A stretch of DNA of 64,000 nt from Limnochorda sp. L945t (GCF_035593305.1 NZ_CP141615.1:124001-188000), one strand, 5' to 3'. Positions 1 through 64,000 are shown, counted from the first letter of the stretch. The notes: a model not told the origin generated them from the sequence alone. Translations and numbers: made by a program.

Positions 1-1750
1 TGTTGGTCACCGGCACCTGTACCTCCAGCGAGTCGCCGGGTGCGATGCTGGGGCGGCTGAGGCTGGCCTGGCCGTACGAGAAAGTGGTGTACGAGAGCCC
101 GTGGCCGAACGGGAACAACGGCTGCACGCCCCGAGCTTCGTAATAGCGGTACCCGATGAAAAGCCCCTCGCCGTAAAAGACCTTGCCGTTCTCGCCGGGG
201 AAGTTGAGGTACGACGGGTTGTCCTCCAGCCGCACCGGGTACGTCTCCGCCAGCTTACCCGAGGGATTGACCCGGCCGAAGAGGATGTCGGCGACGGCAC
301 CCCCGGACGCCTGCCCGGCGAGCCCCGCCAGCAGTACGGCCGGCACCCGGTCGATCCACCCGGCCATGGAGACGGGCGCCCCGTTGTGGAGCACGACGAC
401 GGTGCGGGGCTGGACCGCCGCGACGGCCTGGATGAGGGCGACGTGCCCGGGCGGGAGCTCCATGTCGAGCCGGTCGTACCCTTCCGACTCCACGCCGTCG
501 GGAAGCCCGGCGAAGATGAGCGCGGCGTCGGCTGCCTCGGCAGCCCGGGCAGCCGACCGGAGCAGGGCATCGTCGGGCTCGCCGCTTTCCAGGTAGCCCT
601 GGTAGTACGTGAGGGCCACCGAGCCGGCAGCGGCCCGCAACTCGTCGAGCGGCACGTCGACCCGGGTGGGCTGGACCCGGGAGCTGCCGCCGCCCTGGAA
701 CTGTGGGGCGACGGCCATGTGGCCGAGGACGGCGACCGAGCGCAACCGGGCCGGGTCGAGGGGCAGCACGCCGCCGTCGTTCTTGAGAAGCACCATGCAC
801 CTGGCCGCGGCCCGCCGGGCGAGCCGGTGATGCGCCTCGACCTCGGGCGCCTGCAGGCCGCGGGCCGGATCACGCGCTCCCGGCTGGGCCAGCGCGCGCT
901 CGACGAGGGCCAGGATGCGGGTCACGGCGCGGTCCAGCGCCTGCTCGTCCAGCCGGCCCGACCGTACGGCCTCGACGATGCGACGGTCGTTGCACGGTGA
1001 CGGACCCGGCATCTCCAGGTCGAGCCCCGCCTCGATGCCTGCGACTCGGTCGTCGACGGCGCCCCAGTCCGATATCACCGCGCCCTCGAATCCCCACTCG
1101 TCCCGCAAGATCTCGGTGAGCAGGTGGCGGTGCTGGGAGGCGTAGGTGCCGTTGATGCGGTTGTACGAGCACATGACGCTCCACGGGCGAGCCTGCGTGA
1201 CCACCCGCTCGAAGGCGGCCAGGTAGATCTCCCGCAGCACCCGCTCCGGAATCTCCGCGCTGATGCTCAGGCGCTCGCTCTCCTGGTTGTTGGCGGCGAA
1301 GTGCTTGAGGCAGGTACCCACGCCGGTCGATTGGACGCCCTCCACGTACGCAGACGCCAGCTCCCCGGCCAGGTAAGGGTCTTCCGAATAGTACTCGAAG
1401 TTGCGCCCGCAAAGCGGTGTGCGCTTCATGTTGACCCCCGGCGCGAGCAAGACGTGGACGCCCAGCGCCCGGGCCTCGACGCCCAGCGCCTCGCCGACCT
1501 CCCGCAGCAGGTCGCGGTCCCACGAGCATGCCAGGGCCGAGGCCGTGGGAAAGCAGGTGGCCGGGATGCTCCGGCCGATCATGTCCGCTTGCTCGATGGG
1601 CCGCCGTAGGCCGTGGGGGCCATCCGAAACCGTGATGGAATCGACGCCGAGCCGGGCAAGGGGTTTGGTCGTCCAGGGGGTGGCTCCTGAACAGAGGGCC
1701 GCCTTCTCTTCCAGGCTCATCTGGCGGACGAGGGCTTCGATGTCGTGCAC
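1..1750 (-). CDS. Glycoside hydrolase family 3 (beta-glucosidase type), C-terminus cut off by window edge
   Basis: Hydrolyses terminal beta-linked sugars, probably beta-glucosides or xylosides, by the retaining GH3 mechanism. The product starts at GTG 1750, with GGAGGAGG lying 10 bases upstream. It reads through an N-terminal SDGPHGLRRP motif (about residues 42-51) and the GH3 nucleophile motif VISDWGAVDD, in which Asp228 is the expected nucleophile. The C-terminal-domain motif LFPFGHGLSY sits at about residues 545-554. Reading continues past base 1, so roughly 150 or more residues of a usual 700-800 residue enzyme lie outside the window. No signal peptide is visible at the start, so the enzyme is probably cytoplasmic and acts on oligosaccharides brought in by the importer at 4278-9834. 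It is divergent from lacI and likely shares its control. The exact sugar specificity cannot be read from sequence. Confidence 0.93.
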   Translation of the reverse strand, partial: MHDIEALVRQMSLEEKAALCSGATPWTTKPLARLGVDSITVSDGPHGLRRPIEQADMIGRSIPATCFPTASALACSWDRDLLREVGEALGVEARALGVHVLLAPGVNMKRTPLCGRNFEYYSEDPYLAGELASAYVEGVQSTGVGTCLKHFAANNQESERLSISAEIPERVLREIYLAAFERVVTQARPWSVMCSYNRINGTYASQHRHLLTEILRDEWGFEGAVISDWGAVDDRVAGIEAGLDLEMPGPSPCNDRRIVEAVRSGRLDEQALDRAVTRILALVERALAQPGARDPARGLQAPEVEAHHRLARRAAARCMVLLKNDGGVLPLDPARLRSVAVLGHMAVAPQFQGGGSSRVQPTRVDVPLDELRAAAGSVALTYYQGYLESGEPDDALLRSAARAAEAADAALIFAGLPDGVESEGYDRLDMELPPGHVALIQAVAAVQPRTVVVLHNGAPVSMAGWIDRVPAVLLAGLAGQASGGAVADILFGRVNPSGKLAETYPVRLEDNPSYLNFPGENGKVFYGEGLFIGYRYYEARGVQPLFPFGHGLSYTTFSYGQASLSRPSIAPGDSLEVQVPVTN

Positions 1751-2043
1751 GGGGTCTTTGCCTCCTCCGGCGTGGAGAGCTCGGGACGTACCGGCAACCG
1801 GTATTCGACGGGTACCATCCCGATCCTGCCCGGGGACGTTAACGGCCACGCGATGGGGAACGGAAGGTCGCGACGACCCGCGCCGAGAGCGCAGGCCATA
1901 CAAACGTGAAGTAATTCTCATGATCCTTGACACGACGAGCTTTGAGGGGGTGCGCGCGGTCCCGAGAGCACTCGGCAGGAAATCCGGTTACAGGAGCAGA
2001 ATAAGACGCCCGGAAGTTATCGATAACGAGGACCGAGGGCGCA
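1751..2043. other. Divergent intergenic region between GH3 and lacI
   Basis: This 293-base gap separates two divergent genes and should hold both promoters. It is less GC-rich near 1910-2030 than its surroundings. A TTGACA at 1927-1932 has no good -10 partner 16-18 bases away, so I do not call a promoter. The one clear element is the palindrome at 2016-2027, listed separately. Confidence 0.5.
2016..2027. promoter_or_regulatory. Candidate LacI-family operator (12-bp perfect palindrome)
   Basis: GTTATCGATAAC is a perfect palindrome with a central CG, the usual form of LacI-family operators. It lies 16 bases before the lacI start codon in the gap shared with the GH3 gene, so it could control both genes. 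Regulator-operator pairing is inferred from position; no second copy was noticed before the binding-protein gene at 4278. Confidence 0.65.
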
Positions 2044-3144
2044 ATGGTGACGCTGGCCGACATCGCAAGGCGCCTGGGGGTCTCCACGATGACCGTCTCC
2101 CGGGCGCTCAACGGGCGAGACGGGGTGAGCGAGGAGCTGCGCCGCCGGGTCCTCGAGGAAGCGGAGCGGCTCGGCTACAGCAAAAACCTTCTCTCGGTGG
2201 CCCTTCGCCGCGGGAAGACCCGGACGGTGGGGCTCTGCGTGTTCGACCTCTCGTTCCCGTACGCCAACGAGCTGGTGCGAGAGGTGGATCACCTGGCCCG
2301 GGCAGCAGGCTACGAGGTGCTGGTCAACTGTTCGCACGGGGATGCGAAGGAAGAGCGGGAAAACGTGGAGGCGTTCCTGCGCCGGCGGGTCGACGGGATG
2401 CTGATCGTGCCCGTCGCGAGCGGCCACAACGTGCAGTTCTTCAAGAGGCTGGCGCACCGGGGGGTGCCCCTGGTCTTCGTGGACCGGTACCTGGCGGGGT
2501 GCCCGGTGGACTACGTGGCCACTGACAACATCCAGGGAGGATTCCTGGCCACCTCCCACCTGCTGGAGTTGGGACACCGGAAGATCGCCTTCGTGCCTGG
2601 CCCTGAGATCGATTGCATCGCCGTGCAGGACCGGTTGGTCGGGGCCGAGCGGGCGCTGGCGCCGTACGGCGATGGGGCGAACCTCACCGTGCTGCAGCCG
2701 CAGCGCCCCGTGCCGAGGCCGGAGGACAACGGGTACGAGGCTGTCCGCGACTACCTGCGAGGCGGGGGCCGGAGCGAGGGAGGCCGGCTGACGGCGGTTT
2801 TCGCGGTTAACGATAGCGTTGCCATGGGGGTCGTCGCGGCGCTACGGGAACACGGGGTGCGGGTGCCGGAGGAGATGTCGGTGGTAGGGTTCGACGACAT
2901 CTCGATGGCCAAGTACTTCCAGCCCCCGCTCACCACCATCCGGCAAGATGCCCAAGGCATCGGGCAGTCGAGTATCCGGATGCTGCTCGAGCTCATGGAT
3001 GGGCGCCGGCCGTCGGGCCGGCGGTTGTTGCTCGAACCCGTGCTGGTGGAGCGGGCGACTACGGCTCCCGTGGCGGGCAGTGGTGCGGAGGCAAGCGGGG
3101 CGTCCGGACATCGATCATCCACGGAGGCGGTGACACAGCGATGA
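2044..3144 (+). CDS. LacI-family transcriptional regulator
   Basis: DNA-binding repressor of the LacI/GalR family, 366 residues. The N-terminal helix-turn-helix and hinge helix are clear ([20 protein letters not shown], residues 4-23). A periplasmic-binding-protein-like sugar sensor domain follows, with the family segments [19 protein letters not shown] and [14 protein letters not shown]. The stop overlaps the next gene's start as ATGA, so it is co-transcribed with the aldo/keto reductase. A palindromic site lies just upstream, suggesting autoregulation and control of the adjoining glycoside-hydrolase and importer genes. The effector is probably a mono- or oligosaccharide released from a beta-glycan; this is inferred from neighbours. 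The roughly 25-residue tail after the sensor domain is low in complexity and may be variable. Confidence 0.94.
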
Positions 3145-4148
3145 ACTACCGGTATCTGGGGCGTACGGGGTTGAAGGTCAGCGAGCTATGCCTCGGCACG
3201 ATGACCTTCGGGCGCGAATCGTCCGAGGCCGAGAGCCACCGCATGCTCGACCGTTTCGCTGAGGCAGGAGGCAATTTCATCGATACGGCCGACGTGTATG
3301 CCGCCGGCGTCTCCGAAGAGATCCTCGGCCGATGGCTCAAGGGCAAGCGGCGCGACGACTACGTGATCGCGACCAAGGTGCGTTTCGCCATGGGAAAAGG
3401 CCCCAATGACCTGGGGCTGAGCCGCAAGCACATCGTGGCCGCCGTCGAGGCGAGCCTCCGCCGCCTGCAAACGGATTACGTGGATCTCTACCAGGTCCAT
3501 GCCTGGGACCCGGGCACGCCTCTGGAGGAGACCCTATCGACGCTGGACGACCTGGTCCACAGGGGGCTCGTCCGCTACACGGGGGCCAGCAACTACAGCG
3601 GATGGCAACTGCAGAAGGCCATCGACGCGGCACGGGCCCACGGCTGGGAGCCGTTTTCCTGCTTGCAGCCCCTCTACAACTTGCTGGATCGCTCCACCGA
3701 GTGGGAGCTCATCCCCGTCTGCGTCAACGAAGGGCTGGGTGTCATCCCGTGGAGCCCGCTGCGGGGTGGATGGCTGAGCGGCAAGTTTCGCCGGGGCATG
3801 ACCGCACCGCCGGCAGGCACCCGCATCGAGCAGGCGAGCCGCTATGGGTGGAGCGAGAACTGGGAGCGCTACAACAACGAGCGGACCTGGCGGGTCATCG
3901 ACACGCTGCTGGTGATCGCCGGGCAGGTCGGCAAGACGCCTGCCCAGGTGGCGCTCAACTGGCTGCTGCGCAAGCCCGGGGTAACGGCTCCCATCATCGG
4001 CGCCCGGGACACGGCGCAGCTCGAGGACAACCTGGGCGCGACCGGCTGGGAGCTGACCGCCGAGCAGGTCGCCGCTCTGGACAGGGCCAGCGACCCCGAG
4101 CTCCCCTACCCGTACGATTTCATCCGCAACGCCAGCCGGGAGCGCTGA
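3141..4148 (+). CDS. Aldo/keto reductase
   Basis: NAD(P)H-dependent oxidoreductase of the AKR superfamily, 335 residues, a normal length. It begins [19 protein letters not shown], typical of the bacterial YajO/general-stress AKR group. The catalytic tetrad is visible: Asp48 and Tyr53 in IDTADVY, Lys79 in VIATK, and His120 in DLYQVHAW. The C-terminal cofactor region is present ([20 protein letters not shown]). The gene overlaps lacI by 4 bases and precedes the importer operon, so it probably reduces or oxidises a sugar or sugar aldehyde released during glycan use. The substrate is not determinable from sequence. Confidence 0.92.
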
Positions 4149-4277
4149 GGGTCGTCACGGCGGAAGGGGGGCGGGAGGAAACCGGAGTGACCGGGGGCTG
4201 GCCGCTCCCGGAGGAAGTGGGGCGGCGTCCGTAACGGGGCCCGCAAAGGCCCGGGTCTGGGGCCGTGGAGGCCCAGT

Positions 4278-6008
4278 TTGGAGAGGATGGTGCCCACTTT
4301 GAAGCGTACCTGGCGTACCACAGCATTCCTGGGGATGGTCGTCCTGGCCGTGGCCGTTGCAGGGGCCGCGCCGGCATTCGCCCAGGGGCTACCCCGCAAT
4401 CAAACCCTATATATCGCCGGTTTCCAGTGGGGACCTGCCAACCACTTCAACCCGCTGGCGCCCAACGCTGCCTGGCCGGTGGGCGGCAACGGCAACCCGG
4501 ATCAGCAGGCGCCGGGTTACGTCTATGAGTCCCTCTTCCTGTACAACATCGTGGACGGGCGTTTCGAGCCGCTCTTGGCCCGGGAGATGAAGTGGGTCGA
4601 CGCGACCACGCTGCGCATCCAGCTCCAGCCGGGCACCAGGTGGCAGGATGGCAAGGCGCTCACGGCACGTGACGTGGCCTTCACGTTCCAGCTGGCCGAG
4701 CGCTTCGCCCTGGGGTACAGCTCGTTCTGGCAGTACGTGAAGTCGGTCAAGGCGGTGGACGACCGGACCGTCGAGATCGCGCTCGACCCGGCGAAGCCCA
4801 ACCGGCCGCTGGTCGAGCAGTACGTCGCGACGGTCATGATCCTTCCCCAGCACATCTGGGGCCCGTTGGCGGACAAAGGGCGCGCCGAGCTCATGCAGTT
4901 CACCAACCTGAAGCCGGTCGGTTCCGGCCCCTACCAGGTGCAGAGCTACTCGGCCGAGCGGATCGTGCTGCAGCGGTTCGAAGGGTACTGGGGCAAGTCG
5001 CTGTACGGGATGCCCACCCCGAAGTACCTCGTGCACCCGATCTTCAAGAGCAACGACGCCGGCAACCTGGCGCTCAAGCAAGGGGACGTCGACTGGTCCC
5101 AACAGTTCGTGCCGCAGGTGTGGACGCTGCACAACGTCCAGACCTGGTACGACAAGGAACCGTACTACATCCCGGGCTCGATCCCGCTCATGATCATCAA
5201 CGTCCACAAGAAAGGGCTCGACAACGTCCAGGTGCGGCGCGCGCTGGCGTACTCCATCGACTACGCGCTGATCGCCCGTACCGCCATGTCACGGTACTCG
5301 GAGCCGGCGAAGTCGAGCCTGATCCTGCCGACCGGCGTCGAGTCCCAATACTTCGATGAGCAGCTCGTCGAGCAGTACGGCTGGAAGCACGACCCGAAGA
5401 AGGCCGTTCAGATCCTGGAGCAGGAGCTCAAGGCGAAGAAGGGGCCGGACGGCATTTACGTGTTGCCGGACGGGACCAGGCTGAGCTTCACGGTGCAGAC
5501 CCCGTACGGGTGGACCGACTGGATGGCGGCCCTGCAGGTGGTCTCGCAGAGCGCAAAGCAGGTGGGCATCGAGGTGCGCACGGACTTCCCGCAGGCACCC
5601 ATCGTCTCCACCAACGTGCAGAACGGCAACTTTGACCTGGTGCTCTGGTACGTCTCCCAGGTAGGCGCGGCCAGCCCCTGGACCCGCTTCCGGGACGTGC
5701 TGGACGACCGGGGCGTGCCGCCCATCGGCCAGCAAGCGTTCCAGAACTACGGGCGCTTCTCCCACCCCGACGTGGCCGGCTTGCTCGACCGCGCCGCCTC
5801 GGCCGGGAGCCCGGAGCAGTTGAAGGAGATCTACGGGCAGCTCGACCGTATCTTCATGGAGAACGTGCCGGCCATCCCGCTCATGTACCGGCCGCTTCTC
5901 TTCTACGAGTTCAACACGACGCACTGGACGGGCTTCCCGACGAGCCAGGACCCCAAGGCGCCCCCGATGTTCTACATCTCGGTGCTGCGCCTGGTCCGTC
6001 CGAAGTGA
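4278..6008 (+). CDS. ABC transporter substrate-binding protein, family 5 (Opp/Dpp/oligosaccharide type)
   Basis: Extracytoplasmic solute receptor of the SBP_bac_5 family, about 576 residues. A signal peptide with a hydrophobic core and an APAFA-Q cleavage site ends near residue 36. The family hallmark region is present (TRWQDGKALTARDVAFTFQL), followed by VGSGPYQVQSY. The start is uncertain: TTG 4278 has GGAGG six bases upstream, while TTG 4299 gives a more compact signal peptide and has GGAGAGG 12 bases upstream. It leads an importer with two permeases and two ATPases. Family-5 receptors classically bind peptides or nickel, but several bind beta-glucan or mannan oligosaccharides. The flanking GH3, GH-A enzyme and LacI regulator favour an oligosaccharide here. 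A hairpin follows the gene. Confidence 0.9.
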   Translation: MERMVPTLKRTWRTTAFLGMVVLAVAVAGAAPAFAQGLPRNQTLYIAGFQWGPANHFNPLAPNAAWPVGGNGNPDQQAPGYVYESLFLYNIVDGRFEPLLAREMKWVDATTLRIQLQPGTRWQDGKALTARDVAFTFQLAERFALGYSSFWQYVKSVKAVDDRTVEIALDPAKPNRPLVEQYVATVMILPQHIWGPLADKGRAELMQFTNLKPVGSGPYQVQSYSAERIVLQRFEGYWGKSLYGMPTPKYLVHPIFKSNDAGNLALKQGDVDWSQQFVPQVWTLHNVQTWYDKEPYYIPGSIPLMIINVHKKGLDNVQVRRALAYSIDYALIARTAMSRYSEPAKSSLILPTGVESQYFDEQLVEQYGWKHDPKKAVQILEQELKAKKGPDGIYVLPDGTRLSFTVQTPYGWTDWMAALQVVSQSAKQVGIEVRTDFPQAPIVSTNVQNGNFDLVLWYVSQVGAASPWTRFRDVLDDRGVPPIGQQAFQNYGRFSHPDVAGLLDRAASAGSPEQLKEIYGQLDRIFMENVPAIPLMYRPLLFYEFNTTHWTGFPTSQDPKAPPMFYISVLRLVRPK

Positions 6009-6065
6009 CGCGCAGGAAGGAAAGGGACCACCCGGCGGCGGCCGGTTGACCGCCACGACAGGCGG

Positions 6066-6098
6066 AGCGGGAGGGTCTCCGGACAGAGCCCTCCCGCT
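6066..6098. terminator. Hairpin between binding-protein and permease genes
   Basis: AGCGGGAGGG (6066-6075) and CCCTCCCGCT (6089-6098) form a 10-bp perfect stem, and the 13-base loop can itself pair partly. It sits 58 bases after the binding-protein stop and before the first permease. There is no T-run, so it is more likely an mRNA-protecting or attenuating structure than a full terminator. Confidence 0.6.
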
Positions 6099-6141
6099 GC
6101 GCCCCGGCGGGCAGCCGTGACCGTCGAACGGGCGTAGGGGG

Positions 6142-7152
6142 TTGACGTACCTGCGGCGCTACATCGTGAGCAAGGCGTTGTGGTACGCGCTGGCATTCGT
6201 CGTAGCCATGGGGCTCAATTTCCTGCTGCCGCGGCTCATTCCCGGTAACCCCGTAGACGCGCTCATCGCCCAGTACCTGCGGAGCGGCGGGCAGGGCGAG
6301 GCGGCGAGCCGGGTCTACCAGGCATTCTTGCAGGAGTTCGGTCTCGACGAGCCCATGGGGCAGCAGTTCGTGACGTACGTGGGTAACGTCCTGCGGGGCA
6401 ACCTGGGGACTTCCTTCTCCTTCTACCCGGCCAGGGTGACCGACCTCATCGCACAGGCGTTGCCCTGGACCGTGGCCCTGCAGTTGCCGGCCATCCTCAT
6501 CGGATGGATCCTGGGCAACTTGCTCGGAGCCCTGGCCGCCTACAAGGGAGGCAAGTTCGACCGCACGCTCTTCGTGGGCGCACTGGCCGTCTCCAGCATC
6601 CCGTATTACGCCATGGCCATTCTCCTGTTGTACTTCCTCGCCGTGGTGGTGCCGGTCTTCCCGGTGGCGGGCGGGTACAGCTTCGGTTTGAGCCCGAACC
6701 TGTCCGTGGGATTCATCGTGGACCTGATCCAGCATTACACCCTGCCCTTCCTCTCCCTGGTGCTGATCGCCATCGGGGGGCAGGCCGTCGGGATGCGCTC
6801 CATGGCCATCTACGAGCTGGGTGCGGATTACGTCAACTACGCGTCCGGGATGGGAGTCAAGGAAAACACGATCCTGCGGTACGTCTTCCGCAACGCCATG
6901 CTGCCGCAGGTGACGGGCCTTGCCCTGTCGCTGGGCACCATGGTCGGGGGAGCGCTCATCACCGAGCTGGTCTTCTCGTATCCCGGCATCGGGTACCTGC
7001 TCTTCAACGCGATCTCCCTCAACGATTACCCGCTCATCCAGGGCGTGACGCTGTTCATCGCGACGGCGGTGCTGCTGGCCAACTTCCTGGTCGACCTGGC
7101 GTACGGCTTCATCGATCCGCGCATCCGGGCCGTTCAAATGGGGGAGCGATAG
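6142..7152 (+). CDS. ABC transporter permease, DppB/OppB type
   Basis: Integral membrane subunit of an Opp/Dpp-family importer, 336 residues. It has about six hydrophobic segments, with a long extracytoplasmic loop after the first (the motif LIPGNPVDALI and the EFGLDEPMGQQF region typical of OppB/DppB). The cytoplasmic ATPase-contact loop near residues 228-247 reads YELGADYVNYASGMGV, and a C-terminal AYGFIDPRIRA motif is present. The start is TTG 6142; an in-frame stop lies directly upstream, so no longer start is possible. It pairs with the DppC-type permease beginning three bases after its stop. Substrate choice is set mainly by the receptor at 4278. Confidence 0.93.
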   Translation: MTYLRRYIVSKALWYALAFVVAMGLNFLLPRLIPGNPVDALIAQYLRSGGQGEAASRVYQAFLQEFGLDEPMGQQFVTYVGNVLRGNLGTSFSFYPARVTDLIAQALPWTVALQLPAILIGWILGNLLGALAAYKGGKFDRTLFVGALAVSSIPYYAMAILLLYFLAVVVPVFPVAGGYSFGLSPNLSVGFIVDLIQHYTLPFLSLVLIAIGGQAVGMRSMAIYELGADYVNYASGMGVKENTILRYVFRNAMLPQVTGLALSLGTMVGGALITELVFSYPGIGYLLFNAISLNDYPLIQGVTLFIATAVLLANFLVDLAYGFIDPRIRAVQMGER

Positions 7153-7155
7153 CAA

Positions 7156-8013
7156 GTGGCCGTTTCCGGGTCGGTGCGGCGGGCGTTTCGCTCGCAGCGG
7201 TTCATGGCGAGCCTCGTCCTGGTGCTGGCGGTACTTGCCTTTGCGCTGGCGGGGCCCGCGATCGCCGGGCGCGACCCCAACGCCATCGTGGGCATGCCGT
7301 TCGAGCCGCCGTCGGGCAGCGCTTTGCTCGGCACCGACAACTTCGGGAAAGACGAGCTGACGCTGCTCATGTACGGTACCCGGACGTCGCTCGAAATCGG
7401 GGCGATCGCCGGCATCATCGCCGTGGTCATCGGCACCGTGGTGGGGACGACGGCGGGCTATTACGGGGGCGTCACGGAGGAACTCCTGATGGGCGTGACC
7501 AACGTGCTCATCACGATTCCCTCCTTCATCGTCCTCATCCTGCTCTCGATTGCGCTGCAATCCCGATCCGTGCCCGTCATGGGCCTCATCATCGGCATCA
7601 CGTCGTGGCCATGGACGGCCCGGGCGGTACGGGCGCAGGCGAGCAGCCTGCGGGCGCGAGAGCACGTGGACGTCGCCCGCCTTTCGGGGTCCGGCGGCGT
7701 CGAGATCATCGTACGGGAGATCATCCCCTACATGCTCTCCTATCTGGCCATGGCGTTCACGCTGCAGCTCGCCTCTGCCGTGCTGACGGAGGCGGCGCTC
7801 AGCATGCTGGGGTTGGGGCCGTCCAACACCATTTCCCTGGGCGTGTTGCTGCAATGGGCGCTGCTGTGGGAGGCGGTACGCCAGGGTGTCTGGTGGACCT
7901 TCGTGCCGCCGGTCTTTTTCCTGGCCGTCATTGCGTTCAGCCTGCAGCTGCTGAACGCCAGCCTCGACGAGATTTACAACCCGAGGCTCCGAAGGGAGGG
8001 CCGGGGCGCGTGA
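7156..8013 (+). CDS. ABC transporter permease, DppC/OppC type
   Basis: Second membrane subunit of the same importer, 285 residues, starting at GTG three bases after the upstream gene. The OppC N-terminal signature around residues 49-62 (SALLGTDNFGKDEL) and the ATPase-contact segment near residue 160 (LRAREHVDVARLSG) are both present. There are about six membrane segments, and a typical C-terminal motif reads FSLQLLNASLDEIYNPRLR. Its stop overlaps the GTG of the ATPase gene by 4 bases, so translation is coupled. Confidence 0.93.
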   Translation: MAVSGSVRRAFRSQRFMASLVLVLAVLAFALAGPAIAGRDPNAIVGMPFEPPSGSALLGTDNFGKDELTLLMYGTRTSLEIGAIAGIIAVVIGTVVGTTAGYYGGVTEELLMGVTNVLITIPSFIVLILLSIALQSRSVPVMGLIIGITSWPWTARAVRAQASSLRAREHVDVARLSGSGGVEIIVREIIPYMLSYLAMAFTLQLASAVLTEAALSMLGLGPSNTISLGVLLQWALLWEAVRQGVWWTFVPPVFFLAVIAFSLQLLNASLDEIYNPRLRREGRGA

Positions 8014-9041
8014 GCACGCTGCTCGAGGCCCGCCGGATCAGTGCGAGCTACCGGGTCGACAGCGACGGGCCGCGCATCCGGGCCGTCGATGACGTCTCGC
8101 TCACGCTGGAGGAGGGCGAGGCGCTCGGCGTCGCCGGCGAGTCCGGGTGCGGCAAGTCGACGCTCGCGAGCATCCTGTCGCTCAACGTCCACCCGCCGCT
8201 GCAGGTGACGGGGGGCCGGCTGCGGGTGGCAGGTCACGACATCCCGCTCGACGGCATCAACGGCGGCCGGGTGGCAACCGGGCTGCGGGGCAAGGTGGTG
8301 GCGCTGCTCCCCCAGGGCGCCATGAACGCGCTCAACCCCACGCTTCGGGTGCGGGATTTCGTCTACGACGTGCTGCGCTCGCACGTGGCGGGCATCACCC
8401 GCAAAGAGGCCATCGCCCGTGCCACCGAGCGTCTGGAGCGACTGGCGCTGCCGCCGAGGGTGCTGGACGCCTACCCGCACCAGCTGAGCGGCGGGATGCG
8501 CCAGCGGGTGGTGGCGGTGGTCTCGACGCTGCTCGACCCGGACGTGCTCATTGCCGACGAGCCGACCTCCGCCCTCGACGTGAGTTCGCAGCGGGCGTTG
8601 CTGGCGCTCCTGTCGCACCTGCTGGAGCAGCGCATCATCCGGGGCATTGTCTTCATCACGCACGAACTGCCGCTGCTCCGGTACATCGCCCATCGCATCG
8701 CCATCATGTACGCGGGGCAGCTCGTGGAGGTGGGGCCGGCGGAGGAGGTCCTCTTCCAGCCGGCGCACCCGTACACGAAGGTCCTCATGGAGGCCACCAT
8801 CGTACTGGAGACCGGTACGCGGCGCCAGCGCATCCAGACGGTGGGAGGGGCCCCGCCCAATCTCGTTTCGCCACCCCCGGGGTGTCGCTTCCACCCGCGT
8901 TGCCCGGTGGCGATGGGCCGATGCTCACGGGAGGCGCCACCGGTGGTGGATGTGGGGGCGGGCCATTCGGCGGTTTGCTGGTGGGTCGCCGAGCAACGGG
9001 CAGGAGAGGCGGGCAGTATGAGCCATGCCGCCAGCAACTGA
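8010..9041 (+). CDS. ABC transporter ATP-binding protein, DppD/OppD type
   Basis: Cytoplasmic ATPase of the importer, 343 residues from GTG 8010, with GGGAGGG nine bases upstream. It carries Walker A GESGCGKST, a Q-loop (LLPQGAMNALNP), signature LSGGMRQRV, Walker B with DEPTSALD, and the switch His in FITHEL. The C-terminal oligo_HPY extension contains four cysteines in and after CRFHPRCPVAMGRC, as in DppD/OppD proteins. The reading frame stays open for about 500 codons upstream, but that stretch is antisense-like shadow over the permeases and not part of this protein. The gene overlaps dppC by 4 bases and the next ATPase by 17. Confidence 0.94.
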   Translation: MSTLLEARRISASYRVDSDGPRIRAVDDVSLTLEEGEALGVAGESGCGKSTLASILSLNVHPPLQVTGGRLRVAGHDIPLDGINGGRVATGLRGKVVALLPQGAMNALNPTLRVRDFVYDVLRSHVAGITRKEAIARATERLERLALPPRVLDAYPHQLSGGMRQRVVAVVSTLLDPDVLIADEPTSALDVSSQRALLALLSHLLEQRIIRGIVFITHELPLLRYIAHRIAIMYAGQLVEVGPAEEVLFQPAHPYTKVLMEATIVLETGTRRQRIQTVGGAPPNLVSPPPGCRFHPRCPVAMGRCSREAPPVVDVGAGHSAVCWWVAEQRAGEAGSMSHAASN

Positions 9042-9834
9042 CGCGGTACTGCTGGACGTCCGGCACCTGACCCGGATCTTCGGGCACGGGGCAAGAGAAG
9101 TCCGGGCGGTGGACGACGTATCGTTCACGCTGCGGCGGGGCGAGATCGCCTCGGTCGTGGGGGAGAGCGGCAGTGGCAAGTCCACGCTCGCGCGGGTGCT
9201 GCTACGGCTCATCCGGCCCACGGCGGGGAGGATCGTTTTCGCGGGGCAGGACGTCACGCGCCTCTCCCGCCCGGGAGAGTTGAGGGCGTACTGGCGGCAG
9301 GTCCAGGCGGTGTTCCAGGACCCCTTCTCATCGTTCAACCAGTTCTTCCCAGTGCGGCGGGTCCTGGAGCGGAGCCTGCGGCTGGAAGGCAGGCTGGAGG
9401 CCGGGGAGAGGGACCGGCGCGTGCGCTGGGCGCTCGAGCGAGTCGCGCTCAACCCCTCCGAGGTGATGGGCAAGTTCGCCCATGAGCTCAGCGGGGGAGA
9501 AAGGCAGCGGATCATGATCGCCAGGGCGCTGGTCGTGCGACCCAAGCTGCTCATCGCCGACGAGCCCACCACCATGGTGGATGCCTCCTCACGGGCGACC
9601 ATCCTCAATTTGCTGCTCGACCTGAGAGACGAGTACGGGATGGCCATCTTGTTCATCACCCACGACGTGAGCCTGGCCAGCTACGTGAGCGACACGCTGC
9701 TGGTCATGCACCAGGGCAAGGTGGTAGAACAGGGCGAGGCAGGCCGGGTGACGGCCCACCCCCAACATCCGTATACGCGGCAGCTTTTCGCCGATGCGTT
9801 CAGCCTTTCCAAGGGGAGGTCCGTGGCAACGTGA
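9025..9834 (+). CDS. ABC transporter ATP-binding protein, DppF/OppF type
   Basis: Second ATPase of the importer, 269 residues. It has Walker A GESGSGKST, the Q-loop FQDPFSSFNQF, signature LSGGERQRI, Walker B with DEPTTMVD, and the switch His in FITHDV. It is shorter than many OppF proteins: it stops just after HPQHPYTRQLF and lacks the Cys-containing C-terminal extension seen in its partner. It presumably forms the heterodimeric motor with the 8010 product under the two permeases. It overlaps the next gene by 4 bases. Confidence 0.93.
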   Translation: MPPATDAVLLDVRHLTRIFGHGAREVRAVDDVSFTLRRGEIASVVGESGSGKSTLARVLLRLIRPTAGRIVFAGQDVTRLSRPGELRAYWRQVQAVFQDPFSSFNQFFPVRRVLERSLRLEGRLEAGERDRRVRWALERVALNPSEVMGKFAHELSGGERQRIMIARALVVRPKLLIADEPTTMVDASSRATILNLLLDLRDEYGMAILFITHDVSLASYVSDTLLVMHQGKVVEQGEAGRVTAHPQHPYTRQLFADAFSLSKGRSVAT

Positions 9835-11456
9835 CAGGGCAGCGACTGGGTGTCAACTACTGGGCGAGCTACGCAGGCCCGGGGATGTGGCGGGACTTCC
9901 GGGAAGAGGCGATCGCCGCCGACCTGCGTGCGCTCAAAGAGGCGGGCATCGAGTACACCCGCAGTTTCCTCTTCTGGCCCGACTTCATGCCGGAGCCGGA
10001 GCGGGTAGAGCCGGCCATGCTGGAGCGGCTGGAGCGGTACATGCGCCTCAACGAACGGATCGGGCTGGGCGTCCACCTCACGTTCCTGGTGGGGCACATG
10101 AGCGGGCAGAACTGGCCGCCCCGCTGGATGGCCGACCCGAGCCGGCTGTACACGGACCCGGGGCTCTTGCTGGCGCAGGAGCGGTACCTGGCCACGGTCG
10201 TCGAGGCGGTCAAAGGGAGCCCGGCGCTCGAGGCGTACGTGCTCACCAACGAGGCCCCCATCTTCACGGGGCCGGCACCGGCAGAAGCGGTAGAAGCGTG
10301 GGCCTCCCGAATGGTGGGGCTGGTCAAGCGCCTGGATCCCCACCGCCCGGTGACGCTGGGCGACGGGGCCTGGTACGTGCTGGGGGATACGACGAGCGGG
10401 TTTCGGCCGACGTGCGCGCAGGACGTCATCGCCCCTCACCTGTACCTGGCCGAGACTCACCCCGACCGGCAGGTCGCCGCGTACGGGATGGCGATGGCCA
10501 TGGCGCGTCGCTTCGCGACCCGTCTGGGCAAGGAGCTGTGGCTGGAGGAGTTTGGCGCCACCCACTCGGTTTTCGGGGAGGAGGAGGTGGCGGCCTGGGC
10601 CCGGCGGGTGGTCGTGGAAGCGCGCCTGCACCGTGCGAGCCGGGTCTGCTGGTGGTGCGGGTTCGACTTCCCGGACGCCATGCGGGAGACGGACCCTTAC
10701 AGCCACCATGCGCTGGAGCTTTCGTTCGGCATGCTGCGGGCAGACCGCACAGCGCGGCCGGTGGCGAGGGCGTTGCGGGAGGCCATGGACGCGCCGCTGC
10801 CGCACCTGGAGCGGGCAGGGGTGCTGGTACCGTCGTACCTACACGAGGTGTACCCCTTCTCCGAGCGGCCGGCGGCGGTGATGCAGCGGGCGCTGCTCAA
10901 CGCGTACGCGGCGCTGCGCAAACTGGGCTACCTGCCGGAGGCGGTGCTGGAAAGGGACCTGGCACCGGGCCAGGAGCAGGCGCTGCCGCCCCTCCTGGTG
11001 GTGCCGTCGGCCCAGAAGCTGCGGGCAGCGACCTGGGCGCGGCTCACGGAGCTGCCCGTGCGGGTGCTGTACAGCTACCTGCATGCGACGAGCGTGCGCT
11101 CCCACGAGGGCGGCTGGGTGGCGGCGGCCGATGCCCGGCGGTTTTTCGGCGGTGAGCCGCACAACCGCTTCAACCTCGCCGAACCGGCGCCCAGGGCGCT
11201 GGCCTGGGAGGGCGGGCAGCTGGAGCTCCCGCAGGGGCCAGATCCGTTTACTTCGACGCCTCTCGTGCTGGAGCCCCGAGAGGCCGAGGTCCGCGGGCGA
11301 GACGAGGCCGGGCGGCCTTTGTGGGTGCGGGTGGGACGGCGCGACATGCTGCTCTACCCGCTCGAGGCGTTGGCCGAGGATCCCGAGGTGGTGGCGACGT
11401 TTTACGCCGCGGTGCTCGGGCGAGAGGCTCGGCGGGGCGTGCAGAGCGGCGCGTAG
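9831..11456 (+). CDS. Clan GH-A glycoside hydrolase (GH5/GH42-like, possible beta-mannanase or beta-galactosidase)
   Basis: A 541-residue probable glycosidase with a TIM-barrel catalytic region in its first 330 residues. The expected acid/base Glu141 lies in VLTNEAP at the end of strand 4, and the nucleophile Glu240 lies in ELWLEEFGAT at the end of strand 7. NYWAS near the start and WWCGFDFPD at strand 8 also fit clan GH-A. Residues 340-520 resemble the trimerisation-like domain of GH42 enzymes (a run of PSYLHEVYPFS, then LLVVPSAQKL). There is no signal peptide, so it is cytoplasmic and probably cleaves imported oligosaccharides. GTG start, overlapping the ATPase gene by 4 bases, so it is the last gene of the importer operon. 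Exact family and substrate are not certain. Confidence 0.75.
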   Translation: MTGQRLGVNYWASYAGPGMWRDFREEAIAADLRALKEAGIEYTRSFLFWPDFMPEPERVEPAMLERLERYMRLNERIGLGVHLTFLVGHMSGQNWPPRWMADPSRLYTDPGLLLAQERYLATVVEAVKGSPALEAYVLTNEAPIFTGPAPAEAVEAWASRMVGLVKRLDPHRPVTLGDGAWYVLGDTTSGFRPTCAQDVIAPHLYLAETHPDRQVAAYGMAMAMARRFATRLGKELWLEEFGATHSVFGEEEVAAWARRVVVEARLHRASRVCWWCGFDFPDAMRETDPYSHHALELSFGMLRADRTARPVARALREAMDAPLPHLERAGVLVPSYLHEVYPFSERPAAVMQRALLNAYAALRKLGYLPEAVLERDLAPGQEQALPPLLVVPSAQKLRAATWARLTELPVRVLYSYLHATSVRSHEGGWVAAADARRFFGGEPHNRFNLAEPAPRALAWEGGQLELPQGPDPFTSTPLVLEPREAEVRGRDEAGRPLWVRVGRRDMLLYPLEALAEDPEVVATFYAAVLGREARRGVQSGA

Positions 11457-11516
11457 ACCCTCTCCACCCTCGGCCGGGCGGGCGGGGCCGGGCAGGCACG
11501 GAGCGTGGGGGAGCTG

Positions 11517-11543
11517 GGCGCCGGGCCCTACGGGTCCGGCGCC
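11517..11543. terminator. Hairpin at convergent gene junction
   Basis: GGCGCCGGGCCC (11517-11528), loop TAC, then GGGTCCGGCGCC (11532-11543): a 12-bp stem with one G-T wobble. It lies between the plus-strand hydrolase, ending at 11456, and the minus-strand RidA gene, whose stop codon at 11528-11530 is inside the hairpin. It could end transcription from either side; no clear T-run is present. Confidence 0.6.
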
Positions 11544-11920
11544 GCGACCGCCTCGATCTCGACAAGCGCCTGGGGCACGACCAGGCCGGTGACCACCGTG
11601 GTGCGGGCCGGGGGATCGGAGGGGAAGAAGCCACGGTACGCGGCGTTCATGGCTTCGAAGTCGCTCGCGCGGGCAAGGTACACGGTGACGCGGGCGACGT
11701 GCCGCAGGGAGAGCCCTGCCTCCTCGAGGGTTTGCTGGATGCGGCGCAGGCATGCCTCGGTCTGGCGGCCCGCATCGTCGGGCGAGTGCCGGATCACGTC
11801 CGCCGGGGGCGTGACGCCCGAGAGCCATACGAGGCCCCCCGCGCGTACGGCTCGGGAAAACGGCCGCCCGGGGGCCGGTACCAGGACCCGAGGACCTTGC
11901 TCGCGATCTTCGCCGGGCAT
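11528..11920 (-). CDS. RidA family protein (enamine/imine deaminase or relative)
   Basis: A 130-residue member of the RidA/YjgF/YER057c family, which hydrolyses reactive enamine and imine intermediates such as 2-aminoacrylate released by PLP enzymes. The fold-typical segments are present: WLSGVTPP, the conserved Arg in PARTTVVTG, and the C-terminal VEIEAVA containing the usual Glu. The start at ATG 11920 is two bases after the stop of the PLP-enzyme gene, so the two are translated together. That pairing makes sense chemically, because the upstream enzyme should release an enamine product. It is the last gene of the RpiR operon. Confidence 0.87.
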   Translation of the reverse strand: MPGEDREQGPRVLVPAPGRPFSRAVRAGGLVWLSGVTPPADVIRHSPDDAGRQTEACLRRIQQTLEEAGLSLRHVARVTVYLARASDFEAMNAAYRGFFPSDPPARTTVVTGLVVPQALVEIEAVAAPDP

Positions 11921-11922
11921 GG

Positions 11923-13080
11923 TTACGAAGGCTCCTTTCCGCTGAGTGCGTCGACGACCCGCTGCACCACCGTATCGATCTGCTCGTCCTCCAGTGTACG
12001 GACGTCGAACAGCACGATCCCCGAGTCGACGTGGTGGTTGCGAGTCCGGATCGACGGGTTGCCTGCTTCCAGCTGCCGGACCAGGGCCCGGGCGTCCACC
12101 GGCGAGTGGCCCGGCTCGATGGTCAGGCGGACCCGGGGGATCGGCCGGGTCTCGTCGGATACGATGTCGACCCTGGCATGCGGCAGCCCGGCACCTGCCA
12201 GGGTCTCGGAAAGCGCACCGGCCAGGTGCCTGGCCCGGCGCTCCAGGAGTTGCGGCAACGCCGCCTCGCCGGCCGCTACGTACTCTTCGAGCGCCTGCAG
12301 CAGGCCCGCGATGGCCTCCTTGCCCACCTTCATGGGCCGGCAGATGCCGAGCTCCTGGAGGCGGCACGCTTCGACCAGGCTCGCCTTGCCGGCCACGAAC
12401 CCGGACGTCGGGGCCCCCACGGCTTTCTGGCCGCTGTAGACGACCAGCGTGGCCCCGGCGGCCAGGTGTGCGCGCAGGTCCACCTCGGCCGCAGCATCGA
12501 CGACGACCGGGATGCCCCGGGCCTGCGCCAGGTGGGCCACCGCTCTCAGGTCGAGCATGCTTTCCTGCTGGGCGTGGTGCGAGACCACGTGGAGCACCGC
12601 GGCGGTGCGGGGGCCAAGGGCCGAAGCCATCTGGTCAGGGCGGGTGCGGTTGACGGAGCCCACCTCCACCGGGATGGCGCCGGTCATGCGGACGAGCTGT
12701 ACGATCTCCATCCCGAAGTCCACGGAGTGGCCCTTCTGGAGCACCACCTCGCGGCGTTCCAGCCCGTCGGTGTCGGGCAAGCGCCGTATCTTGCCGACGT
12801 CCGTGCCGGTGAGGCAGGCGGCCAGTGCAGCCACCAGCCCCGAGGCGGCACAGGAGGTGACCGTGGCGTCCTCGGCGCCGGTGAGGCGGGCGATGGCCCG
12901 GCCGGCCGCCCTTTGGAGTTGCGCCATGTCGACGTAGCGGCGCCCGGCCTCGGCCATGGCGGCCGCCACCGTAGGGCTCAGCGCCGAGCCGCCCAGGTAG
13001 GTCATCTTGCCTGCGGCGTTGATGACCCGGCCCAGGCCGAGCCGTTCGAAGGGATGCACGGAGGTGGCCATCTCAGGCAA
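11923..13080 (-). CDS. SelA/DgaE-like PLP-dependent enzyme (possible sugar-acid ammonia-lyase)
   Basis: A fold-type I PLP enzyme of 385 residues, related to selenocysteine synthase SelA and to D-glucosaminate-6-phosphate ammonia-lyase (DgaE). It has the typical N-terminal RVINAAGKMTYLGGS segment and the TSCAASGLVAAL cofactor loop (residues 75-86). The PLP-ring Asp195 is in VVVDAAAEVD, and the Schiff-base lysine Lys219 is in VVYSGQKAVGAPTSG. It lacks the extra N-terminal domain of SelA, so selenium work is unlikely. TTG start 13080 has GAGGAG eight bases upstream; the ORF overlaps the kinase gene by 8 bases. With a sugar kinase before it and RidA after it, ammonia elimination from a phosphorylated amino-sugar acid is the most attractive reading, but this is inference. 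Confidence 0.82.
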   Translation of the reverse strand: MPEMATSVHPFERLGLGRVINAAGKMTYLGGSALSPTVAAAMAEAGRRYVDMAQLQRAAGRAIARLTGAEDATVTSCAASGLVAALAACLTGTDVGKIRRLPDTDGLERREVVLQKGHSVDFGMEIVQLVRMTGAIPVEVGSVNRTRPDQMASALGPRTAAVLHVVSHHAQQESMLDLRAVAHLAQARGIPVVVDAAAEVDLRAHLAAGATLVVYSGQKAVGAPTSGFVAGKASLVEACRLQELGICRPMKVGKEAIAGLLQALEEYVAAGEAALPQLLERRARHLAGALSETLAGAGLPHARVDIVSDETRPIPRVRLTIEPGHSPVDARALVRQLEAGNPSIRTRNHHVDSGIVLFDVRTLEDEQIDTVVQRVVDALSGKEPS

Positions 13081-14683
13081 CGGTCGCGCTCCTCTCCTGG
13101 TAGAAACGGCGGAAAAGCGGGAGCAGGGTCTGCGTCAGTTCGCTGAACCGCTCGAAGAGCGCCGCGTAGGCGCCGGCACACGGGCCGGGTTCGACCACCT
13201 CGACCGGCGCCGGCACGAGCTGCCGAGCCGCATGGCGGGCGAGGGTCGCTTCGTCGAGCGACGAGCCTTCTCGCAAACGGGCTGCCAGACCAAGGACGGC
13301 GGCCCCCCGAACCGTCTCGAGTCCCGGGTCGGGTAGCCGGGTGATGGGTATCCCCAGCCCATCGGCCAGGATGCGGGCCGTGACGGGATGGATGCTGCCG
13401 CCGCCCGCCAGCGCGGCGAGGTGCGCACGCGCCCCGCTCTCCGCCAGCGCGCCGGTGACGGCCCGCAGAGCCATCACCACCCCCTCCACCGCGGAGCGGA
13501 CGAGGTGGGCGTCGGTGTGGGCCGGGGTCAAACCCAGCCAGACCCCGCGGGCCGAAGGTTCCCATAGGGGGGTTCGTTCTCCCGACAGGTACGGAAGGAA
13601 AAGGAGCCCATCGGAGCCCGCCACCACCGAGGCCGCGTCGTCCATGGGCAGCGGCCGCCGGAGGACCGCAGCCCGGAGCCACTCGAGCACTCCCGCCGCG
13701 TTGGCCGTTGCACCGTTGGCGACCCACGCCAGCCCGCCTCCGGCTCCGGCCAGGAAGGGGTAGACGGTGAGGCGCGGAGCACGAGCCGGGCTGCTCAGGT
13801 CGAGCAGCGGCCGTGCGGTCACGGTGCGGACCACCCCGCTCGTGCCCAGGCTCACGGTCAGCTGCCCGGGCTGCACGAAGCCCGTTCCAAGACTCTGGGC
13901 GACCCCGTCCCCGGCACCGAGCACCACGGGCAACCCAGACGGGAGCCCGGTCGCCTCGTGCAGGCGAGCAGGAAGGCGTCCTGCCACCTCGGTCGCCGCG
14001 CGAATGGGCGGGAGCCACGACGGATCGACGCCGGCAAGGTCGCACAGCCGCTCGTCCCACGACCGCGACGCCATACCGAAAAGCCCGGTGGCCCCGGCGC
14101 ACGAAGGATCCGTGGCGACCTCCCCGGTCAGGCGCCGGAAGAGCTCGTCTCTGGGCGAGAGCACCCACCTGGTCTCGCCGAGCGCCCGTCGAAAGGGCTC
14201 CGATGCGATCCCCGTGATCCGGCCTTCGGCCGCCTCCTTGAGCCACAGGAGCTTGGCCACGGGGTAGACGGGCGACGCATGGCATCCGGTAATGCGGTAA
14301 AACTCGGGCACGGCGGCATCCAGGAGGGAGGCCTGCGCCTGCGCCCGGCGGTCGTGCCATGGGATGGCAGGGTAGAGGTTGCGGCCGTCACGCCCGGTGA
14401 GGACGAGGCCTGCCATCTGGCCGGTGAGGGTGAGCGAGGCGAACTCGATCCGCCCGGATCGCCCGCCGGCCGCCGCCGCCACCCTGTGCAAGACGTCAAC
14501 GGCCGCGTCCTCCCACTCGGAGGGATCCTGTTCTGCCCAGCCCGGCCGGGGGGAGCAGGTCGGGTACTCCTGGCGCGCCGAGGCCAGCACCCGCCCTCGA
14601 ACGTCGAAGGCCGCTGCCCGGCAACCGCTCGTACCGAGATCCAGAGCAAGGAAGGCTTCGACGGCCGCTATTGCTTGGTCCAC
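13073..14683 (-). CDS. FGGY-family carbohydrate kinase (xylulokinase/gluconokinase-like)
   Basis: ATP-dependent sugar or sugar-acid kinase of the FGGY family, 536 residues, full length. The N-terminal phosphate loop LALDLGTSGCRAAAFD (residues 12-27), the substrate-region motif IPWHDRR (residues 107-113), and the catalytic Asp259 in GAGDGVAQSLGTG are visible. The second FGGY signature region (LSGERTPLWEPSARG) and C-terminal adenine site ALAGGGSIHPVTARILAD are also present. GTG start. It overlaps the cyclase gene upstream by 16 bases and the PLP enzyme gene downstream by 8. The FGGY family covers xylulose, gluconate, ribulose, glycerol and other substrates; which one applies here cannot be read from the sequence. 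Confidence 0.9.
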   Translation of the reverse strand: MDQAIAAVEAFLALDLGTSGCRAAAFDVRGRVLASARQEYPTCSPRPGWAEQDPSEWEDAAVDVLHRVAAAAGGRSGRIEFASLTLTGQMAGLVLTGRDGRNLYPAIPWHDRRAQAQASLLDAAVPEFYRITGCHASPVYPVAKLLWLKEAAEGRITGIASEPFRRALGETRWVLSPRDELFRRLTGEVATDPSCAGATGLFGMASRSWDERLCDLAGVDPSWLPPIRAATEVAGRLPARLHEATGLPSGLPVVLGAGDGVAQSLGTGFVQPGQLTVSLGTSGVVRTVTARPLLDLSSPARAPRLTVYPFLAGAGGGLAWVANGATANAAGVLEWLRAAVLRRPLPMDDAASVVAGSDGLLFLPYLSGERTPLWEPSARGVWLGLTPAHTDAHLVRSAVEGVVMALRAVTGALAESGARAHLAALAGGGSIHPVTARILADGLGIPITRLPDPGLETVRGAAVLGLAARLREGSSLDEATLARHAARQLVPAPVEVVEPGPCAGAYAALFERFSELTQTLLPLFRRFYQERSATVA

Positions 14684-15750
14684 CCCTTCAACCCCTGCCG
14701 CACCGAGAAACGCATGAGATCCCAGATCGCCCGGTTGAGAGAGACCGGTGTGCCGTCGGACAGGGGGTCGACACGGGCGCTCAGCCCATCGATGGCCCCG
14801 GCGTAGGAGCAGCGCTCGATGATCCTCCCGACGTCGATGGCATCGAGCACGTCGGGTCGCCCTGCACGGGCCGCCAGCGCGGCGGCAAGGGCGAAGGCTC
14901 CCAGGTTGGAGATACTGGCGGCCACGACGAAGTCAACGGGGGTGCGGGCGGCGAAGGTCTCTCCTTGGGGAACGACCCGGGCGACCGTCTCGGCGATGTT
15001 GCCCATGCCGAGCTCGTTGCCCCCGTCACCGATGCCCACGGTCAGGACCCCTCGGGAGCGGGCCAGCGTGAACAGCTGATCGGCATCCGCCACCAGGTGG
15101 GGAGGGACCTCCCGCCCCGATACGTTGTGATAACGGCCGTCGGCCCCCTTGCCCGGCATCTCGACGGCCACGGCGAGCGCCGGGGCGGTGCGGGAGAGCA
15201 GCTGGTCGGCGGCATCCCGGGCGACGTCCGGGTCAGAGGGGAACGGCACCACCGCCGCCACGGAGGCGGAGGGAGGGCCAGGCTTGGAGGCGAGAGCCTG
15301 CTCCAGCGAACCGAGGATCAGCCCTGCCGCCCTCAGCGACGCCTGGACGTACGGCACCAGGGCCGGGGCGGTGATCACCACCGGTACGACTTCCCACGCC
15401 TCCTCGAGGACCCGCGCTAGGACGGCCACGCCGACCGGGCCGTCCGTCTCGGTCAGATCATCGAAGAGCCATGACCGTGACGGAAAGCCGGTGGCCAAGA
15501 CCGCTCGCGCCCCCGCCGCGCGGGCGATGAGCCGCCGGGCGATGGCACCGGAGACGGCTTCCGTCAGGCTTGGAGGCCGGGATCGGCCTTCCACGGTGCC
15601 GCACGCTTGCGCTGCCGCCGCCTCGAAGAGGGGATCTACGACGCCTCGTGCGGTGAGGTCGGCCGCGATGAGGTGATCCATGACGCGAAACATGCTGGCA
15701 GGAAGCTCTGGGAGCTCGACGGCGTTTGCTTCCCTCGATGCCTCTGGCAT
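14668..15750 (-). CDS. D-glutamate cyclase-like protein (DUF4392)
   Basis: A 360-residue protein resembling the C-terminal DUF4392 domain of D-glutamate cyclase, which converts D-glutamate to 5-oxo-D-proline. Family hallmarks seen are EMPGKGADGRYHNVSG (residues 198-213) and the glycine-rich VGIGDGGNELGMGN (residues 238-251), followed by VDFVVAASISNLGAF. The start ATG 15750 was chosen because GGGAGG lies seven bases upstream; the frame stays open further but without a ribosome site. It sits between permease and kinase genes in the RpiR operon. The pairing of such a cyclase with a sugar kinase is unusual, so its substrate here may be something other than D-glutamate. Confidence 0.8.
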   Translation of the reverse strand: MPEASREANAVELPELPASMFRVMDHLIAADLTARGVVDPLFEAAAAQACGTVEGRSRPPSLTEAVSGAIARRLIARAAGARAVLATGFPSRSWLFDDLTETDGPVGVAVLARVLEEAWEVVPVVITAPALVPYVQASLRAAGLILGSLEQALASKPGPPSASVAAVVPFPSDPDVARDAADQLLSRTAPALAVAVEMPGKGADGRYHNVSGREVPPHLVADADQLFTLARSRGVLTVGIGDGGNELGMGNIAETVARVVPQGETFAARTPVDFVVAASISNLGAFALAAALAARAGRPDVLDAIDVGRIIERCSYAGAIDGLSARVDPLSDGTPVSLNRAIWDLMRFSVRQGLKGWTKQ

Positions 15751-15788
15751 CGGATTGCCTCCCATCGGTGAGGACGTTACCGGGCTGC

Positions 15789-16697
15789 TCAGAAGTGCAA
15801 CCCCGTGGAGCGCGCGGGATCGAGATGGTCCCGCAGTGCGTCGCCCGCCATGTTGAGGGCGAAGACCAGCAGGGCGATGGCGAGGCCCGGGAAGACCATC
15901 ATGTGGGGCGCCAGATGCACGAACCCGCGGGCCTGGCTCAGCATGGTGCCCCACTCCGGCGCGGGGGGCTGCACTCCCAACCCCAGGAAACCCAGGGCCG
16001 CCGAGAGCAGGACCGCCTGGCTGAGCTCCAACGTGATCTGCACGATGAGGGCCGGCGCTACGTTGGGCAAGAGGTAGCGCAGGACCATGCGGACGTCGGA
16101 GGCGCCCACGGCCTTCGCGGCCTCGAAGTACTCCATGCCCTTGACCTTCAGGGCGGCGGCACGGGCGATACGGGCCGGACCGGGGAGCGCTGCCGCCGCG
16201 ATGGCCAGTGCGAGGCTCTTCTCCCCGACCCCCAGGATGGTCACGATCGCGATGGCGAGCACGATCGAGGGGAAGGTGAGGACGAGATCGGTCAACCCCA
16301 TGAGCAGAGACTCGACCTTCGGGCCCAGGTAGGCCGATCCCAAGCCCAGGACGATACCCACCAGGGCTCCGATGGCGACGCCCATCGAAGGGATGAGCGT
16401 GGTAGGCCTCACGCCGTAGAGTAGACGGCTCAGAATGTCACGGCCGAGCTCGTCCGTGCCCAACCAATGCCCGGGCCCGGGAGGTTGGAGCGCGCTCGTC
16501 AGGTCCTGCCGGTCCGCGCCGTAGGGGGCGAGGAGCGGGGCGAGGAGCCCGAGCACCGTGAAGCCGGCCAGGATCACCAGGCCGGCCCACGCGCGCCAGT
16601 CGCCTGGCCGTTGCCGGGTAGCGCCCCGGCAACGGCCAGGTTGGAGCGTGGGCGCCACGGGTGCTGAATCGGTCGATAGACGTCCCGTGTCCACCAT
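15789..16697 (-). CDS. ABC transporter permease, DppC/GsiD type
   Basis: Membrane subunit of a family-5 type importer, 302 residues. The OppC/DppC signature is clear (HWLGTDELGRDILSRLLYG, about residues 77-95). The ATPase-contact loop KGMEYFEAAKAVGASDVRM and a C-terminal NMAGDALRDHLDPA are present. The start ATG 16697 lies seven bases after the partner permease's stop. The first 33 residues are hydrophilic, and their codons contain a perfect 16-bp hairpin (see 16603-16640). No ATPase gene is present in this operon, so the motor must come from elsewhere, possibly the 8010/9025 pair. Confidence 0.92.
   Translation of the reverse strand: MVDTGRLSTDSAPVAPTLQPGRCRGATRQRPGDWRAWAGLVILAGFTVLGLLAPLLAPYGADRQDLTSALQPPGPGHWLGTDELGRDILSRLLYGVRPTTLIPSMGVAIGALVGIVLGLGSAYLGPKVESLLMGLTDLVLTFPSIVLAIAIVTILGVGEKSLALAIAAAALPGPARIARAAALKVKGMEYFEAAKAVGASDVRMVLRYLLPNVAPALIVQITLELSQAVLLSAALGFLGLGVQPPAPEWGTMLSQARGFVHLAPHMMVFPGLAIALLVFALNMAGDALRDHLDPARSTGLHF
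16603..16640. repeat. Perfect 16-bp inverted repeat inside a permease gene
   Basis: CCTGGCCGTTGCCGGG (16603-16618), loop TAGCGC, then CCCGGCAACGGCCAGG (16625-16640). The repeat occupies codons 20-32 of the DppC-type permease, close to its start. An uninterrupted 16-bp, mostly GC stem in coding sequence should fold strongly in the mRNA and could slow or gate translation. Confidence 0.85.
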
Positions 16698-16704
16698 CGT
16701 GACC

Positions 16705-17625
16705 TCACCGGTATTGAATCCTCGGGTCGATACGGGCGTACGCCAGATCCACCAGGAGATTGACCACCAGGAAGGTGGCGACGTAGAGAATGGTCAGGGA
16801 CTGGACCATCGCGTAGTCTCGAGCACCCGCAGCCGTGATGAGCATGAAGCCAACGCCCTGGTAGGAAAACAAGCTCTCCACCACGACGGAACCGCCCAGC
16901 AGATAGCCCACCTGCAGGCCGAGCAGCGTGACAATCGGGATCGAGGCGTTGCGGAGCGCGTGCTTGAGGACCACCGTAGCCGGGCGCAGGCCTTTTGCGA
17001 CCGCCGTCCGCACGTACTCCTGGCCGAGGACTTCCAGCAAGGCCGAGCGGGCCGTTCGGGAAAAGAGCGCGACGAGCCGGGCAGCTACCGCTATCGAGGG
17101 GAGGACCAGGGTGGCCAGGGTGCCGGAGCCGCCTGCCGGCAGCCATTGCAGCCGGATGGCGAACCCACTCATCAGCAGCATCCCCAACCAGAAGTTGGGG
17201 ATGCTCAACAAGGCGACGCTGAGCGTCGAGGCAAGGCGATCCAGCATCGAGCCCGGCCGCAGCGCGGAGACGATACCGGCCGGGATCCCCAGGACAAGGG
17301 CCGTCAGCAGCGAGCTTGCGGCCAGCGCCAGGGTCGCGGGCAGACTCTTGGCGATGGCGCCGGCGATGTCGCGACCGTACAGGGTGGACCGCCCCAAATC
17401 GAGGCGAGCCAGCCCCTCGAGGTAGGAGAGGTACTGCGCGGCCAGGGGCCGGTCAAGGCCCATCTCTGCCCGCACGCGGGCGACAGCCTCCTCGGATGCT
17501 CCGAGGCCGGCCACGAGGCGGGCCGGGTCCCCCGGCGCCAGGCGAAACGAGAAGAAGACGGCCGTCAGCACCAGCGCCAGCACTCCTACCGCCTGGGCGG
17601 CCCGCCTCAGTACGAAACGCATCAT
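16705..17625 (-). CDS. ABC transporter permease, DppB/GsiC type
   Basis: Membrane subunit of the family-5 importer, about 306 residues. It begins with the standard MMRFVLRRAAQAVGVLALVL first helix, then RLAPGDPARLVAGLGA and GLDRPLAAQYL, as in DppB/GsiC. The ATPase-contact loop LGQEYVRTAVAKGLRP and C-terminal LAYARIDPRIQY are intact. A longer open frame exists, but ATG 17625 gives the normal N-terminus; an AGGAGG lies 18 bases upstream, further than ideal, so the start is uncertain by a codon or two. It works with the 15789 permease and the receptor at 17724. Confidence 0.9.
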   Translation of the reverse strand: MMRFVLRRAAQAVGVLALVLTAVFFSFRLAPGDPARLVAGLGASEEAVARVRAEMGLDRPLAAQYLSYLEGLARLDLGRSTLYGRDIAGAIAKSLPATLALAASSLLTALVLGIPAGIVSALRPGSMLDRLASTLSVALLSIPNFWLGMLLMSGFAIRLQWLPAGGSGTLATLVLPSIAVAARLVALFSRTARSALLEVLGQEYVRTAVAKGLRPATVVLKHALRNASIPIVTLLGLQVGYLLGGSVVVESLFSYQGVGFMLITAAGARDYAMVQSLTILYVATFLVVNLLVDLAYARIDPRIQYR

Positions 17626-17663
17626 GCCGCGGGGTTGGCCTGCCCTCCTTTCCTCGGGGCGAC

Positions 17664-17685
17664 ACCCGAGTCGAGTGACCCGGGT
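17664..17685. terminator. Imperfect hairpin between binding-protein and permease genes
   Basis: ACCCGAGTC (17664-17672), loop GAGT, GACCCGGGT (17677-17685): a 9-bp stem with one mismatch, in the 98-base gap after the binding-protein gene. Its position matches the stronger hairpins seen after other binding-protein genes in this window. Confidence 0.4.
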
Positions 17686-17723
17686 ACCGCCGTGCAAGCG
17701 GGGCCCTGCTCACCGCCGCATTT

Positions 17724-19352
17724 TCAACGCGACACTGCCCGCAGGTTGGTGAAGAGCGTGGGCAGCAGCGAGACGCCCCTGACGTCGCCGCGGACGGCGG
17801 TGATGCGGCGTTCGGCGTACAGCCAGATGTACGGGTTGTCTTCCATCAACGCCTTCTGCGCATCGCCGAGCACGCGTTCCCTCGCCTGGGGATCCATGGT
17901 CCGGTCTGCTTCGGCCAGAAGCTGGTCGACGCGGGCGCTGCGGTACCTGCCGATGTTCCACACCAGAGGAACGCCCTGGTCGTCGGGATTGGACTTGAAC
18001 AGGCTCGATAGCGTGTAGCCCCCGTCACCGTTGGATGGGTTGAACGCCCAGATGAACATGTCGAACTTCACGTCCCTGGCCGGCACCTTGAGGTAGTCCC
18101 AGTACCCCGCCTTGTCCACTTTGAGGACGCGCACGTCCACTCCGACGGCCCGCAGCTGGTTGGCGACGGCCTGAACGACCTGGATGTCGTTAGGATAAGC
18201 CCCTTCGGCCGTGATGAGGGTGACCGACAGGGGTTCGCCGTTCTTTTCGACCAGCCCCGATCCGGACCGTATCCATCCGGCCTCCCGGAGCAGTTCGCGA
18301 GCCCGTTGGGGATCGTAAGGGTGGGCTCCGACGGCAAGATGCCCGGTCGCGTCGGGCGCCACCGGAGAATCGAGCACGTCCGCCTGCCCCAGGAAGATGG
18401 CCTTCACGATCCCGGCCTTGTCGACCGCGTAGTTGAACGCAAGGCGCACCTTCGGGTCTTTGAGGGCGGGGTGGAGAAAGCTGAAGCCAATGCCGACCGT
18501 CCGGAGGGTGGGCCGGGAAATCACGGTGATGCCACCGGTGGAGGAGAGCCGCACCGCATCCTGCGGGGTCACCGCCGTGATCACGTCGGCCTGGCCCGCC
18601 AGCAGGAGGCCGACCCGTGCAGAGTTGTCGGGAACGTACCGGAACGTGATTTCGTCGACGCCGGGTTTGGGTCCCCAATACTCATCGAAGCGCTCCACGA
18701 CGACCGTGCTCCCGGGATCGAAACGGGCCAGCTTGAACGGGCCGGTGCCGACTGGATGCCGTTCGAACTCCTTACCGTACCGCTTGACGGCAGCAGGGCT
18801 GACCATGGAGGCCGAGCCGTGGGCCAGCGTGTTGAGGAGGGTGGGGAACGGGAACTTGGTCACGATCCGTACCGTGTAGCGATCCACGACGTCCACGGCC
18901 TGCAGCGGATCCCACAACGGCCGGTTGAGGGGGTTGAGCTGGGGATCCATGTACCGTTCGAGGTTGAACTTGACGGCCTGTGCGTCAAACTCGGTGCCGT
19001 CGTGGAACTTGACGCCCTTGCGGAGATGGAACGTCCACGTGCGCCCGTCGGCAGAAACGCTCCAGCCGGTGGCCAGCGAGGGGACGACGTGGAGCTGCTC
19101 GTCAAAGGCGACCAGGTTGTCGAACAGCACGAGCCCCACTTCGTAAGGGGACGGCGCGTTGATGTATCCGGCCAGCGGGTCGAGCTCGACGACGGGGACC
19201 TCCTGGGCAACGACCAGACTCGTGCGGGCCTGCGCAGTCAGCGCCGGACAGGCCGCGAAAAGGAGGAGCACGCTGGTGGCGAGCAGGGTGAGAGGCCAGG
19301 CGAGGGTACGGGTGGGACGTGTGGAACGGATCCATGCGTAAGGCGATGACAA
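17724..19352 (-). CDS. ABC transporter substrate-binding protein, family 5
   Basis: Exported receptor of the SBP_bac_5 (Dpp/GsiB-like) family, 542 residues. A signal peptide with a hydrophobic stretch (LTLLATSVLLLFAACPAL) covers residues about 21-38; the Cys near residue 35 might be a lipobox cysteine, but the context is weak. The family signature reads WTFHLRKGVKFHDGTEFDAQ (about residues 110-129), followed by PVGTGPFKLARF and EYWG. The start TTG 19352 has AGGAGG eight bases upstream. It is directly downstream of the rpiR gene and is the first importer gene of the operon. The ligand is unknown; the downstream enzymes suggest an amino-sugar acid, modified amino acid or small glycopeptide rather than a simple peptide. 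Confidence 0.9.
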   Translation of the reverse strand: MSSPYAWIRSTRPTRTLAWPLTLLATSVLLLFAACPALTAQARTSLVVAQEVPVVELDPLAGYINAPSPYEVGLVLFDNLVAFDEQLHVVPSLATGWSVSADGRTWTFHLRKGVKFHDGTEFDAQAVKFNLERYMDPQLNPLNRPLWDPLQAVDVVDRYTVRIVTKFPFPTLLNTLAHGSASMVSPAAVKRYGKEFERHPVGTGPFKLARFDPGSTVVVERFDEYWGPKPGVDEITFRYVPDNSARVGLLLAGQADVITAVTPQDAVRLSSTGGITVISRPTLRTVGIGFSFLHPALKDPKVRLAFNYAVDKAGIVKAIFLGQADVLDSPVAPDATGHLAVGAHPYDPQRARELLREAGWIRSGSGLVEKNGEPLSVTLITAEGAYPNDIQVVQAVANQLRAVGVDVRVLKVDKAGYWDYLKVPARDVKFDMFIWAFNPSNGDGGYTLSSLFKSNPDDQGVPLVWNIGRYRSARVDQLLAEADRTMDPQARERVLGDAQKALMEDNPYIWLYAERRITAVRGDVRGVSLLPTLFTNLRAVSR

Positions 19353-19417
19353 GAGAGAAGCCTCCTTTCCGTGTGGGACCCGCGATCATCCTGCCCGGCC
19401 GGGTCCGAACCGGGCTA

Positions 19418-20275
19418 TCAATAGCGCTTGTCGGCGTTCACCTCCCTGGCCCGCTCGATGTTGGCCAATGCTTGCTCGTAGCGCCGCAACGCGACGAGCA
19501 CGAAGAGGGCGTCCAGGAGCGTGACCTGGGCCACCCGGGACGACATGGCCTCGGTACGGAAAGCCGTCTCCCGCGCCGACGTGAAGAGGCTGATGTCGGA
19601 GGCACGGGTGATGGGCGATCGGCCCAGGCTCGTCACGCAAATGGTGGTGGCGCCGCCGCGGCGGGCGAGCTCCAGGGCCTGGACGGTGGCCTTGGTGCTG
19701 CCCGAGTGGCTGATGCCGACGGCCACCGAGCCCGGACGCATCAACGACGCCTTCACGGCCTGCGCGTGGCTGTCGCTGAGGGCCTGGGTGAGCAGCCCGA
19801 GCTTGACGAAACGTTGAGCCGCATCGGCGGCGACGAAGGCGGCGCCCCCGACCCCGAAGAAGACCACCTCGGTGCTGCGATGAATGGCGTCCGCAGCTCG
19901 CTCCATCGCCCCCGGATCCATGACGTCGAGGGTCGCCTGGAGGGCCGCGATGGTGGAGGCAAAGACCTTCTGGGTGGCAGACGCGGGGTCATCGCCGGGG
20001 ACCACGTCCTCGTGGATGCGGCGGGCCGGCTCCACGATCTCCTGGGCGATCCGGATTTTCAGGTCCTGGTACCCACGACAGCCGAGGCGGCGGCTCAGCC
20101 GTACCACGGTCGCCTCGCTCGCCTGGCTGCGGTCGGCCAGCTCCGTGATGGAGAGGCCGATGACGTCGGAGGCGTGCTGCAGGAGGTACTCCGCGACCCT
20201 CCGCTCCGCGGCGTTGAGCTGGGGCAGCAACCCCTCCAGGACGGCCAGGCTCTTCGGGACCGAGCGGACCTCCAT
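19418..20275 (-). CDS. RpiR-family transcriptional regulator
   Basis: A 285-residue regulator with an N-terminal HTH_6 domain (LNAAERRVAEYLLQHASDV, then ATVVRLSRRLGCRGYQDLK, about residues 20-75). A C-terminal SIS domain, which binds phosphosugars, spans about residues 120-255, with VVFFGVGGAAFVA, GISHSGSTKATVQ and TSLGRSPITRASD. It leads an eight-gene operon on the same strand ending at 11528. RpiR proteins usually sense a phosphorylated sugar intermediate, which fits the FGGY kinase in the operon. This is a separate protein from the RpiR regulator at 45747. Confidence 0.92.
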   Translation of the reverse strand: MEVRSVPKSLAVLEGLLPQLNAAERRVAEYLLQHASDVIGLSITELADRSQASEATVVRLSRRLGCRGYQDLKIRIAQEIVEPARRIHEDVVPGDDPASATQKVFASTIAALQATLDVMDPGAMERAADAIHRSTEVVFFGVGGAAFVAADAAQRFVKLGLLTQALSDSHAQAVKASLMRPGSVAVGISHSGSTKATVQALELARRGGATTICVTSLGRSPITRASDISLFTSARETAFRTEAMSSRVAQVTLLDALFVLVALRRYEQALANIERAREVNADKRY

Positions 20276-20519
20276 GCCGGATCGCTCCTCTCTCTTCCCT
20301 TCGGCCAGGCCGAAGGAGGCCTTGAGAAGATTTTCACGTTATAGCGATCAAGCAGAAGGTAATCTTCACGCACCACCAGTGTGGGGTTCGCTCGGACCCG
20401 ATGCAACAGCTACAGGAAGTGCTCGGCGGGAAAAGGCGGCGCGGATGAGTCATGTACCGCTTACAGGCAACTCGGACGCAAGGCTTCGCCCTCACGCAAC
20501 CGCGTACATCGTGGCCGAC
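20276..20519. other. Promoter region of the RpiR operon (no gene)
   Basis: No supportable gene lies in this gap. On the minus strand it carries CTATAACG near 20336-20343 as a possible -10 element. Flanking it are the similar sequences GTGAAAATC and GTGAAGATT, each facing the operon, which could be regulator half-sites. No convincing -35 was found, so this remains a weak call. Confidence 0.35.
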
Positions 20520-20551
20520 GGGCTGCGGCCCGGATGGCCGGGCCGCAGCCC
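20520..20551. terminator. Strong hairpin downstream of the Gfo/Idh gene
   Basis: GGGCTGCGGCCCGG (20520-20533), loop ATGG, CCGGGCCGCAGCCC (20538-20551): a perfect 14-bp stem located 14 bases beyond the stop of the minus-strand Gfo/Idh gene. It lacks a T-run on that strand, as is common in high-GC genomes, but its position suggests the end of the transport operon. Confidence 0.7.
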
Positions 20552-20565
20552 GGGGTTAGCCCTGC

Positions 20566-21849
20566 TCAGGGGGTCACGACCGTGCCCTGGAGACGGGATT
20601 GCTCGGCGGCAAAAGCCATGAAGTGGCTGTCGAGGGACTCCTGCAGCGACGTCAGGGCCTCTTCAGGCACCGCCCCGCTCTTGCGGGCCCGCAGCCGCCG
20701 GATGAAGGCCGCCATGAGGCCCTGGTCACCGCCGGCGTGCCGGCCGTTGCCGCCAAGGCGCATCACCTCGTGGACGGGGCCTGCAGCTCCGGTGGTCACG
20801 AAGCTCCGCACCTCGATCTCGCCCTTCTCGAGATGCCCCCGTATCTCGCCCCGGGTGCCCATCAGTTTCAGGGTACGCGTGTTTTCTTCGGTGAAGCCGC
20901 ACATCGTGAAGGCCGCGGTGACGCCGCCCTCGAACTCGATGGCCACGACCTGGTGGTCGACGACGTCGTTGTCGCACCGGTACACGCATCGCCCGTAAGG
21001 GCCGGTCCGCAGTGCCTCGAGGCGGCCTTCGGGAGAGAAGTCCCTGGTGATCACCGACACCGGCCAGTCGTTGGAGTCGCGCATCTCTTGCACGTAGAAG
21101 CGCACCGCGTCGAAGGGGCAGCGGTCCGCTGCAGGGCACCCGTCCGTGCAGCGGGCGGGCGCCCCCGGCGGGGCGTTTTCGGGGCGGAAGTGCACCAGGG
21201 ACCCGAAGGAGCTGATCTGCCTCCAGGGCCTTCCGACGAGCCATCGCAGCATGTCCATGTCGTGGCACGACTTGGCCAGGATCATGGGGCTGGACGTGGC
21301 CGTGTTGCGCCAGTTGCCGCGCACGAAGCTGTGCGCGAAGTGCCAGTACCCGACGTTCTCCGTGTACTGCACCGAGACGAGATCCCCGATGCGCCCGGCC
21401 TCGAGGAGCCGCTTGATCGTCGAGAAGAACGGGGTGTAGCGCAGCACGTGCGCGACCGTGACGCTGGCGCCGCTGCCCCGCTCTCGGGAGCGGCGTTCCG
21501 CCTCGGCCACGCGGCGAACCCCATCGGGCGTCGGGGCGATGGGCTTTTCGAGCAGGATGTCGTATCCGAGCTCGATCGCCCTCAGGGCCGGTTCCACGTG
21601 GAAGCGGTCCGGGGTGGCGATCACCACCGCGTCGGCGAGCCGCGGGTGCTCGAGGATCTCCTGCCAGGACGGGTAGCGGTGCTCTGGCGGGATGCCGTGG
21701 GCGTCTCCCAGGGCATCCCGCCTTGCGCGATCCGGATCGGCCACGGCCACCACCCTGGCCTCGTCCGGGTGTTCGAGCGCGTAGCGGGCGTAAACGTCGG
21801 CCCCACGGTTTCCGGCGCCGACGATGGCGAACGTCACGACATCCTCCAC
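20566..21849 (-). CDS. Gfo/Idh/MocA-family oxidoreductase
   Basis: An NAD(P)-dependent sugar or inositol dehydrogenase-like enzyme, 427 residues from GTG 21849 (GGGAGGT seven bases upstream; a second GTG at 21837 is possible). The Rossmann motif FAIVGAGNRGADVYARY opens the protein, and the family catalytic motif region ILLEKPIAPTPDG contains the usual Lys-Pro. A cysteine-rich insertion, CTDGCPAADRCPF, lies at about residues 235-250 and precedes RFYVQEMRDSNDWP. The gene follows a CUT1 sugar importer under a ROK regulator, so it probably oxidises or rearranges the imported sugar. The substrate is unknown. Confidence 0.9.
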   Translation of the reverse strand: MEDVVTFAIVGAGNRGADVYARYALEHPDEARVVAVADPDRARRDALGDAHGIPPEHRYPSWQEILEHPRLADAVVIATPDRFHVEPALRAIELGYDILLEKPIAPTPDGVRRVAEAERRSRERGSGASVTVAHVLRYTPFFSTIKRLLEAGRIGDLVSVQYTENVGYWHFAHSFVRGNWRNTATSSPMILAKSCHDMDMLRWLVGRPWRQISSFGSLVHFRPENAPPGAPARCTDGCPAADRCPFDAVRFYVQEMRDSNDWPVSVITRDFSPEGRLEALRTGPYGRCVYRCDNDVVDHQVVAIEFEGGVTAAFTMCGFTEENTRTLKLMGTRGEIRGHLEKGEIEVRSFVTTGAAGPVHEVMRLGGNGRHAGGDQGLMAAFIRRLRARKSGAVPEEALTSLQESLDSHFMAFAAEQSRLQGTVVTP

Positions 21850-21863
21850 GACCCGAACCTCCC

Positions 21864-21883
21864 TTGAACGCTTTTGAACGCTT
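21864..21883. repeat. Tandem 10-bp repeat
   Basis: TTGAACGCTT occurs twice head to tail (21864-21873 and 21874-21883) just upstream of the Gfo/Idh ribosome site. It partly overlaps the hairpin at 21880-21915. A regulatory role is possible but unproven. Confidence 0.5.
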
Positions 21884-21915
21884 CGCTCGGGTGGGCGCTC
21901 ACCCACCGGCGAAGC
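21880..21915. terminator. Intercistronic hairpin between permease and Gfo/Idh genes
   Basis: Outer stem GCTTCGC/GCGAAGC (21880-21886 with 21909-21915) and inner stem GGTGGG/CCCACC (21890-21895 with 21902-21907), separated by a small asymmetric bulge. It lies in the 95-base gap between two co-directional minus-strand genes and could tune expression of the dehydrogenase relative to the importer. Confidence 0.5.
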
Positions 21916-21944
21916 TCGCGATGGCCATCGGGACGACGTATGCG

Positions 21945-22778
21945 TTACGATTTCACAGCCCCTGCGGTCAGCCCGGAGACCAGGTAGCGCTGCACCAGGG
22001 CAAACGCGATGGCAGCCGGGACGACGGCGATCATCGAGGCTGCCATCAGGTGGTGCCAGAAGACGATGTTGTACCCCGAGAAGTCGTACAGCGCCAGCGG
22101 GATGGGGCGCAGTTCGCTCCGGGTGAGGAACGCCAGGGGAAACATGAGCTGGTTCCACCCCATGATGAAGGCGTAGATCGCCGCCGCCGCGAGCCCCGGG
22201 GCGGCGAGGGGCAGGATGACCTGGACCATCGCCCGGGCGCGGCTGCAGCCGTCGACCATGGCGGCCTCTTCGAGCTCCTTCGGGATCGAGGAGAAATAGC
22301 CGTGCAGCAACCAGATGACCATGGGGACGGCGAAGGCGGTGCTCGCGATGATGACGGAGGTCAGCGTGTTGAGCAGGTGATAGGCCCGCATGGCCTTGTA
22401 GAGCGGCACGATGAAGACCACGGGCGAGATCATCTGGGTGGCGAGCACCCCGAACATGAAGGCCGAGCTCCCGCGAAACTTGAACCGGTTGGCCCCGTAC
22501 GCCGCAGGCGCTCCCAGGAGGACCGAGAGCAGGCTCGTGAAGACGGCGATGATGACGCTGTTGGTGAAGGCCCGCGAGTACTGGTACCGGCCGCCCCACA
22601 CCTCGGCGTAGTTTTGCCACTGGGGGTTACTCGGGAACAGACGAGGGGGCCACGTGAACAGCTGGTCCATGCTCTTGAGGCTCGTGCCCAACATCACGAC
22701 GACCGGGAGCAGCATGGCACCGAGGATGACGATGAGCGCGACGTGCTTGCCGATCAGGTCCAGCGCCCGGGATCTCAT
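21945..22778 (-). CDS. Carbohydrate ABC transporter permease, MalG type (CUT1)
   Basis: A 277-residue inner-membrane subunit with six predicted helices. The EAA motif that docks the ATPase reads LEEAAMVDGCSRARAMVQVI (about residues 180-199). FTWPPRLFPSNPQWQNY near residue 40 and the C-terminal YLVSGLTAGAVKS are classic for MalG-like permeases. ATG 22778 overlaps the partner permease's stop as ATGA. The open frame extends far upstream, but that part is a shadow of the MalF gene. No MalK-type ATPase gene accompanies it. Confidence 0.93.
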   Translation of the reverse strand: MRSRALDLIGKHVALIVILGAMLLPVVVMLGTSLKSMDQLFTWPPRLFPSNPQWQNYAEVWGGRYQYSRAFTNSVIIAVFTSLLSVLLGAPAAYGANRFKFRGSSAFMFGVLATQMISPVVFIVPLYKAMRAYHLLNTLTSVIIASTAFAVPMVIWLLHGYFSSIPKELEEAAMVDGCSRARAMVQVILPLAAPGLAAAAIYAFIMGWNQLMFPLAFLTRSELRPIPLALYDFSGYNIVFWHHLMAASMIAVVPAAIAFALVQRYLVSGLTAGAVKS

Positions 22779-23713
22779 GCCGCGCTCCCCCCTCGCCGCA
22801 GCAGCCGCCAGTACCATATGCTGAAGGCCATGAGGATCAGGAAGATCAGCGACGAGTACGTCGACGCCGTCCCGACGTTGTACGTGGCGAACGCTTCCTT
22901 GTACGTGCGGATCACCAGGATTTCCGTGGCTCCCACGGGCCCTCCCTTGGTCATCGTCTGGATGATGTTGAAGGAGTTGAACGTCCAGACCACCGATAGA
23001 TTGGTGGCGACGCCCAGGACGGGCGCGAGCAGCGGCAGCGTCACGTGGCGGAACTGCCGCCACCCGGTCGCGCCGTCGACCGCCGCCGCGTCATAGATGT
23101 CGGACGGAATGGACTGGAGCCCCGCCAGGAGCACCACCGCCATGAACGGTACCCCGAACCAGATGTCGACGACCATCAACGAGACGAGGGCAGCGGCAGG
23201 TGAACCCAGGAAGATGATGCGGTCGTGGATGGCGCCTGCCATCAGCAGCAGGTAGTTGAGATAGCCATGCTGGCTGTCGTACAGCCACTTCCACGCGACG
23301 GCCCCCACGACCTGAGGGGTGGCCCAGGGTACGAGCAACAGGACCCGGTAGATGGCGTTGCCCCGAAATGGATGCACGAGCAAGAGCGCCAGTACGAGCC
23401 CGATGATGGTCTTGCCTGCGACCGAGCCGACGGTCCACAGAATGGTGCGCCATAGCGACAGCCAGAAGGCCCGATCCGACAGAACCTGCACGTAGTTGGC
23501 CATCCCGACGAAGCGCGCGCCGTCCAGAGGCCGCACCAGTGACTCGGAAAAGAAGGAGCCCCACAAGGTCGTGGCCAGGGGATAGATGACCACCGCGGCC
23601 AGGAAGACCAACGCCGGAGCCACGAAAAGCAAGGCCGACCGCTCCTCCCGGGTCAACCCCCCGACCATCGTCTGCCTGAGGGAAACCGGATGTGTCTCAA
23701 ACCCGCTTCGCAT
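22775..23713 (-). CDS. Carbohydrate ABC transporter permease, MalF type (CUT1)
   Basis: About 312 residues with six membrane helices. The segment REERSALLFVAPALVFLAAV forms the first helix, and the EAA-type loop reads YDAAAVDGATGWRQFRHVTL. The periplasmic-side motif MTKGGPVGATEILVIRTY is usual for MalF/UgpA-like proteins. ATG 23713 was chosen because it gives a short cytoplasmic N-terminus; the ribosome site there (GGGGGA) is weak, and ATG at about 23668 is a possible alternative. It is preceded by a hairpin that separates it from the binding-protein gene. Confidence 0.92.
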   Translation of the reverse strand: MRSGFETHPVSLRQTMVGGLTREERSALLFVAPALVFLAAVVIYPLATTLWGSFFSESLVRPLDGARFVGMANYVQVLSDRAFWLSLWRTILWTVGSVAGKTIIGLVLALLLVHPFRGNAIYRVLLLVPWATPQVVGAVAWKWLYDSQHGYLNYLLLMAGAIHDRIIFLGSPAAALVSLMVVDIWFGVPFMAVVLLAGLQSIPSDIYDAAAVDGATGWRQFRHVTLPLLAPVLGVATNLSVVWTFNSFNIIQTMTKGGPVGATEILVIRTYKEAFATYNVGTASTYSSLIFLILMAFSIWYWRLLRRGGSAA

Positions 23714-23734
23714 GCGCGTCCCCCATGGGCGGCC

Positions 23735-23759
23735 CGCCCGGGGGCGAGGCCCCCGGGCG
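23735..23759. terminator. Hairpin between binding-protein and permease genes
   Basis: CGCCCGGGGGC (23735-23745), loop GAG, GCCCCCGGGCG (23749-23759): a perfect 11-bp GC stem in the 77-base gap after the binding-protein gene. It probably stabilises or attenuates the operon mRNA so that more receptor than permease is made. Confidence 0.65.
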
Positions 23760-23790
23760 AAACCGCCGAGCGTGCTGCTTACCCGCTTCG

Positions 23791-25050
23791 CTACTTCTTC
23801 TCCGCCGGCACCAGGCCCTTGGCCCGGAGCTCCTGAACGGCCTGTTTCACGGCTTGCTCCGGCGTCACCATGCCAAGGGTGGCCGACTGCACCATGTTGA
23901 CGATGACCTCCTGGAACGGCTCCCACAACGCCGGCTGCGGCTGCGGGACTCCGTGCGGTGCCATGTCGATGAAGGTCTTGAAGAACGGGTTCTTGGTGAA
24001 CTCGGGCCGCGTGGCCATGGTCGGTCCCTGCGGCACCAGCCCGCCGATGAGGTCCCTTTGCACCTGTTCCTCAGGGGAGGTGATGAAGTCGAGGAAGGTG
24101 AGGGCTGCCTTCAGGTTGCGGGTACCGGCCCAGATGCCCGTGCTGTCGGAGACCAGCTCGGTCGCGGTGCCGGCAGGCCCCGCCGGTACAGGGGCCGAAG
24201 CGTACGGGATCCGGTCGTTGTCCGGAGGCAGCCCGAGGGCGCGCCCGCCCCAGGGCCCGCTCACGAACATGGCGATCCGGCCGGCCGAGAACAGCTCCGG
24301 CAGTTGCTCCCGGTTGTACTCCAGCGGGTTGGGGACGATCTTGTCCTTGCGGTAGAAATCCACGTAGCGCTTCAACGCGGCCACGGCCTCGGGGCTGTCC
24401 AGCTGGAGCCGGCCTTGCTCGTCGAAGACGCGGCCGCCGTACGTGTACAGGATGGTGAAGTACTGGGAGAGGGTGCTGACGTGGTTGGCCCCGCCGATGC
24501 CCAACCCGTACATGCCCGGGTGCTCGCTCTGGATTTTCTTCGAGATCGTCACGACCTCATCCCAGGTCTTGGGCGGATTCTTGATCAGGTCGGTACGGTA
24601 GATCAGCGCCTGGGTACTGTAGGCGCGGGGCAGGGCGTAGAGCTTGCCCTTGTAAGTCACCGTCTTGACCAGCCCCGGGTAGTAGAGGCTCATCTTTTCT
24701 TTGCCGAAGTACTGGTCGAGGGGCATCAGGGCGCCCATCTCGGCGAACTCGGGAATCCAGCGGGAGCCCATCTGGATGAGGTCGGGGCCATCCCCGGCCA
24801 TCACCATGTTGACGATGCGGTCGTGGGCCAGATCCCAGGGCACGTCGATGACCTCGACCTTGATCTCCGGATGGACCTTGGCAAAGCGCTCGATCTGGCT
24901 CTTCCAGGTTTGCTGGGAGACGGGTTGCTCGCCCCCGGGGTACAGCCAGCGGATGGTGGTGACCTCGGCCGCCGCCACGGTGGCCAAGCTTGCGACGATC
25001 AACACCGAAAGGGCCATGACCCACGCCGAACGTAGCCAGGTGCCTCGCAT
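23791..25050 (-). CDS. Carbohydrate ABC transporter substrate-binding protein (family 1)
   Basis: Extracytoplasmic sugar receptor, 419 residues, starting at ATG 25050 with AGGAGG six bases upstream. The signal peptide runs through WVMALSVLIVASLATVAAAE. The mature protein shows family-1 features: WLYPGG, FAKVHPEIKVEVIDVPWD, MAGDGPDLIQMGSRWIPEF, GKLYALPRAYSTQALIYRTD and KTWDEV. No lipobox cysteine is present, which is usual for diderms but unusual for monoderm Firmicutes, where receptors are normally lipid-anchored. It is the first importer gene of this operon; the ROK regulator gene lies 172 bases upstream on the same strand. Confidence 0.93.
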   Translation of the reverse strand: MRGTWLRSAWVMALSVLIVASLATVAAAEVTTIRWLYPGGEQPVSQQTWKSQIERFAKVHPEIKVEVIDVPWDLAHDRIVNMVMAGDGPDLIQMGSRWIPEFAEMGALMPLDQYFGKEKMSLYYPGLVKTVTYKGKLYALPRAYSTQALIYRTDLIKNPPKTWDEVVTISKKIQSEHPGMYGLGIGGANHVSTLSQYFTILYTYGGRVFDEQGRLQLDSPEAVAALKRYVDFYRKDKIVPNPLEYNREQLPELFSAGRIAMFVSGPWGGRALGLPPDNDRIPYASAPVPAGPAGTATELVSDSTGIWAGTRNLKAALTFLDFITSPEEQVQRDLIGGLVPQGPTMATRPEFTKNPFFKTFIDMAPHGVPQPQPALWEPFQEVIVNMVQSATLGMVTPEQAVKQAVQELRAKGLVPAEKK

Positions 25051-25222
25051 GTCGCTCCTCCTCACCGGTTATTGCTGTCGCGTCACACCCATCGACTCGT
25101 GCTCCGTCACTTCCGGCACGCACCAAGCCCTCCCTGATGCTCCGACGTTCCCGCTCCCGCCGGTCCCCCCTCTCTGCCGCCGGCGACAGGCCGACCGCCG
25201 CGCCGGCGCATGGCGCTGCCCC

Positions 25223-26452
25223 TCAATCGCCGGCCAGCATGCGATCCACGGCCAGGTAGGCCGCTCCCCGCATTCCGCTGTCCTCACCGAGGGCCGCCTC
25301 GACGATCTTGCGGTGCTCGGCCCCGGGGTCGAACGCCCCCTCCCTCACCCGTTGGGTTAGGAGCGTCATCCCCCATGGCCCCAAGAGCTTCATCAGATGC
25401 CCGGCCACTATCACCAGCTCGGGGTCGAAGAGGGTCACCAGGTTGGCCACGGCCGTCCCGAGGTAGTCCATCGCGTCCTCGAAGATCCGCCGGATCCCCG
25501 CGTCCGCGGCAGCCAGGGCCCACAGCTCCTCCACCTGGCGGCGCACGTAGTGGAACCCTTCGGTAGGGCTTTCCACGAACGGCCTGCGCCTTCGCTGCAG
25601 CCGCAGCAGGTGCGCGCTGCGTGAGACGATGGCGTTTTCACTGCCGTAAACCTCCAGGCAGCCGCGTTTACCGCAGGGACAGGCGAGCCCGTGGCGCTCG
25701 ACCGTGACGTGCCCGAGCTCCCCGGCGCTTCCCCTGGCTCCGGCGAACGGCCTGCCCTGCTGGACGATGCCCGCACCGATCCCGGAAGGCTCGACGGCCA
25801 CCAATACCAGGTGGTCCACGCCTCGCCCCACGCCATAGCGGTGCTCCGCCAGGGCACGGGCGTCCATGTCGTTGACCAGCCAGACCGGCACCCCCAGCTC
25901 CTCGGAGAGCGGCTCGGCGACGGGGGCCTGGCGCAGCCCCAGCCCGGCCGAGAGCACCACGACTCCACGATGCACCACCCCGCTCACGGAGACGGAGGCG
26001 GCGAGAAGAGGCCCGGCGGAGCCCCGATCGGCCTCGGCCGCCATCCGCAACATGCGCTGGATGAGGGCATGCAGGCCGAGCGTGCCCGTGGGCAGCGGCT
26101 GTTCGGTCGCGTTGAGGACGCTGCCGTCCCCGGCCACCACCGCCAGGCGCAACAGGCCGGCCACCACCTCGAAGCTGAGCACGCTCCAGGCGCCCGGGGC
26201 GATGCCCAGATGGTGAGCGGGCCGCCCCAGCCCTCGTGGAGCGGCAAGGGACTCCTGCACCAGCCCGGCCTCGATCAACGTGCGCACCAGCAGGGAGACC
26301 GCAGCCTGCGATTGCCCGGTGAGGCGGGCGATCTCCGCACGGGTGAGCCGGCCGCGGCGGTGAAGGAGGGCCAGCACCTCCCGAGCTCTCGGCTCGGCCA
26401 TGGCCACAGGCAGGCGCCGGGCCAGGGAGGCTTCACCGGCCTGCATGGACAT
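25223..26452 (-). CDS. ROK-family transcriptional regulator (NagC/XylR type)
   Basis: A 409-residue repressor with an N-terminal winged helix-turn-helix (GRLTRAEIARLTGQSQAAVS, about residues 33-52) fused to a ROK sugar-kinase-like domain. The ROK signature is complete: GSAGELGHVTVERHG followed by the zinc-binding CPCGKRGCLE. The sugar-site motif WLVNDMDARALAEH is retained. It sits upstream of the importer and Gfo/Idh genes on the same strand and probably represses them until its sugar ligand is present. ATG 26452; no strong ribosome site is visible. Whether it keeps kinase activity is unknown, though most NagC/XylR regulators do not. Confidence 0.92.
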   Translation of the reverse strand: MSMQAGEASLARRLPVAMAEPRAREVLALLHRRGRLTRAEIARLTGQSQAAVSLLVRTLIEAGLVQESLAAPRGLGRPAHHLGIAPGAWSVLSFEVVAGLLRLAVVAGDGSVLNATEQPLPTGTLGLHALIQRMLRMAAEADRGSAGPLLAASVSVSGVVHRGVVVLSAGLGLRQAPVAEPLSEELGVPVWLVNDMDARALAEHRYGVGRGVDHLVLVAVEPSGIGAGIVQQGRPFAGARGSAGELGHVTVERHGLACPCGKRGCLEVYGSENAIVSRSAHLLRLQRRRRPFVESPTEGFHYVRRQVEELWALAAADAGIRRIFEDAMDYLGTAVANLVTLFDPELVIVAGHLMKLLGPWGMTLLTQRVREGAFDPGAEHRKIVEAALGEDSGMRGAAYLAVDRMLAGD

Positions 26453-26881
26453 GGCGAGTACCCGGGGGAAGCGACAAGCCGCCTATTTGTTTACTATGTG
26501 AAAGAACTGTCCCCGGCGTTTGCCGCGGGCAAACGCAGCGAGGACAATGTCGGAGCGCGAGAGAAGGTCTTCGGGAACCCTTTCGCTTGCTCATGATCTC
26601 CATTCCTTGCTGCGGGTTGCCCGCCGATCGCCGGCAGCTGATGGGTCAATCTTTCCATGCGTGATGGAAATCTCCTGCTGCAACGCACGTGCATCGGTTG
26701 CATGCAATGAGGCGTGCCGCCAGGACGCGGCATGAAATGCCAGCCGTGCCAGCAAGTTGCGGCCACTGCGAAGCGCTGGCCACCGTCGCAAACCCCCGTT
26801 GCCCCGACGAACCCCTCGGGTGGTGGATCCACTTCCTGCGCTCCTGCCGGCGGTATCACCTCAGGGAGGATGATGGCCTGC
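26453..26881. other. Divergent intergenic region (429 bases, no gene)
   Basis: This gap between the ROK gene and the beta-barrel gene is clearly AT-richer than its surroundings at 26481-26520. There TTTGTTTACTATGTGAAAG resembles one half of ROK/XylR-type operators and may hold the ROK promoter. A second AT-rich inverted repeat lies at 26652-26670. Weak open frames run through it but have no ribosome site or recognisable product. No riboswitch class was recognised. Confidence 0.45.
26652..26670. promoter_or_regulatory. AT-rich inverted repeat, possible operator
   Basis: TTTCCAT, five-base spacer GCGTG, then ATGGAAA: a perfect 7-bp inverted repeat in an otherwise GC-rich region, about 210 bases before the beta-barrel gene. 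The form fits a dimeric regulator site; no regulator can be assigned. Confidence 0.4.
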
Positions 26882-28045
26882 ATGTCTGCGGCAACGAACG
26901 GCGCACGGGCGCGCTCGCTCGGCGGGTGGCTACGCGGCGCGGTGCTCGGCCTGGCCGGCGTTTTGAGCCTGGGCGGCTGCGTGCGCGCCGAGCCCCGAGT
27001 CGCCTTCTGGGTACAGCCGATGTACGCTGCGTTCGGCGGAGCCCGGCTTCACGCGGTGGACGAGGTCCTGACGAGCTCCACCACGGATCCGGCAGGTCAC
27101 GAGCAGTATTCCGCGAGCGTGCGTTCCCATTGGCTGGAGCCCCGGGCGGGGTTGGTCCCGGCCATCGGGATTTCGGTCGGCGTGGGCCGGGGCTGGGGGG
27201 TGGCGGCGCAGGCCCGGTTGGCTTCCTCCGGACATGCGCTGAGCGGCCACCTCGAAGCTCTGCCACCCAGCAACGGCACGATTTACGAAAACGGCGTGGT
27301 CCTGTGGGGAGGCAACTACGAGCTACCCGACGAGCGGCAGTTTCGAGCACCGGACGACGAGCATCCCAGCGGCTGGGCACCGATCGACTGGAAGGCCGAC
27401 TCGGGGGTATCCGTAGGCCTCGGCAAGGTGGGGGCGTACGGCGTCGTCTATCGCAGCAGCACGTTGGGCGTGAGCGTGGACGGCGGGCTGAACGTCTTTT
27501 ACCTCGACCATCGGCTGGACCGCCAGGTGGCGATGACGGCGCAGGTGACAGCCGACCTCGACAAGGACGGCACCGATGACCGGGGTGAAGATCGCATCAC
27601 GATGGTGGAGAGCGCTCGGTCCAGGGGCACGGTCCTGGGGCCGGGCGTCGGAGTGCGCGTCGTGGGCGACCTCGGGCCTTTCCAGGCAGAGCTCGGCGCA
27701 AGCCACGGGTGGGCTACGGGCGCGTTTCGCACCGAGTCGCTCTTCCGCAGGACGGATGACGTCAGGACCGACCTGGGCAAGGATGGAACGTGGGACGAAA
27801 GTCGCCGGTCCGTCGAAGAGGCGCCGTTCGCCCAGGAGGTCAGCGCGACGGTGCCGGTGACCCAGGTACGGGCCATCCTCAGCTATCCCATCGGGCCCCT
27901 GCGGATCGGGGGTGGGGCGTTCTACGCGTTGTACCGGGGCGTACCGGTTTCCCCGGACTTCAGCTACCGGGACATGACGTTCAAGGAGCGCCGGCAGGAC
28001 GTCTCCGTGTCCGGGGTAGGGCTGTACCTGCAGGCGTCTTTCTGA
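26882..28045 (+). CDS. Exported beta-barrel-like outer-membrane-type protein, possibly lipid-anchored at its start
   Basis: A 387-residue protein not recognised as a known family. It begins with a signal sequence (LGGWLRGAVLGLAGVLSLGG), and Cys33 sits in a lipobox-like LGGC. The rest alternates short amphipathic strands rich in Gly, Val, Tyr and Phe (for example GISVGVGRGWGVAAQARL and LRIGGGAFYALYRGV). It ends VSGVGLYLQASF: a last strand with terminal Phe is the hallmark of outer-membrane beta-barrels. Two acidic turns, DLDKDGTDDRGED and DLGKDGTWDE, resemble calcium-binding loops. ATG 26882 is 12 bases after GGGAGG; two ATGs sit immediately after that site, so the start is uncertain. It is monocistronic, with hairpins nearby downstream. 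Confidence 0.6.
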   Translation: MSAATNGARARSLGGWLRGAVLGLAGVLSLGGCVRAEPRVAFWVQPMYAAFGGARLHAVDEVLTSSTTDPAGHEQYSASVRSHWLEPRAGLVPAIGISVGVGRGWGVAAQARLASSGHALSGHLEALPPSNGTIYENGVVLWGGNYELPDERQFRAPDDEHPSGWAPIDWKADSGVSVGLGKVGAYGVVYRSSTLGVSVDGGLNVFYLDHRLDRQVAMTAQVTADLDKDGTDDRGEDRITMVESARSRGTVLGPGVGVRVVGDLGPFQAELGASHGWATGAFRTESLFRRTDDVRTDLGKDGTWDESRRSVEEAPFAQEVSATVPVTQVRAILSYPIGPLRIGGGAFYALYRGVPVSPDFSYRDMTFKERRQDVSVSGVGLYLQASF

Positions 28046-28114
28046 TGGGACCCGAGCAGGCCGGGGCAGGCCGGAGCCGGCCGCCGGCCACCGGGCCATG
28101 CGGGCCGAAATGGA

Positions 28115-28146
28115 GCTGCCGCCTCCCGATCCGAAGGGGCGGCAGC
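28115..28146. terminator. Hairpin between convergent genes
   Basis: GCTGCCGCC (28115-28123) and GGCGGCAGC (28138-28146) pair perfectly across a 14-base loop. It lies between the plus-strand beta-barrel gene and the minus-strand aldo/keto reductase, so it may end both transcripts. Confidence 0.55.
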
Positions 28147-28180
28147 GCGTCACTCGTGGAAGTGGCCGAAGGGGACCTCG

Positions 28181-29065
28181 TCAGCGTTTGCGCGACGGCG
28201 CCAGGTGCGGCAGGGAGCCCGGCTCCGGCGGTGCGGGGAAGGCCTCGTCGATGGCCTTCCAGTCTTCCTCACTGAGGCGCCAGCCCAGGGCTCCCGCGTT
28301 TTCTCGCACGTGCTCGACTCGGGCGGCCTTGGGGATGGCGATGACGCTCGGACGGGCGACCAGCCAGTTGAGGGCAACCTGCACGGGGGTCTTACCGTAC
28401 TTGCGCCCGATCTCGGCCAGCAGGCGCCCTCCGGGAGTGTCCGGCCCCGGGAACTCGCCCATCCGCCCCAGGGGCGCGTACGCCATCACCGTCACCCGAT
28501 GCGCCTCGCAGTACGGCAAGAGCTCCGCCTCGATGCCGCGCTGGCGCAGGTGGTAGAGTACCTGATCGGCGACCAGGGGGATGTCGCCCAGCGCCTCCTG
28601 GGCCTCCTGCACCTGGCGGGCGTCGAAGTTGCTCACCCCCACGAACCGGACGAGCCCGTCCCGTACCAGGGTGGCCATGGCCCGCATGGTCTCCCGGACG
28701 GGGAACTCGCTGGGCCAGTGCTGCAGGTAAAGATCGATCCGGTCGACGCGCAGCCTCGCCAGGCTTCTCCGGGCGGCTTGTAGGGTCCCTTCGTACGAAG
28801 CGTTGGTGGGCCACACCTTCGTCACCAGGAAGACCCGGCCTCGCACGTCCCGGATGGCCTCTCCGACCAGTTGCTCGGCCCGGCCGCCCGCGTACATCTC
28901 CGCCGTGTCGATGAGGGTCATGCCGAGCTCGATGCCAAGGCGCAGCGCCTCGATTTCCTGGCGGTCCCGCCGGGCGTCGCCCTCCCCCATGCGGTACGTC
29001 CCCTGGCCGATCGGGGGGACGCGAACCCCCGTGGCACCCATGACATGGCTTTCCTGCACGACCAT
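28181..29065 (-). CDS. Aldo/keto reductase (diketogulonate-reductase-like)
   Basis: AKR-superfamily reductase, 294 residues. The catalytic residues are visible: Asp53 and Tyr58 in LIDTAEMY, Lys83 in FLVTKV, His116 in DLYLQHWP. The C-terminal cofactor segment PSVIAIPKAARVEHVRENAG is intact. ATG 29065 follows a G-run that is a poor ribosome site; GTG 29059 is an alternative. It follows the adenine deaminase gene by 23 bases and so is the last gene of the purine-related operon, but its chemistry does not obviously belong to purine salvage. It may act on ribose-derived aldehydes or be incidental. Confidence 0.9.
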   Translation of the reverse strand: MVVQESHVMGATGVRVPPIGQGTYRMGEGDARRDRQEIEALRLGIELGMTLIDTAEMYAGGRAEQLVGEAIRDVRGRVFLVTKVWPTNASYEGTLQAARRSLARLRVDRIDLYLQHWPSEFPVRETMRAMATLVRDGLVRFVGVSNFDARQVQEAQEALGDIPLVADQVLYHLRQRGIEAELLPYCEAHRVTVMAYAPLGRMGEFPGPDTPGGRLLAEIGRKYGKTPVQVALNWLVARPSVIAIPKAARVEHVRENAGALGWRLSEEDWKAIDEAFPAPPEPGSLPHLAPSRKR

Positions 29066-29088
29066 CCCCCCGTCCTGCTCCGCTGCGG

Positions 29089-30909
29089 TCAGCAATCGCC
29101 GGGCCCTGCCGTGCTCAGGGAGATGACCGGGTCGAGTACCCGGTGCCCTTCCACGTCCACGATGCCGAGGTCGGAGATCTTGAAGGCGGGGCTCACCGAA
29201 AGAGGCAGGATGGTGAGCAGCAGGACCGGGTTGCGGTGACGCATCCCGAGACGCCGAAGGGCCGTCTCCAGCCGGTCCAACCTCTCCGCGACCGTGGATG
29301 GCGGATCGTCGGAGATCAGCCCTGCCACCGGGAGAGCGAGGGCCTCGGTGTGGCGCTTGCCGCCCTCCGTCCAGCTGACCGCCATCCCGCCGCCCATCTC
29401 CAGCACGGCCCGCAGGGCGCAGGCCATGTCGTGGGGCGACGTGCCGACCACGAACAGGTTGTGCACGTCGTGGGCGAAGCTGCTGGCGAACGCTCCGCCC
29501 CGCAGCCCCAGGCCTGCCACGAAACTCAGGACGGGCGGCTGCCCCGGGACCTCGCCGGGCGAGGAGAGGGATGGCAGGTCGCGCCGGGCTATCACCGTCG
29601 CCGCGCACAGGTCCGGGAGTTGGGCGCTCTCCTCCGACGGCGCCGGAAACCCGTCCTCGAGCACGACCTGGCGTCTTTCGAGGGTGGTAAAGGTGTGCAC
29701 CTCGTTGACCCGGACCACACGTACTTCGGCCGTGCAGCGGGACCCGGGCGTCCCCGGCACCCGGAACAGTGACGGCACGGGCCACCGGTCCGAGACGGGC
29801 CTCAGAGCGGTGCGCCGGGCCAGCTCCTCGGGCAACGGCCCGGACGGCGCCTGGAAGAGTGCCCGCCCTTCTTCGGCGGCCAGGGCGCCCGCCGCGTACA
29901 CCCGGTGAGGCGGGAAATGGGCGACCTCCTCCGCGATGAGGAAGTCCGCCCGGTATCCCGGCGCAATCAAGCCCCGGTCTCGCATGCCCAGGTAGGCCGC
30001 CGGGCGCAGCGACGCCGAGGCAACGGCGTCGAGAGGCGGCCAGCCGAGCGCGACGGCTCTTTCCACGATCCGGCTCAGGTGCCCCGACTTCAGCCGGTTG
30101 GGCAGCATGTCGTCGGTCACCAGCAGCACCCGGGAGCGGTCGGGGAGATCGCGCACGAAAGCCACGGTCTCCGGGGTGAGCGACTTTTCCTGCAGCATCA
30201 CGACCATGCCCTTGGAAAGCTTCTCCGCGATCGTCCGGGGCGTCGCCAGCGTGTGGTCGGAGCGGATGCCCCAGGCGGCGTACCGGGACAGCGGCATGCC
30301 TTCGAGGGTCGGCACGTGCCCTTCCAGGCTGAGCCCGGCCGCGGCTCCTGCCCGGACCACGGCGACCGGCCTCGGCTCTTCCCGCAGCAGGCCCTGGTAA
30401 TCCATCATCTCCCCGAGCGCCAGGACGCCTTCCTCGCCCGCCAGCGCCCGCACGTCGTCCGGGCCCAGCTCGGCGTTGGCCGTCTCGAGGCCCGAGGTCG
30501 TGGGCGGGACACAGCTCGGGACGGCGGTCCGCACGTCGAGCGGCAGACCCCGGCTCGCCCGGATCATCCACCGCACGCCGTCCGCTCCGAGAACGTTGGC
30601 CATCTCGTGGGGGTCCTGCAGCACGGCCAGCGTGCCCCAGGGCACCACTGCCTCCGCGAAGCGCCCGGGGGTGAGCAGGCTGCTCTCGACGTGCATGTGG
30701 GCGTCGACGAGCCCGGGTTGTACCACCGCCCCGCCCGCGTCGACGACCTCTCGGGCGGCCGCCCGGATCTCCCGCGGGAGCGGGCCCTCCTCGACGTACA
30801 CGAAGCGACCGGCCCGCACTCCGAGCCACCCGAGGAAGATACGCTGGAGCACGACGTCGGCGATGCGGGCCTCCGCGACGACCAGGTCCAGGGGAGGCTC
30901 ACTCACCAC
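29089..30909 (-). CDS. ade: Adenine deaminase
   Basis: Converts adenine to hypoxanthine and ammonia; metal-dependent amidohydrolase, 606 residues, normal length for AdeC/Ade. It has the N-terminal metal motif VQPGLVDAHMHVESSLLTPG, the Ade-specific ALGEMMDYQGLL and LEGHVPTLEG segments, and HTLATPRTIAEKL. The C-terminal domain contains FASSFAHDVHNLFVVGTS, as in known adenine deaminases. GTG start; it overlaps the nucleoside phosphorylase gene by 7 bases. Together they take a purine nucleoside to the free base and on to hypoxanthine, behind a dedicated importer. Confidence 0.92.
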   Translation of the reverse strand: MVSEPPLDLVVAEARIADVVLQRIFLGWLGVRAGRFVYVEEGPLPREIRAAAREVVDAGGAVVQPGLVDAHMHVESSLLTPGRFAEAVVPWGTLAVLQDPHEMANVLGADGVRWMIRASRGLPLDVRTAVPSCVPPTTSGLETANAELGPDDVRALAGEEGVLALGEMMDYQGLLREEPRPVAVVRAGAAAGLSLEGHVPTLEGMPLSRYAAWGIRSDHTLATPRTIAEKLSKGMVVMLQEKSLTPETVAFVRDLPDRSRVLLVTDDMLPNRLKSGHLSRIVERAVALGWPPLDAVASASLRPAAYLGMRDRGLIAPGYRADFLIAEEVAHFPPHRVYAAGALAAEEGRALFQAPSGPLPEELARRTALRPVSDRWPVPSLFRVPGTPGSRCTAEVRVVRVNEVHTFTTLERRQVVLEDGFPAPSEESAQLPDLCAATVIARRDLPSLSSPGEVPGQPPVLSFVAGLGLRGGAFASSFAHDVHNLFVVGTSPHDMACALRAVLEMGGGMAVSWTEGGKRHTEALALPVAGLISDDPPSTVAERLDRLETALRRLGMRHRNPVLLLTILPLSVSPAFKISDLGIVDVEGHRVLDPVISLSTAGPGDC

Positions 30910-31709
30910 GGCTCACTCCCTTGTGCGAGGTCGTCCACCGCCGCCAGAGCCACGTCGATCATCTGCGCCTCGGCCTGCCGGAACAAGCGCTCCCTTTCGG
31001 CGGCGGGGGGCTGGCGTTCGAGCAAGATGTTGGAATCCGTGGCGAGGATGGCGCCTACCCGTACCCCGCGCACGGCGCCCACCACGAAGAGCGTCGCACA
31101 CTCCTGTTCCGAGGCCACGACGCCGGCTTCGGTCAACTGCCGGTTGAGCCCTGGGTCCTGCCGGTAGAAAGCGTCCCGGCTGAAGACGATACCGTGGTGG
31201 AACGCGTATCCGAGCCGGCGGGCGGCCCGGGCCAGAGCCAGCGTGATCCCCAGGTCGGCCACCGCCGGGAACTCGGGCGGCACGTAAGCCCTCGAGGTCC
31301 CGTCTGCCCGGTAGGCGGCCGTCGCGATCACCAGCGACCCGAGGGCGACGCCGGGCTGGCGCCCCCCTGCGGACCCGACCCGGATGAAGCAGGTGCCGCC
31401 CACTCGCGCCAGTTCCTCCAGGGCGATGGAGGCAGAGGGGCCGCCGATTCCCGTGGAACAGACGCTGACGGGCGTACCCGCTCGCGTACGGCCGGTGTAG
31501 ACGACGAACTCCCGGTTTTGGGCGACGAGCCGGGCCTCGGGGAGTCCGGCAGCGATACGCTGAGCCCTGCCGGGGTCTCCCGGGAGCAGCACGTGAGGGG
31601 CCACGTCACCCGGCACGCAGCGGACGTGCCGCTGCGGCTCCACTTGGGGCTGCAGCCCGGTTGTCTCTCCCGGTGTCTGAGAAAAATCCTGCCGTGCCAC
31701 GCGCTTCAC
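30903..31709 (-). CDS. Nucleoside phosphorylase (uridine/purine nucleoside phosphorylase family)
   Basis: A 268-residue PNP_UDP_1-family enzyme that cleaves nucleosides with phosphate to give base and ribose-1-phosphate. It shows the phosphate-binding start VLLPGDPGRAQRIA, the VCSTGIGGPSASIALEEL segment and FIRVGSAGG, followed by the ribose/base region AGVVASEQECATLFVVG. The sequence resembles uridine phosphorylase, but family members use purines too, and the adjacent adenine deaminase suggests a purine nucleoside. GTG 31709 overlaps the ATPase stop by 4 bases, though the ribosome site is very close to it; the first 35 residues are not conserved-looking. Confidence 0.87.
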   Translation of the reverse strand: MKRVARQDFSQTPGETTGLQPQVEPQRHVRCVPGDVAPHVLLPGDPGRAQRIAAGLPEARLVAQNREFVVYTGRTRAGTPVSVCSTGIGGPSASIALEELARVGGTCFIRVGSAGGRQPGVALGSLVIATAAYRADGTSRAYVPPEFPAVADLGITLALARAARRLGYAFHHGIVFSRDAFYRQDPGLNRQLTEAGVVASEQECATLFVVGAVRGVRVGAILATDSNILLERQPPAAERERLFRQAEAQMIDVALAAVDDLAQGSEPW

Positions 31710-32818
31710 GCCTCCTCGAAGGCGAGGGCGGCGTCGGGCTCGACGGCCACCTCGACCGCGTCTCCCTCGCCCCAGGTCGCCTGCTCCGCGGGCACCTCGG
31801 CGGCCAGCTCCCCGGCGGGCGTGCGCACGGTGTAATGCACCGTGCCGCCCTGGAAAATCCGCAGGAGAATCGGCCCGCGCAGGCCGGGCTCGCCGCCGGG
31901 GGTCGTAAGCCGCGCCGCATCCGGTCGGAAAGCCACGGTCACGTGCCGGCCTGGGTGCAGGCGGCTCGAAGCCCGCACGCGCATCCGGCCGCCGGGGAAG
32001 GCCACCGTCGCGAGACGCTCCCCGGGGACACCTTGGCTTTCTTCCAAACCGATCACCTGGGCCCGGAAACGGTTGGAGAACCCCATGAACTGAGCGACGA
32101 AGAGGGTCCCGGGACGGCGGTACACCTCTTCGGGCGTCCCGATCTGCTCGATCCGGCCGTCCCGCATGACGATGACCCGATCCGACAGAGCCATGGCCTC
32201 CGACTGGTCATGGGTGACGTAGACCATGGTCACCCCGAGCCGGCGCTGGACGCGCCGCAACTCGCCCCGCATCTCGACACGAAGGCGGGCGTCGAGGTTG
32301 GAGAGGGGTTCGTCGAGCAGCAGCAGTTGAGGCCGGATGACGATGGCCCTGGCCAGCGCCACGCGTTGTTGCTGGCCTCCCGAGAGTTGCCCGGGAAGCC
32401 GCTGGTCCAGCCCCTCCAGGCCGACCATGCGCAGCGCTTCACCCACTCTGCGGCCGATCTCGGCGGCGCCCAGGTGTCGCAAGCGTAGCCCGAACGCAAC
32501 GTTTTCGAAGACGGTCAGGTGAGGAAAGAGCGCGTAGCTTTGAAACACGAGCCCGATGTTGCGGCGGTTGGGGGGCACGTTCGTATAGTCGCGCCCGCCG
32601 ATGGTCACGTACCCGCGCTGCACCGGGATGAAGCCTGCCATCACCCGGAGCGTGGTCGTCTTGCCGCATCCGCTCGGCCCGAGTAAGGAGACGAGCTCTC
32701 CCCGCTCGGCCTCGAAGGAGATGCCCTGCAGCGCCCACTCGCCGGGACGGTACGCCACCGCCACGTCGCGAAGCTGGAGAAAAGGGAGGGACGGCTCCTG
32801 CCCCATGCCTTCAGACAT
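31706..32818 (-). CDS. ABC transporter ATP-binding protein, PotA type
   Basis: Motor ATPase of the importer, 370 residues. Walker A GPSGCGKTTTLR, Q-loop FQSYALFPHL, signature LSGGQQQRV, Walker B LLLLDEPLSNLDARLR and the switch His in VYVTHDQSEAMAL are all present. The C-terminal part holds a TOBE-like regulatory domain (VAFRPDAARL, AEVPAEQATWGEGDAVEVAV). The start overlaps the permease stop by 8 bases. PotA-type ATPases serve polyamine, iron, sulfate and related importers; the adjacent salvage genes point to a nucleoside or nucleobase substrate here. Confidence 0.93.
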   Translation of the reverse strand: MSEGMGQEPSLPFLQLRDVAVAYRPGEWALQGISFEAERGELVSLLGPSGCGKTTTLRVMAGFIPVQRGYVTIGGRDYTNVPPNRRNIGLVFQSYALFPHLTVFENVAFGLRLRHLGAAEIGRRVGEALRMVGLEGLDQRLPGQLSGGQQQRVALARAIVIRPQLLLLDEPLSNLDARLRVEMRGELRRVQRRLGVTMVYVTHDQSEAMALSDRVIVMRDGRIEQIGTPEEVYRRPGTLFVAQFMGFSNRFRAQVIGLEESQGVPGERLATVAFPGGRMRVRASSRLHPGRHVTVAFRPDAARLTTPGGEPGLRGPILLRIFQGGTVHYTVRTPAGELAAEVPAEQATWGEGDAVEVAVEPDAALAFEEA

Positions 32819-33590
32819 AGCGCGACAGCCCCAATACCCGCTCCGTCGCCTGGACCACCAGCAGGGTGAAGAGGATCAACAGGGTCGACAGGGCGGCGAT
32901 GGAGGGATCGTAGTAATACTCCATGTAAACCAGCATTTGAATAGGTAAGGTGGCTATCCCCGGTCCCGTCAAGAACAACGAGACCGAAACGTTGTTGAAC
33001 GAGGTGATGAAGGCGAGAACCGCGGCCGCGAGCATGCCGCTGCGGATGTTGGGCAGCACGACCCGGAGGAAGGCGCCCAGCCGCGACGCTCCCAGGCTGA
33101 CGGCGGCCTGCTCCACGTCGATGGGTACGTTGGCGAGACTCGCGAGCACCACCCGTACGGCGTACGGGATCAGCAGCGCCGTGTGGCCGATCAAGAGGCT
33201 GGGCAGGATCGGCAGCCGCGCGGTCAGGACGAAGTAGCGCAGCAGGGCGAGGCCGACCACGAGCTCGGGAACGATGACCGGGGCGGTCGCCAGCAGTTGA
33301 ACGAGGCCCTTGCCCCGGAAGTCGAACCGTGCCGTGGCGTACGCGAGCGGGATCCCGATGAGCAGCGCTCCGAGCGTGCTCACCACGGCCACGACGAGGC
33401 TTGTCCGGAAGCCGTCGACGAACATCTGCTGATGCAAGACCCGGCCGAACCACTCGAGCGTGAACGAACCGGGCGGGAAGCGGAGCGAGCGCTCCCGGCC
33501 GAACGCCGCCACGAAGACCACCAGGAACGGCCCCAGGAGGAAGAAGAGGAGAACCGCCAGGGCGACCCGGGGCGCGAGCGGCTCTTTCAT
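32811..33590 (-). CDS. ABC transporter permease, PotC type
   Basis: A 259-residue membrane subunit with six helices, starting at ATG 33590, which overlaps the PotB-type stop as ATGA. N-terminal MKEPLAPRVALAVLLFFLLG is the first helix. LRFPPGSFTLEWFGRVLHQ matches the conserved PotC region, and VEQAAVSLGASRLGAFLRVV is the ATPase docking loop. The open frame runs further upstream, but only as a shadow of the partner gene. Confidence 0.92.
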   Translation of the reverse strand: MKEPLAPRVALAVLLFFLLGPFLVVFVAAFGRERSLRFPPGSFTLEWFGRVLHQQMFVDGFRTSLVVAVVSTLGALLIGIPLAYATARFDFRGKGLVQLLATAPVIVPELVVGLALLRYFVLTARLPILPSLLIGHTALLIPYAVRVVLASLANVPIDVEQAAVSLGASRLGAFLRVVLPNIRSGMLAAAVLAFITSFNNVSVSLFLTGPGIATLPIQMLVYMEYYYDPSIAALSTLLILFTLLVVQATERVLGLSRYV

Positions 33591-34435
33591 GCAGGCCGCC
33601 CCCTGGCTGCGGAGGCCGTGGCGCCCCGGCGCAGGATGGTGCTGGCGGCCAGGGTCGTGGCCAGCATGATGACCGCGATCACGGTGGCCGCTTGCCAGTC
33701 GAGGGTGACCGACGCCTTCTGATAGAGCAGGGTGCTCAGCAGGAGCTGGCGAGGGCCGCCCAGGACTGCGGGCGTGACGTAAGCCGTCACCGAACCGGTG
33801 AAGACCAGGGTGCCCCCGACCACCAGGCCCTCGGCAGTGAGCGGCACCAGCACCCGCCGGAAGAGCTGCCACTCGGACGCCCCCAGGCTACGGGCCGCGA
33901 GCACGACCTCGCGCGGGACGTTCTCGAAGGCACTCATGAGCGCCAGCATCATGAGCGGGCTGAACAGCTGCAAGAGCCCGACCACGACCGCCGTCTCCGT
34001 GTAGAGGATCGGTACGGGCCGGCTCGCCAGCTGCAGGGCGCGCAACGACTCGTTGATGAGGCCATATCGCCCCATCACGACGAGCCAGGCGTACGTGCGG
34101 GCCACGGGGCTCGTCATGAGGGGCAGGATGACGAGGGAGACCAGCAGGGTGCGACGTGCCGGTGACGTCACGCGGCTGGCCGCGTACGCCGCCGGGTAGC
34201 ACAGGAGCACCGCCAGCAGGGTCACGACCCCGGCCACCCGGAGCGTTCGCCAGAAGGCGCGCTGGGCGACCGGGTCGCCGACGACTTTCCCATAGGCGGC
34301 CCAGGTGAGGCCCGTGCCGGGCTCGTAGAAGCTCCCGCCCAGCACCAGGGCGAGGGGGATCAGGAAGAAGAGCCCCAGGAAAGTGAGTGCGGGCGCCACG
34401 AGCCACACCGTGGCGCCCTTGCCCGTGGTCCACAT
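33587..34435 (-). CDS. ABC transporter permease, PotB type
   Basis: A 282-residue membrane subunit with six helices. VWLVAPALTFLGLFFLIPLA is the first helix; PLMTSPVARTYAWLVVMG and VVLAARSLGASEWQLFRRVL (the docking loop) are typical of PotB. It starts seven bases after the binding-protein stop. Unlike the sugar importers in this window, no hairpin separates the two. The C-terminal tail RRGATASAARGRPA is basic and cytoplasmic. Confidence 0.92.
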   Translation of the reverse strand: MWTTGKGATVWLVAPALTFLGLFFLIPLALVLGGSFYEPGTGLTWAAYGKVVGDPVAQRAFWRTLRVAGVVTLLAVLLCYPAAYAASRVTSPARRTLLVSLVILPLMTSPVARTYAWLVVMGRYGLINESLRALQLASRPVPILYTETAVVVGLLQLFSPLMMLALMSAFENVPREVVLAARSLGASEWQLFRRVLVPLTAEGLVVGGTLVFTGSVTAYVTPAVLGGPRQLLLSTLLYQKASVTLDWQAATVIAVIMLATTLAASTILRRGATASAARGRPA

Positions 34436-34442
34436 GCCCCGT

Positions 34443-35495
34443 TCAGAAGGCGATCTCCCGGTTCCAGCGGTCGACCCACTGCTCCCGCGCCTGCAGGAGA
34501 TAGTTGGGGTCCAGGAAGATGAGCTTCTCGATGTTGTCCTGGCCGTAGGTGAGCAGCTTGGCCTTGTCCGGCGGCAGCTCCACCTTGCGGTTGACCGGGG
34601 AGTCGACCAGATCCAAGGCCTCCGCCTTCTGGACCTGCTCGCTCAGAAGGAAGTCTACGTACCGGTAGGCCGCGTCGAGGTTGCGAGTGCCCTTGACGAT
34701 GCCCAGCACGTTGACGAACCCCACGCTACCCTCTTTGGGAGCCACCCAGCGCAGGGGGAGCCCGGTCTCCAGCAGCTGGCCCCAGGCGATGCGCAGCACG
34801 GGTGCGGCCCACACCTCCCCCTGTTGGAAGAGCGTGACCAGCTGGGAGGAGCGGTTGTAAAACGTGACGACGTTATCGCGCAGGGCCTTGAGGCGGGCGA
34901 AGCCGACGTCGACGTCCTTCTCGGAGCCGCCCCAGGCCCGGCTCGCCATGACCACCGTCGCCGGGCCCTGGGTCGTGGTGATGTCCGGCAGGCTGATGTG
35001 ACCCGCCAGATCGTCGCGCCACAGATCCTTCCACGACGTGATGGGCGTCTTGATCTTGTCCGTGCGGTAGACGATCCCGTAGTCCTGTACGGTGTAGCCC
35101 ACGGCGTAGTGGCCGCCGACGGGATCTTTGGCCCAGTCGTAAATCTGGTCGTAGTTGGACAGGCGGGAGACGTCGATGGGCTGCAACAAACCCTCCTTGA
35201 CGGCCCGGGCGGCGAAGTCGTCGGTCAGGTGCACCACGTCGACGTTGGGGTTGCCCTTGCGTACCATGAGCTTGGTGAACCGGTCCGAGTTGTTGCCGAG
35301 TTCGTACGAGATCCGGACGCCGGTCGCTTTCTCGAACGGCTGGGTGATGTTCTTGTTAATGAGATCAAGATTGAATCCCCACGTGGAGACGGCCAGACTG
35401 CCCGCCCCCCATGCCGAGAAGGAAACGAGCGACATCCCCAGCGCCAGGGCTCCGGCCAGCGGCCACCGCAACCGGCGCAGCCCCTTGTTTTGCAC
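34443..35495 (-). CDS. ABC transporter substrate-binding protein, PotD-like
   Basis: An extracytoplasmic receptor of 350 residues in the spermidine/putrescine-type group. GTG 35495 was chosen because AGGTGG lies eight bases upstream and a signal peptide follows at once (RRLRWPLAGALALGMSLVSF). The mature chain shows LAVSTWGFNLDLINKNITQP, NVDVVHLTDDFAARAVKEG and the PotD-like TSWKDLWRDDLAGHISLPD. It leads the transport genes of an operon that also makes nucleoside phosphorylase and adenine deaminase, so the ligand may be a purine nucleoside or base rather than a polyamine. That is inference from neighbours. Confidence 0.88.
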   Translation of the reverse strand: MQNKGLRRLRWPLAGALALGMSLVSFSAWGAGSLAVSTWGFNLDLINKNITQPFEKATGVRISYELGNNSDRFTKLMVRKGNPNVDVVHLTDDFAARAVKEGLLQPIDVSRLSNYDQIYDWAKDPVGGHYAVGYTVQDYGIVYRTDKIKTPITSWKDLWRDDLAGHISLPDITTTQGPATVVMASRAWGGSEKDVDVGFARLKALRDNVVTFYNRSSQLVTLFQQGEVWAAPVLRIAWGQLLETGLPLRWVAPKEGSVGFVNVLGIVKGTRNLDAAYRYVDFLLSEQVQKAEALDLVDSPVNRKVELPPDKAKLLTYGQDNIEKLIFLDPNYLLQAREQWVDRWNREIAF

Positions 35496-35588
35496 GCAGG
35501 GCACCACCTTTCGGGGGTCTTGGAACAGCGAGCCGGTATGAGGCATCCGACCCCAGGCGGCCCCCACCGGCCCGTCCACCTTGGGCAT

Positions 35589-35617
35589 GTTATCGCATGA
35601 GAGCATGCGTTCGTCAA
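35589..35617 (-). promoter_or_regulatory. Sigma-A-type promoter of the Pot/purine operon
   Basis: On the minus strand, TTGACG (35617-35612) is followed by exactly 17 bases and GATAAC (35594-35589), a good match to TTGACA-N17-TATAAT. It lies about 95 bases before the binding-protein start; the -35 box overlaps the last codons of the WYL regulator gene. An inverted repeat fills the spacer. Confidence 0.65.
35594..35609. promoter_or_regulatory. Inverted repeat within the promoter spacer, candidate operator
   Basis: CGCATG, spacer AGAG, CATGCG: a perfect 6-bp inverted repeat between the -35 and -10 boxes of the promoter above. A protein bound here would block RNA polymerase. The adjacent WYL regulator is the obvious candidate, but this is inference. 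Confidence 0.5.
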
Positions 35618-36627
35618 GGAGAAGGGGGCGTGGACGAGGTGTCACCCCCTCCTGCACCGGCAGGGGCCTCGTGAACCTCGAGCAGCCCGCGAGCCAGCAT
35701 GGCCACGCGTTCTCGCAGCACCGGGGGCGACACGACCCGGGCCTGCCCGGCGTAGCCCACCACGATCTCCGCATACCAGTCGAGGTCGGAGACGGGAATG
35801 GTGAGGGTGGCCTTGAAGCTGCCGTCCGCCTGCCGCTCCAGACCCTCCCGGAAGAAGCGGTCGTCGACCACCCTGCGGCCGGCCTGGGGCGAGAAGTGCA
35901 CCTCGATCGGCAGGCGCTCCTCGGCACGCTGCTCGTAGTCGAACAGACCCCTGACCCAGGCCGCCAGGTCGAAGGTGCGCGGCAACGTATAGGAGCTCGT
36001 CAGGAGCTCCGCGCGGGTGACCCGGTCGAGCCGGAACGACCGCAAGCCCCCTCGCAGGTGGCAGTGCGCCGGAGCGTACCACCGCCCGCGTACGCACGCC
36101 AGTCCGTACAGGTCGACGGTCCGCTCGGTCGAGTGCCCGGTGGTGGGCACATGGTACCAGATGCGAAGCTGCCGGCGCTCCCTCAGGGCCCGGACGGCCG
36201 TGGCAAAAACCGTAGCGGGCACCTGGGCGTCGGGCAGCATCCGGCTCACGTCGACGCCGGCGCCCACGTCGACGACGTGGTCCCTCAGCTCCTGAGGGAG
36301 CGCCGCCTGGATGCGCAGCCACGCCCCCCGGGCGGCCTCCCGCATCGGGTGGTCCCGGGAACCGACGGCCTGGAGCGCCGTCCACAGGGCAATCGCTTCG
36401 TCGGGCGTCAGCGTGAGCGGCATGAGCCGGTAATCGGCGGGCAACTCGTAGCCCCCGCCTGCGCCCGCCTGGGAGATGAGCGGCAGCCCCCCTTGTCCGA
36501 GGGCATCCAGATCGCGATAGACCGTACGCTCGCTGATCTCGAAGGTGCGCGCGATCTCAGCGGCGGTAACCCGGCGCCGGGCGAGCAACAGAAGGGTAAT
36601 GGCCGCAAGGCGTTCCGTCCGGTTCAT
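35614..36627 (-). CDS. WYL-domain transcriptional regulator
   Basis: A 337-residue regulator with an N-terminal HTH_11/DeoR-like winged helix (VTAAEIARTFEISERTVYRD, about residues 19-38) and a C-terminal WYL domain. The wing is followed by GGYELPADYRLMPLTLTPDE, typical of YafY-like proteins. The WYL core shows RQLRIWYHVP, GRWYAPAHCH and RSFRLDRVT. WYL domains bind nucleotide- or nucleic-acid-like ligands in several studied proteins, which would suit control of the downstream purine operon. ATG 36627; the ribosome site is weak. The start overlaps the preceding small gene by 71 bases. Confidence 0.9.
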   Translation of the reverse strand: MNRTERLAAITLLLLARRRVTAAEIARTFEISERTVYRDLDALGQGGLPLISQAGAGGGYELPADYRLMPLTLTPDEAIALWTALQAVGSRDHPMREAARGAWLRIQAALPQELRDHVVDVGAGVDVSRMLPDAQVPATVFATAVRALRERRQLRIWYHVPTTGHSTERTVDLYGLACVRGRWYAPAHCHLRGGLRSFRLDRVTRAELLTSSYTLPRTFDLAAWVRGLFDYEQRAEERLPIEVHFSPQAGRRVVDDRFFREGLERQADGSFKATLTIPVSDLDWYAEIVVGYAGQARVVSPPVLRERVAMLARGLLEVHEAPAGAGGGDTSSTPPSP

Positions 36628-36913
36628 GGGGATCACCCAAAAGGGTGTTCGGGGGCAGGCGGTGCCTTTCCTCCTCCTCCGAGCCGCGGCGACCCTTCGC
36701 GCGAGGGCCGGCAAGCTTCGCCACGAGCCTCTGCAACCAGCGCGGTGGCCGGCGACGCCAGAGGCGCAGCACGTAGGTCAGGTAATCCCAGTCGGGGCGC
36801 CGGTATTCCCGGCTGAGCTCCCGCCCCTCCGGCAGGAGCAGAAGCGGGTGGACCTGTCGTTGCCCCGCACCGGCGGCCGCATCCAACCACGGGTGCCTGG
36901 GTGACTCCAGCAT
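36557..36913 (-). CDS. Small basic hypothetical protein
   Basis: A 118-residue open frame not recognised as any family. What supports it is a near-ideal start: AGGAGG six bases before ATG 36913. The protein is rich in Arg and Pro and has a central WDYLTYVLRLWRRRPPRWLQ stretch that may form an amphipathic helix. It has no signal peptide or membrane segment. Its last 24 codons overlap the start of the WYL regulator in another frame, so the real gene could be shorter, or a frameshift may have extended it. It could be the first gene of the regulator's transcript. Confidence 0.5.
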   Translation of the reverse strand: MLESPRHPWLDAAAGAGQRQVHPLLLLPEGRELSREYRRPDWDYLTYVLRLWRRRPPRWLQRLVAKLAGPRAKGRRGSEEEERHRLPPNTLLGDPHEPDGTPCGHYPSVARPAPGYRR

Positions 36914-37052
36914 ACGAACCCTCCTCGAGGTCGATCGCTGGGGTCACTGTCGCGCCGGCTCCCTGACAGCAGACTGTCAGGGAGCCGCATGGAGAGACCG
37001 GGTCACTTCACCGCCGTCATCCGGGGCGCTTCGGCCCCTCTTGCGCACGGCC

Positions 37053-38282
37053 TCAGCGCGCCGCCTCGCGACCGTGCTCGAAGAGGGGCAGGCGACGGGC
37101 GACCCAGTCGTAGGCCAGTATCCCGGCGCACACCATGCCCGCCATCACGAGCCACTCGATGGCCGACGGCACGTAGGGCAGCCAGGCCGCCTCCCGCATG
37201 GAGGTGAGGCCCGTATCCAGCCGGTGCAGCAACACGCCCGCGGCCGTGAAAGCTGCCGCGGCCACTCTCCACTCCTGGCCACCCGCACGCACTCCGGCGG
37301 CCAGCAGCAGGGCGAGCGGCAGGACGATGCCCATCACGAGCTCGGCCCAGGCAAGTGCCCCCTCGAGGCCCCAAGAGGTCCGCCACGGGCCCGTACCCCG
37401 CAGGCTCCAGTCCCCCAGGCGTACGGCCAGGTACAGGACCAGCACGCCCGTCAGGCCCCGGGCCAGGCCTGCCCGGATGGACTCGGCAACCGGCTGTCCG
37501 TACACCCGGTCGGCCACCCAGGCCAGCAGCTGTAGGACGGCCAGCCCTGCCGCCACCGACGAGACGAAGAAGATCAGGGGCAGCCAGGGGGTGTACCACA
37601 TCGGGCTCATGCGGCTCGGGGCGATGAGGAAGAGACTGCCGAGGCTGCTCTGGTGGAGCACGCAGAGGGTGGCGCCCGCTCCGGCGATGGGCGCGATGAA
37701 GTGCTGTACGATGCGGCCGGCGCGCTGCCACCCGAGCTTCTCGAAGGCCACCGGGCTGAACTCCAGGGCCAGCACCGTCGTGTACAGGATGACGCACCAG
37801 CACACCTCGAACAGCACCGAGTGGGGCTGCCACATCACGATGGGGTGCCAAATGCGGTGGGGCTGCCCGATGTCGACGAACAGTGAAGCGATGGCCGTTA
37901 GGTACCCGATGAACCCCGCCAGTACCGCCGGGCGTGCCAGCGACTCGTAGCCGTGGTGGCGGAAGACGTGTACCCACGCCGCCACGACGAACGCGCCCGC
38001 CGCCAGCGGGATGCCGGCCACGACCCCGAGGATCTTCCACAGACCCCACGGCCAGGCGTCGCTCAGGTGGGTCGCCGCGCCCAGCCCGTAGATCATGCGG
38101 TAGCCGGCGGCCACCAACGCGGCGGCCACCACCAGACCCATCGCCAGGCGGACCGGCCCGGCAGCCTGCAGGGACGGCCTGATGCTCTCGACGAGCCCCG
38201 CCCGCTCGGAGCCGGAGGCCGCCGGCACGGCCCCGAGGGCAGAGCCCGAAGAGTTGGCCGCGGGGCGCCAGTATGGCCTCAT
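37053..38282 (-). CDS. NrfD/HybB-like integral membrane quinone-reductase subunit
   Basis: A 409-residue membrane protein with about ten hydrophobic helices, of the NrfD/PsrC/HybB family that exchanges electrons with membrane quinones. Family segments include AWPWGLWKILGVVAGIPLAAG, typical of HybB-like proteins in its WGLWK motif, then IASLFVDIGQPHRIWHP and LGSLFLIAPSRMSPMWYTPW. The start overlaps the upstream iron-sulfur protein gene by 4 bases, so the two form a complex. No molybdopterin, hydrogenase or cytochrome catalytic subunit is encoded nearby, so its redox partner must lie outside this operon. Confidence 0.9.
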   Translation of the reverse strand: MRPYWRPAANSSGSALGAVPAASGSERAGLVESIRPSLQAAGPVRLAMGLVVAAALVAAGYRMIYGLGAATHLSDAWPWGLWKILGVVAGIPLAAGAFVVAAWVHVFRHHGYESLARPAVLAGFIGYLTAIASLFVDIGQPHRIWHPIVMWQPHSVLFEVCWCVILYTTVLALEFSPVAFEKLGWQRAGRIVQHFIAPIAGAGATLCVLHQSSLGSLFLIAPSRMSPMWYTPWLPLIFFVSSVAAGLAVLQLLAWVADRVYGQPVAESIRAGLARGLTGVLVLYLAVRLGDWSLRGTGPWRTSWGLEGALAWAELVMGIVLPLALLLAAGVRAGGQEWRVAAAAFTAAGVLLHRLDTGLTSMREAAWLPYVPSAIEWLVMAGMVCAGILAYDWVARRLPLFEHGREAAR

Positions 38283-39151
38283 GCGTGGTTACCTCCTCGC
38301 CCTTCGATGACGTGGGCCGCCGCCAGCAGTCCGGCGATGCCCACTGCGATGGCCGGGACCCTTTGCATCCAGGCCCGGGTCCTCTGCGGCGGCGGCGTGG
38401 TGCCCACCCGGGCGAAGCCGAGCTGCTCGAAGGGCACGTCCGTAATGAACAGCCACGACGTGCCGCCCGCCTCTTCGAGCCCGTAAATGTGCTGGACGTA
38501 GCGGTCGGGCTCGGAGGCGAGGCGGGCCCGCGCCTGCTCGACCAACTCGTCGCGCCGGCCGAACAGCGTCGCTCCCGTGGGACACGCCTCGGAGCAAGCC
38601 GGCTGCTTTCCTGCGGCGATCCGATCGGCGCAGAAGTCGCACTTGGCCACCAGGGGGAACGTCTGGTCCCACTGGTAGCGGGGCACCTGGAAGGGGCAGG
38701 CGATCATGCAGTAGCGACAGCCGATGCACTTGCCGGCGTCGTAGACCACGGGGCCTTCGGCCGTCTTGCGCAAGGCGCCGACGATGCAGGCATCGGCGCA
38801 GGAAGGCTGCAGGCAGTGGAAACACTCGGTGCGGACGAAGCGCGGCTCCTCGGACCCCTTGACGGCCACCTCCCGGACGGCCGTCCATCGCTCGCCGTCC
38901 AGTTGCTGGCCTTCAGGATCCCCCTTCCAGCCGTTTTCCTCCTGGCAGGCGAACACACAACTGCGGCATCCCACGCACTGGGTGATGTCCACCAGCATGG
39001 CCCAGGCCTGCCCGTCGACCACCGACGCTGCCCGGGCGGTACGCCCGGCGGCTCCCGTAGCGGCCCGGGCTGCCGCCGCGCCGGCCAGCGCCGCACCCCA
39101 CCGTAACAACCGGCGCCTGCCCACGACCCGCTCTGGTTGGGACACGGCCAT
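38279..39151 (-). CDS. HybA-like 4Fe-4S ferredoxin subunit with Tat signal
   Basis: A 290-residue electron-transfer protein with four 4Fe-4S cluster motifs. The cysteine groups are CVGCRSCVFAC, then CFHCLQPSCADAC, CIGCRYCMIAC and the spaced set beginning CDFC and ending CSEAC. The N-terminus has a twin-arginine signal (VVGRRRLLRWGAALAGAAAA), so it is exported folded. The C-terminus ends with one membrane helix (VPAIAVGIAGLLAAAHVI), as in HybA. ATG 39151 was chosen since GGGAGG lies 11 bases upstream. It should pass electrons between an external partner and the HybB-like subunit encoded next. Confidence 0.9.
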   Translation of the reverse strand: MAVSQPERVVGRRRLLRWGAALAGAAAARAATGAAGRTARAASVVDGQAWAMLVDITQCVGCRSCVFACQEENGWKGDPEGQQLDGERWTAVREVAVKGSEEPRFVRTECFHCLQPSCADACIVGALRKTAEGPVVYDAGKCIGCRYCMIACPFQVPRYQWDQTFPLVAKCDFCADRIAAGKQPACSEACPTGATLFGRRDELVEQARARLASEPDRYVQHIYGLEEAGGTSWLFITDVPFEQLGFARVGTTPPPQRTRAWMQRVPAIAVGIAGLLAAAHVIEGRGGNHA

Positions 39152-39317
39152 CACCTCGCAAGCCTCCCGTAATGTCGCCTGGCTCCAATGCAAGCCTAGG
39201 CGAAGTGGCTGGCGAGTAGCTGGCGTGCGCCTTGCTCACAGCGTGCCGCCACCTTGCACGCGTCTTGCACACTGTGAAAGCGTGCACAAAGTGGACCGGG
39301 GTGCAACGCACTCCAAA

Positions 39318-39345
39318 GGCGAGAAGCGGAGGGCGAGAAGCGGAG
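39318..39345. repeat. Tandem 14-bp repeat
   Basis: GGCGAGAAGCGGAG occurs twice in immediate succession (39318-39331, 39332-39345), directly abutting the hairpin at 39342-39372. This looks like a recent local duplication in the gap between the DJ-1-like gene and the HybA gene. Confidence 0.7.
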
Positions 39346-39372
39346 GAGGACGGCAGCGAGCCGTCCTCCTCC
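39342..39372. terminator. Hairpin downstream of the DJ-1/PfpI gene
   Basis: GGAGGAGGACGGC (39342-39354), loop AGCGA, GCCGTCCTCCTCC (39360-39372): a perfect 13-bp stem in the 290-base gap after the minus-strand DJ-1/PfpI gene and before HybA. It lacks a T-run. The rest of this gap holds TTGCAC-type repeats at about 39240-39300 that may belong to the HybA promoter. Confidence 0.6.
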
Positions 39373-39442
39373 TGACCGTGGCTGCGGCGTACCGGCTGGC
39401 CGCGGCCCTGTCGTGCCGGCGCCTGACAGGCTGCCTGCGATG

Positions 39443-40024
39443 TCAGGGCGCGATCCGGGTACCCAGCACCTCCAGGAAGCGAGCGATCCACTTCGGGTGG
39501 GCCGGCCAGGCCGGCGCCGTCACCAGGTTGCCGTCCACGTGGGCCTCGTCCACGGCCACCTCGACCCACCGTCCCCCTGCGCGGCGCACCTCAGGGCCGA
39601 CGGCCGGGTAGGCCGTGCACGACCGGCCCTCGAGCACCCCGGCGGCCGCCAGCACCTGGGGCCCGTGGCAGATCGCCGCGATCGGCTTGTGGGTCTCGGC
39701 GAAGTGCCGCACGATCGCCAGCACCCGCTGGTCGAGCCGGATGTACTCGGGCGCCCGGCCTCCCGGGATGACCAGCGCGTCGTACGCTTCGGGGCGGACG
39801 TCGTCGAACGTGGCGTTGAGGGCGAAGTTGTGACCCGGCTTTTCGCTGTACGTCTGGTCGCCTTCGAAGTCGTGGACGGCGGTCCGCACCTTCTCCCCGG
39901 CCTTCTTGCCCGGGCAGACGGCGTGAACGGTATGCCCCACCGCCTGCAGCGCCTGGAACGGCACCATCACCTCGTAATCCTCCACGAAGTCACCCACGAG
40001 CATCAGAATCTTGCGTACGGCCAC
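39443..40024 (-). CDS. DJ-1/PfpI family protein
   Basis: A 193-residue class I glutamine-amidotransferase-like protein of the DJ-1/PfpI group, whose members act as glyoxalases, deglycases, chaperones or peptidases. The nucleophile Cys119 is in [10 protein letters not shown] with His120 next to it, and the supporting Glu15 is in [11 protein letters not shown] 40024 has GGGGAGA eight bases upstream; longer open frame upstream is not supported. It overlaps the CoA-transferase gene by 22 bases. The particular activity cannot be assigned from sequence. Confidence 0.88.
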
Positions 40025-41298
40025 GGCTCCGTTCTCCCCTTTCCGCGCAAAGCCGTCCGGACGATGCCGGCGGCCTCCATCGCCTCGATGCGCTGCTCCT
40101 CCATGCCCAGCACGTCTCGGAGCACCTCGGCCGTGTGCTCTCCCAACAGGGGCGGCGGCGCGCCCCGCCCGGCCGGCGTCCGGGAGAAATGCTGGAATGG
40201 GCTCGCCACCATGGGGAGTACCCCGGCCGCCGGGTGAGCGGCCTGCCACACCAGCCGGCGAGCCTGGGCCTGCGGGTCGGCGAACACCTCGCCGAGGTCG
40301 TAGACGGGCGAGACGGGTACCCTGGCGGCCTGCAGCCGCCGGATCCACTCCCCGCGCGGGCGGGCCCGGATCGCCTCGGCCAGGATGGCCACCAGCTCCT
40401 CCCGGTGCTCCACCCTCGCCGCGTTGGTGGCAAAGCGGGGGTCACGCGCGAGACCCGCGAGGCCGGCCGTGTCGGCAAACCGGCGAAACTGGTCGTCGTT
40501 GCCCACCGCCACGATGAGCCAGCCGTCGGCCGCCTCGAACGCCTGGTACGGCACCAGCTGCGCGTGGGCGTTACCCAGGCGGCGAGGGACTCGGCCCGTG
40601 ACGAGATAGCTCTGGGCGAGATTGGCCATGGCCATGACCCCGACGTCGAACAAGGAGAGGTCCAGGTGCTGGCCCAGGCCGCTCCGATCCCGCTCCCGCA
40701 GCGCGGCCAGCACGCCCACCGCTGCGGTCAACCCCGTCATGACGTCGATCCAGGCGACCCCGACCTTGGTCGGGGGCCCGTCCGGGCAGCCGGTGACGCT
40801 CATGATGCCGGTCATGCCCTGCAGGGCGATGTCGTAGCCAGGCTCCATGGCCCGGGGCCCGTCGTGGCCGAAGCCGGTGATGGAGACGTAGACGAGCCGG
40901 GGGTTGGCACCGGCGAGATGCTCGTAGTCGAGCCCGTAGCGGGCGAGGTCGCCGGTCTTGAAGTTCTCCACCAGGACGTCGGCCCGACCGGCGAGCGCTC
41001 GTACGACCTGGCGTCCCTCCTCGTGTTTGAGGTCGACGGCAAGGCTCTTCTTGCCCCGGTTGGCGGAGAGGAAGTAGGCGCTCTCGCCTCCTACGAACGG
41101 GGGGCCCCAGCCACGCGTCTCGTCCCCCCAAGGGGGCTCCACCTTCCACACCGTGGCTCCGAGGTCGGCTAGCACTTGGGTACAAAAGGGCCCGGCCAGG
41201 ACCCGCGAGAGGTCCAGGACCTTGATCCCCTGGAGTGGGACAGGGGCCCTCTCCGGGACGGCGCCCAGGGTGCCGGTGCTCTCCTCCTTTGAAAGCAT
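40003..41298 (-). CDS. Class III CoA-transferase (CaiB/BaiF family), probable glutarate CoA-transferase
   Basis: Moves CoA between carboxylic acids; 431 residues. The N-terminus [20 protein letters not shown] and [19 protein letters not shown] are family hallmarks. The catalytic Asp, about residue 156, is in [10 protein letters not shown]. The gene lies 14 bases after a glutaryl-CoA dehydrogenase gene on the same strand, the same pairing seen with the succinyl-CoA:glutarate CoA-transferase SUGCT, so activation of glutarate is the best guess. The N-terminal 20 residues may be trimmed if a later start is used. Confidence 0.88.
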
Positions 41299-41312
41299 GG
41301 CCGCCTGGCCCC

Positions 41313-42473
41313 CTACTCGAGGGCTCCCAGGCCGGTGATCTCCCGACCCAGGATGAGGGTGTGGATGTCGTACGTGCCCTCGTACGTGTCCACGGTCTCC
41401 AGGTTGAGCATGTGACGGATGGCGTGGTACTCCAGGGTGATGCCGCTGGCCCCCAGGATCTCCCGGGCCGCTCGCGCCGCCTTCAGCGCCGCCCGGACGT
41501 TATGGCGCTTGGCCATGCTCACCTGCGCGAAGTGGAGGGCTCCCTCGTCCTTCAGCCGGCCCAGCCTCCATGCGAGCAGCAGCCCGGCCGTGTGATCGGT
41601 CAGCATGTCGGCGAGCTTGGCCTGCACCAGCTGGCGCCCGGCGATGGGGCGGCCGAAGGTGATCCGGCTGCGGGCGAACTCGACCGCTTCCTCGTAGACG
41701 GCCTCGAGCGCTCCCAGGGCGCCCCACGCGATGCCGTAGCGGGCCTGGGTCAGGCACGAAAGGGGGGCCCGCAACCCCTCGGCTCCGGGAAGCCTCGCCT
41801 CCTCGGGCACCCGCACTTCGTCGAGTACCAGCTCCGAGGTCACGGACGCCCTCAGGCTCATCTTGTGGGGCACCTCCCGGGCCGTGAAGCCGGGCGCGTC
41901 GGTCGGCACGAGAAAACCGCGCACCACGCCGCTTTCCTCTTCCCGTGCCCAGATGACGGCGACGTGCGCGATGGTGCCGTTGGTGATCCACATCTTCGTG
42001 CCCGACAGCACCCAGTCCCTTCCGTCCCGGCGGGCCCGGGTCTTCATCGCCCCGGGGTCGGATCCCCCCTCGGGCTCGGTCAGGCCGAAGCAGCCGATGA
42101 GCTGGCCGGAGGCCATCCGGGGCAGGTAGTGACGCTTTTGTGCCTCGGAACCGTACGCGAAGATGGGATACATGCAGAGTGCCCCCTGCACGCTCACGAA
42201 GCTCCGCAGGCCCGAGTCGATGCGCTCGAGTTCGTACATGACCAGACCGTAGGCGACGTTGTCGATGCCGGCGCAGCCGTACTGCTCCGGCAGATTGGCG
42301 CCGAGAAATCCCATCTCGCCGAACCGCGGGATCAGGTGGCGCGGGAAGGTCCCTGCCTCCCACCACTCGCGGACGTGGGGCAGGGCTTCGGACTCGAGGA
42401 GGCGGCGGGCTTCTTGCTGGATCTGGCGTTGCTCGGGCGTGAAGAGGTCGAGGGCGTGCAGGTAGTCCAGCAT
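41313..42473 (-). CDS. Acyl-CoA dehydrogenase, probable glutaryl-CoA dehydrogenase
   Basis: An FAD-dependent acyl-CoA dehydrogenase, 386 residues. The catalytic-base Glu, about residue 365, is in DTYEGTYDIHTLILGR, a context typical of glutaryl-CoA dehydrogenase. Other GCDH-like features are DSGLRSFVSVQGAL (with the Arg that contacts the glutaryl carboxylate), FGLTEPEGGSDPGAMKTRAR and ARYGIAWGALGALE. With the CoA-transferase it would turn glutarate into glutaryl-CoA and then crotonyl-CoA plus CO2. No electron-transfer flavoprotein gene is in the window. Confidence 0.9.
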   Translation of the reverse strand: MLDYLHALDLFTPEQRQIQQEARRLLESEALPHVREWWEAGTFPRHLIPRFGEMGFLGANLPEQYGCAGIDNVAYGLVMYELERIDSGLRSFVSVQGALCMYPIFAYGSEAQKRHYLPRMASGQLIGCFGLTEPEGGSDPGAMKTRARRDGRDWVLSGTKMWITNGTIAHVAVIWAREEESGVVRGFLVPTDAPGFTAREVPHKMSLRASVTSELVLDEVRVPEEARLPGAEGLRAPLSCLTQARYGIAWGALGALEAVYEEAVEFARSRITFGRPIAGRQLVQAKLADMLTDHTAGLLLAWRLGRLKDEGALHFAQVSMAKRHNVRAALKAARAAREILGASGITLEYHAIRHMLNLETVDTYEGTYDIHTLILGREITGLGALE

Positions 42474-42634
42474 GGGCGCCGAGTACCCCCTGTCGCGGCG
42501 GCCGGATCGGGCCGGCAGGCGGCTCTTGCTCTCTGCTGTACCGTTTTGCCCGGCACGAGGCAGACTCCTCCCGGCGGCGCTCGATGATATGATGAACGTC
42601 GCGGATCGAGCGCTGCGACGAGGGTGGACGAGCC

Positions 42635-44032
42635 TTGGGGCTCCATGCGAATGCTCCCGGGCGGGCCGGAGAGCTGGCTGCGGTGCTGGGAGCCAGCCTG
42701 ACGCGAACCTTCACCGAACTGGTCATCTTCGGCTACGTCCCTCTCTACCTCTATGCCTCCGGGGAACGCCGGATCACGCAGCTGGCCCTGGTCACGGCCC
42801 TGCCGGCTCTGGTGAGGTTCGTGGCGGCCAACGCGTGGGGGGCGCTGGTCGACGTGACGGGCCGGCCCGAGCGCGTGCTGTTGGTCGGCATCGCAGGCTA
42901 CTGGCTGGCGAGCGTGGGCTTGCTCCAGGTCTCGACCGGCTTGCAGGCGATGGTGGTGGTGAGCCTGACGGCCGCGCTCTTCGCGGCGCTGTCGCCGGCC
43001 GGCAAGGCCCTGGTATCGCTGGCGGGCGAGACGGCAGGTCGAGCGGTGCCCGGCGCGGCGGCCACCTCCCGGGACGGGCGCCCTGCTGCTTACCGCCCGC
43101 TTGCGTGGTGGCTGCAGCTCGAGTCGTGGGGATGGCTGCTCGGCAGCGCCGCAGTGGCGGCCCGCGGGCGGCTGGGGCTTTCTCCTCAGGGCCTGCTTCT
43201 GGTCGTTGCAGGGGCCGTGACCGTACAGGGCGTGTGGGCCGGCCTGGCCTTGCGAGGCCTGCCCGGGCGCCGTAAGGCTTGCGCAGCGCGCTCCTGGATC
43301 GCTATGTTCCACGGGCGGCTCGCCGGAATGGTCGCCGACTGGCGCCGGCTGTACGGCCGGGGGACCATGGCGCTGCTGTTCGCGGTGTTCGGACTGTCCG
43401 CGCTGGCCGCGGAGGCGAGCTTCACGGTGTTCGGCTTCTACTTCACGGGCGTGCTGGGAGGGAGCGAGTCCGGGTACGGCGTCACCGTGGCGGCGAGCAC
43501 GGGTCTCGGGCTGTTGGTGTACGCCGTCATGGGGCGGCCGGGCGTGCGTCTTGCTCCCGGCCCGCTCATGGTCGCGGGCGCCGTGCTCTACGGCGTGACG
43601 TACGCCGTCATGGCCGCGGCGCCCGGGGCTCTCACGGCGGCCATCGCCTTCGGGCTTCCTGTGTACGCGCTGCTCCGCATCGGGGCGACGTGGTCGGCCG
43701 GAGCCCTCACGCGGGCCGACGAGCGCGGGGGAGGAATGGGCGGCCTGGACGGAGCCGAAGCGCTGGCTACGGCCCTGGGCGCGCTGGCCGCCGGCCTCGT
43801 CGCCGATGGGTGGGGTTTCCGGGCCGTGTACTGGGCTGCCGCAGGCGTGGCGGCGCTGCTGGCCGGGCTCGCCTGGCAGTTGAAGCGGCGGCTCGAGGAG
43901 CGTTGTACGGCGGCCTTGCCCGGCCAGACGGCCGTGCCTCGAGTTGCACCTGCTCTCGACGCGAACCGCCTCCGGCCAGACGAAATAACGCCCGCCGGAA
44001 ACACCGCGGAGCCGGGCGGTTGCGGCCCATGA
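42635..44032 (+). CDS. Major facilitator superfamily transporter
   Basis: A 465-residue membrane protein with about 12 hydrophobic helices in two halves, joined by a cytoplasmic loop near residues 220-240. Between helices 2 and 3 is the segment RFVAANAWGALVDVTGRPER, a form of the MFS signature. The substrate is unknown; no close relative was recognised. TTG start 42635 has only a modest GAGGG upstream. The last 50 residues are hydrophilic and probably cytoplasmic. It is divergent from the glutaryl-CoA dehydrogenase gene, and the short AT-rich stretch at 42585-42600 (GATGATATGATGAAC) may serve both promoters. Confidence 0.82.
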   Translation: MGLHANAPGRAGELAAVLGASLTRTFTELVIFGYVPLYLYASGERRITQLALVTALPALVRFVAANAWGALVDVTGRPERVLLVGIAGYWLASVGLLQVSTGLQAMVVVSLTAALFAALSPAGKALVSLAGETAGRAVPGAAATSRDGRPAAYRPLAWWLQLESWGWLLGSAAVAARGRLGLSPQGLLLVVAGAVTVQGVWAGLALRGLPGRRKACAARSWIAMFHGRLAGMVADWRRLYGRGTMALLFAVFGLSALAAEASFTVFGFYFTGVLGGSESGYGVTVAASTGLGLLVYAVMGRPGVRLAPGPLMVAGAVLYGVTYAVMAAAPGALTAAIAFGLPVYALLRIGATWSAGALTRADERGGGMGGLDGAEALATALGALAAGLVADGWGFRAVYWAAAGVAALLAGLAWQLKRRLEERCTAALPGQTAVPRVAPALDANRLRPDEITPAGNTAEPGGCGP

Positions 44033-44060
44033 CATGCAGCCGCCGGGCGCCGCGCGGAAG

Positions 44061-44846
44061 CTACGGCACCAAGGCCAGCACCGACGCCGGGGAGCCGGAG
44101 CCGTCACGCAGGCGCAGGACCCCGATGACGAGGGTCGCGCCCGTGGGAGGCAGCTCGTCGAGGTGGGCCAGGCACTCGAGGACGAGGCGCGGCGGTGGCT
44201 CGATGGCCGGATCCGGGGCGAAGGAGGGCTCCTCGAGCACCAGCCGGTTGACGGCAAAAGAGGAGTCCCACCCCGGCTCCACTCCGGGGGCATCGGTCCC
44301 GAGACCCCGGATACGGCGCTCCTGTAGGAGCCACCGGGCGACCTCGACGCCGAATCCGGGGAAATGGAGCCGGCCCTCGGCGTCCAGCCCGAGAAAGGCA
44401 CGCGGGTCGCTCCACCGCTCCTGCCAGCCGGTGAACAGGAGCACCACGGACCCGGCGGGGATGTCCCCGTGTCGCCGCTCCCAGGCTCTGATGTCCTCGA
44501 CAGCGAGCGTGTAGTCTGGGGCGGCGGCCGCGCGTTCCCGGACGTCCACGAGGACGGCGGGCGTAACGAGCGCCCCCGGGGGGTACTCCGAGACGCTCGA
44601 TCCCCTGGGGTGGAAGCTCTTCGGGGCGTTGAGGTGGGTGCCGCTGTGCTCTCCCATGCTGAACCGCCGCAGGTAGTACCCGTTGCCCTCGATCGTGGCC
44701 ACGGTTTCGAAGGTCACGAGCGGATCGCCGGGCCAGGCAGGACTGCCGGGCTCGAGGACGTGGGTGAGGTCCACCACCTTCCGGTAGACGATGACGTTGC
44801 CCAGGCGCTTCACCCCCGGGAAGCGATCGGTACCGGTGTACCTCAC
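44061..44846 (-). CDS. Cyclase-family (kynurenine-formamidase-like) hydrolase
   Basis: A 261-residue member of the metal-dependent cyclase/KynB hydrolase family. The metal-site motif reads GEHSGTHLNAPKSFH (about residues 65-79), where the usual Asp of HxGTHxDxP is replaced by Asn. Other family features are LTHVLEPGSPAWPGDP at the start and the GTDAPGVEPG segment. GTG 44846 has no convincing ribosome site; a later GTG in LGNVIVYRKVVDLTH is possible. It is convergent with the MFS gene, their stops being only 28 bases apart, and divergent from nanE. Substrate unknown; the Asn may change metal number or activity. Confidence 0.82.
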   Translation of the reverse strand: MRYTGTDRFPGVKRLGNVIVYRKVVDLTHVLEPGSPAWPGDPLVTFETVATIEGNGYYLRRFSMGEHSGTHLNAPKSFHPRGSSVSEYPPGALVTPAVLVDVRERAAAAPDYTLAVEDIRAWERRHGDIPAGSVVLLFTGWQERWSDPRAFLGLDAEGRLHFPGFGVEVARWLLQERRIRGLGTDAPGVEPGWDSSFAVNRLVLEEPSFAPDPAIEPPPRLVLECLAHLDELPPTGATLVIGVLRLRDGSGSPASVLALVP

Positions 44847-44971
44847 TTCGGCGAACGGAGGTGAGGGTCCTCGGCGAAAGGAAGCGAAGAGGAGCGTGAG
44901 CAGGGAAAACCGGCGTCGCGGGAGAGGGGGCGGAGCTTTTCTCCACCGGATCAGCCGCTGATGAAGGAGGG

Positions 44972-45775
44972 ATGCTCCACACGTCGAAATCGTTCGTGCG
45001 AGAGGGGTTACGCCCGGAGATGCCGGGATCCGTGCTGGAGAGTCTGGCGGGCGGCCTCATCGTGTCGTGCCAGGCCGGTGAGGGAGACCCGCTGCATGGG
45101 CCGCATTTCATGGCCGAGATGGCGAAGGCGGCCTACCAGGGAGGGGCTCGGGGTATCCGGGCCAACGGAGCCGCGGACATCCGTGCCATCCGGCAGGCGG
45201 TACCCCTTCCCATCGTCGGGATCGTAAAGCGCCACTACCCGGGCTCTCCCGTTTACATCACCCCGACCCTCGCCGAGGCGCTGGAAGTGCTGGATGCGGG
45301 GGCCGACGTGGCGGCGTGCGATGCGACGGCGCGCCCCCGGCCCGGCGGGTGGACCTTGGAGCGGCTCGTCGAGGAGATGCGGGCCAGGAGCGCGGTACCA
45401 CTCATGGCCGACGTGAGTTCGGTCGAGGAGGGCGTACGGGCCGCCCGTCTCGGCTTCGACGTCGTCGCCACGACGCTCGTGGGATACGCCGGCGATCACG
45501 AGCCCCTGGGGTACCGGCCCGATTTCGCCCTCATCGAGCGGATGGTGGCGGAGGTGACCGGGCGTTTCGGGGTGCCGGTCATCGTCGAGGGGCACATCTG
45601 GGAGCCGGACCAGGCACGCCGCTGCCTGGAGCTCGGAGCGTTCGCCGTGGTGGTGGGGACGGCCATTACCCGGCCGCAGCTCATCACCCGGCGGTTCGTG
45701 GAGGCCATGGGACGCCGGCGCACGGATCAGGGGGAGGGAGGGGGCCATGAGGACAGCGCGACGGTTCGAAGATGA
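44972..45775 (+). CDS. nanE: N-acylmannosamine-6-phosphate 2-epimerase
   Basis: Interconverts N-acetylmannosamine-6-phosphate and N-acetylglucosamine-6-phosphate in amino-sugar catabolism. A TIM barrel with the NanE motifs LAGGLIVSCQAGEGDP, GGARGIRANGAADI, IVGIVKRHYPGSPVYITPT and VIVEGHIWEPDQA. The start is doubtful: ATG 44972 sits only one base after GGAGG, while ATG 45020 gives a more usual NanE N-terminus. Its 3' end overlaps the RpiR gene by 29 bases. The following genes are an RpiR regulator, a sugar importer and a ROK kinase, a typical ManNAc or sialic-acid set, but no NanA lyase is present in the window. Confidence 0.92.
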   Translation: MLHTSKSFVREGLRPEMPGSVLESLAGGLIVSCQAGEGDPLHGPHFMAEMAKAAYQGGARGIRANGAADIRAIRQAVPLPIVGIVKRHYPGSPVYITPTLAEALEVLDAGADVAACDATARPRPGGWTLERLVEEMRARSAVPLMADVSSVEEGVRAARLGFDVVATTLVGYAGDHEPLGYRPDFALIERMVAEVTGRFGVPVIVEGHIWEPDQARRCLELGAFAVVVGTAITRPQLITRRFVEAMGRRRTDQGEGGGHEDSATVRR

Positions 45776-46634
45776 GACGGTGAGCGGCAGGCCGTCGGGG
45801 TTGGCCCGCCTGCACAGCAGCCTCTCGGCCCTGACCGAATCTGAGCAGAAGGTAGCGGCCGTGGTGCGCCAGGACCCGCATGGTGCCGTCTATTCCTCGG
45901 TGACTGAGCTGGCGGCCGCGGCCGGCGTTGGAGAGACCACGGTGCTGCGCTTCGCCCGCAGGCTGGGCTACCGTAGCTACCAGGACTTCAAGATGGACCT
46001 GGCCCGCGACATCTTCTCGGCGGGCGGCGGTCATCCCGCTCACCCAATGGCCTCAGAGGGAGCGGGCCGCGACCTGCTCCAGTGCGCCACCGAGGAGAAC
46101 CGGCGCGTCATCGTGGATACTTCTTCCATGCTCGATCGGCAGGCCCTCGCTAAAGCGGTCCAAATCCTCAGCAAGGCCCGGCAGATCCACTTCTACGGTG
46201 CCGGCCATTCCGGCATAACCGCGAAGGATGCCCGCCACCGCTTCTGGAGATTGGGCTTCTCGGCCCACGCATTCGATGACTCACACTTTCAACTGATGGC
46301 TGCCGCCACATTGTCGCCCGAGGACGCGGCGGTCGGCCTCTCCGTCTCCGGCAGCTCCCGAGACGTGGTGGAGTGCCTCGAGATGGCCCGAAACCGGGGC
46401 GCCAAGACCATCGCCATCACGGGATACCAGCGATCACCGATCACCCGCGTGGCGGACGTCGTCCTCTTGACCGTCACCCGGGAGATGCCGCTGGAGTCGG
46501 GTTCGTTCACGTCCAAGATAGGGCAGTTGCACGTCCTCGACATCCTTCTTCGGCACCTGGCCGAGTCGAGGGCTGACCTGGTGCGCCGGCGCCAAGAGGA
46601 GACGGGCCGGGCCATCTCTGGCAGATTCTACTGA
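45747..46634 (+). CDS. RpiR-family transcriptional regulator
   Basis: A 295-residue phosphosugar-sensing regulator. The HTH_6 region includes LTESEQKVAAVVRQDP and ETTVLRFARRLGYRSYQDFK (about residues 29-85). The SIS domain covers about residues 130-270, with IHFYGAGHSGITAKD, GLSVSGSSRDVVECLEMARN and GYQRSPITRVADVVLL. It overlaps nanE by 29 bases and is followed by the importer genes. By family and position it probably responds to ManNAc-6-P or GlcNAc-6-P and controls this cluster. Confidence 0.92.
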   Translation: MRTARRFEDETVSGRPSGLARLHSSLSALTESEQKVAAVVRQDPHGAVYSSVTELAAAAGVGETTVLRFARRLGYRSYQDFKMDLARDIFSAGGGHPAHPMASEGAGRDLLQCATEENRRVIVDTSSMLDRQALAKAVQILSKARQIHFYGAGHSGITAKDARHRFWRLGFSAHAFDDSHFQLMAAATLSPEDAAVGLSVSGSSRDVVECLEMARNRGAKTIAITGYQRSPITRVADVVLLTVTREMPLESGSFTSKIGQLHVLDILLRHLAESRADLVRRRQEETGRAISGRFY

Positions 46635-46751
46635 AAGGGGGGAATTTGCGGGGAGCCTCCATCCGGTGTTGTGGCTGGCCATACCGTTGCGTTGGCGGCA
46701 CGTGGGTGTCCGGGGCATTCACACGGCGTCAGACCGAAGGAGGAGCGGTGT

Positions 46752-48092
46752 ATGAAGTCGGGCTTGCGTTGGTTGCTAGTCGCTTCAGCAGCATTGGCAG
46801 TGAGCCTCGTCACGACCGTGGCCGCCGTTGCCGAGACGACCGTTACGGTCGCGTACTGGCCCGGCCCCGAGAGCGACGCGATGCAGCAGGTGGTCAACTG
46901 GTGGAACGCCAACAAGGCGGCTCAGGAAGGGTTCCGAGTCCGGTTGCTCACGTTCACCCGTCAGGACTACTTCACCCGTGAAATGACCGCTCTGGCAGCG
47001 GCCAGCACGGAATTCGACGTCGCGTTCACGACCACGTACATCGTGGGTGAGATGGCGCCCTACCTGGAGCCGCTGGATAACCACTTCGAGCGACTGGGAG
47101 CGTCGGACAACCTCAAGGTCTACATCCCGTCGAGCCTCGATTCGCTCCGGTTCAACGGAAAGCTCTACGGGATCCCGACCGACGTCAGCAACCACTTCCT
47201 GTACTACCGAAAGGACCTGATCCAGCGACTGGTCTCTGACCGCATCTGGCAGCAACGGTATCGGGAGATCAGCCAGAAGTACCTTGGCAAGGCTCTCGAG
47301 CCGAAGCAGCCGTCGGAGTGGGGCATTGACGACTACGTCGCCGCGAGCCTGTTCTTCACGCAGAGCATCAACCCCGACTCACCGACGCAGTACGGGACGG
47401 TGCTGCAGCTCAAGAACCTCATCTTCAACGTCATGGTCTGGAACGACTTGCTGTGGGGCGCGGGCGGCAAGTGGCTGGAGAACGGAGAACCGGCCCTGAC
47501 CTCTCCTGCAGCGGTCAAGGCGCTGGACGCGTACGGGATCATCATCCGCAACCGTGCGACGCCGCCGGATTCGCTCAACTACGAATTCGCCGAGGCGAAC
47601 GCGGCCTTCGGGAGCGGCCGGGTGGCTACCATGGTCCAGTGGTCGGCGGCCTACCATCAGCTCACGGACAAGCGCAGCTTTCCAGGGCTGTCCGACAAGG
47701 TGGCCCTTGGACCGGTGCCGGGCAATCCTCATGCCACCCACGTCCATAGCCTGGGGCTCGGCATCAACGCGGCCTCGCCTCGCAAGGAGCAGGCTGCCCG
47801 ATTCCTCGCGTTCCTGGCGTCGCGGCAGGCCATGGAACTGTATGCGAAGAGCGGTGGACTGCCTCCTGTGTCGGCCGTGTTGAGCGGGATGGCCAACACG
47901 CGGCCTGAGTTCCCGCTCGTTGCCGAGCACGTGGAGAAGTACGGGTACGTGGAACACACCGGTCCGGAGACCCGGGCCATTCTACAGGCTCTAGCAGACC
48001 ACCTGAGCGCCGCCTGGGCAGGCAAGGTCGGCACGACCGAAGCCCTCAAGCGGGCCAACGAGGCGGTCCATGAGATCCTGAGGAAGAAGTGA
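46752..48092 (+). CDS. Carbohydrate ABC transporter substrate-binding protein (family 1)
   Basis: A 446-residue sugar receptor, starting at ATG 46752 with AAGGAGGAG eight bases upstream. The signal peptide is WLLVASAALAVSLVTTVAAVAE, with no lipobox cysteine. The mature protein has TVTVAYWPGPESDAMQQVVN, a receptor-type EFDVAFTTTYIVGEMAPYLE segment, LRFNGKLYGIPTDVSNHFLY and a C-terminal SRQAMELYAKSGGLPP. By context with nanE and a ROK kinase, the ligand is likely an N-acetylated amino sugar or an oligosaccharide containing one. A strong hairpin follows before the permease genes. Confidence 0.92.
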   Translation: MKSGLRWLLVASAALAVSLVTTVAAVAETTVTVAYWPGPESDAMQQVVNWWNANKAAQEGFRVRLLTFTRQDYFTREMTALAAASTEFDVAFTTTYIVGEMAPYLEPLDNHFERLGASDNLKVYIPSSLDSLRFNGKLYGIPTDVSNHFLYYRKDLIQRLVSDRIWQQRYREISQKYLGKALEPKQPSEWGIDDYVAASLFFTQSINPDSPTQYGTVLQLKNLIFNVMVWNDLLWGAGGKWLENGEPALTSPAAVKALDAYGIIIRNRATPPDSLNYEFAEANAAFGSGRVATMVQWSAAYHQLTDKRSFPGLSDKVALGPVPGNPHATHVHSLGLGINAASPRKEQAARFLAFLASRQAMELYAKSGGLPPVSAVLSGMANTRPEFPLVAEHVEKYGYVEHTGPETRAILQALADHLSAAWAGKVGTTEALKRANEAVHEILRKK

Positions 48093-48134
48093 CACACCGG
48101 GACGCCATCAAGCCACAAGCCTAGCTTACGAGTC

Positions 48135-48166
48135 GCCGGAGGGCCCCTCGGTAAGGGCCCTCCGGC
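48135..48166. terminator. Hairpin between binding-protein and permease genes
   Basis: GCCGGAGGGCCC (48135-48146), eight-base loop, GGGCCCTCCGGC (48155-48166): a perfect 12-bp stem in the 97-base gap after the receptor gene. There is no T-run; it probably protects the upstream mRNA or partly attenuates reading into the permeases. Confidence 0.65.
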
Positions 48167-48189
48167 ACCGGCAGTCGGGGGAGTAAGGC

Positions 48190-49065
48190 ATGTCGGAACG
48201 CCTTCAGCGGGGATTGTTCTTGGCCCCGCTGGTGGTCCTTATGGGCGGACTTCTCGGATACCCGCTTGTCAGTGACCTGTGGCTGAGTCTGCGCGACGTG
48301 AAACTTAGCAACTTTCGCATGGGCCCGCCGTGGGTAGGCCTTGCTAATTACGAGCGGGTGCTGGCGGATGCTGCCTTCTGGCGCTCGATAGGGTTCAGCC
48401 TGGAGTTTGCGACGGTGACGACCCTCGTGGAGGTGGGCATCGGGCTGGCCATCGCGCTTTTCTTCTGGAGCCAGTTCCGCTCTTCGAGGGCCATTGTCAG
48501 CCTCATGCTGCTGCCCATGATGACCGCGCCCTCTCTGCTGGCCATCATGTTCCGTCTCATGCTGAACGACTTCGTGGGCATCGTCCCCGTCACGTTGCAG
48601 ATGTTCGGGCTACCGCAGGTGTCGATGCTGGGACCTGACTGGGTATGGCGCACCCTTGTGGCCATCGACGCGGTCCAGTGGACTCCTTTCGTGTTCCTCT
48701 TGATTTATACCGGGCTTCAAGGGCTCCCGGAGGAGATCATCGAAGCGGCTTCCGTCGACGGCGCGAGCACAGGGCAGACCATCCTTCGCGTCATCGTCCC
48801 GCAGCTCTCGCCGACCCTGGCTGCCACGGCCTTCTTGCGGTTCATCGACACCTTCAGGATCTTCGACAGCATCTACGTGCTCACGGGCGGTGGTCCGGGC
48901 GATCTCACTACCAGCGCCAGCATCTACATCTACAAGCAGGCCTTCGGAAACGGTGACCTGGGAGTTGGGATCGCGGCGGCCGTGATCCTCTTGACCATCA
49001 TCATGGCCCCGGTGGGCCTGGGTACCGGCCGCCTCTTCCGTGCCGGGGGAGGTGAGCGCGGGTGA
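48190..49065 (+). CDS. Carbohydrate ABC transporter permease, MalF type (CUT1)
   Basis: A 291-residue membrane subunit with six helices. RGLFLAPLVVLMGGLLGYPL is the first helix; WVGLANYERVLADAAFW, the docking loop PEEIIEAASVDGASTGQTIL and FDSIYVLTGGGPGDLTTSAS are standard for the family. It overlaps the partner permease by 4 bases. No MalK-like ATPase gene follows, so the motor is probably shared with other importers. Confidence 0.93.
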   Translation: MSERLQRGLFLAPLVVLMGGLLGYPLVSDLWLSLRDVKLSNFRMGPPWVGLANYERVLADAAFWRSIGFSLEFATVTTLVEVGIGLAIALFFWSQFRSSRAIVSLMLLPMMTAPSLLAIMFRLMLNDFVGIVPVTLQMFGLPQVSMLGPDWVWRTLVAIDAVQWTPFVFLLIYTGLQGLPEEIIEAASVDGASTGQTILRVIVPQLSPTLAATAFLRFIDTFRIFDSIYVLTGGGPGDLTTSASIYIYKQAFGNGDLGVGIAAAVILLTIIMAPVGLGTGRLFRAGGGERG

Positions 49066-49955
49066 ACGCCGTCCAGGCGCAACAAAGGGTAGGGCCGTTG
49101 GCCTCGCCGGTCGCTCTCCCCCGCCAGGGGCGTATCCGGCGACTTCAGCGGGTCGCGGTATGGATGCTCACCGTGGTGATCCTGGGGGTGTTCAACTTTC
49201 CGTTCCTCAATACGCTGATGATCTCATTCAAGGATCCCGTCGACATCACTGCCGTGCCGCCCAAGCTGGTCTTCCAACCCGTCTTGAGCAACTACGGGGA
49301 GCTCTTTGGTGACCCGACGGTGCCCTATGGCCGCTATCTGCTCAACACGATCCTCATCGCGGCGGGTGCGGCGTTGTTGACCATCCTGGTGACGCTGCCG
49401 GCTGGCTTCATAACCGCTCGCTTCGGGACGGGCCGGCGCGTGCTGTTCCCCGTCATTTCCAGCCTTCGGGCGATCCCGTACGTGGTCTTCGCCATCCCCA
49501 TCTACATCATGTTCCAGCGGGTCCGGCTCATCGACACCCCGGTCGCGCTCATCCTCATCAACACGGCCATCAACGTCCCGTTGGCGCTGGTTCTATTCTC
49601 GGTGGCGCTGCGGGAGATCCCCGTCACGCTGGATGAGGCGGCCCGCATCGACGGATGCTCGACGTGGGGCGTCTTCCGGTACGTGATCGTCCCGCTTTCC
49701 GGCCCCATATCGGCCAGCGTGGGCATTCTCAGCTTCATCGGTACTTGGAACGAATTTCTGTTCGGCCTGTTGCTCACCGTTGAGCGCGCCACCCCGGTCA
49801 CGGTGGGGACCACCATGTTCATCACGTCGTGGACGATCAAGTGGGGTAGCATCGCAGCGGCCCTCGTGCTTGGGACATTGCCCATTGTGTCATTTACCAC
49901 GCTGGCCCAGCGATACCTGATCCGGGGCCTGACGGCGGGGGCCATCAAGGGATGA
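49062..49955 (+). CDS. Carbohydrate ABC transporter permease, MalG type (CUT1)
   Basis: A 297-residue membrane subunit with six helices after a roughly 30-residue hydrophilic N-terminus. The docking loop VTLDEAARIDGCSTWGVFRY (about residues 187-206) and the C-terminal YLIRGLTAGAIKG are characteristic of MalG-type proteins. GTG start; both ends overlap neighbours by 4 bases, tying it to the permease before and the ROK kinase after. Confidence 0.93.
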   Translation: MNAVQAQQRVGPLASPVALPRQGRIRRLQRVAVWMLTVVILGVFNFPFLNTLMISFKDPVDITAVPPKLVFQPVLSNYGELFGDPTVPYGRYLLNTILIAAGAALLTILVTLPAGFITARFGTGRRVLFPVISSLRAIPYVVFAIPIYIMFQRVRLIDTPVALILINTAINVPLALVLFSVALREIPVTLDEAARIDGCSTWGVFRYVIVPLSGPISASVGILSFIGTWNEFLFGLLLTVERATPVTVGTTMFITSWTIKWGSIAAALVLGTLPIVSFTTLAQRYLIRGLTAGAIKG

Positions 49956-50932
49956 AGCAGATGGGGGAGGGTCGGCTGCTTGCCTGGGCGGTGGGCATCG
50001 ACATCGGCGGCACCAAGATCGCCGGCGGTCTCGTCTGCAGCGACGGGCGAATCCTTCACCTGAACAGGCGTCCCTCTCGTGCAGGGGAGGGCCCGGGGGC
50101 TGTGGCGGCGACGGCCGTCGAGGTGGCGAAGGGGCTCGTGGCGTGTGCCACGGCCGAGGGGCTTCGCCCTGTCGCACTGGGAATCGGTACCGGGGGTCAG
50201 GTTGACACCGTCAAGCAACAAATCGTGGGATCAACGGCCGTCATTCCCGGCCTAGCCGGTTATCCGCTTCGGGAGCAGTTGCAGGAGGAGACAGGCCTGC
50301 CAACGTTCTTGGACAACGACGCCAAGGTGGTGGCCAGGGCAGAAGCACTATGGGGAGCCGCTCAAGGGGTCAGGGATGCCATCATCGTGACGCTGGGGAC
50401 GGGAATCGGCGGGGCGGTTATCGTCAATGGCGACGTCATCGATGGAGCCCGAGGATTGGCGGGACACCTGGGGCACATAGTGGTGCAACCGGATGGTCCG
50501 ACGTGCTCCTGTGGGGGTAGAGGCTGCCTTGAGGCGCTCGCCTCCGCCACCGCCATCTTGCGAGCGGCCCGGGAGAAGGCCGCAAACGATCTGACGCTGG
50601 GGGCCCGGGTTGTCGACGCGACCGCGGTGTTTCGGTTGGGCGCGCAGGGGGTCTCGTGGGCGAACGCCTTGCTGGACCGGGCGGCAAATGCCATCGGGCT
50701 GGGTCTGGCAGGCTTGGTGCACACCTTCGATCCGGAACTCATCGTGGTAGGCGGCGGCCTGGCTGCATGGGGAGAGCCGTGGCGTGAGCGGTTGGCGGCA
50801 GCCATCCGGGCTCGGGTGATGGAGTCGTTTCGTGGCCATTTTGAGGTACGGCTCGCTCGATTCGGCCCGGATGCAGGAGTGGCCGGGGCGGGTGCTCTGG
50901 CGCTTGCGCGGGTTGGCTCGGGTGGTTGGTAG
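49952..50932 (+). CDS. nanK: ROK-family sugar kinase, probable N-acetylmannosamine kinase
   Basis: An ATP-dependent amino-sugar kinase of 326 residues. The phosphate-binding motif VGIDIGGTKIAGGLV opens the protein, the catalytic Asp is in FLDNDAKVVARAEAL, and the zinc motif is CSCGGRGCLEALAS. The substrate-loop segment reads AGHLGHIVV, with His where glucokinases usually have Glu. That swap is known in N-acetylmannosamine kinases. Together with nanE upstream, a ManNAc kinase is the best call, making ManNAc-6-P for the epimerase. There is no DNA-binding domain, so it is an enzyme rather than a regulator. Confidence 0.8.
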   Translation: MKQMGEGRLLAWAVGIDIGGTKIAGGLVCSDGRILHLNRRPSRAGEGPGAVAATAVEVAKGLVACATAEGLRPVALGIGTGGQVDTVKQQIVGSTAVIPGLAGYPLREQLQEETGLPTFLDNDAKVVARAEALWGAAQGVRDAIIVTLGTGIGGAVIVNGDVIDGARGLAGHLGHIVVQPDGPTCSCGGRGCLEALASATAILRAAREKAANDLTLGARVVDATAVFRLGAQGVSWANALLDRAANAIGLGLAGLVHTFDPELIVVGGGLAAWGEPWRERLAAAIRARVMESFRGHFEVRLARFGPDAGVAGAGALALARVGSGGW

Positions 50933-51020
50933 GCATGAAAACCTGCCCCGTCTTGGACCGCTTGTCATCACAGGGGCTGGCGTCGCGTCATCGAACCCCT
51001 GACAGCGGGAGGGGGCTTGG

Positions 51021-52463
51021 ATGTCACGGGTTGAGGGCCGAGGTGGCCATAGAGGCACCGCCACCGTCGTACGGACAGAGGCATCGGGCGATCCTGCCTA
51101 CGCGCCGGCCGGGCGCTTCGACGTGGTCGTGGCCGGCGGGGGCACCGCGGGCAGCGTGGCGGCCATCGCCGCGGCCCGCAACGGGGCGCGCACGCTGCTG
51201 GTCGAGGAGCAAGGCTTCCTGGGCGGGACGGCGACGGGAGCGCTGGTGACGCCCCTCATGCCCAACCGGCTCGGGCAGACCAACCTCAACCGCGGCATCA
51301 CCGACGAGATCAAGGCCCGGCTGGCCACGATGGGCGGGGGCGGGGCGACGCCGGAGAACGACGGCTGGTTCGACCCCGAGGCGCTCAAGGCGGTCCTCGA
51401 GGAGATGGCCCTCGAGGCCGGGGTGCAGCTGCTGTACTACACTCGCGTCATCGAAGCCCTGGTCGAGACGGCAGACGGGGGGCCGCGTCAGGTCACCGGC
51501 GTCCTGGTGCACAACAAGTCCGGGCTGCAGCGCATCCGAGCGCGCGTCGTGGTGGATGCCACCGGCGACGCCGACGTGGCGGCCAGTGCAGGGTGCGAGA
51601 TGCGAAGCGGGGGCGAGCAGGGCGAGCGGCAGGCCTTTTCCGTGCGCTGGATAGCGGGTGGCGTCGACGTGCCGAAGCTGGCCCGGTTCGTCGAGAGCCT
51701 GGGTGGGCAGCCGTGGCCTGCACCCTACTTCGAGGCCGCCATGGTATGGGGCCGGGGGCACGTGCTGGAGGACGTCTTCCGCAGAGCGGTGGAGGCCGGG
51801 GATCTGCTGGAGGCAGACGGGGAGTACTTCCAGTGCTTCAGCGTGCCGGGGCGGGCCGACGCCCTGGCGTTCAACTGCCCCCGTATCGCCCGCCGAGTCG
51901 ATGGGACGAGCGCCGAGGACCTCACCTGGGCCCAGATCGAGGGGCGGCGGGCGATCCGGCGGCTCGTCGCGTTTGTTCGCAAGTATCTGCCCGGTTGCGA
52001 GGGCGCGTACGTGCAGCAGGTGGCGCCCATGGTCGGCGTGAGGGAGAGCCGGCGCATCGTCGGCGATTACGTGCTGACCCTGGACGACATCGTGACCGGC
52101 CGCAAGTTCCAGGACGCCGTGGCGCGCAATCGCTACCCGGTGGACATCCACCTGGTGAGGGACGGCGGCAGGGGGGGTGGGGGGCTGGTGCTGGGAAGCG
52201 GCCGCCCCCCCGAGGGCGACTTCCACGAGATCCCGTATCGCTGCCTCCTGCCCAGGGGGGTGGAGGGGTTGCTGGTGGCCGGGCGGTCGGTTTCGGCCAC
52301 CTTCGAGGCGCAGTCGGCCATCCGGATCCAGCCCAACTGCCATTCGCTGGGGCAGGCGGCCGGGACGGCCGCCGCACTGGCCGCCGCCAGGGGCGTTACC
52401 CCCCGGGGGCTCGACGCCGCCTTGCTGCGGCAGATCTTGCGCGAACAGGGGGCGTACGTCTGA
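51021..52463 (+). CDS. FAD-dependent oxidoreductase (FAD_oxidored family)
   Basis: A 480-residue flavoprotein of the PF12831-like group. The dinucleotide-binding start reads FDVVVAGGGTAGSVAAIAAA (about residues 34-53), followed by LLVEEQGFLGGTATGALVTP. A second FAD segment, RVVVDATGDADVAASAGCEM, lies near residue 170. The C-terminal ARIRIQPNCHSLGQAAG-like region (AIRIQPNCHSLGQAAGTAAA) closes the FAD site. It is commonly found in sugar and polysaccharide gene sets, but no substrate is established. The gene lies 88 bases after nanK and abuts the GHL10-like gene, so it belongs to the glycan cluster. The first 30 residues are probably disordered. Confidence 0.85.
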   Translation: MSRVEGRGGHRGTATVVRTEASGDPAYAPAGRFDVVVAGGGTAGSVAAIAAARNGARTLLVEEQGFLGGTATGALVTPLMPNRLGQTNLNRGITDEIKARLATMGGGGATPENDGWFDPEALKAVLEEMALEAGVQLLYYTRVIEALVETADGGPRQVTGVLVHNKSGLQRIRARVVVDATGDADVAASAGCEMRSGGEQGERQAFSVRWIAGGVDVPKLARFVESLGGQPWPAPYFEAAMVWGRGHVLEDVFRRAVEAGDLLEADGEYFQCFSVPGRADALAFNCPRIARRVDGTSAEDLTWAQIEGRRAIRRLVAFVRKYLPGCEGAYVQQVAPMVGVRESRRIVGDYVLTLDDIVTGRKFQDAVARNRYPVDIHLVRDGGRGGGGLVLGSGRPPEGDFHEIPYRCLLPRGVEGLLVAGRSVSATFEAQSAIRIQPNCHSLGQAAGTAAALAAARGVTPRGLDAALLRQILREQGAYV

Positions 52464-53750
52464 ATGGCCTCGTCCCATCCGCGACGCCACGTGCTCTGGA
52501 TCGACGCGACGGCCAACTTGCCGCGCACGAGCAGCACCGAGGGGCTGCGATCGCTTCTCGGGCGCGCCAGGGAGGCGGGCTTCACGACGGTGGTGGTGGA
52601 CGTCAAGCCGACGAGCGGGGAGGTGCTCTACCCCAGCCGCCTGGCACCCGTCTTGCGGCAATGGCGCTCGGGGGTTTCGTTGCCTGCGGGCTACGACTTG
52701 CTGGGTACGGCCGTCGAGCTGGCCTACCGGGAGGCGCTCGAGCTTTTCGCCTCCGTCAACGTCTTTTGCGAGGGGGCGGTCCACGAGGGCCGGCTGCGTG
52801 GCCTGCTGGCGGGCGATCCGGCGCGGGCGGGATGGGAAGTCGTCGCGTACCGGGAGGGGCGCCTCGATCGGCTCACCCGCTTCGCGGGGGAGCATTGGGC
52901 GTTCGTCGACCCGGCCAACCCTGAGGTGCAGGCGTACGAGCTCGGGATCCTGCGGGAAATCCTGGCGGCCTACCCGGTCGCGGGGATCGTGCTGGATCGG
53001 GCTCGTTACCCGGGGATCGTGGCCGACTTCGGGGAGCATACGCGCCGCCGGCTCGAGGCGCTGGTGGGGCGGGCGGTTGCCCGCTGGCCCGAAGACGTTT
53101 ACGAGGAAGCCGATCCGGGCGCAGCTTCTGGCGGCGAGGGAGCAGCGGCCCACGAGGAAGGGTCCGGGGCCGTCCGCACCACGGACGGCCGCTGGATCCG
53201 CCCCGGGCCTTGGTACGGTGCCTGGCTCCAGCTGCGGGCGCAGGTGATCCGGGAGTGGATGGAAGCGGCCCGCCGCACGGTGTCCGGCACACGGCCGGGC
53301 GCGCTGCTCGGGGCGTATGCGGGCAGCTGGTATCCCGTCTACCATGAGGTGGGCGTCAACTGGGCCAGCGCCGCCCTCGCCTCTGCGCTGGAGCACGTGG
53401 TGCCGGACGTGCGGCCCCTGATCCCCAGGGGGTACCCGGCCACCGGGTACGCCGAGATCCTCGACCTCTTCTTCTCCGGCAACTACTACCCACAAGTCTA
53501 CCGGCACGAGGCCGAAGGGGCTGAGTGGAAGAGCGTCGAAGGGGCTGCCCGCCTGGTGGACGCGGTGACGGGCCGGGTGCGGCCCACCTACGCCGGCATC
53601 TACCTGGAGCAGTACCGGGGACGCCCACGACGGGCCCAGGAGGCCATCCGCGTGTGCCGGGAGGCGAGCGACGGCGTGATGGTCTTCGACGCGTCCCACG
53701 TCGAGGAGTGGGGATGGTGGGACGCGATCGGGGAGGCTTTGCGGCTGTGA
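52464..53750 (+). CDS. Glycoside-hydrolase-like GHL10/DUF187-type protein
   Basis: A 428-residue probable TIM-barrel protein of the glycosyl-hydrolase-like GHL10 group (also called alpha-amylase-like family). It has HVLWIDATANLPRTSSTEGL, TTVVVDVKPTSGEVLYPSRL, HWAFVDPANPEVQAYELGIL and AGIVLDRARYPGIVADF, which match that family's barrel strands. ATG follows the FAD-oxidoreductase stop with no gap, and the next gene overlaps by 4 bases. There is no signal peptide, unlike many secreted GHL10 proteins. Catalytic residues are likely the Asp/Glu of VLDRARYPG and EQYRGRPRRAQ, but this is not established. Confidence 0.78.
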   Translation: MASSHPRRHVLWIDATANLPRTSSTEGLRSLLGRAREAGFTTVVVDVKPTSGEVLYPSRLAPVLRQWRSGVSLPAGYDLLGTAVELAYREALELFASVNVFCEGAVHEGRLRGLLAGDPARAGWEVVAYREGRLDRLTRFAGEHWAFVDPANPEVQAYELGILREILAAYPVAGIVLDRARYPGIVADFGEHTRRRLEALVGRAVARWPEDVYEEADPGAASGGEGAAAHEEGSGAVRTTDGRWIRPGPWYGAWLQLRAQVIREWMEAARRTVSGTRPGALLGAYAGSWYPVYHEVGVNWASAALASALEHVVPDVRPLIPRGYPATGYAEILDLFFSGNYYPQVYRHEAEGAEWKSVEGAARLVDAVTGRVRPTYAGIYLEQYRGRPRRAQEAIRVCREASDGVMVFDASHVEEWGWWDAIGEALRL

Positions 53751-55378
53751 GGCGCGTCGCCCTGCTGCCGCTGGACGAGCGGCCGTGCAACCACGCCTAC
53801 CCCGTGATGCTGGGGGCCGTGGCGGGCATCGAAGTGGCCGTACCCCCGAAAGAGCTCATGGGCCGCAAGAAAGAGCCTGCGGATACCCGTCTCCTGGGCG
53901 ATTGGCTCCGTGCCGAGTCCGAGCGCGCGGACGGGCTGATCGTGGCGGCAGAGACGCTGGCTTTCGGCGGTCTCATCCCGTCTCGCGTCGTGGGGGTCAG
54001 CGAGGAGGAAGCGCTGAAGCGCCTGGATGCCTTGCGCCGGATCCGCCAGCGCCGCCCCGAGCTGCCCATCTTCGTCCAGAGCGTGATCCTGCGGACGCCG
54101 GGGTATGACAGCGACGACGAGGAGCCGGGGTACTGGGCCAGCTACGGCAAGCGCCTCTACGTGCTCTCTGTGGCGGAGCATGCGGTCGAGCTCGGTCCGC
54201 GGGCGTGGGATGCGTTGCGAAAGGGCGGGGAGGCCCATTTGCCGCCGGTGGTGGCGCAGGAGCTCGGAGCGCTCGACTTCGATGGGGTCGTGGCCCGGCG
54301 CGCCGCGCTCGAGGCGGAGGTCCCGGCCGGCGTGCGGCAGGACTGGCGCTGGCGGCGAGCGCGTAACCACCAGGTCAACCGGGCGCTGGTGGAGCTCGTG
54401 GCCGAAGGGGTGGTGGATTTCCTCGTCCTCACCCAGGACGACAGCCCGCCCATCGGTCTGCACGCCAGGGAGCAGCAGGCGCTGGCGGCGTTGGTAGCGC
54501 AGCGGGGGGTGCACCGCAGGGTACGCATCCACCCGGGCGCGGACGAGACCGCCCTGGTGCTCCTCGCCCGGCAGGCGCTGCGGGATCGGGGCTTGCGGCC
54601 CCGCGTCGGGGTGCGGTTTTCGTCGATCGCGGGCCCCGGGGTCGTGCCGCTTTACGAAGATCGGCCGCTCATGGAAGGAATCAAAGGGCACGTAACGGCC
54701 CTCGGCGCCCTGTTGAGCCCCGATTTCGGCGAGAGCGAGCTGGCTTTGTTCGTCAACAGTCCCGACGGGCCGCAGCACGAAGCACCGCTGCAGGCCCTTC
54801 CGGGCGAGTCGGTGGGCAAGGGCCGCAACCTGCCGGAGTTTCTGGATGCCTTGCAGGATGCCCTGGAGAGGCGGCCGGAGCGGCCGGCGGCGCTGGCCGA
54901 CGTCGCTTACGCCAACGGTGCGGACCGGGAGCTCGTGGAGATGCTCCCGGCGTACCTATCTCCATGGGCCCTGGGAGCTTACGCCGGGTGGAACACGGCC
55001 AGCAACACCATCGGAACGGCCCTCGCCCATGCTGCGCTTCGGCTGGTGGCGCGGGGACTCGGCGGCGACGAACGGGTGGCCAGCGAACGGGCGCACCGCA
55101 GCTTCCTGGCGCTCCGTTTTACCGAAGACTGGGGCTATCAGGCCGTCGTCCGCCAGGAACTGGTCGAAGCTGCCGTTCGGCTCGGCGTGTCGCCGTACGC
55201 CCTGGGCAGCCACCGCGAGGCCCTCGCCGAACGAGCGCGGGAGCGGCTTCAGGCGACGATGGATCGCTGGCCGGGTGCGGCATCGGGGTCGCCCCGGATC
55301 CGGGTCGAGCGGGTCGATTTCCCCTGGGACCGCCTGTTCGAGGTGGCTCTGGGGGTGCGGATCGACGCCGGCCCATGA
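53747..55378 (+). CDS. DUF4127 family protein
   Basis: A 543-residue protein of unknown biochemical function matching the DUF4127 group. The family start VALLPLDERPCNHAYPVMLG is nearly invariant, and internal hallmarks are DGLIVAAETLAFGGLIPSR, RARNHQVNRALVELV, FLVLTQDDSPPIGLHARE and AYAGWNTASNTIGTALAHA. GTG 53747 overlaps the GHL10-like stop by 4 bases and has GGGGAGG 10 bases upstream. The frame stays open upstream without support. The conserved Asp, Glu, His and Asn residues suggest an enzyme, and its steady company of hexosaminidase and sugar-importer genes suggests a role in amino-sugar glycan breakdown. Confidence 0.85.
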   Translation: MRRVALLPLDERPCNHAYPVMLGAVAGIEVAVPPKELMGRKKEPADTRLLGDWLRAESERADGLIVAAETLAFGGLIPSRVVGVSEEEALKRLDALRRIRQRRPELPIFVQSVILRTPGYDSDDEEPGYWASYGKRLYVLSVAEHAVELGPRAWDALRKGGEAHLPPVVAQELGALDFDGVVARRAALEAEVPAGVRQDWRWRRARNHQVNRALVELVAEGVVDFLVLTQDDSPPIGLHAREQQALAALVAQRGVHRRVRIHPGADETALVLLARQALRDRGLRPRVGVRFSSIAGPGVVPLYEDRPLMEGIKGHVTALGALLSPDFGESELALFVNSPDGPQHEAPLQALPGESVGKGRNLPEFLDALQDALERRPERPAALADVAYANGADRELVEMLPAYLSPWALGAYAGWNTASNTIGTALAHAALRLVARGLGGDERVASERAHRSFLALRFTEDWGYQAVVRQELVEAAVRLGVSPYALGSHREALAERARERLQATMDRWPGAASGSPRIRVERVDFPWDRLFEVALGVRIDAGP

Positions 55379-55411
55379 CGGGCCAGGCCAGTCAGGGGGG
55401 AGATCGGCACC

Positions 55412-56710
55412 ATGAGGCAACGGACAGGGCCGGGCGGTAAGCTTGCACGGGTGGCGGTCGGGGCGATCGCGGCGGTGGCGCTGGCGGGCGCCTGGCCGGC
55501 CGCCGGCGGGGCGCTTCCCGCCGCTCGTGCCGGCGCCGCGCGCCAGATCGAGTTTTGGACCATCTCGCTCAGCCCGTTTTTCGACAACGAGATGCGGCAG
55601 CTGGCCTCTGAGTTCGAGGCATCGCATCCCGGCGTCCAGGTCAAGTGGACGGACGTGCCCATCCAGGCGATTCAGCAGAAGCTGCTGTCGGCCATCGCGG
55701 CCGGCACCGCTCCGGACGTCGTCAACTTGAACTCGGACACCGCCGTGCAGCTGTACCAGCAGGGGGCCCTCCTGGATCTGGGCAAGTACGCGCCCAAACA
55801 GGCATGGAGCGTCTACTTCCCCAGGGCTCTGGCGACGTTCAAGGACGGCGACGTCATCTACGGCGCGCCGTGGTACTGGGCACCCAAGGTCATGGCGTAC
55901 AACGTGGAGATTTTCCGGAAGGCAGGGCTCGACCCGGAGCGCCCTCCTACCACCGTGGAGGGCATGATAGAGGCAGCCAAACGCATCAAGGACAAGACCG
56001 GGCTGTACGGCTTCATGCCCAACATCAACGGGGTCAACTTCCTCTTCGTCTTCCAGGAGGCGGGACTTCCCGTCCTGGACGAAAACGGTAGCCGGGCGCT
56101 GTTCAACTCGCCGGAGCACGTGAAGCTGGTGGAGCAGTACGCGGACCTGTTCAAGCAGGATTACATCCCGGAAGATACCATGCGCCGGGGTTATCTCGGA
56201 GCCACGGAGCTGTACACCGCAGGGCGGCTCGGGATGCTCCTGACGGGGCCGCAGTTCTTGATCCGGGTGCAGAAGGACAACCCGGCCATCTACGAGTCGA
56301 CCCGGGCGGCCGCCTACCCGCTCGACAAGGGCCGGGTGATTCATACCCCGCTCATGGGGTTCTCGGTGCCGGTCAACACCCGCAACAAGGAGCTGGCGGT
56401 GGAGTTCGCGCTGTTCGCCACCGATGACGCCCACCAGCTGGCGTTCGCGAAGGCGTCCAACACGTTCCCGAGCACCATCAAGGCCGCCAGGGATTCGTTC
56501 TTCACCAAGGGCGGCCCGACCGCTGCCGACCAGGCCCGGGTGGCGGACGCGGCTCAGCTGCAGTACGCCCAGGACCTGACGGTGCACGTGCCCAACGCCT
56601 CCAAGCTGTTCAAGGCGTTCAAGGACAACGTGGAGGCCGCCTTCTTCGGCGGAAAGCCGGTGAAGCAAGCCCTCGACGAGATCGTCCGCATATGGAACGC
56701 CGAGTTGTGA
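55412..56710 (+). CDS. Carbohydrate ABC transporter substrate-binding protein (family 1)
   Basis: A 432-residue sugar receptor with a signal peptide ending near residue 40 (VAVGAIAAVALAGAWPAAGG). The mature chain has QIEFWTISLSPFFDNEMRQL, FEASHPGVQVKWTDVPIQ, AGTAPDVVNLNSDTAVQLYQ and the C-terminal GFSVPVNTRNKELAVEFALF. It follows the DUF4127 gene by 33 bases, and its 3' end overlaps the GH20 gene. Beside a hexosaminidase, it likely binds chito-oligosaccharides or other HexNAc glycans. Unlike three other receptors in this window, no hairpin follows. Confidence 0.92.
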   Translation: MRQRTGPGGKLARVAVGAIAAVALAGAWPAAGGALPAARAGAARQIEFWTISLSPFFDNEMRQLASEFEASHPGVQVKWTDVPIQAIQQKLLSAIAAGTAPDVVNLNSDTAVQLYQQGALLDLGKYAPKQAWSVYFPRALATFKDGDVIYGAPWYWAPKVMAYNVEIFRKAGLDPERPPTTVEGMIEAAKRIKDKTGLYGFMPNINGVNFLFVFQEAGLPVLDENGSRALFNSPEHVKLVEQYADLFKQDYIPEDTMRRGYLGATELYTAGRLGMLLTGPQFLIRVQKDNPAIYESTRAAAYPLDKGRVIHTPLMGFSVPVNTRNKELAVEFALFATDDAHQLAFAKASNTFPSTIKAARDSFFTKGGPTAADQARVADAAQLQYAQDLTVHVPNASKLFKAFKDNVEAAFFGGKPVKQALDEIVRIWNAEL

Positions 56711-58899
56711 GGCGACTGGCCGCAGTGGCGCTGGTAGGGGCCGGTGCCGCCCTGGCGTGGGCGAACCTCAGCCTGGTTGCCGCGCCGGCGCCGGCTCCGG
56801 CGGCGCTGATCCCGGAGGCGGCAGCGTTCGATGCGGCGCCATCCGATGAGGATCAGCCCCTGCTCGTGCCGGCGCCGCGGCAGGCGCAATTCCCACGGGG
56901 GAGCCTGGGGCTCCGCGATGCCCGTATCCGGGTAGCGGGGGAAGGGGCCCGCTTGCAAGAAGCGGCCCGGATCGTGCAGGCGGAAGTGGCGCGGCGCTTC
57001 GGGTTCGAGCTGCCCGTGACCACCTCGCCGGATGGCCGCCGGGGGCCGGAGATCATCCTCGGGACGCGGGAGCATCCCGATCTGGCGGAGAGGATCAAGG
57101 CCTCGGGCTTGGAAGCGGACCGGCCCGAGGGGTACGCGCTCGCGGTGGATGAGCATGGCGCATGGGTCGCCGGGGCCGACGAGGCGGGAGCGTACTGGGG
57201 CGCGCAGACGCTGCGCCAGCTCCTGGTCCGTTCGCAGCAAGGGCCGGCCCTGCGGTTCGCCCGTATCGCGGACTGGCCGGCGTTTGCCTTCCGGGGCGCC
57301 ATGATCTACCTGGATGCCTTCTCTCACCCCATCAACGACCGCCTGCTCGAGATGCTGGCCGCCTACAAGTTCAATGCCGTCCTGGTCATGGCGGACTACG
57401 TGAAGTGGGAGTCGACGCGGGACGTCTGGCACCCCCTCGGTGCGAGCAAGGACGAGGCGAGACGGGTGGCGACCCTGGCCCGGCAGCTCGGGCTGGAGCC
57501 CATCCCGCTCATCGAGCTGTTGGGGCATGCCCAGTGGCTTTTCTACGGCGGCAAGAACCGGGACCTGCTGCACGACCCCGCCTGTCCCGAGCCGTTCGCC
57601 TACGACCCCCTCAACCCTCGCACGTACGAGGTCGTGCTGCCGGTACTGGACGAGGCGGTGGAGGCGTTCGGGGCCCGGTGGGTGCACATCGGACACGACG
57701 AGGTGCGCAGCGTTTGCCGCTTTCCCGCCACGGACGAGGCGAGGGCCGTCGGCTTCGACCGGCTTTTCGTGCAGGACGTCTTGCGCCTGTATCGCCACCT
57801 GAAAGCACGGGGCGTCGGCGTCATAATGTGGCAGGACGCGGCCTTCTCGGACGCGGCGCCGGAGATCGTGCCGCAGCTCCCCAAGGACATCGTGATCACC
57901 GACTGGCACTACCTGCCGGGGGACGATTTCGTCTCGGTGCGGCAGATACGGCAGGCGGGTTTCCGGGTCATCGGGGCGACGTGGTCCCAGCCGGGCAACG
58001 CCGAGAGCTTTGCCCGCAGCGCGCTGCAGGACGGCGCCATGGGGATGATCCAGACCCGCTGGACCGGGCAATGGGGCAACCGTACGGTGCTCGACGGCAA
58101 CGCCGAGCAGGCCGTGGCGTACGTTCGGGCGGCGGCGAGCTTCTGGAACCCCGACGCTGTCATCCCCGACGACGTGGCGACCCGGCTTTACGCGGACGCG
58201 TGGGCGCCGGCGCCGTACCGGCCCATCCGGGGGCACCTCGTCGATCTGAGCCCGTTTGCCACGCGCAGCCTCATCGATCCCGACGGGAGCGGCTGGCTGG
58301 GCAAGGGGCCCGAGTACGACTGGTCGGCGCTCGTGGCAGGGCGGGACGCACAGGCCGCAGGGGCGGCAGGGCAGGCGCAGCCGAAGGGCCGGACGGTGAA
58401 GCTCGGCCCGTACCGGTTTGACCTGAGCGGGGCGGTCATGGTGCGCACGGAGCGGGGGGTAGCCCGTCAGCTGCCGGGGGCCGTCACCATCCCCCTCCAT
58501 GCCCGGGCAGCGGCTGTGGCCGTGCTGCACACGTTAGGGTGGGGAGCGCCGGGCCCCGGGCAGGTGGTCGGAAGCTACGTCCTGCGCTACGAGGACGGAA
58601 GCCGGTTGACGGTGCCACTGCGCTACGGGCGGGAGATCGCGGCCTGGACCGACCTCCCCGTGGAGTCGCTGCGCCGCTACCCGGCCTGGCGGGGCAAGAC
58701 CGCAGGCGGCCTCGAGATCGGGGCCGACGTACTGGTCATTCCCAATCCCTACCCGTCCCGCACCATCGCCTCGCTGACGGTGGAGGGCGCAAGCCGCTGG
58801 ACGAGCCCGGCGGTGCTGGGCATGACGTTGCTCGATGAGGTGCCGCCCCTCCCGCCTACCGGCGCGGCGGGCCGAGAGGGCGGTGTCCGGGAGCCGTGA
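56707..58899 (+). CDS. Glycoside hydrolase family 20 beta-N-acetylhexosaminidase
   Basis: Removes terminal beta-GlcNAc or GalNAc by substrate-assisted catalysis. About 730 residues. The N-terminus has a signal or anchor helix (AAVALVGAGAALAWANLSLV), so it is exported. A GH20b-like domain (VPAPRQAQFPRGSLGLRDAR) precedes the barrel, which starts at FRGAMIYLDAFSHPINDRLL. The catalytic pair Asp331-Glu332 is in HIGHDEVRSVCRF. The family usually has HxGGDE, so the second Gly is His here. GTG 56707 overlaps the receptor's stop by 4 bases; ATG 56692 is also possible. A C-terminal domain of about 200 residues follows. It is inserted between a receptor and its permeases. Confidence 0.88.
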   Translation: MRRLAAVALVGAGAALAWANLSLVAAPAPAPAALIPEAAAFDAAPSDEDQPLLVPAPRQAQFPRGSLGLRDARIRVAGEGARLQEAARIVQAEVARRFGFELPVTTSPDGRRGPEIILGTREHPDLAERIKASGLEADRPEGYALAVDEHGAWVAGADEAGAYWGAQTLRQLLVRSQQGPALRFARIADWPAFAFRGAMIYLDAFSHPINDRLLEMLAAYKFNAVLVMADYVKWESTRDVWHPLGASKDEARRVATLARQLGLEPIPLIELLGHAQWLFYGGKNRDLLHDPACPEPFAYDPLNPRTYEVVLPVLDEAVEAFGARWVHIGHDEVRSVCRFPATDEARAVGFDRLFVQDVLRLYRHLKARGVGVIMWQDAAFSDAAPEIVPQLPKDIVITDWHYLPGDDFVSVRQIRQAGFRVIGATWSQPGNAESFARSALQDGAMGMIQTRWTGQWGNRTVLDGNAEQAVAYVRAAASFWNPDAVIPDDVATRLYADAWAPAPYRPIRGHLVDLSPFATRSLIDPDGSGWLGKGPEYDWSALVAGRDAQAAGAAGQAQPKGRTVKLGPYRFDLSGAVMVRTERGVARQLPGAVTIPLHARAAAVAVLHTLGWGAPGPGQVVGSYVLRYEDGSRLTVPLRYGREIAAWTDLPVESLRRYPAWRGKTAGGLEIGADVLVIPNPYPSRTIASLTVEGASRWTSPAVLGMTLLDEVPPLPPTGAAGREGGVREP

Positions 58900-59768
58900 G
58901 GTCTCAGCTTCGCACGACGCTCATCGCCTATGCGTTCTTGCTGCCGGCCCTGGTGTTGATGGGGGTTTACACCTTCTGGCCCATGGCGTTCGGCACCTAT
59001 CTGGGGTTCGCCCGGTACAACGTCATCACGCCGCCCCAGTGGGTCGGGCTCGACAACTTCCGGGAGCTCGCAGGAGAAACGGACTTCTGGACCGGGCTCT
59101 CCAACTCGCTGCGGTACGTGCTGGTGGTGCCGATCATCCAGCTGGCGGCCATCGGGGCGGCGGTGCTCGTCAACCGGAGACTGCCCGGCATCGCTCTCTT
59201 CCGCGCCGCCTACTACGTGCCGGTCGTGACCAGCTTCGCCGTGGTCGGCATCATGTGGGGCTGGATGTACGACCAGTACGGGCCGGTTAACTGGGTGCTG
59301 AGGGGCCTGGGGCTGCTCGACCGCCCGGTCAACTTCCTCAACCGGCCGGCGGTGGCGTTGTACGCGGTCATGTTCGTCACGCTGTGGAAAGGCTTCGGCT
59401 ATTACATGGTGCTGTACCTGGCCGGGCTCCAGTCCATCGACCGCACCTACGAGGAGGCGGCCCTCATCGACGGAGCGGGGCGGTGGACGGTCTTCTGGCG
59501 CATCACGCTGCCGCTCTTGCGACCCGTCATCCTGTTGTGTAGCCTGCTCTCCACCATCAGCGCCATCAAGGTCTTCGAGGAGATCTTCGTCATGACCGGC
59601 GGCGGGCCGGCGGGCTCCACGTACACCGCCATGTACTACATCTACTCCAAAGCCTTCCAGGACTTCCGCTACGGCGAGGCGGCCGCGGCCAGCCTCGTGC
59701 TGGCCGTCGTGAGCTTGCTCTTCAGCCTGCTCAACTTCCGCTACGTGCGAGGGGGGCAGGTCGCGTGA
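58896..59768 (+). CDS. Carbohydrate ABC transporter permease, MalF type (CUT1)
   Basis: A 290-residue membrane subunit with six helices. LIAYAFLLPALVLMGVYTFW is the first helix; QWVGLDNFRELAGETDFW, the docking loop YEEAALIDGAGRWTVFWRI and FVMTGGGPAGSTYTAMYYIY are standard. GTG start overlapping the GH20 gene by 4 bases. It completes the importer begun by the receptor at 55412 and separated from it by the GH20 gene. Confidence 0.93.
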   Translation: MRSQLRTTLIAYAFLLPALVLMGVYTFWPMAFGTYLGFARYNVITPPQWVGLDNFRELAGETDFWTGLSNSLRYVLVVPIIQLAAIGAAVLVNRRLPGIALFRAAYYVPVVTSFAVVGIMWGWMYDQYGPVNWVLRGLGLLDRPVNFLNRPAVALYAVMFVTLWKGFGYYMVLYLAGLQSIDRTYEEAALIDGAGRWTVFWRITLPLLRPVILLCSLLSTISAIKVFEEIFVMTGGGPAGSTYTAMYYIYSKAFQDFRYGEAAAASLVLAVVSLLFSLLNFRYVRGGQVA

Positions 59769-60694
59769 GGGGCGACGGGCCGGCCGCGCAGGGGCGGGCA
59801 GGGGCGGCTGCGGCGGCGATGGGGGCGGCCCGGGCCACCACGCGGGCGTCCCTGGTCGCCCGGGGTATGCGCCACGCCGAAGCGCTGCTCGTCTACGTCG
59901 TGCTGGTCGCCGTCGCCATCACGACCATTTACCCGTTCGTCTGGACCGTGGTCACGAGCTTCGAGAGCACCGGCGCGGTCTTCCAGTTCCCCCCGCCGCT
60001 CTGGCCCCGGCAGCCGACCCTGCGCAACTACCGCACCGTGGTCGAAACGGTGCCCCTGCTCCGGTACCTCCTCAACAGCGTCGTCATCACGGCCGGCGGC
60101 GTGCTCGGGAGCCTGGTGGTGGCTGCGCTGGCCGGTTACCCGCTGGCGAAGCTGCGCTTCGCCGGGCGCAACCTGGTTTTCGGCGCCATCGTCGCCACCC
60201 TCATCCTGCCCAACGAGGCGGGACTCATCGTCAACTACATCACCACCATCAAGCTGGGGCTGCTGCATACCGGAGCCGGCCAGTACGCCGCCGTCGTCCT
60301 GCCGAGCCTGGCCTCTACCGTGGGCATCTTCTTGATGCGCCAGGCGTACCTGGCCGTCCCGGATGAGCTCCTGGAGGCGGCCCGGGTGGACGGCGCGACG
60401 GAGCTCGGCATCTGGTGGCGCATCATGGTGCCGCTGGCCGCCCCGTCGGTTGCCGCCTTTGCCATCCTGCAGTTCGTCGCCTTCTGGAACTCCTTCCTTT
60501 GGCCCATCATCGTCCTCACCGACAAGAGCTACTACCCGCTCGCCTCCGGACTGCTCGACCTGCAGGGACAGTTCGCCACCAACACCCGGGCCATCGCCTC
60601 GGGTACCGTCATCGCCATGGTACCCATCCTCGCGGTCTTCGTGGCGGGCCAGCGCTTCTTCATGCGGGGGCTCGAAGGCGCCGTGAAGCAGTGA
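59765..60694 (+). CDS. Carbohydrate ABC transporter permease, MalG type (CUT1)
   Basis: A 309-residue membrane subunit with six helices after an Ala/Arg-rich N-terminus of about 35 residues that may be partly outside the real start. The docking loop PDELLEAARVDGATELGIWW and the C-terminal GQRFFMRGLEGAVKQ mark the MalG type. GTG start overlapping the previous gene by 4 bases. It is the last gene of the plus-strand glycan cluster. The 84-base gap to the convergent LarA-like gene contains GGCCGGTC and GACCGGCC arms about 60 bases apart. Confidence 0.92.
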   Translation: MRGDGPAAQGRAGAAAAAMGAARATTRASLVARGMRHAEALLVYVVLVAVAITTIYPFVWTVVTSFESTGAVFQFPPPLWPRQPTLRNYRTVVETVPLLRYLLNSVVITAGGVLGSLVVAALAGYPLAKLRFAGRNLVFGAIVATLILPNEAGLIVNYITTIKLGLLHTGAGQYAAVVLPSLASTVGIFLMRQAYLAVPDELLEAARVDGATELGIWWRIMVPLAAPSVAAFAILQFVAFWNSFLWPIIVLTDKSYYPLASGLLDLQGQFATNTRAIASGTVIAMVPILAVFVAGQRFFMRGLEGAVKQ

Positions 60695-60778
60695 GGGGTC
60701 GCGGGGCCGGTCGCCGGGGACGCCCAACAGGGTATGGGCCACGCTTCGTCTCCCCTTTCCCGGACCGGGGGACCGGCC

Positions 60779-62116
60779 TCAAAGGGCCAGGGGCGCCGGC
60801 TCCGACAAGGGCTCCCCCGTGCCCCGGCCGGCGAGCTCCTCCCAAACCGGCTCCGATACCCAGATCCGCTCCAGCTCCAACGTGTTGCGGATGCGGATGA
60901 CCCGGGCCTGTTCTGGCGTGACGCCGTTGAGGGTCCGAAGGGCGAGCGAGACGGCCTCTTCCGGGCCGGGCATCACCACGGGAATTCGCCCACCTGCCAG
61001 GAGCGTCGAGGTGGCGAGGTTGGTGTACGTGGCGGCGAAGTCGATGGCGTCCAGCACCTGCTGCGTGGTCACGTCCGCCATGCCGATGCCCGAGGCGTTG
61101 CCGTGGGTCTTGGCGGTGAGGCCGAGGACCACGATCTTCTGGACGTGGGGCCCGCCGTGCATGGTGGGCTCGGCGTAGCGGCCCGTCACGTTGGGGTCCA
61201 TCCCGTCGCCGCTGATCTCCTTGCCGATCTCGTCCACGATCAACAGGTCGAGCCGGTCGACCGGCAGCCGCCCCATCTGCCGCCGGGCCATGGCCAGGAG
61301 CTCCGGCTCCCGCTGGAGAATGGCGGCAGCCGGGATGGCCTCCAGGTGAGCGATCTCCTGATATGCGTTTTCCACGATGGCAAGCCCGCCGAGGATGGGC
61401 GCCTGCTGCAGAGCCAGGCGGGCCGCCCGAGGGATGAGCTCGGCGAAACGGGGAAACCCGTGCGCGTGCAGGGCGGTGGCCCCCTGATGCTTGCCGAGCC
61501 CGATGGCGATCATCTTGGCCAGGCCGCTTTCGATGGGGCCGCGGAAGCACGTGTGAGGCTTGACGCGGTTGACGACCAGGACGCCGTCCGCCTCGAAAGC
61601 CGCCCGGTCGAAGCAGATGGGCGTACCGTCCTCCAGATGGCCGAGGGTCATGACCTCCATGGAGGAGACCACGGGGCACCCCATGTGCTCTTCGTCGATG
61701 CCGAGCTCGGCGAGGATGCGCCGCTGGCCCTCCGGCGTCGCTCCTCCGTGGCTACCCATGGCCGGCACGATGAAAGGAGCGGCGCCACGCCGGCGTACCT
61801 CCTGCACGGCCGCCCCGATGATCTCGGCGAGATGGGCAATGCCGCGGCTTCCGGCGGCAATGGCGATGCGCCGGCCCGGCCGAACGGCTTGGGCGATGCC
61901 GGAACGGTCCAGCTCGCGGCGCACCGTCCCGGGCAGGTCCCGGACGTGCGACGCATCGAACCGCTGCCGCACCCAGCGGCCCACCGGCATCGGCACCCGG
62001 ATGCCGCCCGGCATCAGGCCCTGCACGGCGCCCGGCTCCAGCAGCACCCGGCGGGGACGCCGGCCGGCGCCGGCCAGCTCGAAGCCCCCGGCGGCCCCAC
62101 CGCAGCCCACGCTCAT
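60779..62116 (-). CDS. LarA-family (DUF2088) lactate-racemase-like protein
   Basis: A 445-residue protein of the nickel-pincer-nucleotide-dependent racemase/epimerase family typified by lactate racemase LarA. Family segments include AIAAGSRGIAHLAEII, PAMGSHGGATPEGQR, VNRVKPHTCFRGPIESGLAK (about residues 180-199, with His and Lys suited to the cofactor) and a C-terminal LEDGTPICFD. ATG 62116 has AGGAGG six bases upstream and overlaps the dehydrogenase stop by 4 bases. The cofactor-making genes larB, larC and larE are not in the window. With a phosphogluconate-type dehydrogenase and GntR regulator, a sugar-acid or hydroxy-acid epimerase is more likely than a lactate racemase. Confidence 0.85.
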   Translation of the reverse strand: MSVGCGGAAGGFELAGAGRRPRRVLLEPGAVQGLMPGGIRVPMPVGRWVRQRFDASHVRDLPGTVRRELDRSGIAQAVRPGRRIAIAAGSRGIAHLAEIIGAAVQEVRRRGAAPFIVPAMGSHGGATPEGQRRILAELGIDEEHMGCPVVSSMEVMTLGHLEDGTPICFDRAAFEADGVLVVNRVKPHTCFRGPIESGLAKMIAIGLGKHQGATALHAHGFPRFAELIPRAARLALQQAPILGGLAIVENAYQEIAHLEAIPAAAILQREPELLAMARRQMGRLPVDRLDLLIVDEIGKEISGDGMDPNVTGRYAEPTMHGGPHVQKIVVLGLTAKTHGNASGIGMADVTTQQVLDAIDFAATYTNLATSTLLAGGRIPVVMPGPEEAVSLALRTLNGVTPEQARVIRIRNTLELERIWVSEPVWEELAGRGTGEPLSEPAPLAL

Positions 62117-63093
62117 CGCTCTCCTCCTGCGCCCTGCCTCACCGGCGTGACGGAGTGCCCGCCGAACTCCCGGCGCAACGCCGCCACCACTTTGGCGGCC
62201 ACGGACTCCTCCTGCCGCGACCGCAGCCGCATGGCGTAGGCGGACGCCAGGGTGGAGAAGGGGACGCCCCGCTTCCACGCCTCCTGGATGGCCCACCCTC
62301 CGGTCTCTCCGCCCCCGACGACGCCCCGCAGGCCCTCGAGGCGCGGGTCTTTCGCCAGAGCCCGCGCCAGCAGCTCCATCAACCATCCCCGCACGACGCT
62401 GCCGTGCGTCCAGAGAACGGCCACCTGGTGCAGGTCGAGGGCGTACGGCGCCGCCGAGAGGAGCTCGAACCCCTCGCCGATGGCCTGGAGCATCCCGTAC
62501 TCCACGGCGTTGTGCACCATCTTGACGAAGTGGCCGGCTCCCGGCGGGCCGACGTGGGCAAGCCCTCCCGGGGCGGCCAGAGCCCGCAGCAGGGGGAAGG
62601 CGACCTCCACCGCCTCCGGTTCACCGCCGACCATGAGGCACAGACCCTGCTCGGCACCCTCCACTCCGCCGCTCGACCCGCAATCCACCAACCAGGCACC
62701 GGCCCGCTCGCGCAGCTCCCGGGCGCGCCGGCGAGAGTCTTCGTAGAACGAGTTGCCTCCGTCGACCACCACGTCGCCGGGCTCCAGGAGCGCCTGGATG
62801 CCGTGGGACGGGTCGAACAACGTCCGGTCGACCGGCTCCCCGGCCGGCACCATGAGCCAGATCCGCCTGGGAGGCCGGAGGCTCGCCACCACGTCGCGCG
62901 CCGACTGCGCCACGTGCACACCGGCCTTCGCGGCCTCCCGGCAAGCAGGAGCGGCGAGGTCCCATCCCACCACCCGCCAGCCCGCTCCGAGAAGACGCCG
63001 GGCGACCCCGAGGCCCATGCGCCCGAGGCCGATGAGCCCCGCCTCAAGAGGGGGCTCGCCGGCGCCTGCCCTGCCACTCGACGCGGTCATCAC
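62113..63093 (-). CDS. 6-phosphogluconate dehydrogenase-like (short, decarboxylating type)
   Basis: A 326-residue NAD(P)-dependent hydroxyacid dehydrogenase of the short 6PGDH group (YqeC/GndA-like). The Rossmann motif GLIGLGRMGLGVARRLLGAG is near residue 19, followed by VVVDGGNSFYEDSRRRAREL, the signature GSSGGVEGAEQG and the catalytic Lys in HFVKMVHNAVEYGMLQAI. The C-terminal GGGETGGWAIQEA fits this family. GTG 63093 has AGGAGGG six bases upstream; ATG 63090 is the next codon. The gene overlaps the GntR regulator by 50 bases. It probably oxidises and decarboxylates 6-phosphogluconate or a related sugar acid. Confidence 0.9.
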   Translation of the reverse strand: MMTASSGRAGAGEPPLEAGLIGLGRMGLGVARRLLGAGWRVVGWDLAAPACREAAKAGVHVAQSARDVVASLRPPRRIWLMVPAGEPVDRTLFDPSHGIQALLEPGDVVVDGGNSFYEDSRRRARELRERAGAWLVDCGSSGGVEGAEQGLCLMVGGEPEAVEVAFPLLRALAAPGGLAHVGPPGAGHFVKMVHNAVEYGMLQAIGEGFELLSAAPYALDLHQVAVLWTHGSVVRGWLMELLARALAKDPRLEGLRGVVGGGETGGWAIQEAWKRGVPFSTLASAYAMRLRSRQEESVAAKVVAALRREFGGHSVTPVRQGAGGER

Positions 63094-63766
63094 GGTCGTC
63101 CCTCCTGGTGCCGTCGGTCGAAGCGATGCGGGCTCGCGCGTCTTGCAGGATCACGGCCTTGACGTTGTCGATGTGCTTGGCCAACAGCCGCGTGGCCTGC
63201 TCCCGATCCCCGGCCCGCATGGCGCGGACGATGGCCAGGTGCTCGTGGAGCGCCTCCACCGGGCGCACGTTGAGATGGCGCATGATGTCGACGAACACGT
63301 AGATGCGCTCGGCCAGCTCCTGCAAACGGCGGTTGCCCGATCGGGCGATCAGGCGCATGTGGAAGCGCCGGTCGATCCGGTCGAACGTCTCCTGCCTCCG
63401 CCGGTCGGGAAGGGCCAGCGTCTGCTCGAGCTCTTGCTCCATCGCCTCCAGCTCACCGGGCTCGAACCGCCCGAAGGCCCGGTCCAGCGCGTAGAGCTCG
63501 ATCATCTTGCGGACGTCGGCGATCTCCTCGACGTCTTGCGGCGTCAGCTGCACCACGAAGTAGCCGACGCGCGGCGACAGCTGCACGAGCCCCTCCTCCA
63601 CCAGCCAGTTGAGCGCGTCTCGCACGGGGGTACGGCTGACTCCGAACCGTCGCGCCATCGCGTCGACCGCGATGCGAGCGCCCGGGGCGAGCCGCAGGTC
63701 GACGATATCCTCCCGTAGCACGTCGTGGATCTGGCTGACGAGGCTCTTGTTGACCACGTGCTTCAT
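63044..63766 (-). CDS. GntR-family transcriptional regulator (FCD subgroup)
   Basis: A 240-residue repressor with an N-terminal winged helix (AVDAMARRFGVSRTPVRDAL, about residues 33-52) and a C-terminal all-helical FCD ligand domain (DVEEIADVRKMIELYALDRA, RRFHMRLIARSGNRRL, LHEHLAIVRAMRAGD). ATG 63766 was chosen because a promoter and palindrome lie immediately upstream, so a longer N-terminus would cross the promoter. It heads an operon with the 6PGDH-like and LarA-like genes. FCD regulators usually bind organic acids or sugar acids, which fits these enzymes. Confidence 0.92.
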   Translation of the reverse strand: MKHVVNKSLVSQIHDVLREDIVDLRLAPGARIAVDAMARRFGVSRTPVRDALNWLVEEGLVQLSPRVGYFVVQLTPQDVEEIADVRKMIELYALDRAFGRFEPGELEAMEQELEQTLALPDRRRQETFDRIDRRFHMRLIARSGNRRLQELAERIYVFVDIMRHLNVRPVEALHEHLAIVRAMRAGDREQATRLLAKHIDNVKAVILQDARARIASTDGTRRDDRDDRVEWQGRRRRAPS

Positions 63767-63780
63767 ACCAGAAACCCGTA

Positions 63781-63794
63781 TGTGATATATCACA
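63781..63794. promoter_or_regulatory. Perfect 14-bp palindrome, candidate GntR operator
   Basis: TGTGATATATCACA is a perfect palindrome 14 bases before the GntR start, overlapping the -10 box of the promoter at 63784-63812. It is strikingly AT-rich for this genome. The position points to repression of the operon by its own GntR/FCD product. Confidence 0.75.
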
Positions 63795-63812
63795 CTTCTC
63801 CGGGATTTGCAA
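63784..63812 (-). promoter_or_regulatory. Promoter of the GntR-6PGDH-LarA operon
   Basis: On the minus strand, TTGCAA (63812-63807), 17 bases, then TATATC (63789-63784). Each box matches four of six consensus positions. Transcription should start close to 63777, leaving a very short leader before ATG 63766, and no strong ribosome site is seen there. Confidence 0.6.
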
Positions 63813-63840
63813 GCGCTCTCAAGCATCTCCGAAGCCATCT

Positions 63841-63856
63841 GCCGGGACGTCCCGGC
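63841..63856. terminator. Palindrome after the PEP carboxylase gene
   Basis: GCCGGGACGTCCCGGC is a perfect 16-bp palindrome 16 bases beyond the stop of the minus-strand phosphoenolpyruvate carboxylase gene. It can fold as a 6-bp stem with an ACGT loop and may be its terminator. Confidence 0.45.
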
Positions 63857-63871
63857 CGCACGGCGGCCCGC

Positions 63872-64000
63872 TCAGCCGGTATTGCGCAGGCCTGCCGCGA
63901 TGCCGTTGATGGTGACCAGGATCCCGAAAAGGAGATCCTCATGGCCCTGGCGGCGGGGTCCCGGCGACCGCCAGCGCTCCAGGAACATGACCTGCAGGTA
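63872..64000 (-). CDS. ppc: Phosphoenolpyruvate carboxylase, C-terminal fragment (cut by window end)
   Basis: Only the last 42 residues lie in the window. They read through LQVMFLERWRSPG and end FGILVTINGIAAGLRNTG followed by TGA at 63872-63874. The terminal NGIAAGLRNTG is the near-invariant C-terminus of phosphoenolpyruvate carboxylase, whose final residues reach its active site. The enzyme adds bicarbonate to PEP to make oxaloacetate. The gene continues upstream beyond base 64000. It is on the same strand as the GntR operon but ends before that operon's promoter. Confidence 0.88.
   Translation of the reverse strand, partial: YLQVMFLERWRSPGPRRQGHEDLLFGILVTINGIAAGLRNTG

Follow-up and report, generated by a model that had tools for sequence, protein, structure and literature searches.

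A rare operon of Limnochorda sp. L945t that probably encodes PTS-independent catabolism of a 2-amino-2-deoxy sugar acid

Overview

A minus-strand operon of eight co-directional genes (11528-20275) in Limnochorda sp. L945t probably encodes a PTS-independent pathway for the catabolism of a 2-amino-2-deoxy sugar acid, with D-glucosaminate or a stereoisomer as the most likely substrate. The operon lies in the 64,000-nucleotide stretch of DNA that we analysed (the window), from a genome of 3.31 Mb (G000). If this reading is right, the operon represents a PTS-free route for D-glucosaminate-type acids. It also contains a DUF4392 gene without a cyclase partner. A preliminary description of this DNA had remarked that this gene has no place in described pathways; we reached the same conclusion, and the gene is nonetheless a conserved member of the operon.

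Organization of the operon

The preliminary description reported eight co-directional genes, most of them overlapping or nearly touching, and we recovered all eight in the same order, each with a Pfam match above the cut-off and with intergenic spacing of -16 to +65 bp. The first gene (19418..20275) encodes an RpiR-family regulator with HTH_6 and SIS domains (PF01418, 70.9 bits; PF01380, 70.3 bits) that scored under the cut-offs of the YfhH, AlsR and HexR equivalogs. It is followed after 65 bp by a gene for a family-5 extracellular solute-binding protein (SBP5; 17724..19352; SBP_bac_5, PF00496, 329 bits), after a further 26 bp by an OppB/GsiC-like ABC permease gene (16705..17697; BPD_transp_1, PF00528, 131 bits) and after 7 bp by an OppC/NikC-like permease gene (15789..16697; BPD_transp_1, PF00528, 109 bits, and PF12911). 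The true start of the OppB/GsiC-like permease may lie about 24 codons downstream of the annotated one; its PF19300 match (57 bits) starts at residue 25. No ATPase genes for this importer are present within the operon.

About 8 bp separate the second permease gene from the DUF4392 gene (14668..15780; GLUCM-like_C, PF14336, 206 bits), the start of which lies somewhere in 15750-15780. This gene overlaps by 16 bp with that of the FGGY kinase (13073..14683; FGGY_N, PF00370, 172 bits; FGGY_C, PF02782, 104 bits), which overlaps by 8 bp with the gene for a SelA-related, DgaE-like PLP ammonia-lyase (11923..13080; TIGR01437, 348 bits; 251 bits to Salmonella DGL, 7lc0). The last gene, 2 bp further on, encodes a RidA-family enamine/imine deaminase (11528..11920; Ribonuc_L-PSP, PF01042, 84 bits). 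It was listed as an ORF of 279 aa owing to a spurious N-terminal extension, and the true gene encodes 130 aa from an ATG at 11920. Its PAR motif, which carries the active-site arginine, aligns with solved RidA homologues, including 2dyy; its score of 66 bits did not reach the cut-off of 106 for the TIGR00004 subfamily. Upstream of the RpiR gene, also on the minus strand (20566-23926), a Gfo/Idh/MocA oxidoreductase gene lies behind sugar ABC permease genes.

Conservation in other genomes

In a survey of 398 genomes of the phylum, relatives of the DUF4392 protein were found in 40 and relatives of the DgaE-like enzyme in 16. Both occurred together in only three (G000, G288 and G237), and in all three the two genes lie within one operon, an association beyond what chance would give. 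G288, from the same order but a different family and genus, has all eight genes in identical order at 50-69% identity (RpiR, 69%; SBP5, 68%). G237, which belongs to a different class of the phylum, retains the RpiR (48% identical), DUF4392 (50%), FGGY (39%) and DgaE (49%) genes in order, with an SSS symporter in place of the ABC importer, and its operon ends with a PF07071 KDGP aldolase gene, dgaF (251 bits). Conservation of gene order in relatives, on which the preliminary description had placed weight, was therefore found for the whole set in one genome and for the RpiR/DUF4392/FGGY/DgaE core in the other. The co-occurrence of DUF4392, FGGY, DgaE-like and RidA genes that it had suggested looking for is complete in G288 and extends to the first three in G237; RidA, kept in G288 and missing from the G237 operon, does not belong to the conserved core.

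Extending the search to more genomes from the order, the G237 class and the phylum recovered no further example of the operon. The whole set is also present at 99% identity in a metagenome-assembled genome, Limnochordaceae bacterium Bu05 (L002), apparently from the same species; apparent frameshifts in its SBP5, DUF4392 and FGGY genes (L002 10001-12676) are probably long-read assembly errors. A wider scan of genome contigs retrieved only this assembly and distant family members, with search patterns strict enough to miss G288. The operon is thus rare, being present in three lineages among the approximately 430 genomes of the phylum searched overall. Taken together, these genomes show a rare yet coherent cassette in which the catalytic core is fixed and the transporter is interchangeable. 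Inspection by eye of the upstream regions in the window and G288 gave no convincing shared operator.

A genome from the same family as L945t (G353) carries a DgaE, FGGY and DgaF neighbourhood without DUF4392 (L120, G353:C1 620001-640000), so the pairing of kinase and DgaE occurs without DUF4392. There, an apparent insertion element disrupts the FGGY gene that adjoins DgaE, and DgaF and a CUT1-type binding protein are encoded on the opposite strand.

The DgaE-like enzyme and its substrate

DgaE is the nearest NCBIfam family of the PLP enzyme. Because both relevant models scored under their curated cut-offs (TIGR01437, 348 bits against 385; the DgaE equivalog NF047797, 319 against 600), the substrate may differ from glucosaminate-6-phosphate. 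In Salmonella DGL, the phosphate site is formed by Arg301, Arg332 and Arg346, and the proton donor is His163, beside His162 (PMC9529869). Alignment to 7lc0 placed K219, the HH pair, R316, R347 and R361 of the window enzyme at K213, H162/H163, R301, R332 and R346, and these six mapped active-site residues are retained in the window, G288 and G237. With all three phosphate arginines kept, the enzyme most likely acts on a phosphorylated substrate, which is consistent with the adjacent kinase gene.

Every sampled DgaE relative linked to DgaF, a PTS or an FGGY kinase has all three arginines, including Arg346. In six kinase-less, mostly amidohydrolase-linked members, this position is a cysteine within a DPCNL motif. 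Those from Rhizobium, Aminobacter, Salipiger, Qingshengfaniella and Paraburkholderia (L138-L142) are encoded with a family-5 importer and RidA, in most cases also with an amidohydrolase, and with no kinase; the sixth comes from a second locus of G288 (L125). In the tree, the DgaE proteins of the window, G288 and G237 form one clade (97/93) that is sister to the Cys346 clade (95/89). The Arg346-to-Cys split offers a simple, assay-testable sequence rule for phosphorylated versus free substrates.

It is also conceivable, though unlikely, that the substrate is another phosphorylated 2-amino-3-hydroxy acid (a pentonate, a tetronate or a stereoisomer) and that the DUF4392 protein epimerises or otherwise converts the imported compound to the D-amino form for DgaE. 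The scores under the equivalog cut-offs would fit such a substrate, as would the sister clade with an amidohydrolase and no kinase, which indicates a functionally diverse family, and one DUF4392 neighbourhood contains an Asp/Glu racemase gene. However, the G237 operon includes DgaF, the glucosaminate-pathway aldolase, which fits a C6 product, and no epimerase chemistry is known for DUF4392. We prefer a glucosaminate-type acid as the substrate.

Several other DgaE-like loci were noted. The Cys346 gene of G288 is approximately 13 kb from the main operon (G288:C1 2343001-2362000) and adjoins genes for a COG3964-like amidohydrolase and a sugar ABC transporter. A branch with an altered His pair includes PDB 8t7j and a protein encoded on a plasmid of Streptomyces sp. 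NBC_00467 (L137), in a cluster with NDP-hexose 2,3-dehydratase and dioxygenase genes that is perhaps for natural-product biosynthesis. Two candidates for additional DgaE-DUF4392 pairs were rejected on comparison with the window DgaE: a Bradyrhizobium "selenocysteine synthase" encoded beside DUF4392, which had no BLAST similarity to it (E 0.09), and likewise a class-V aminotransferase of Alisedimentitalea.

Kinase, aldolase and transport

The FGGY kinase did not reach the level of the XylB xylulokinase equivalog (TIGR01312; 286 bits, 380 needed) or of gluconokinase (TIGR01314; 199 bits, 649 needed). A glucosaminate kinase was not mentioned in the literature that we searched, and so, if our prediction is right, the substrate of this kinase is one undescribed in those papers.

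The absence of an aldolase, noted in the preliminary description, holds for the L945t operon itself. It does not extend to the genome or to the G237 operon: outside the operon, all three genomes encode an Eda-family KDPG aldolase (PF01081), with one each in G000 and G288, and DgaF, absent from the G000 and G288 genomes, is present in the G237 operon. The G000 eda gene, at 2.286 Mb (G000:C1), is unlinked to the operon. The missing aldolase step is thus available from elsewhere in the genome, and in G237 also from the operon.

A convergent plus-strand operon (2044-11456) encodes a LacI regulator, an aldo/keto reductase, an SBP5, OppB/OppC, two ABC ATPases and a weakly GH5-like protein of 541 aa, and is probably a glycoside importer. 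Its opp-type part (4278-9834, plus strand) lies just downstream of the studied operon, and the two ATPases encoded there may serve the importer of that operon. Common ancestry of the family-5 importer with those of the kinase-less DgaE/RidA operons was considered and rejected, as the SBP5 proteins are approximately 27% identical, no better than those of unrelated operons.

The DUF4392 protein

The metal ligands of TON_0340, a stand-alone DUF4392 protein, are Glu59, Asp61, Glu115, Asp157, Glu161 and Asp246 (PMC5132392). All six acidic ligands are invariant in 63 sequences, and in the window protein they correspond to E102, D104, E198, D243, E247 and D333. As these ligands are intact, the protein is probably a Mn/Mg enzyme. 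Foldseek searches with an AlphaFold (AF2) model (pLDDT 92.6) gave significant matches to TON_0340 entries only (E 3e-20; TM 0.6-0.7 by query length), and thus the fold search revealed no better characterised relative. In the literature that we searched, only two papers name DUF4392.

TON_0340 is the sole stand-alone DUF4392 protein studied biochemically, and has a Mn-dependent phosphatase activity that is lost in the E59Q and D157L mutants (PMC5132392). With its six metal ligands invariant, the window protein might likewise be a Mn-dependent phosphatase in the same pathway, serving as an overflow valve that converts a phosphorylated intermediate to an exportable or Eda-independent product. We regard this as improbable. 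The phosphatase activity of TON_0340 lacks specificity and, at 1.9e2 per M per s on AMP, is very low (PMC5132392), a phosphatase next to a kinase in one operon would create a futile cycle, and the identified neighbours of stand-alone DUF4392 genes are mostly amino-acid enzymes, peptidases, RidA and transporters rather than kinases.

The preliminary description called this protein D-glutamate-cyclase-like. This label over-reads the Pfam name, since the protein belongs to a branch without the PF07286 cyclase partner. A tree of 57 DUF4392 members was split (100/99) into mostly short, PF07286-adjacent proteins and mostly stand-alone, longer ones; within the stand-alone branch, those of the window, G288 and G237 group as a single clade (100/99). 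In our sample, the neighbours of the family include PF07286 (14 proteins), gamma-glutamyltransferase, 5-oxoprolinase subunits and TRAP transporters, and stand-alone members often adjoin RidA, PLP enzymes, peptidases and amino-acid enzymes. At five loci (L050, L053, L060, L079 and L087), a stand-alone DUF4392 gene occurs with RidA, varied transporters (TRAP, ABC or SSS) and genes for peptidases or a Ser/Thr dehydratase. PF07286 is absent from the operon and from the entire G288 and G237 genomes, and the PF07286 gene of G000 is approximately 450 kb from the operon.

If the protein were a genuine cyclase of D-glutamate (or of a D-amino acid), the operon would handle a D-amino-acid or peptidoglycan-derived compound, with the kinase and DgaE acting on the sugar-acid half of a glycopeptide-like import. 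Peptides are often the cargo of family-5 importers, and the PF14336 match is above the Pfam cut-off. Mouse DGLUCY, which contains a PF14336 domain, makes 5-oxo-D-proline (PMC5339696). Because this cyclase activity was demonstrated for a two-domain protein, it should not be assigned to the stand-alone gene. The operon DUF4392 protein falls in the branch without PF07286, no 5-oxoprolinase gene is present in the operon, whereas PxpABC genes accompany the paired members, and G237 has an SSS symporter. Our analysis gives no support for D-glutamate cyclase activity, and we think this explanation quite unlikely.

We tentatively suggest that the DUF4392 protein could instead catalyse the metal-dependent opening of the amino-sugar acid lactone, as this reaction, among those of use to the pathway, comes nearest to the chemistry of a ring-closing amino-acid cyclase. 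We hold this specific proposal with rather low confidence, and the weak Mn-dependent phosphatase activity of TON_0340, the only relative with a solved structure, speaks against it. Slightly less doubtful is the broader possibility that the operon defines a subfamily of DUF4392 proteins that catalyse a new reaction on amino-sugar acids (for example, lactone opening or the setting of C2 stereochemistry) and that its kinase is the first FGGY enzyme specific for a 2-amino-2-deoxy-aldonate. If this were true, DUF4392 proteins would be metal-dependent enzymes acting on (D-)amino acids, with D-glutamate cyclase only one case. The conserved gene also offers a tractable bacterial system for this domain, which is shared with human DGLUCY, without the cyclase partner.

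A proposed pathway

In the pathway that we propose, the family-5 ABC importer would take up the 2-amino-2-deoxy sugar acid. The DUF4392 protein might then hold the unphosphorylated acid in its open form by interconverting the aminoaldono-lactone and the open acid, a reaction opposite in chemical sense to the ring closure of acid and nucleophile that has been reported for glutamate cyclase. The FGGY kinase would phosphorylate the terminal carbon, which is the job of the PTS in Salmonella. Judging from its conserved active site, the DgaE-like enzyme would remove water, then ammonia, to give 2-keto-3-deoxy-6-phospho-gluconate or an epimer. RidA would hydrolyse escaping enamine or imine, an optional role given its absence in G237. 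A KDPG aldolase (the unlinked Eda, or DgaF in G237) would split the product to pyruvate and glyceraldehyde-3-phosphate. HexR, a relative of the RpiR-family regulator, senses a ketodeoxy acid phosphate, and the operon regulator may be a repressor that probably senses the same kind of compound. The DgaE arginines, lysine and His pair, the DgaF of G237 and the conserved adjacent kinase thus support the scheme of import, phosphorylation and PLP-dependent deamination to a 2-keto-3-deoxy acid phosphate put forward in the preliminary description, with D-glucosaminate or a stereoisomer as the predicted substrate. Several observations weigh against this reading: the DgaE scores under the curated cut-offs, the kinase without an equivalog match, the lack of aldolase and ATPase genes in the operon, the loss of RidA in G237, an SBP5 not specially close to those of other DgaE/RidA operons and the rarity of the operon.

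Comparison with known systems

The proposed pathway most resembles that of Salmonella dgaABCDEF, which likewise uses a DgaE-type PLP ammonia-lyase with all of the mapped active-site residues, followed by a KDPG aldolase. Unlike the Salmonella operon, that of L945t has an ABC importer and an FGGY kinase instead of a PTS permease, an RpiR regulator, the additional DUF4392 and RidA genes and no dgaF, and its DgaE scores under the equivalog cut-off of the family. The alphaproteobacterial kinase-less operons (SBP5, OppB/OppC, amidohydrolase, RidA and DgaE-like) also combine a family-5 importer, RidA and a DgaE of the sister clade. However, they lack the kinase and DUF4392 and have an amidohydrolase, the third phosphate arginine of their DgaE is a cysteine and their SBP5 is not specially related to that of the window.

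The DUF4392 protein shares the PF14336 domain with DGLUCY and bacterial D-glutamate cyclases (PF07286 plus PF14336) and has all six metal ligands; it differs from them in its stand-alone branch, in having no PF07286 domain or neighbour and in the lack of 5-oxoprolinase genes in its operon. With TON_0340 of Thermococcus onnurineus it shares the stand-alone DUF4392 fold, but the window protein is approximately 90 residues longer and is conserved in a sugar-acid operon.
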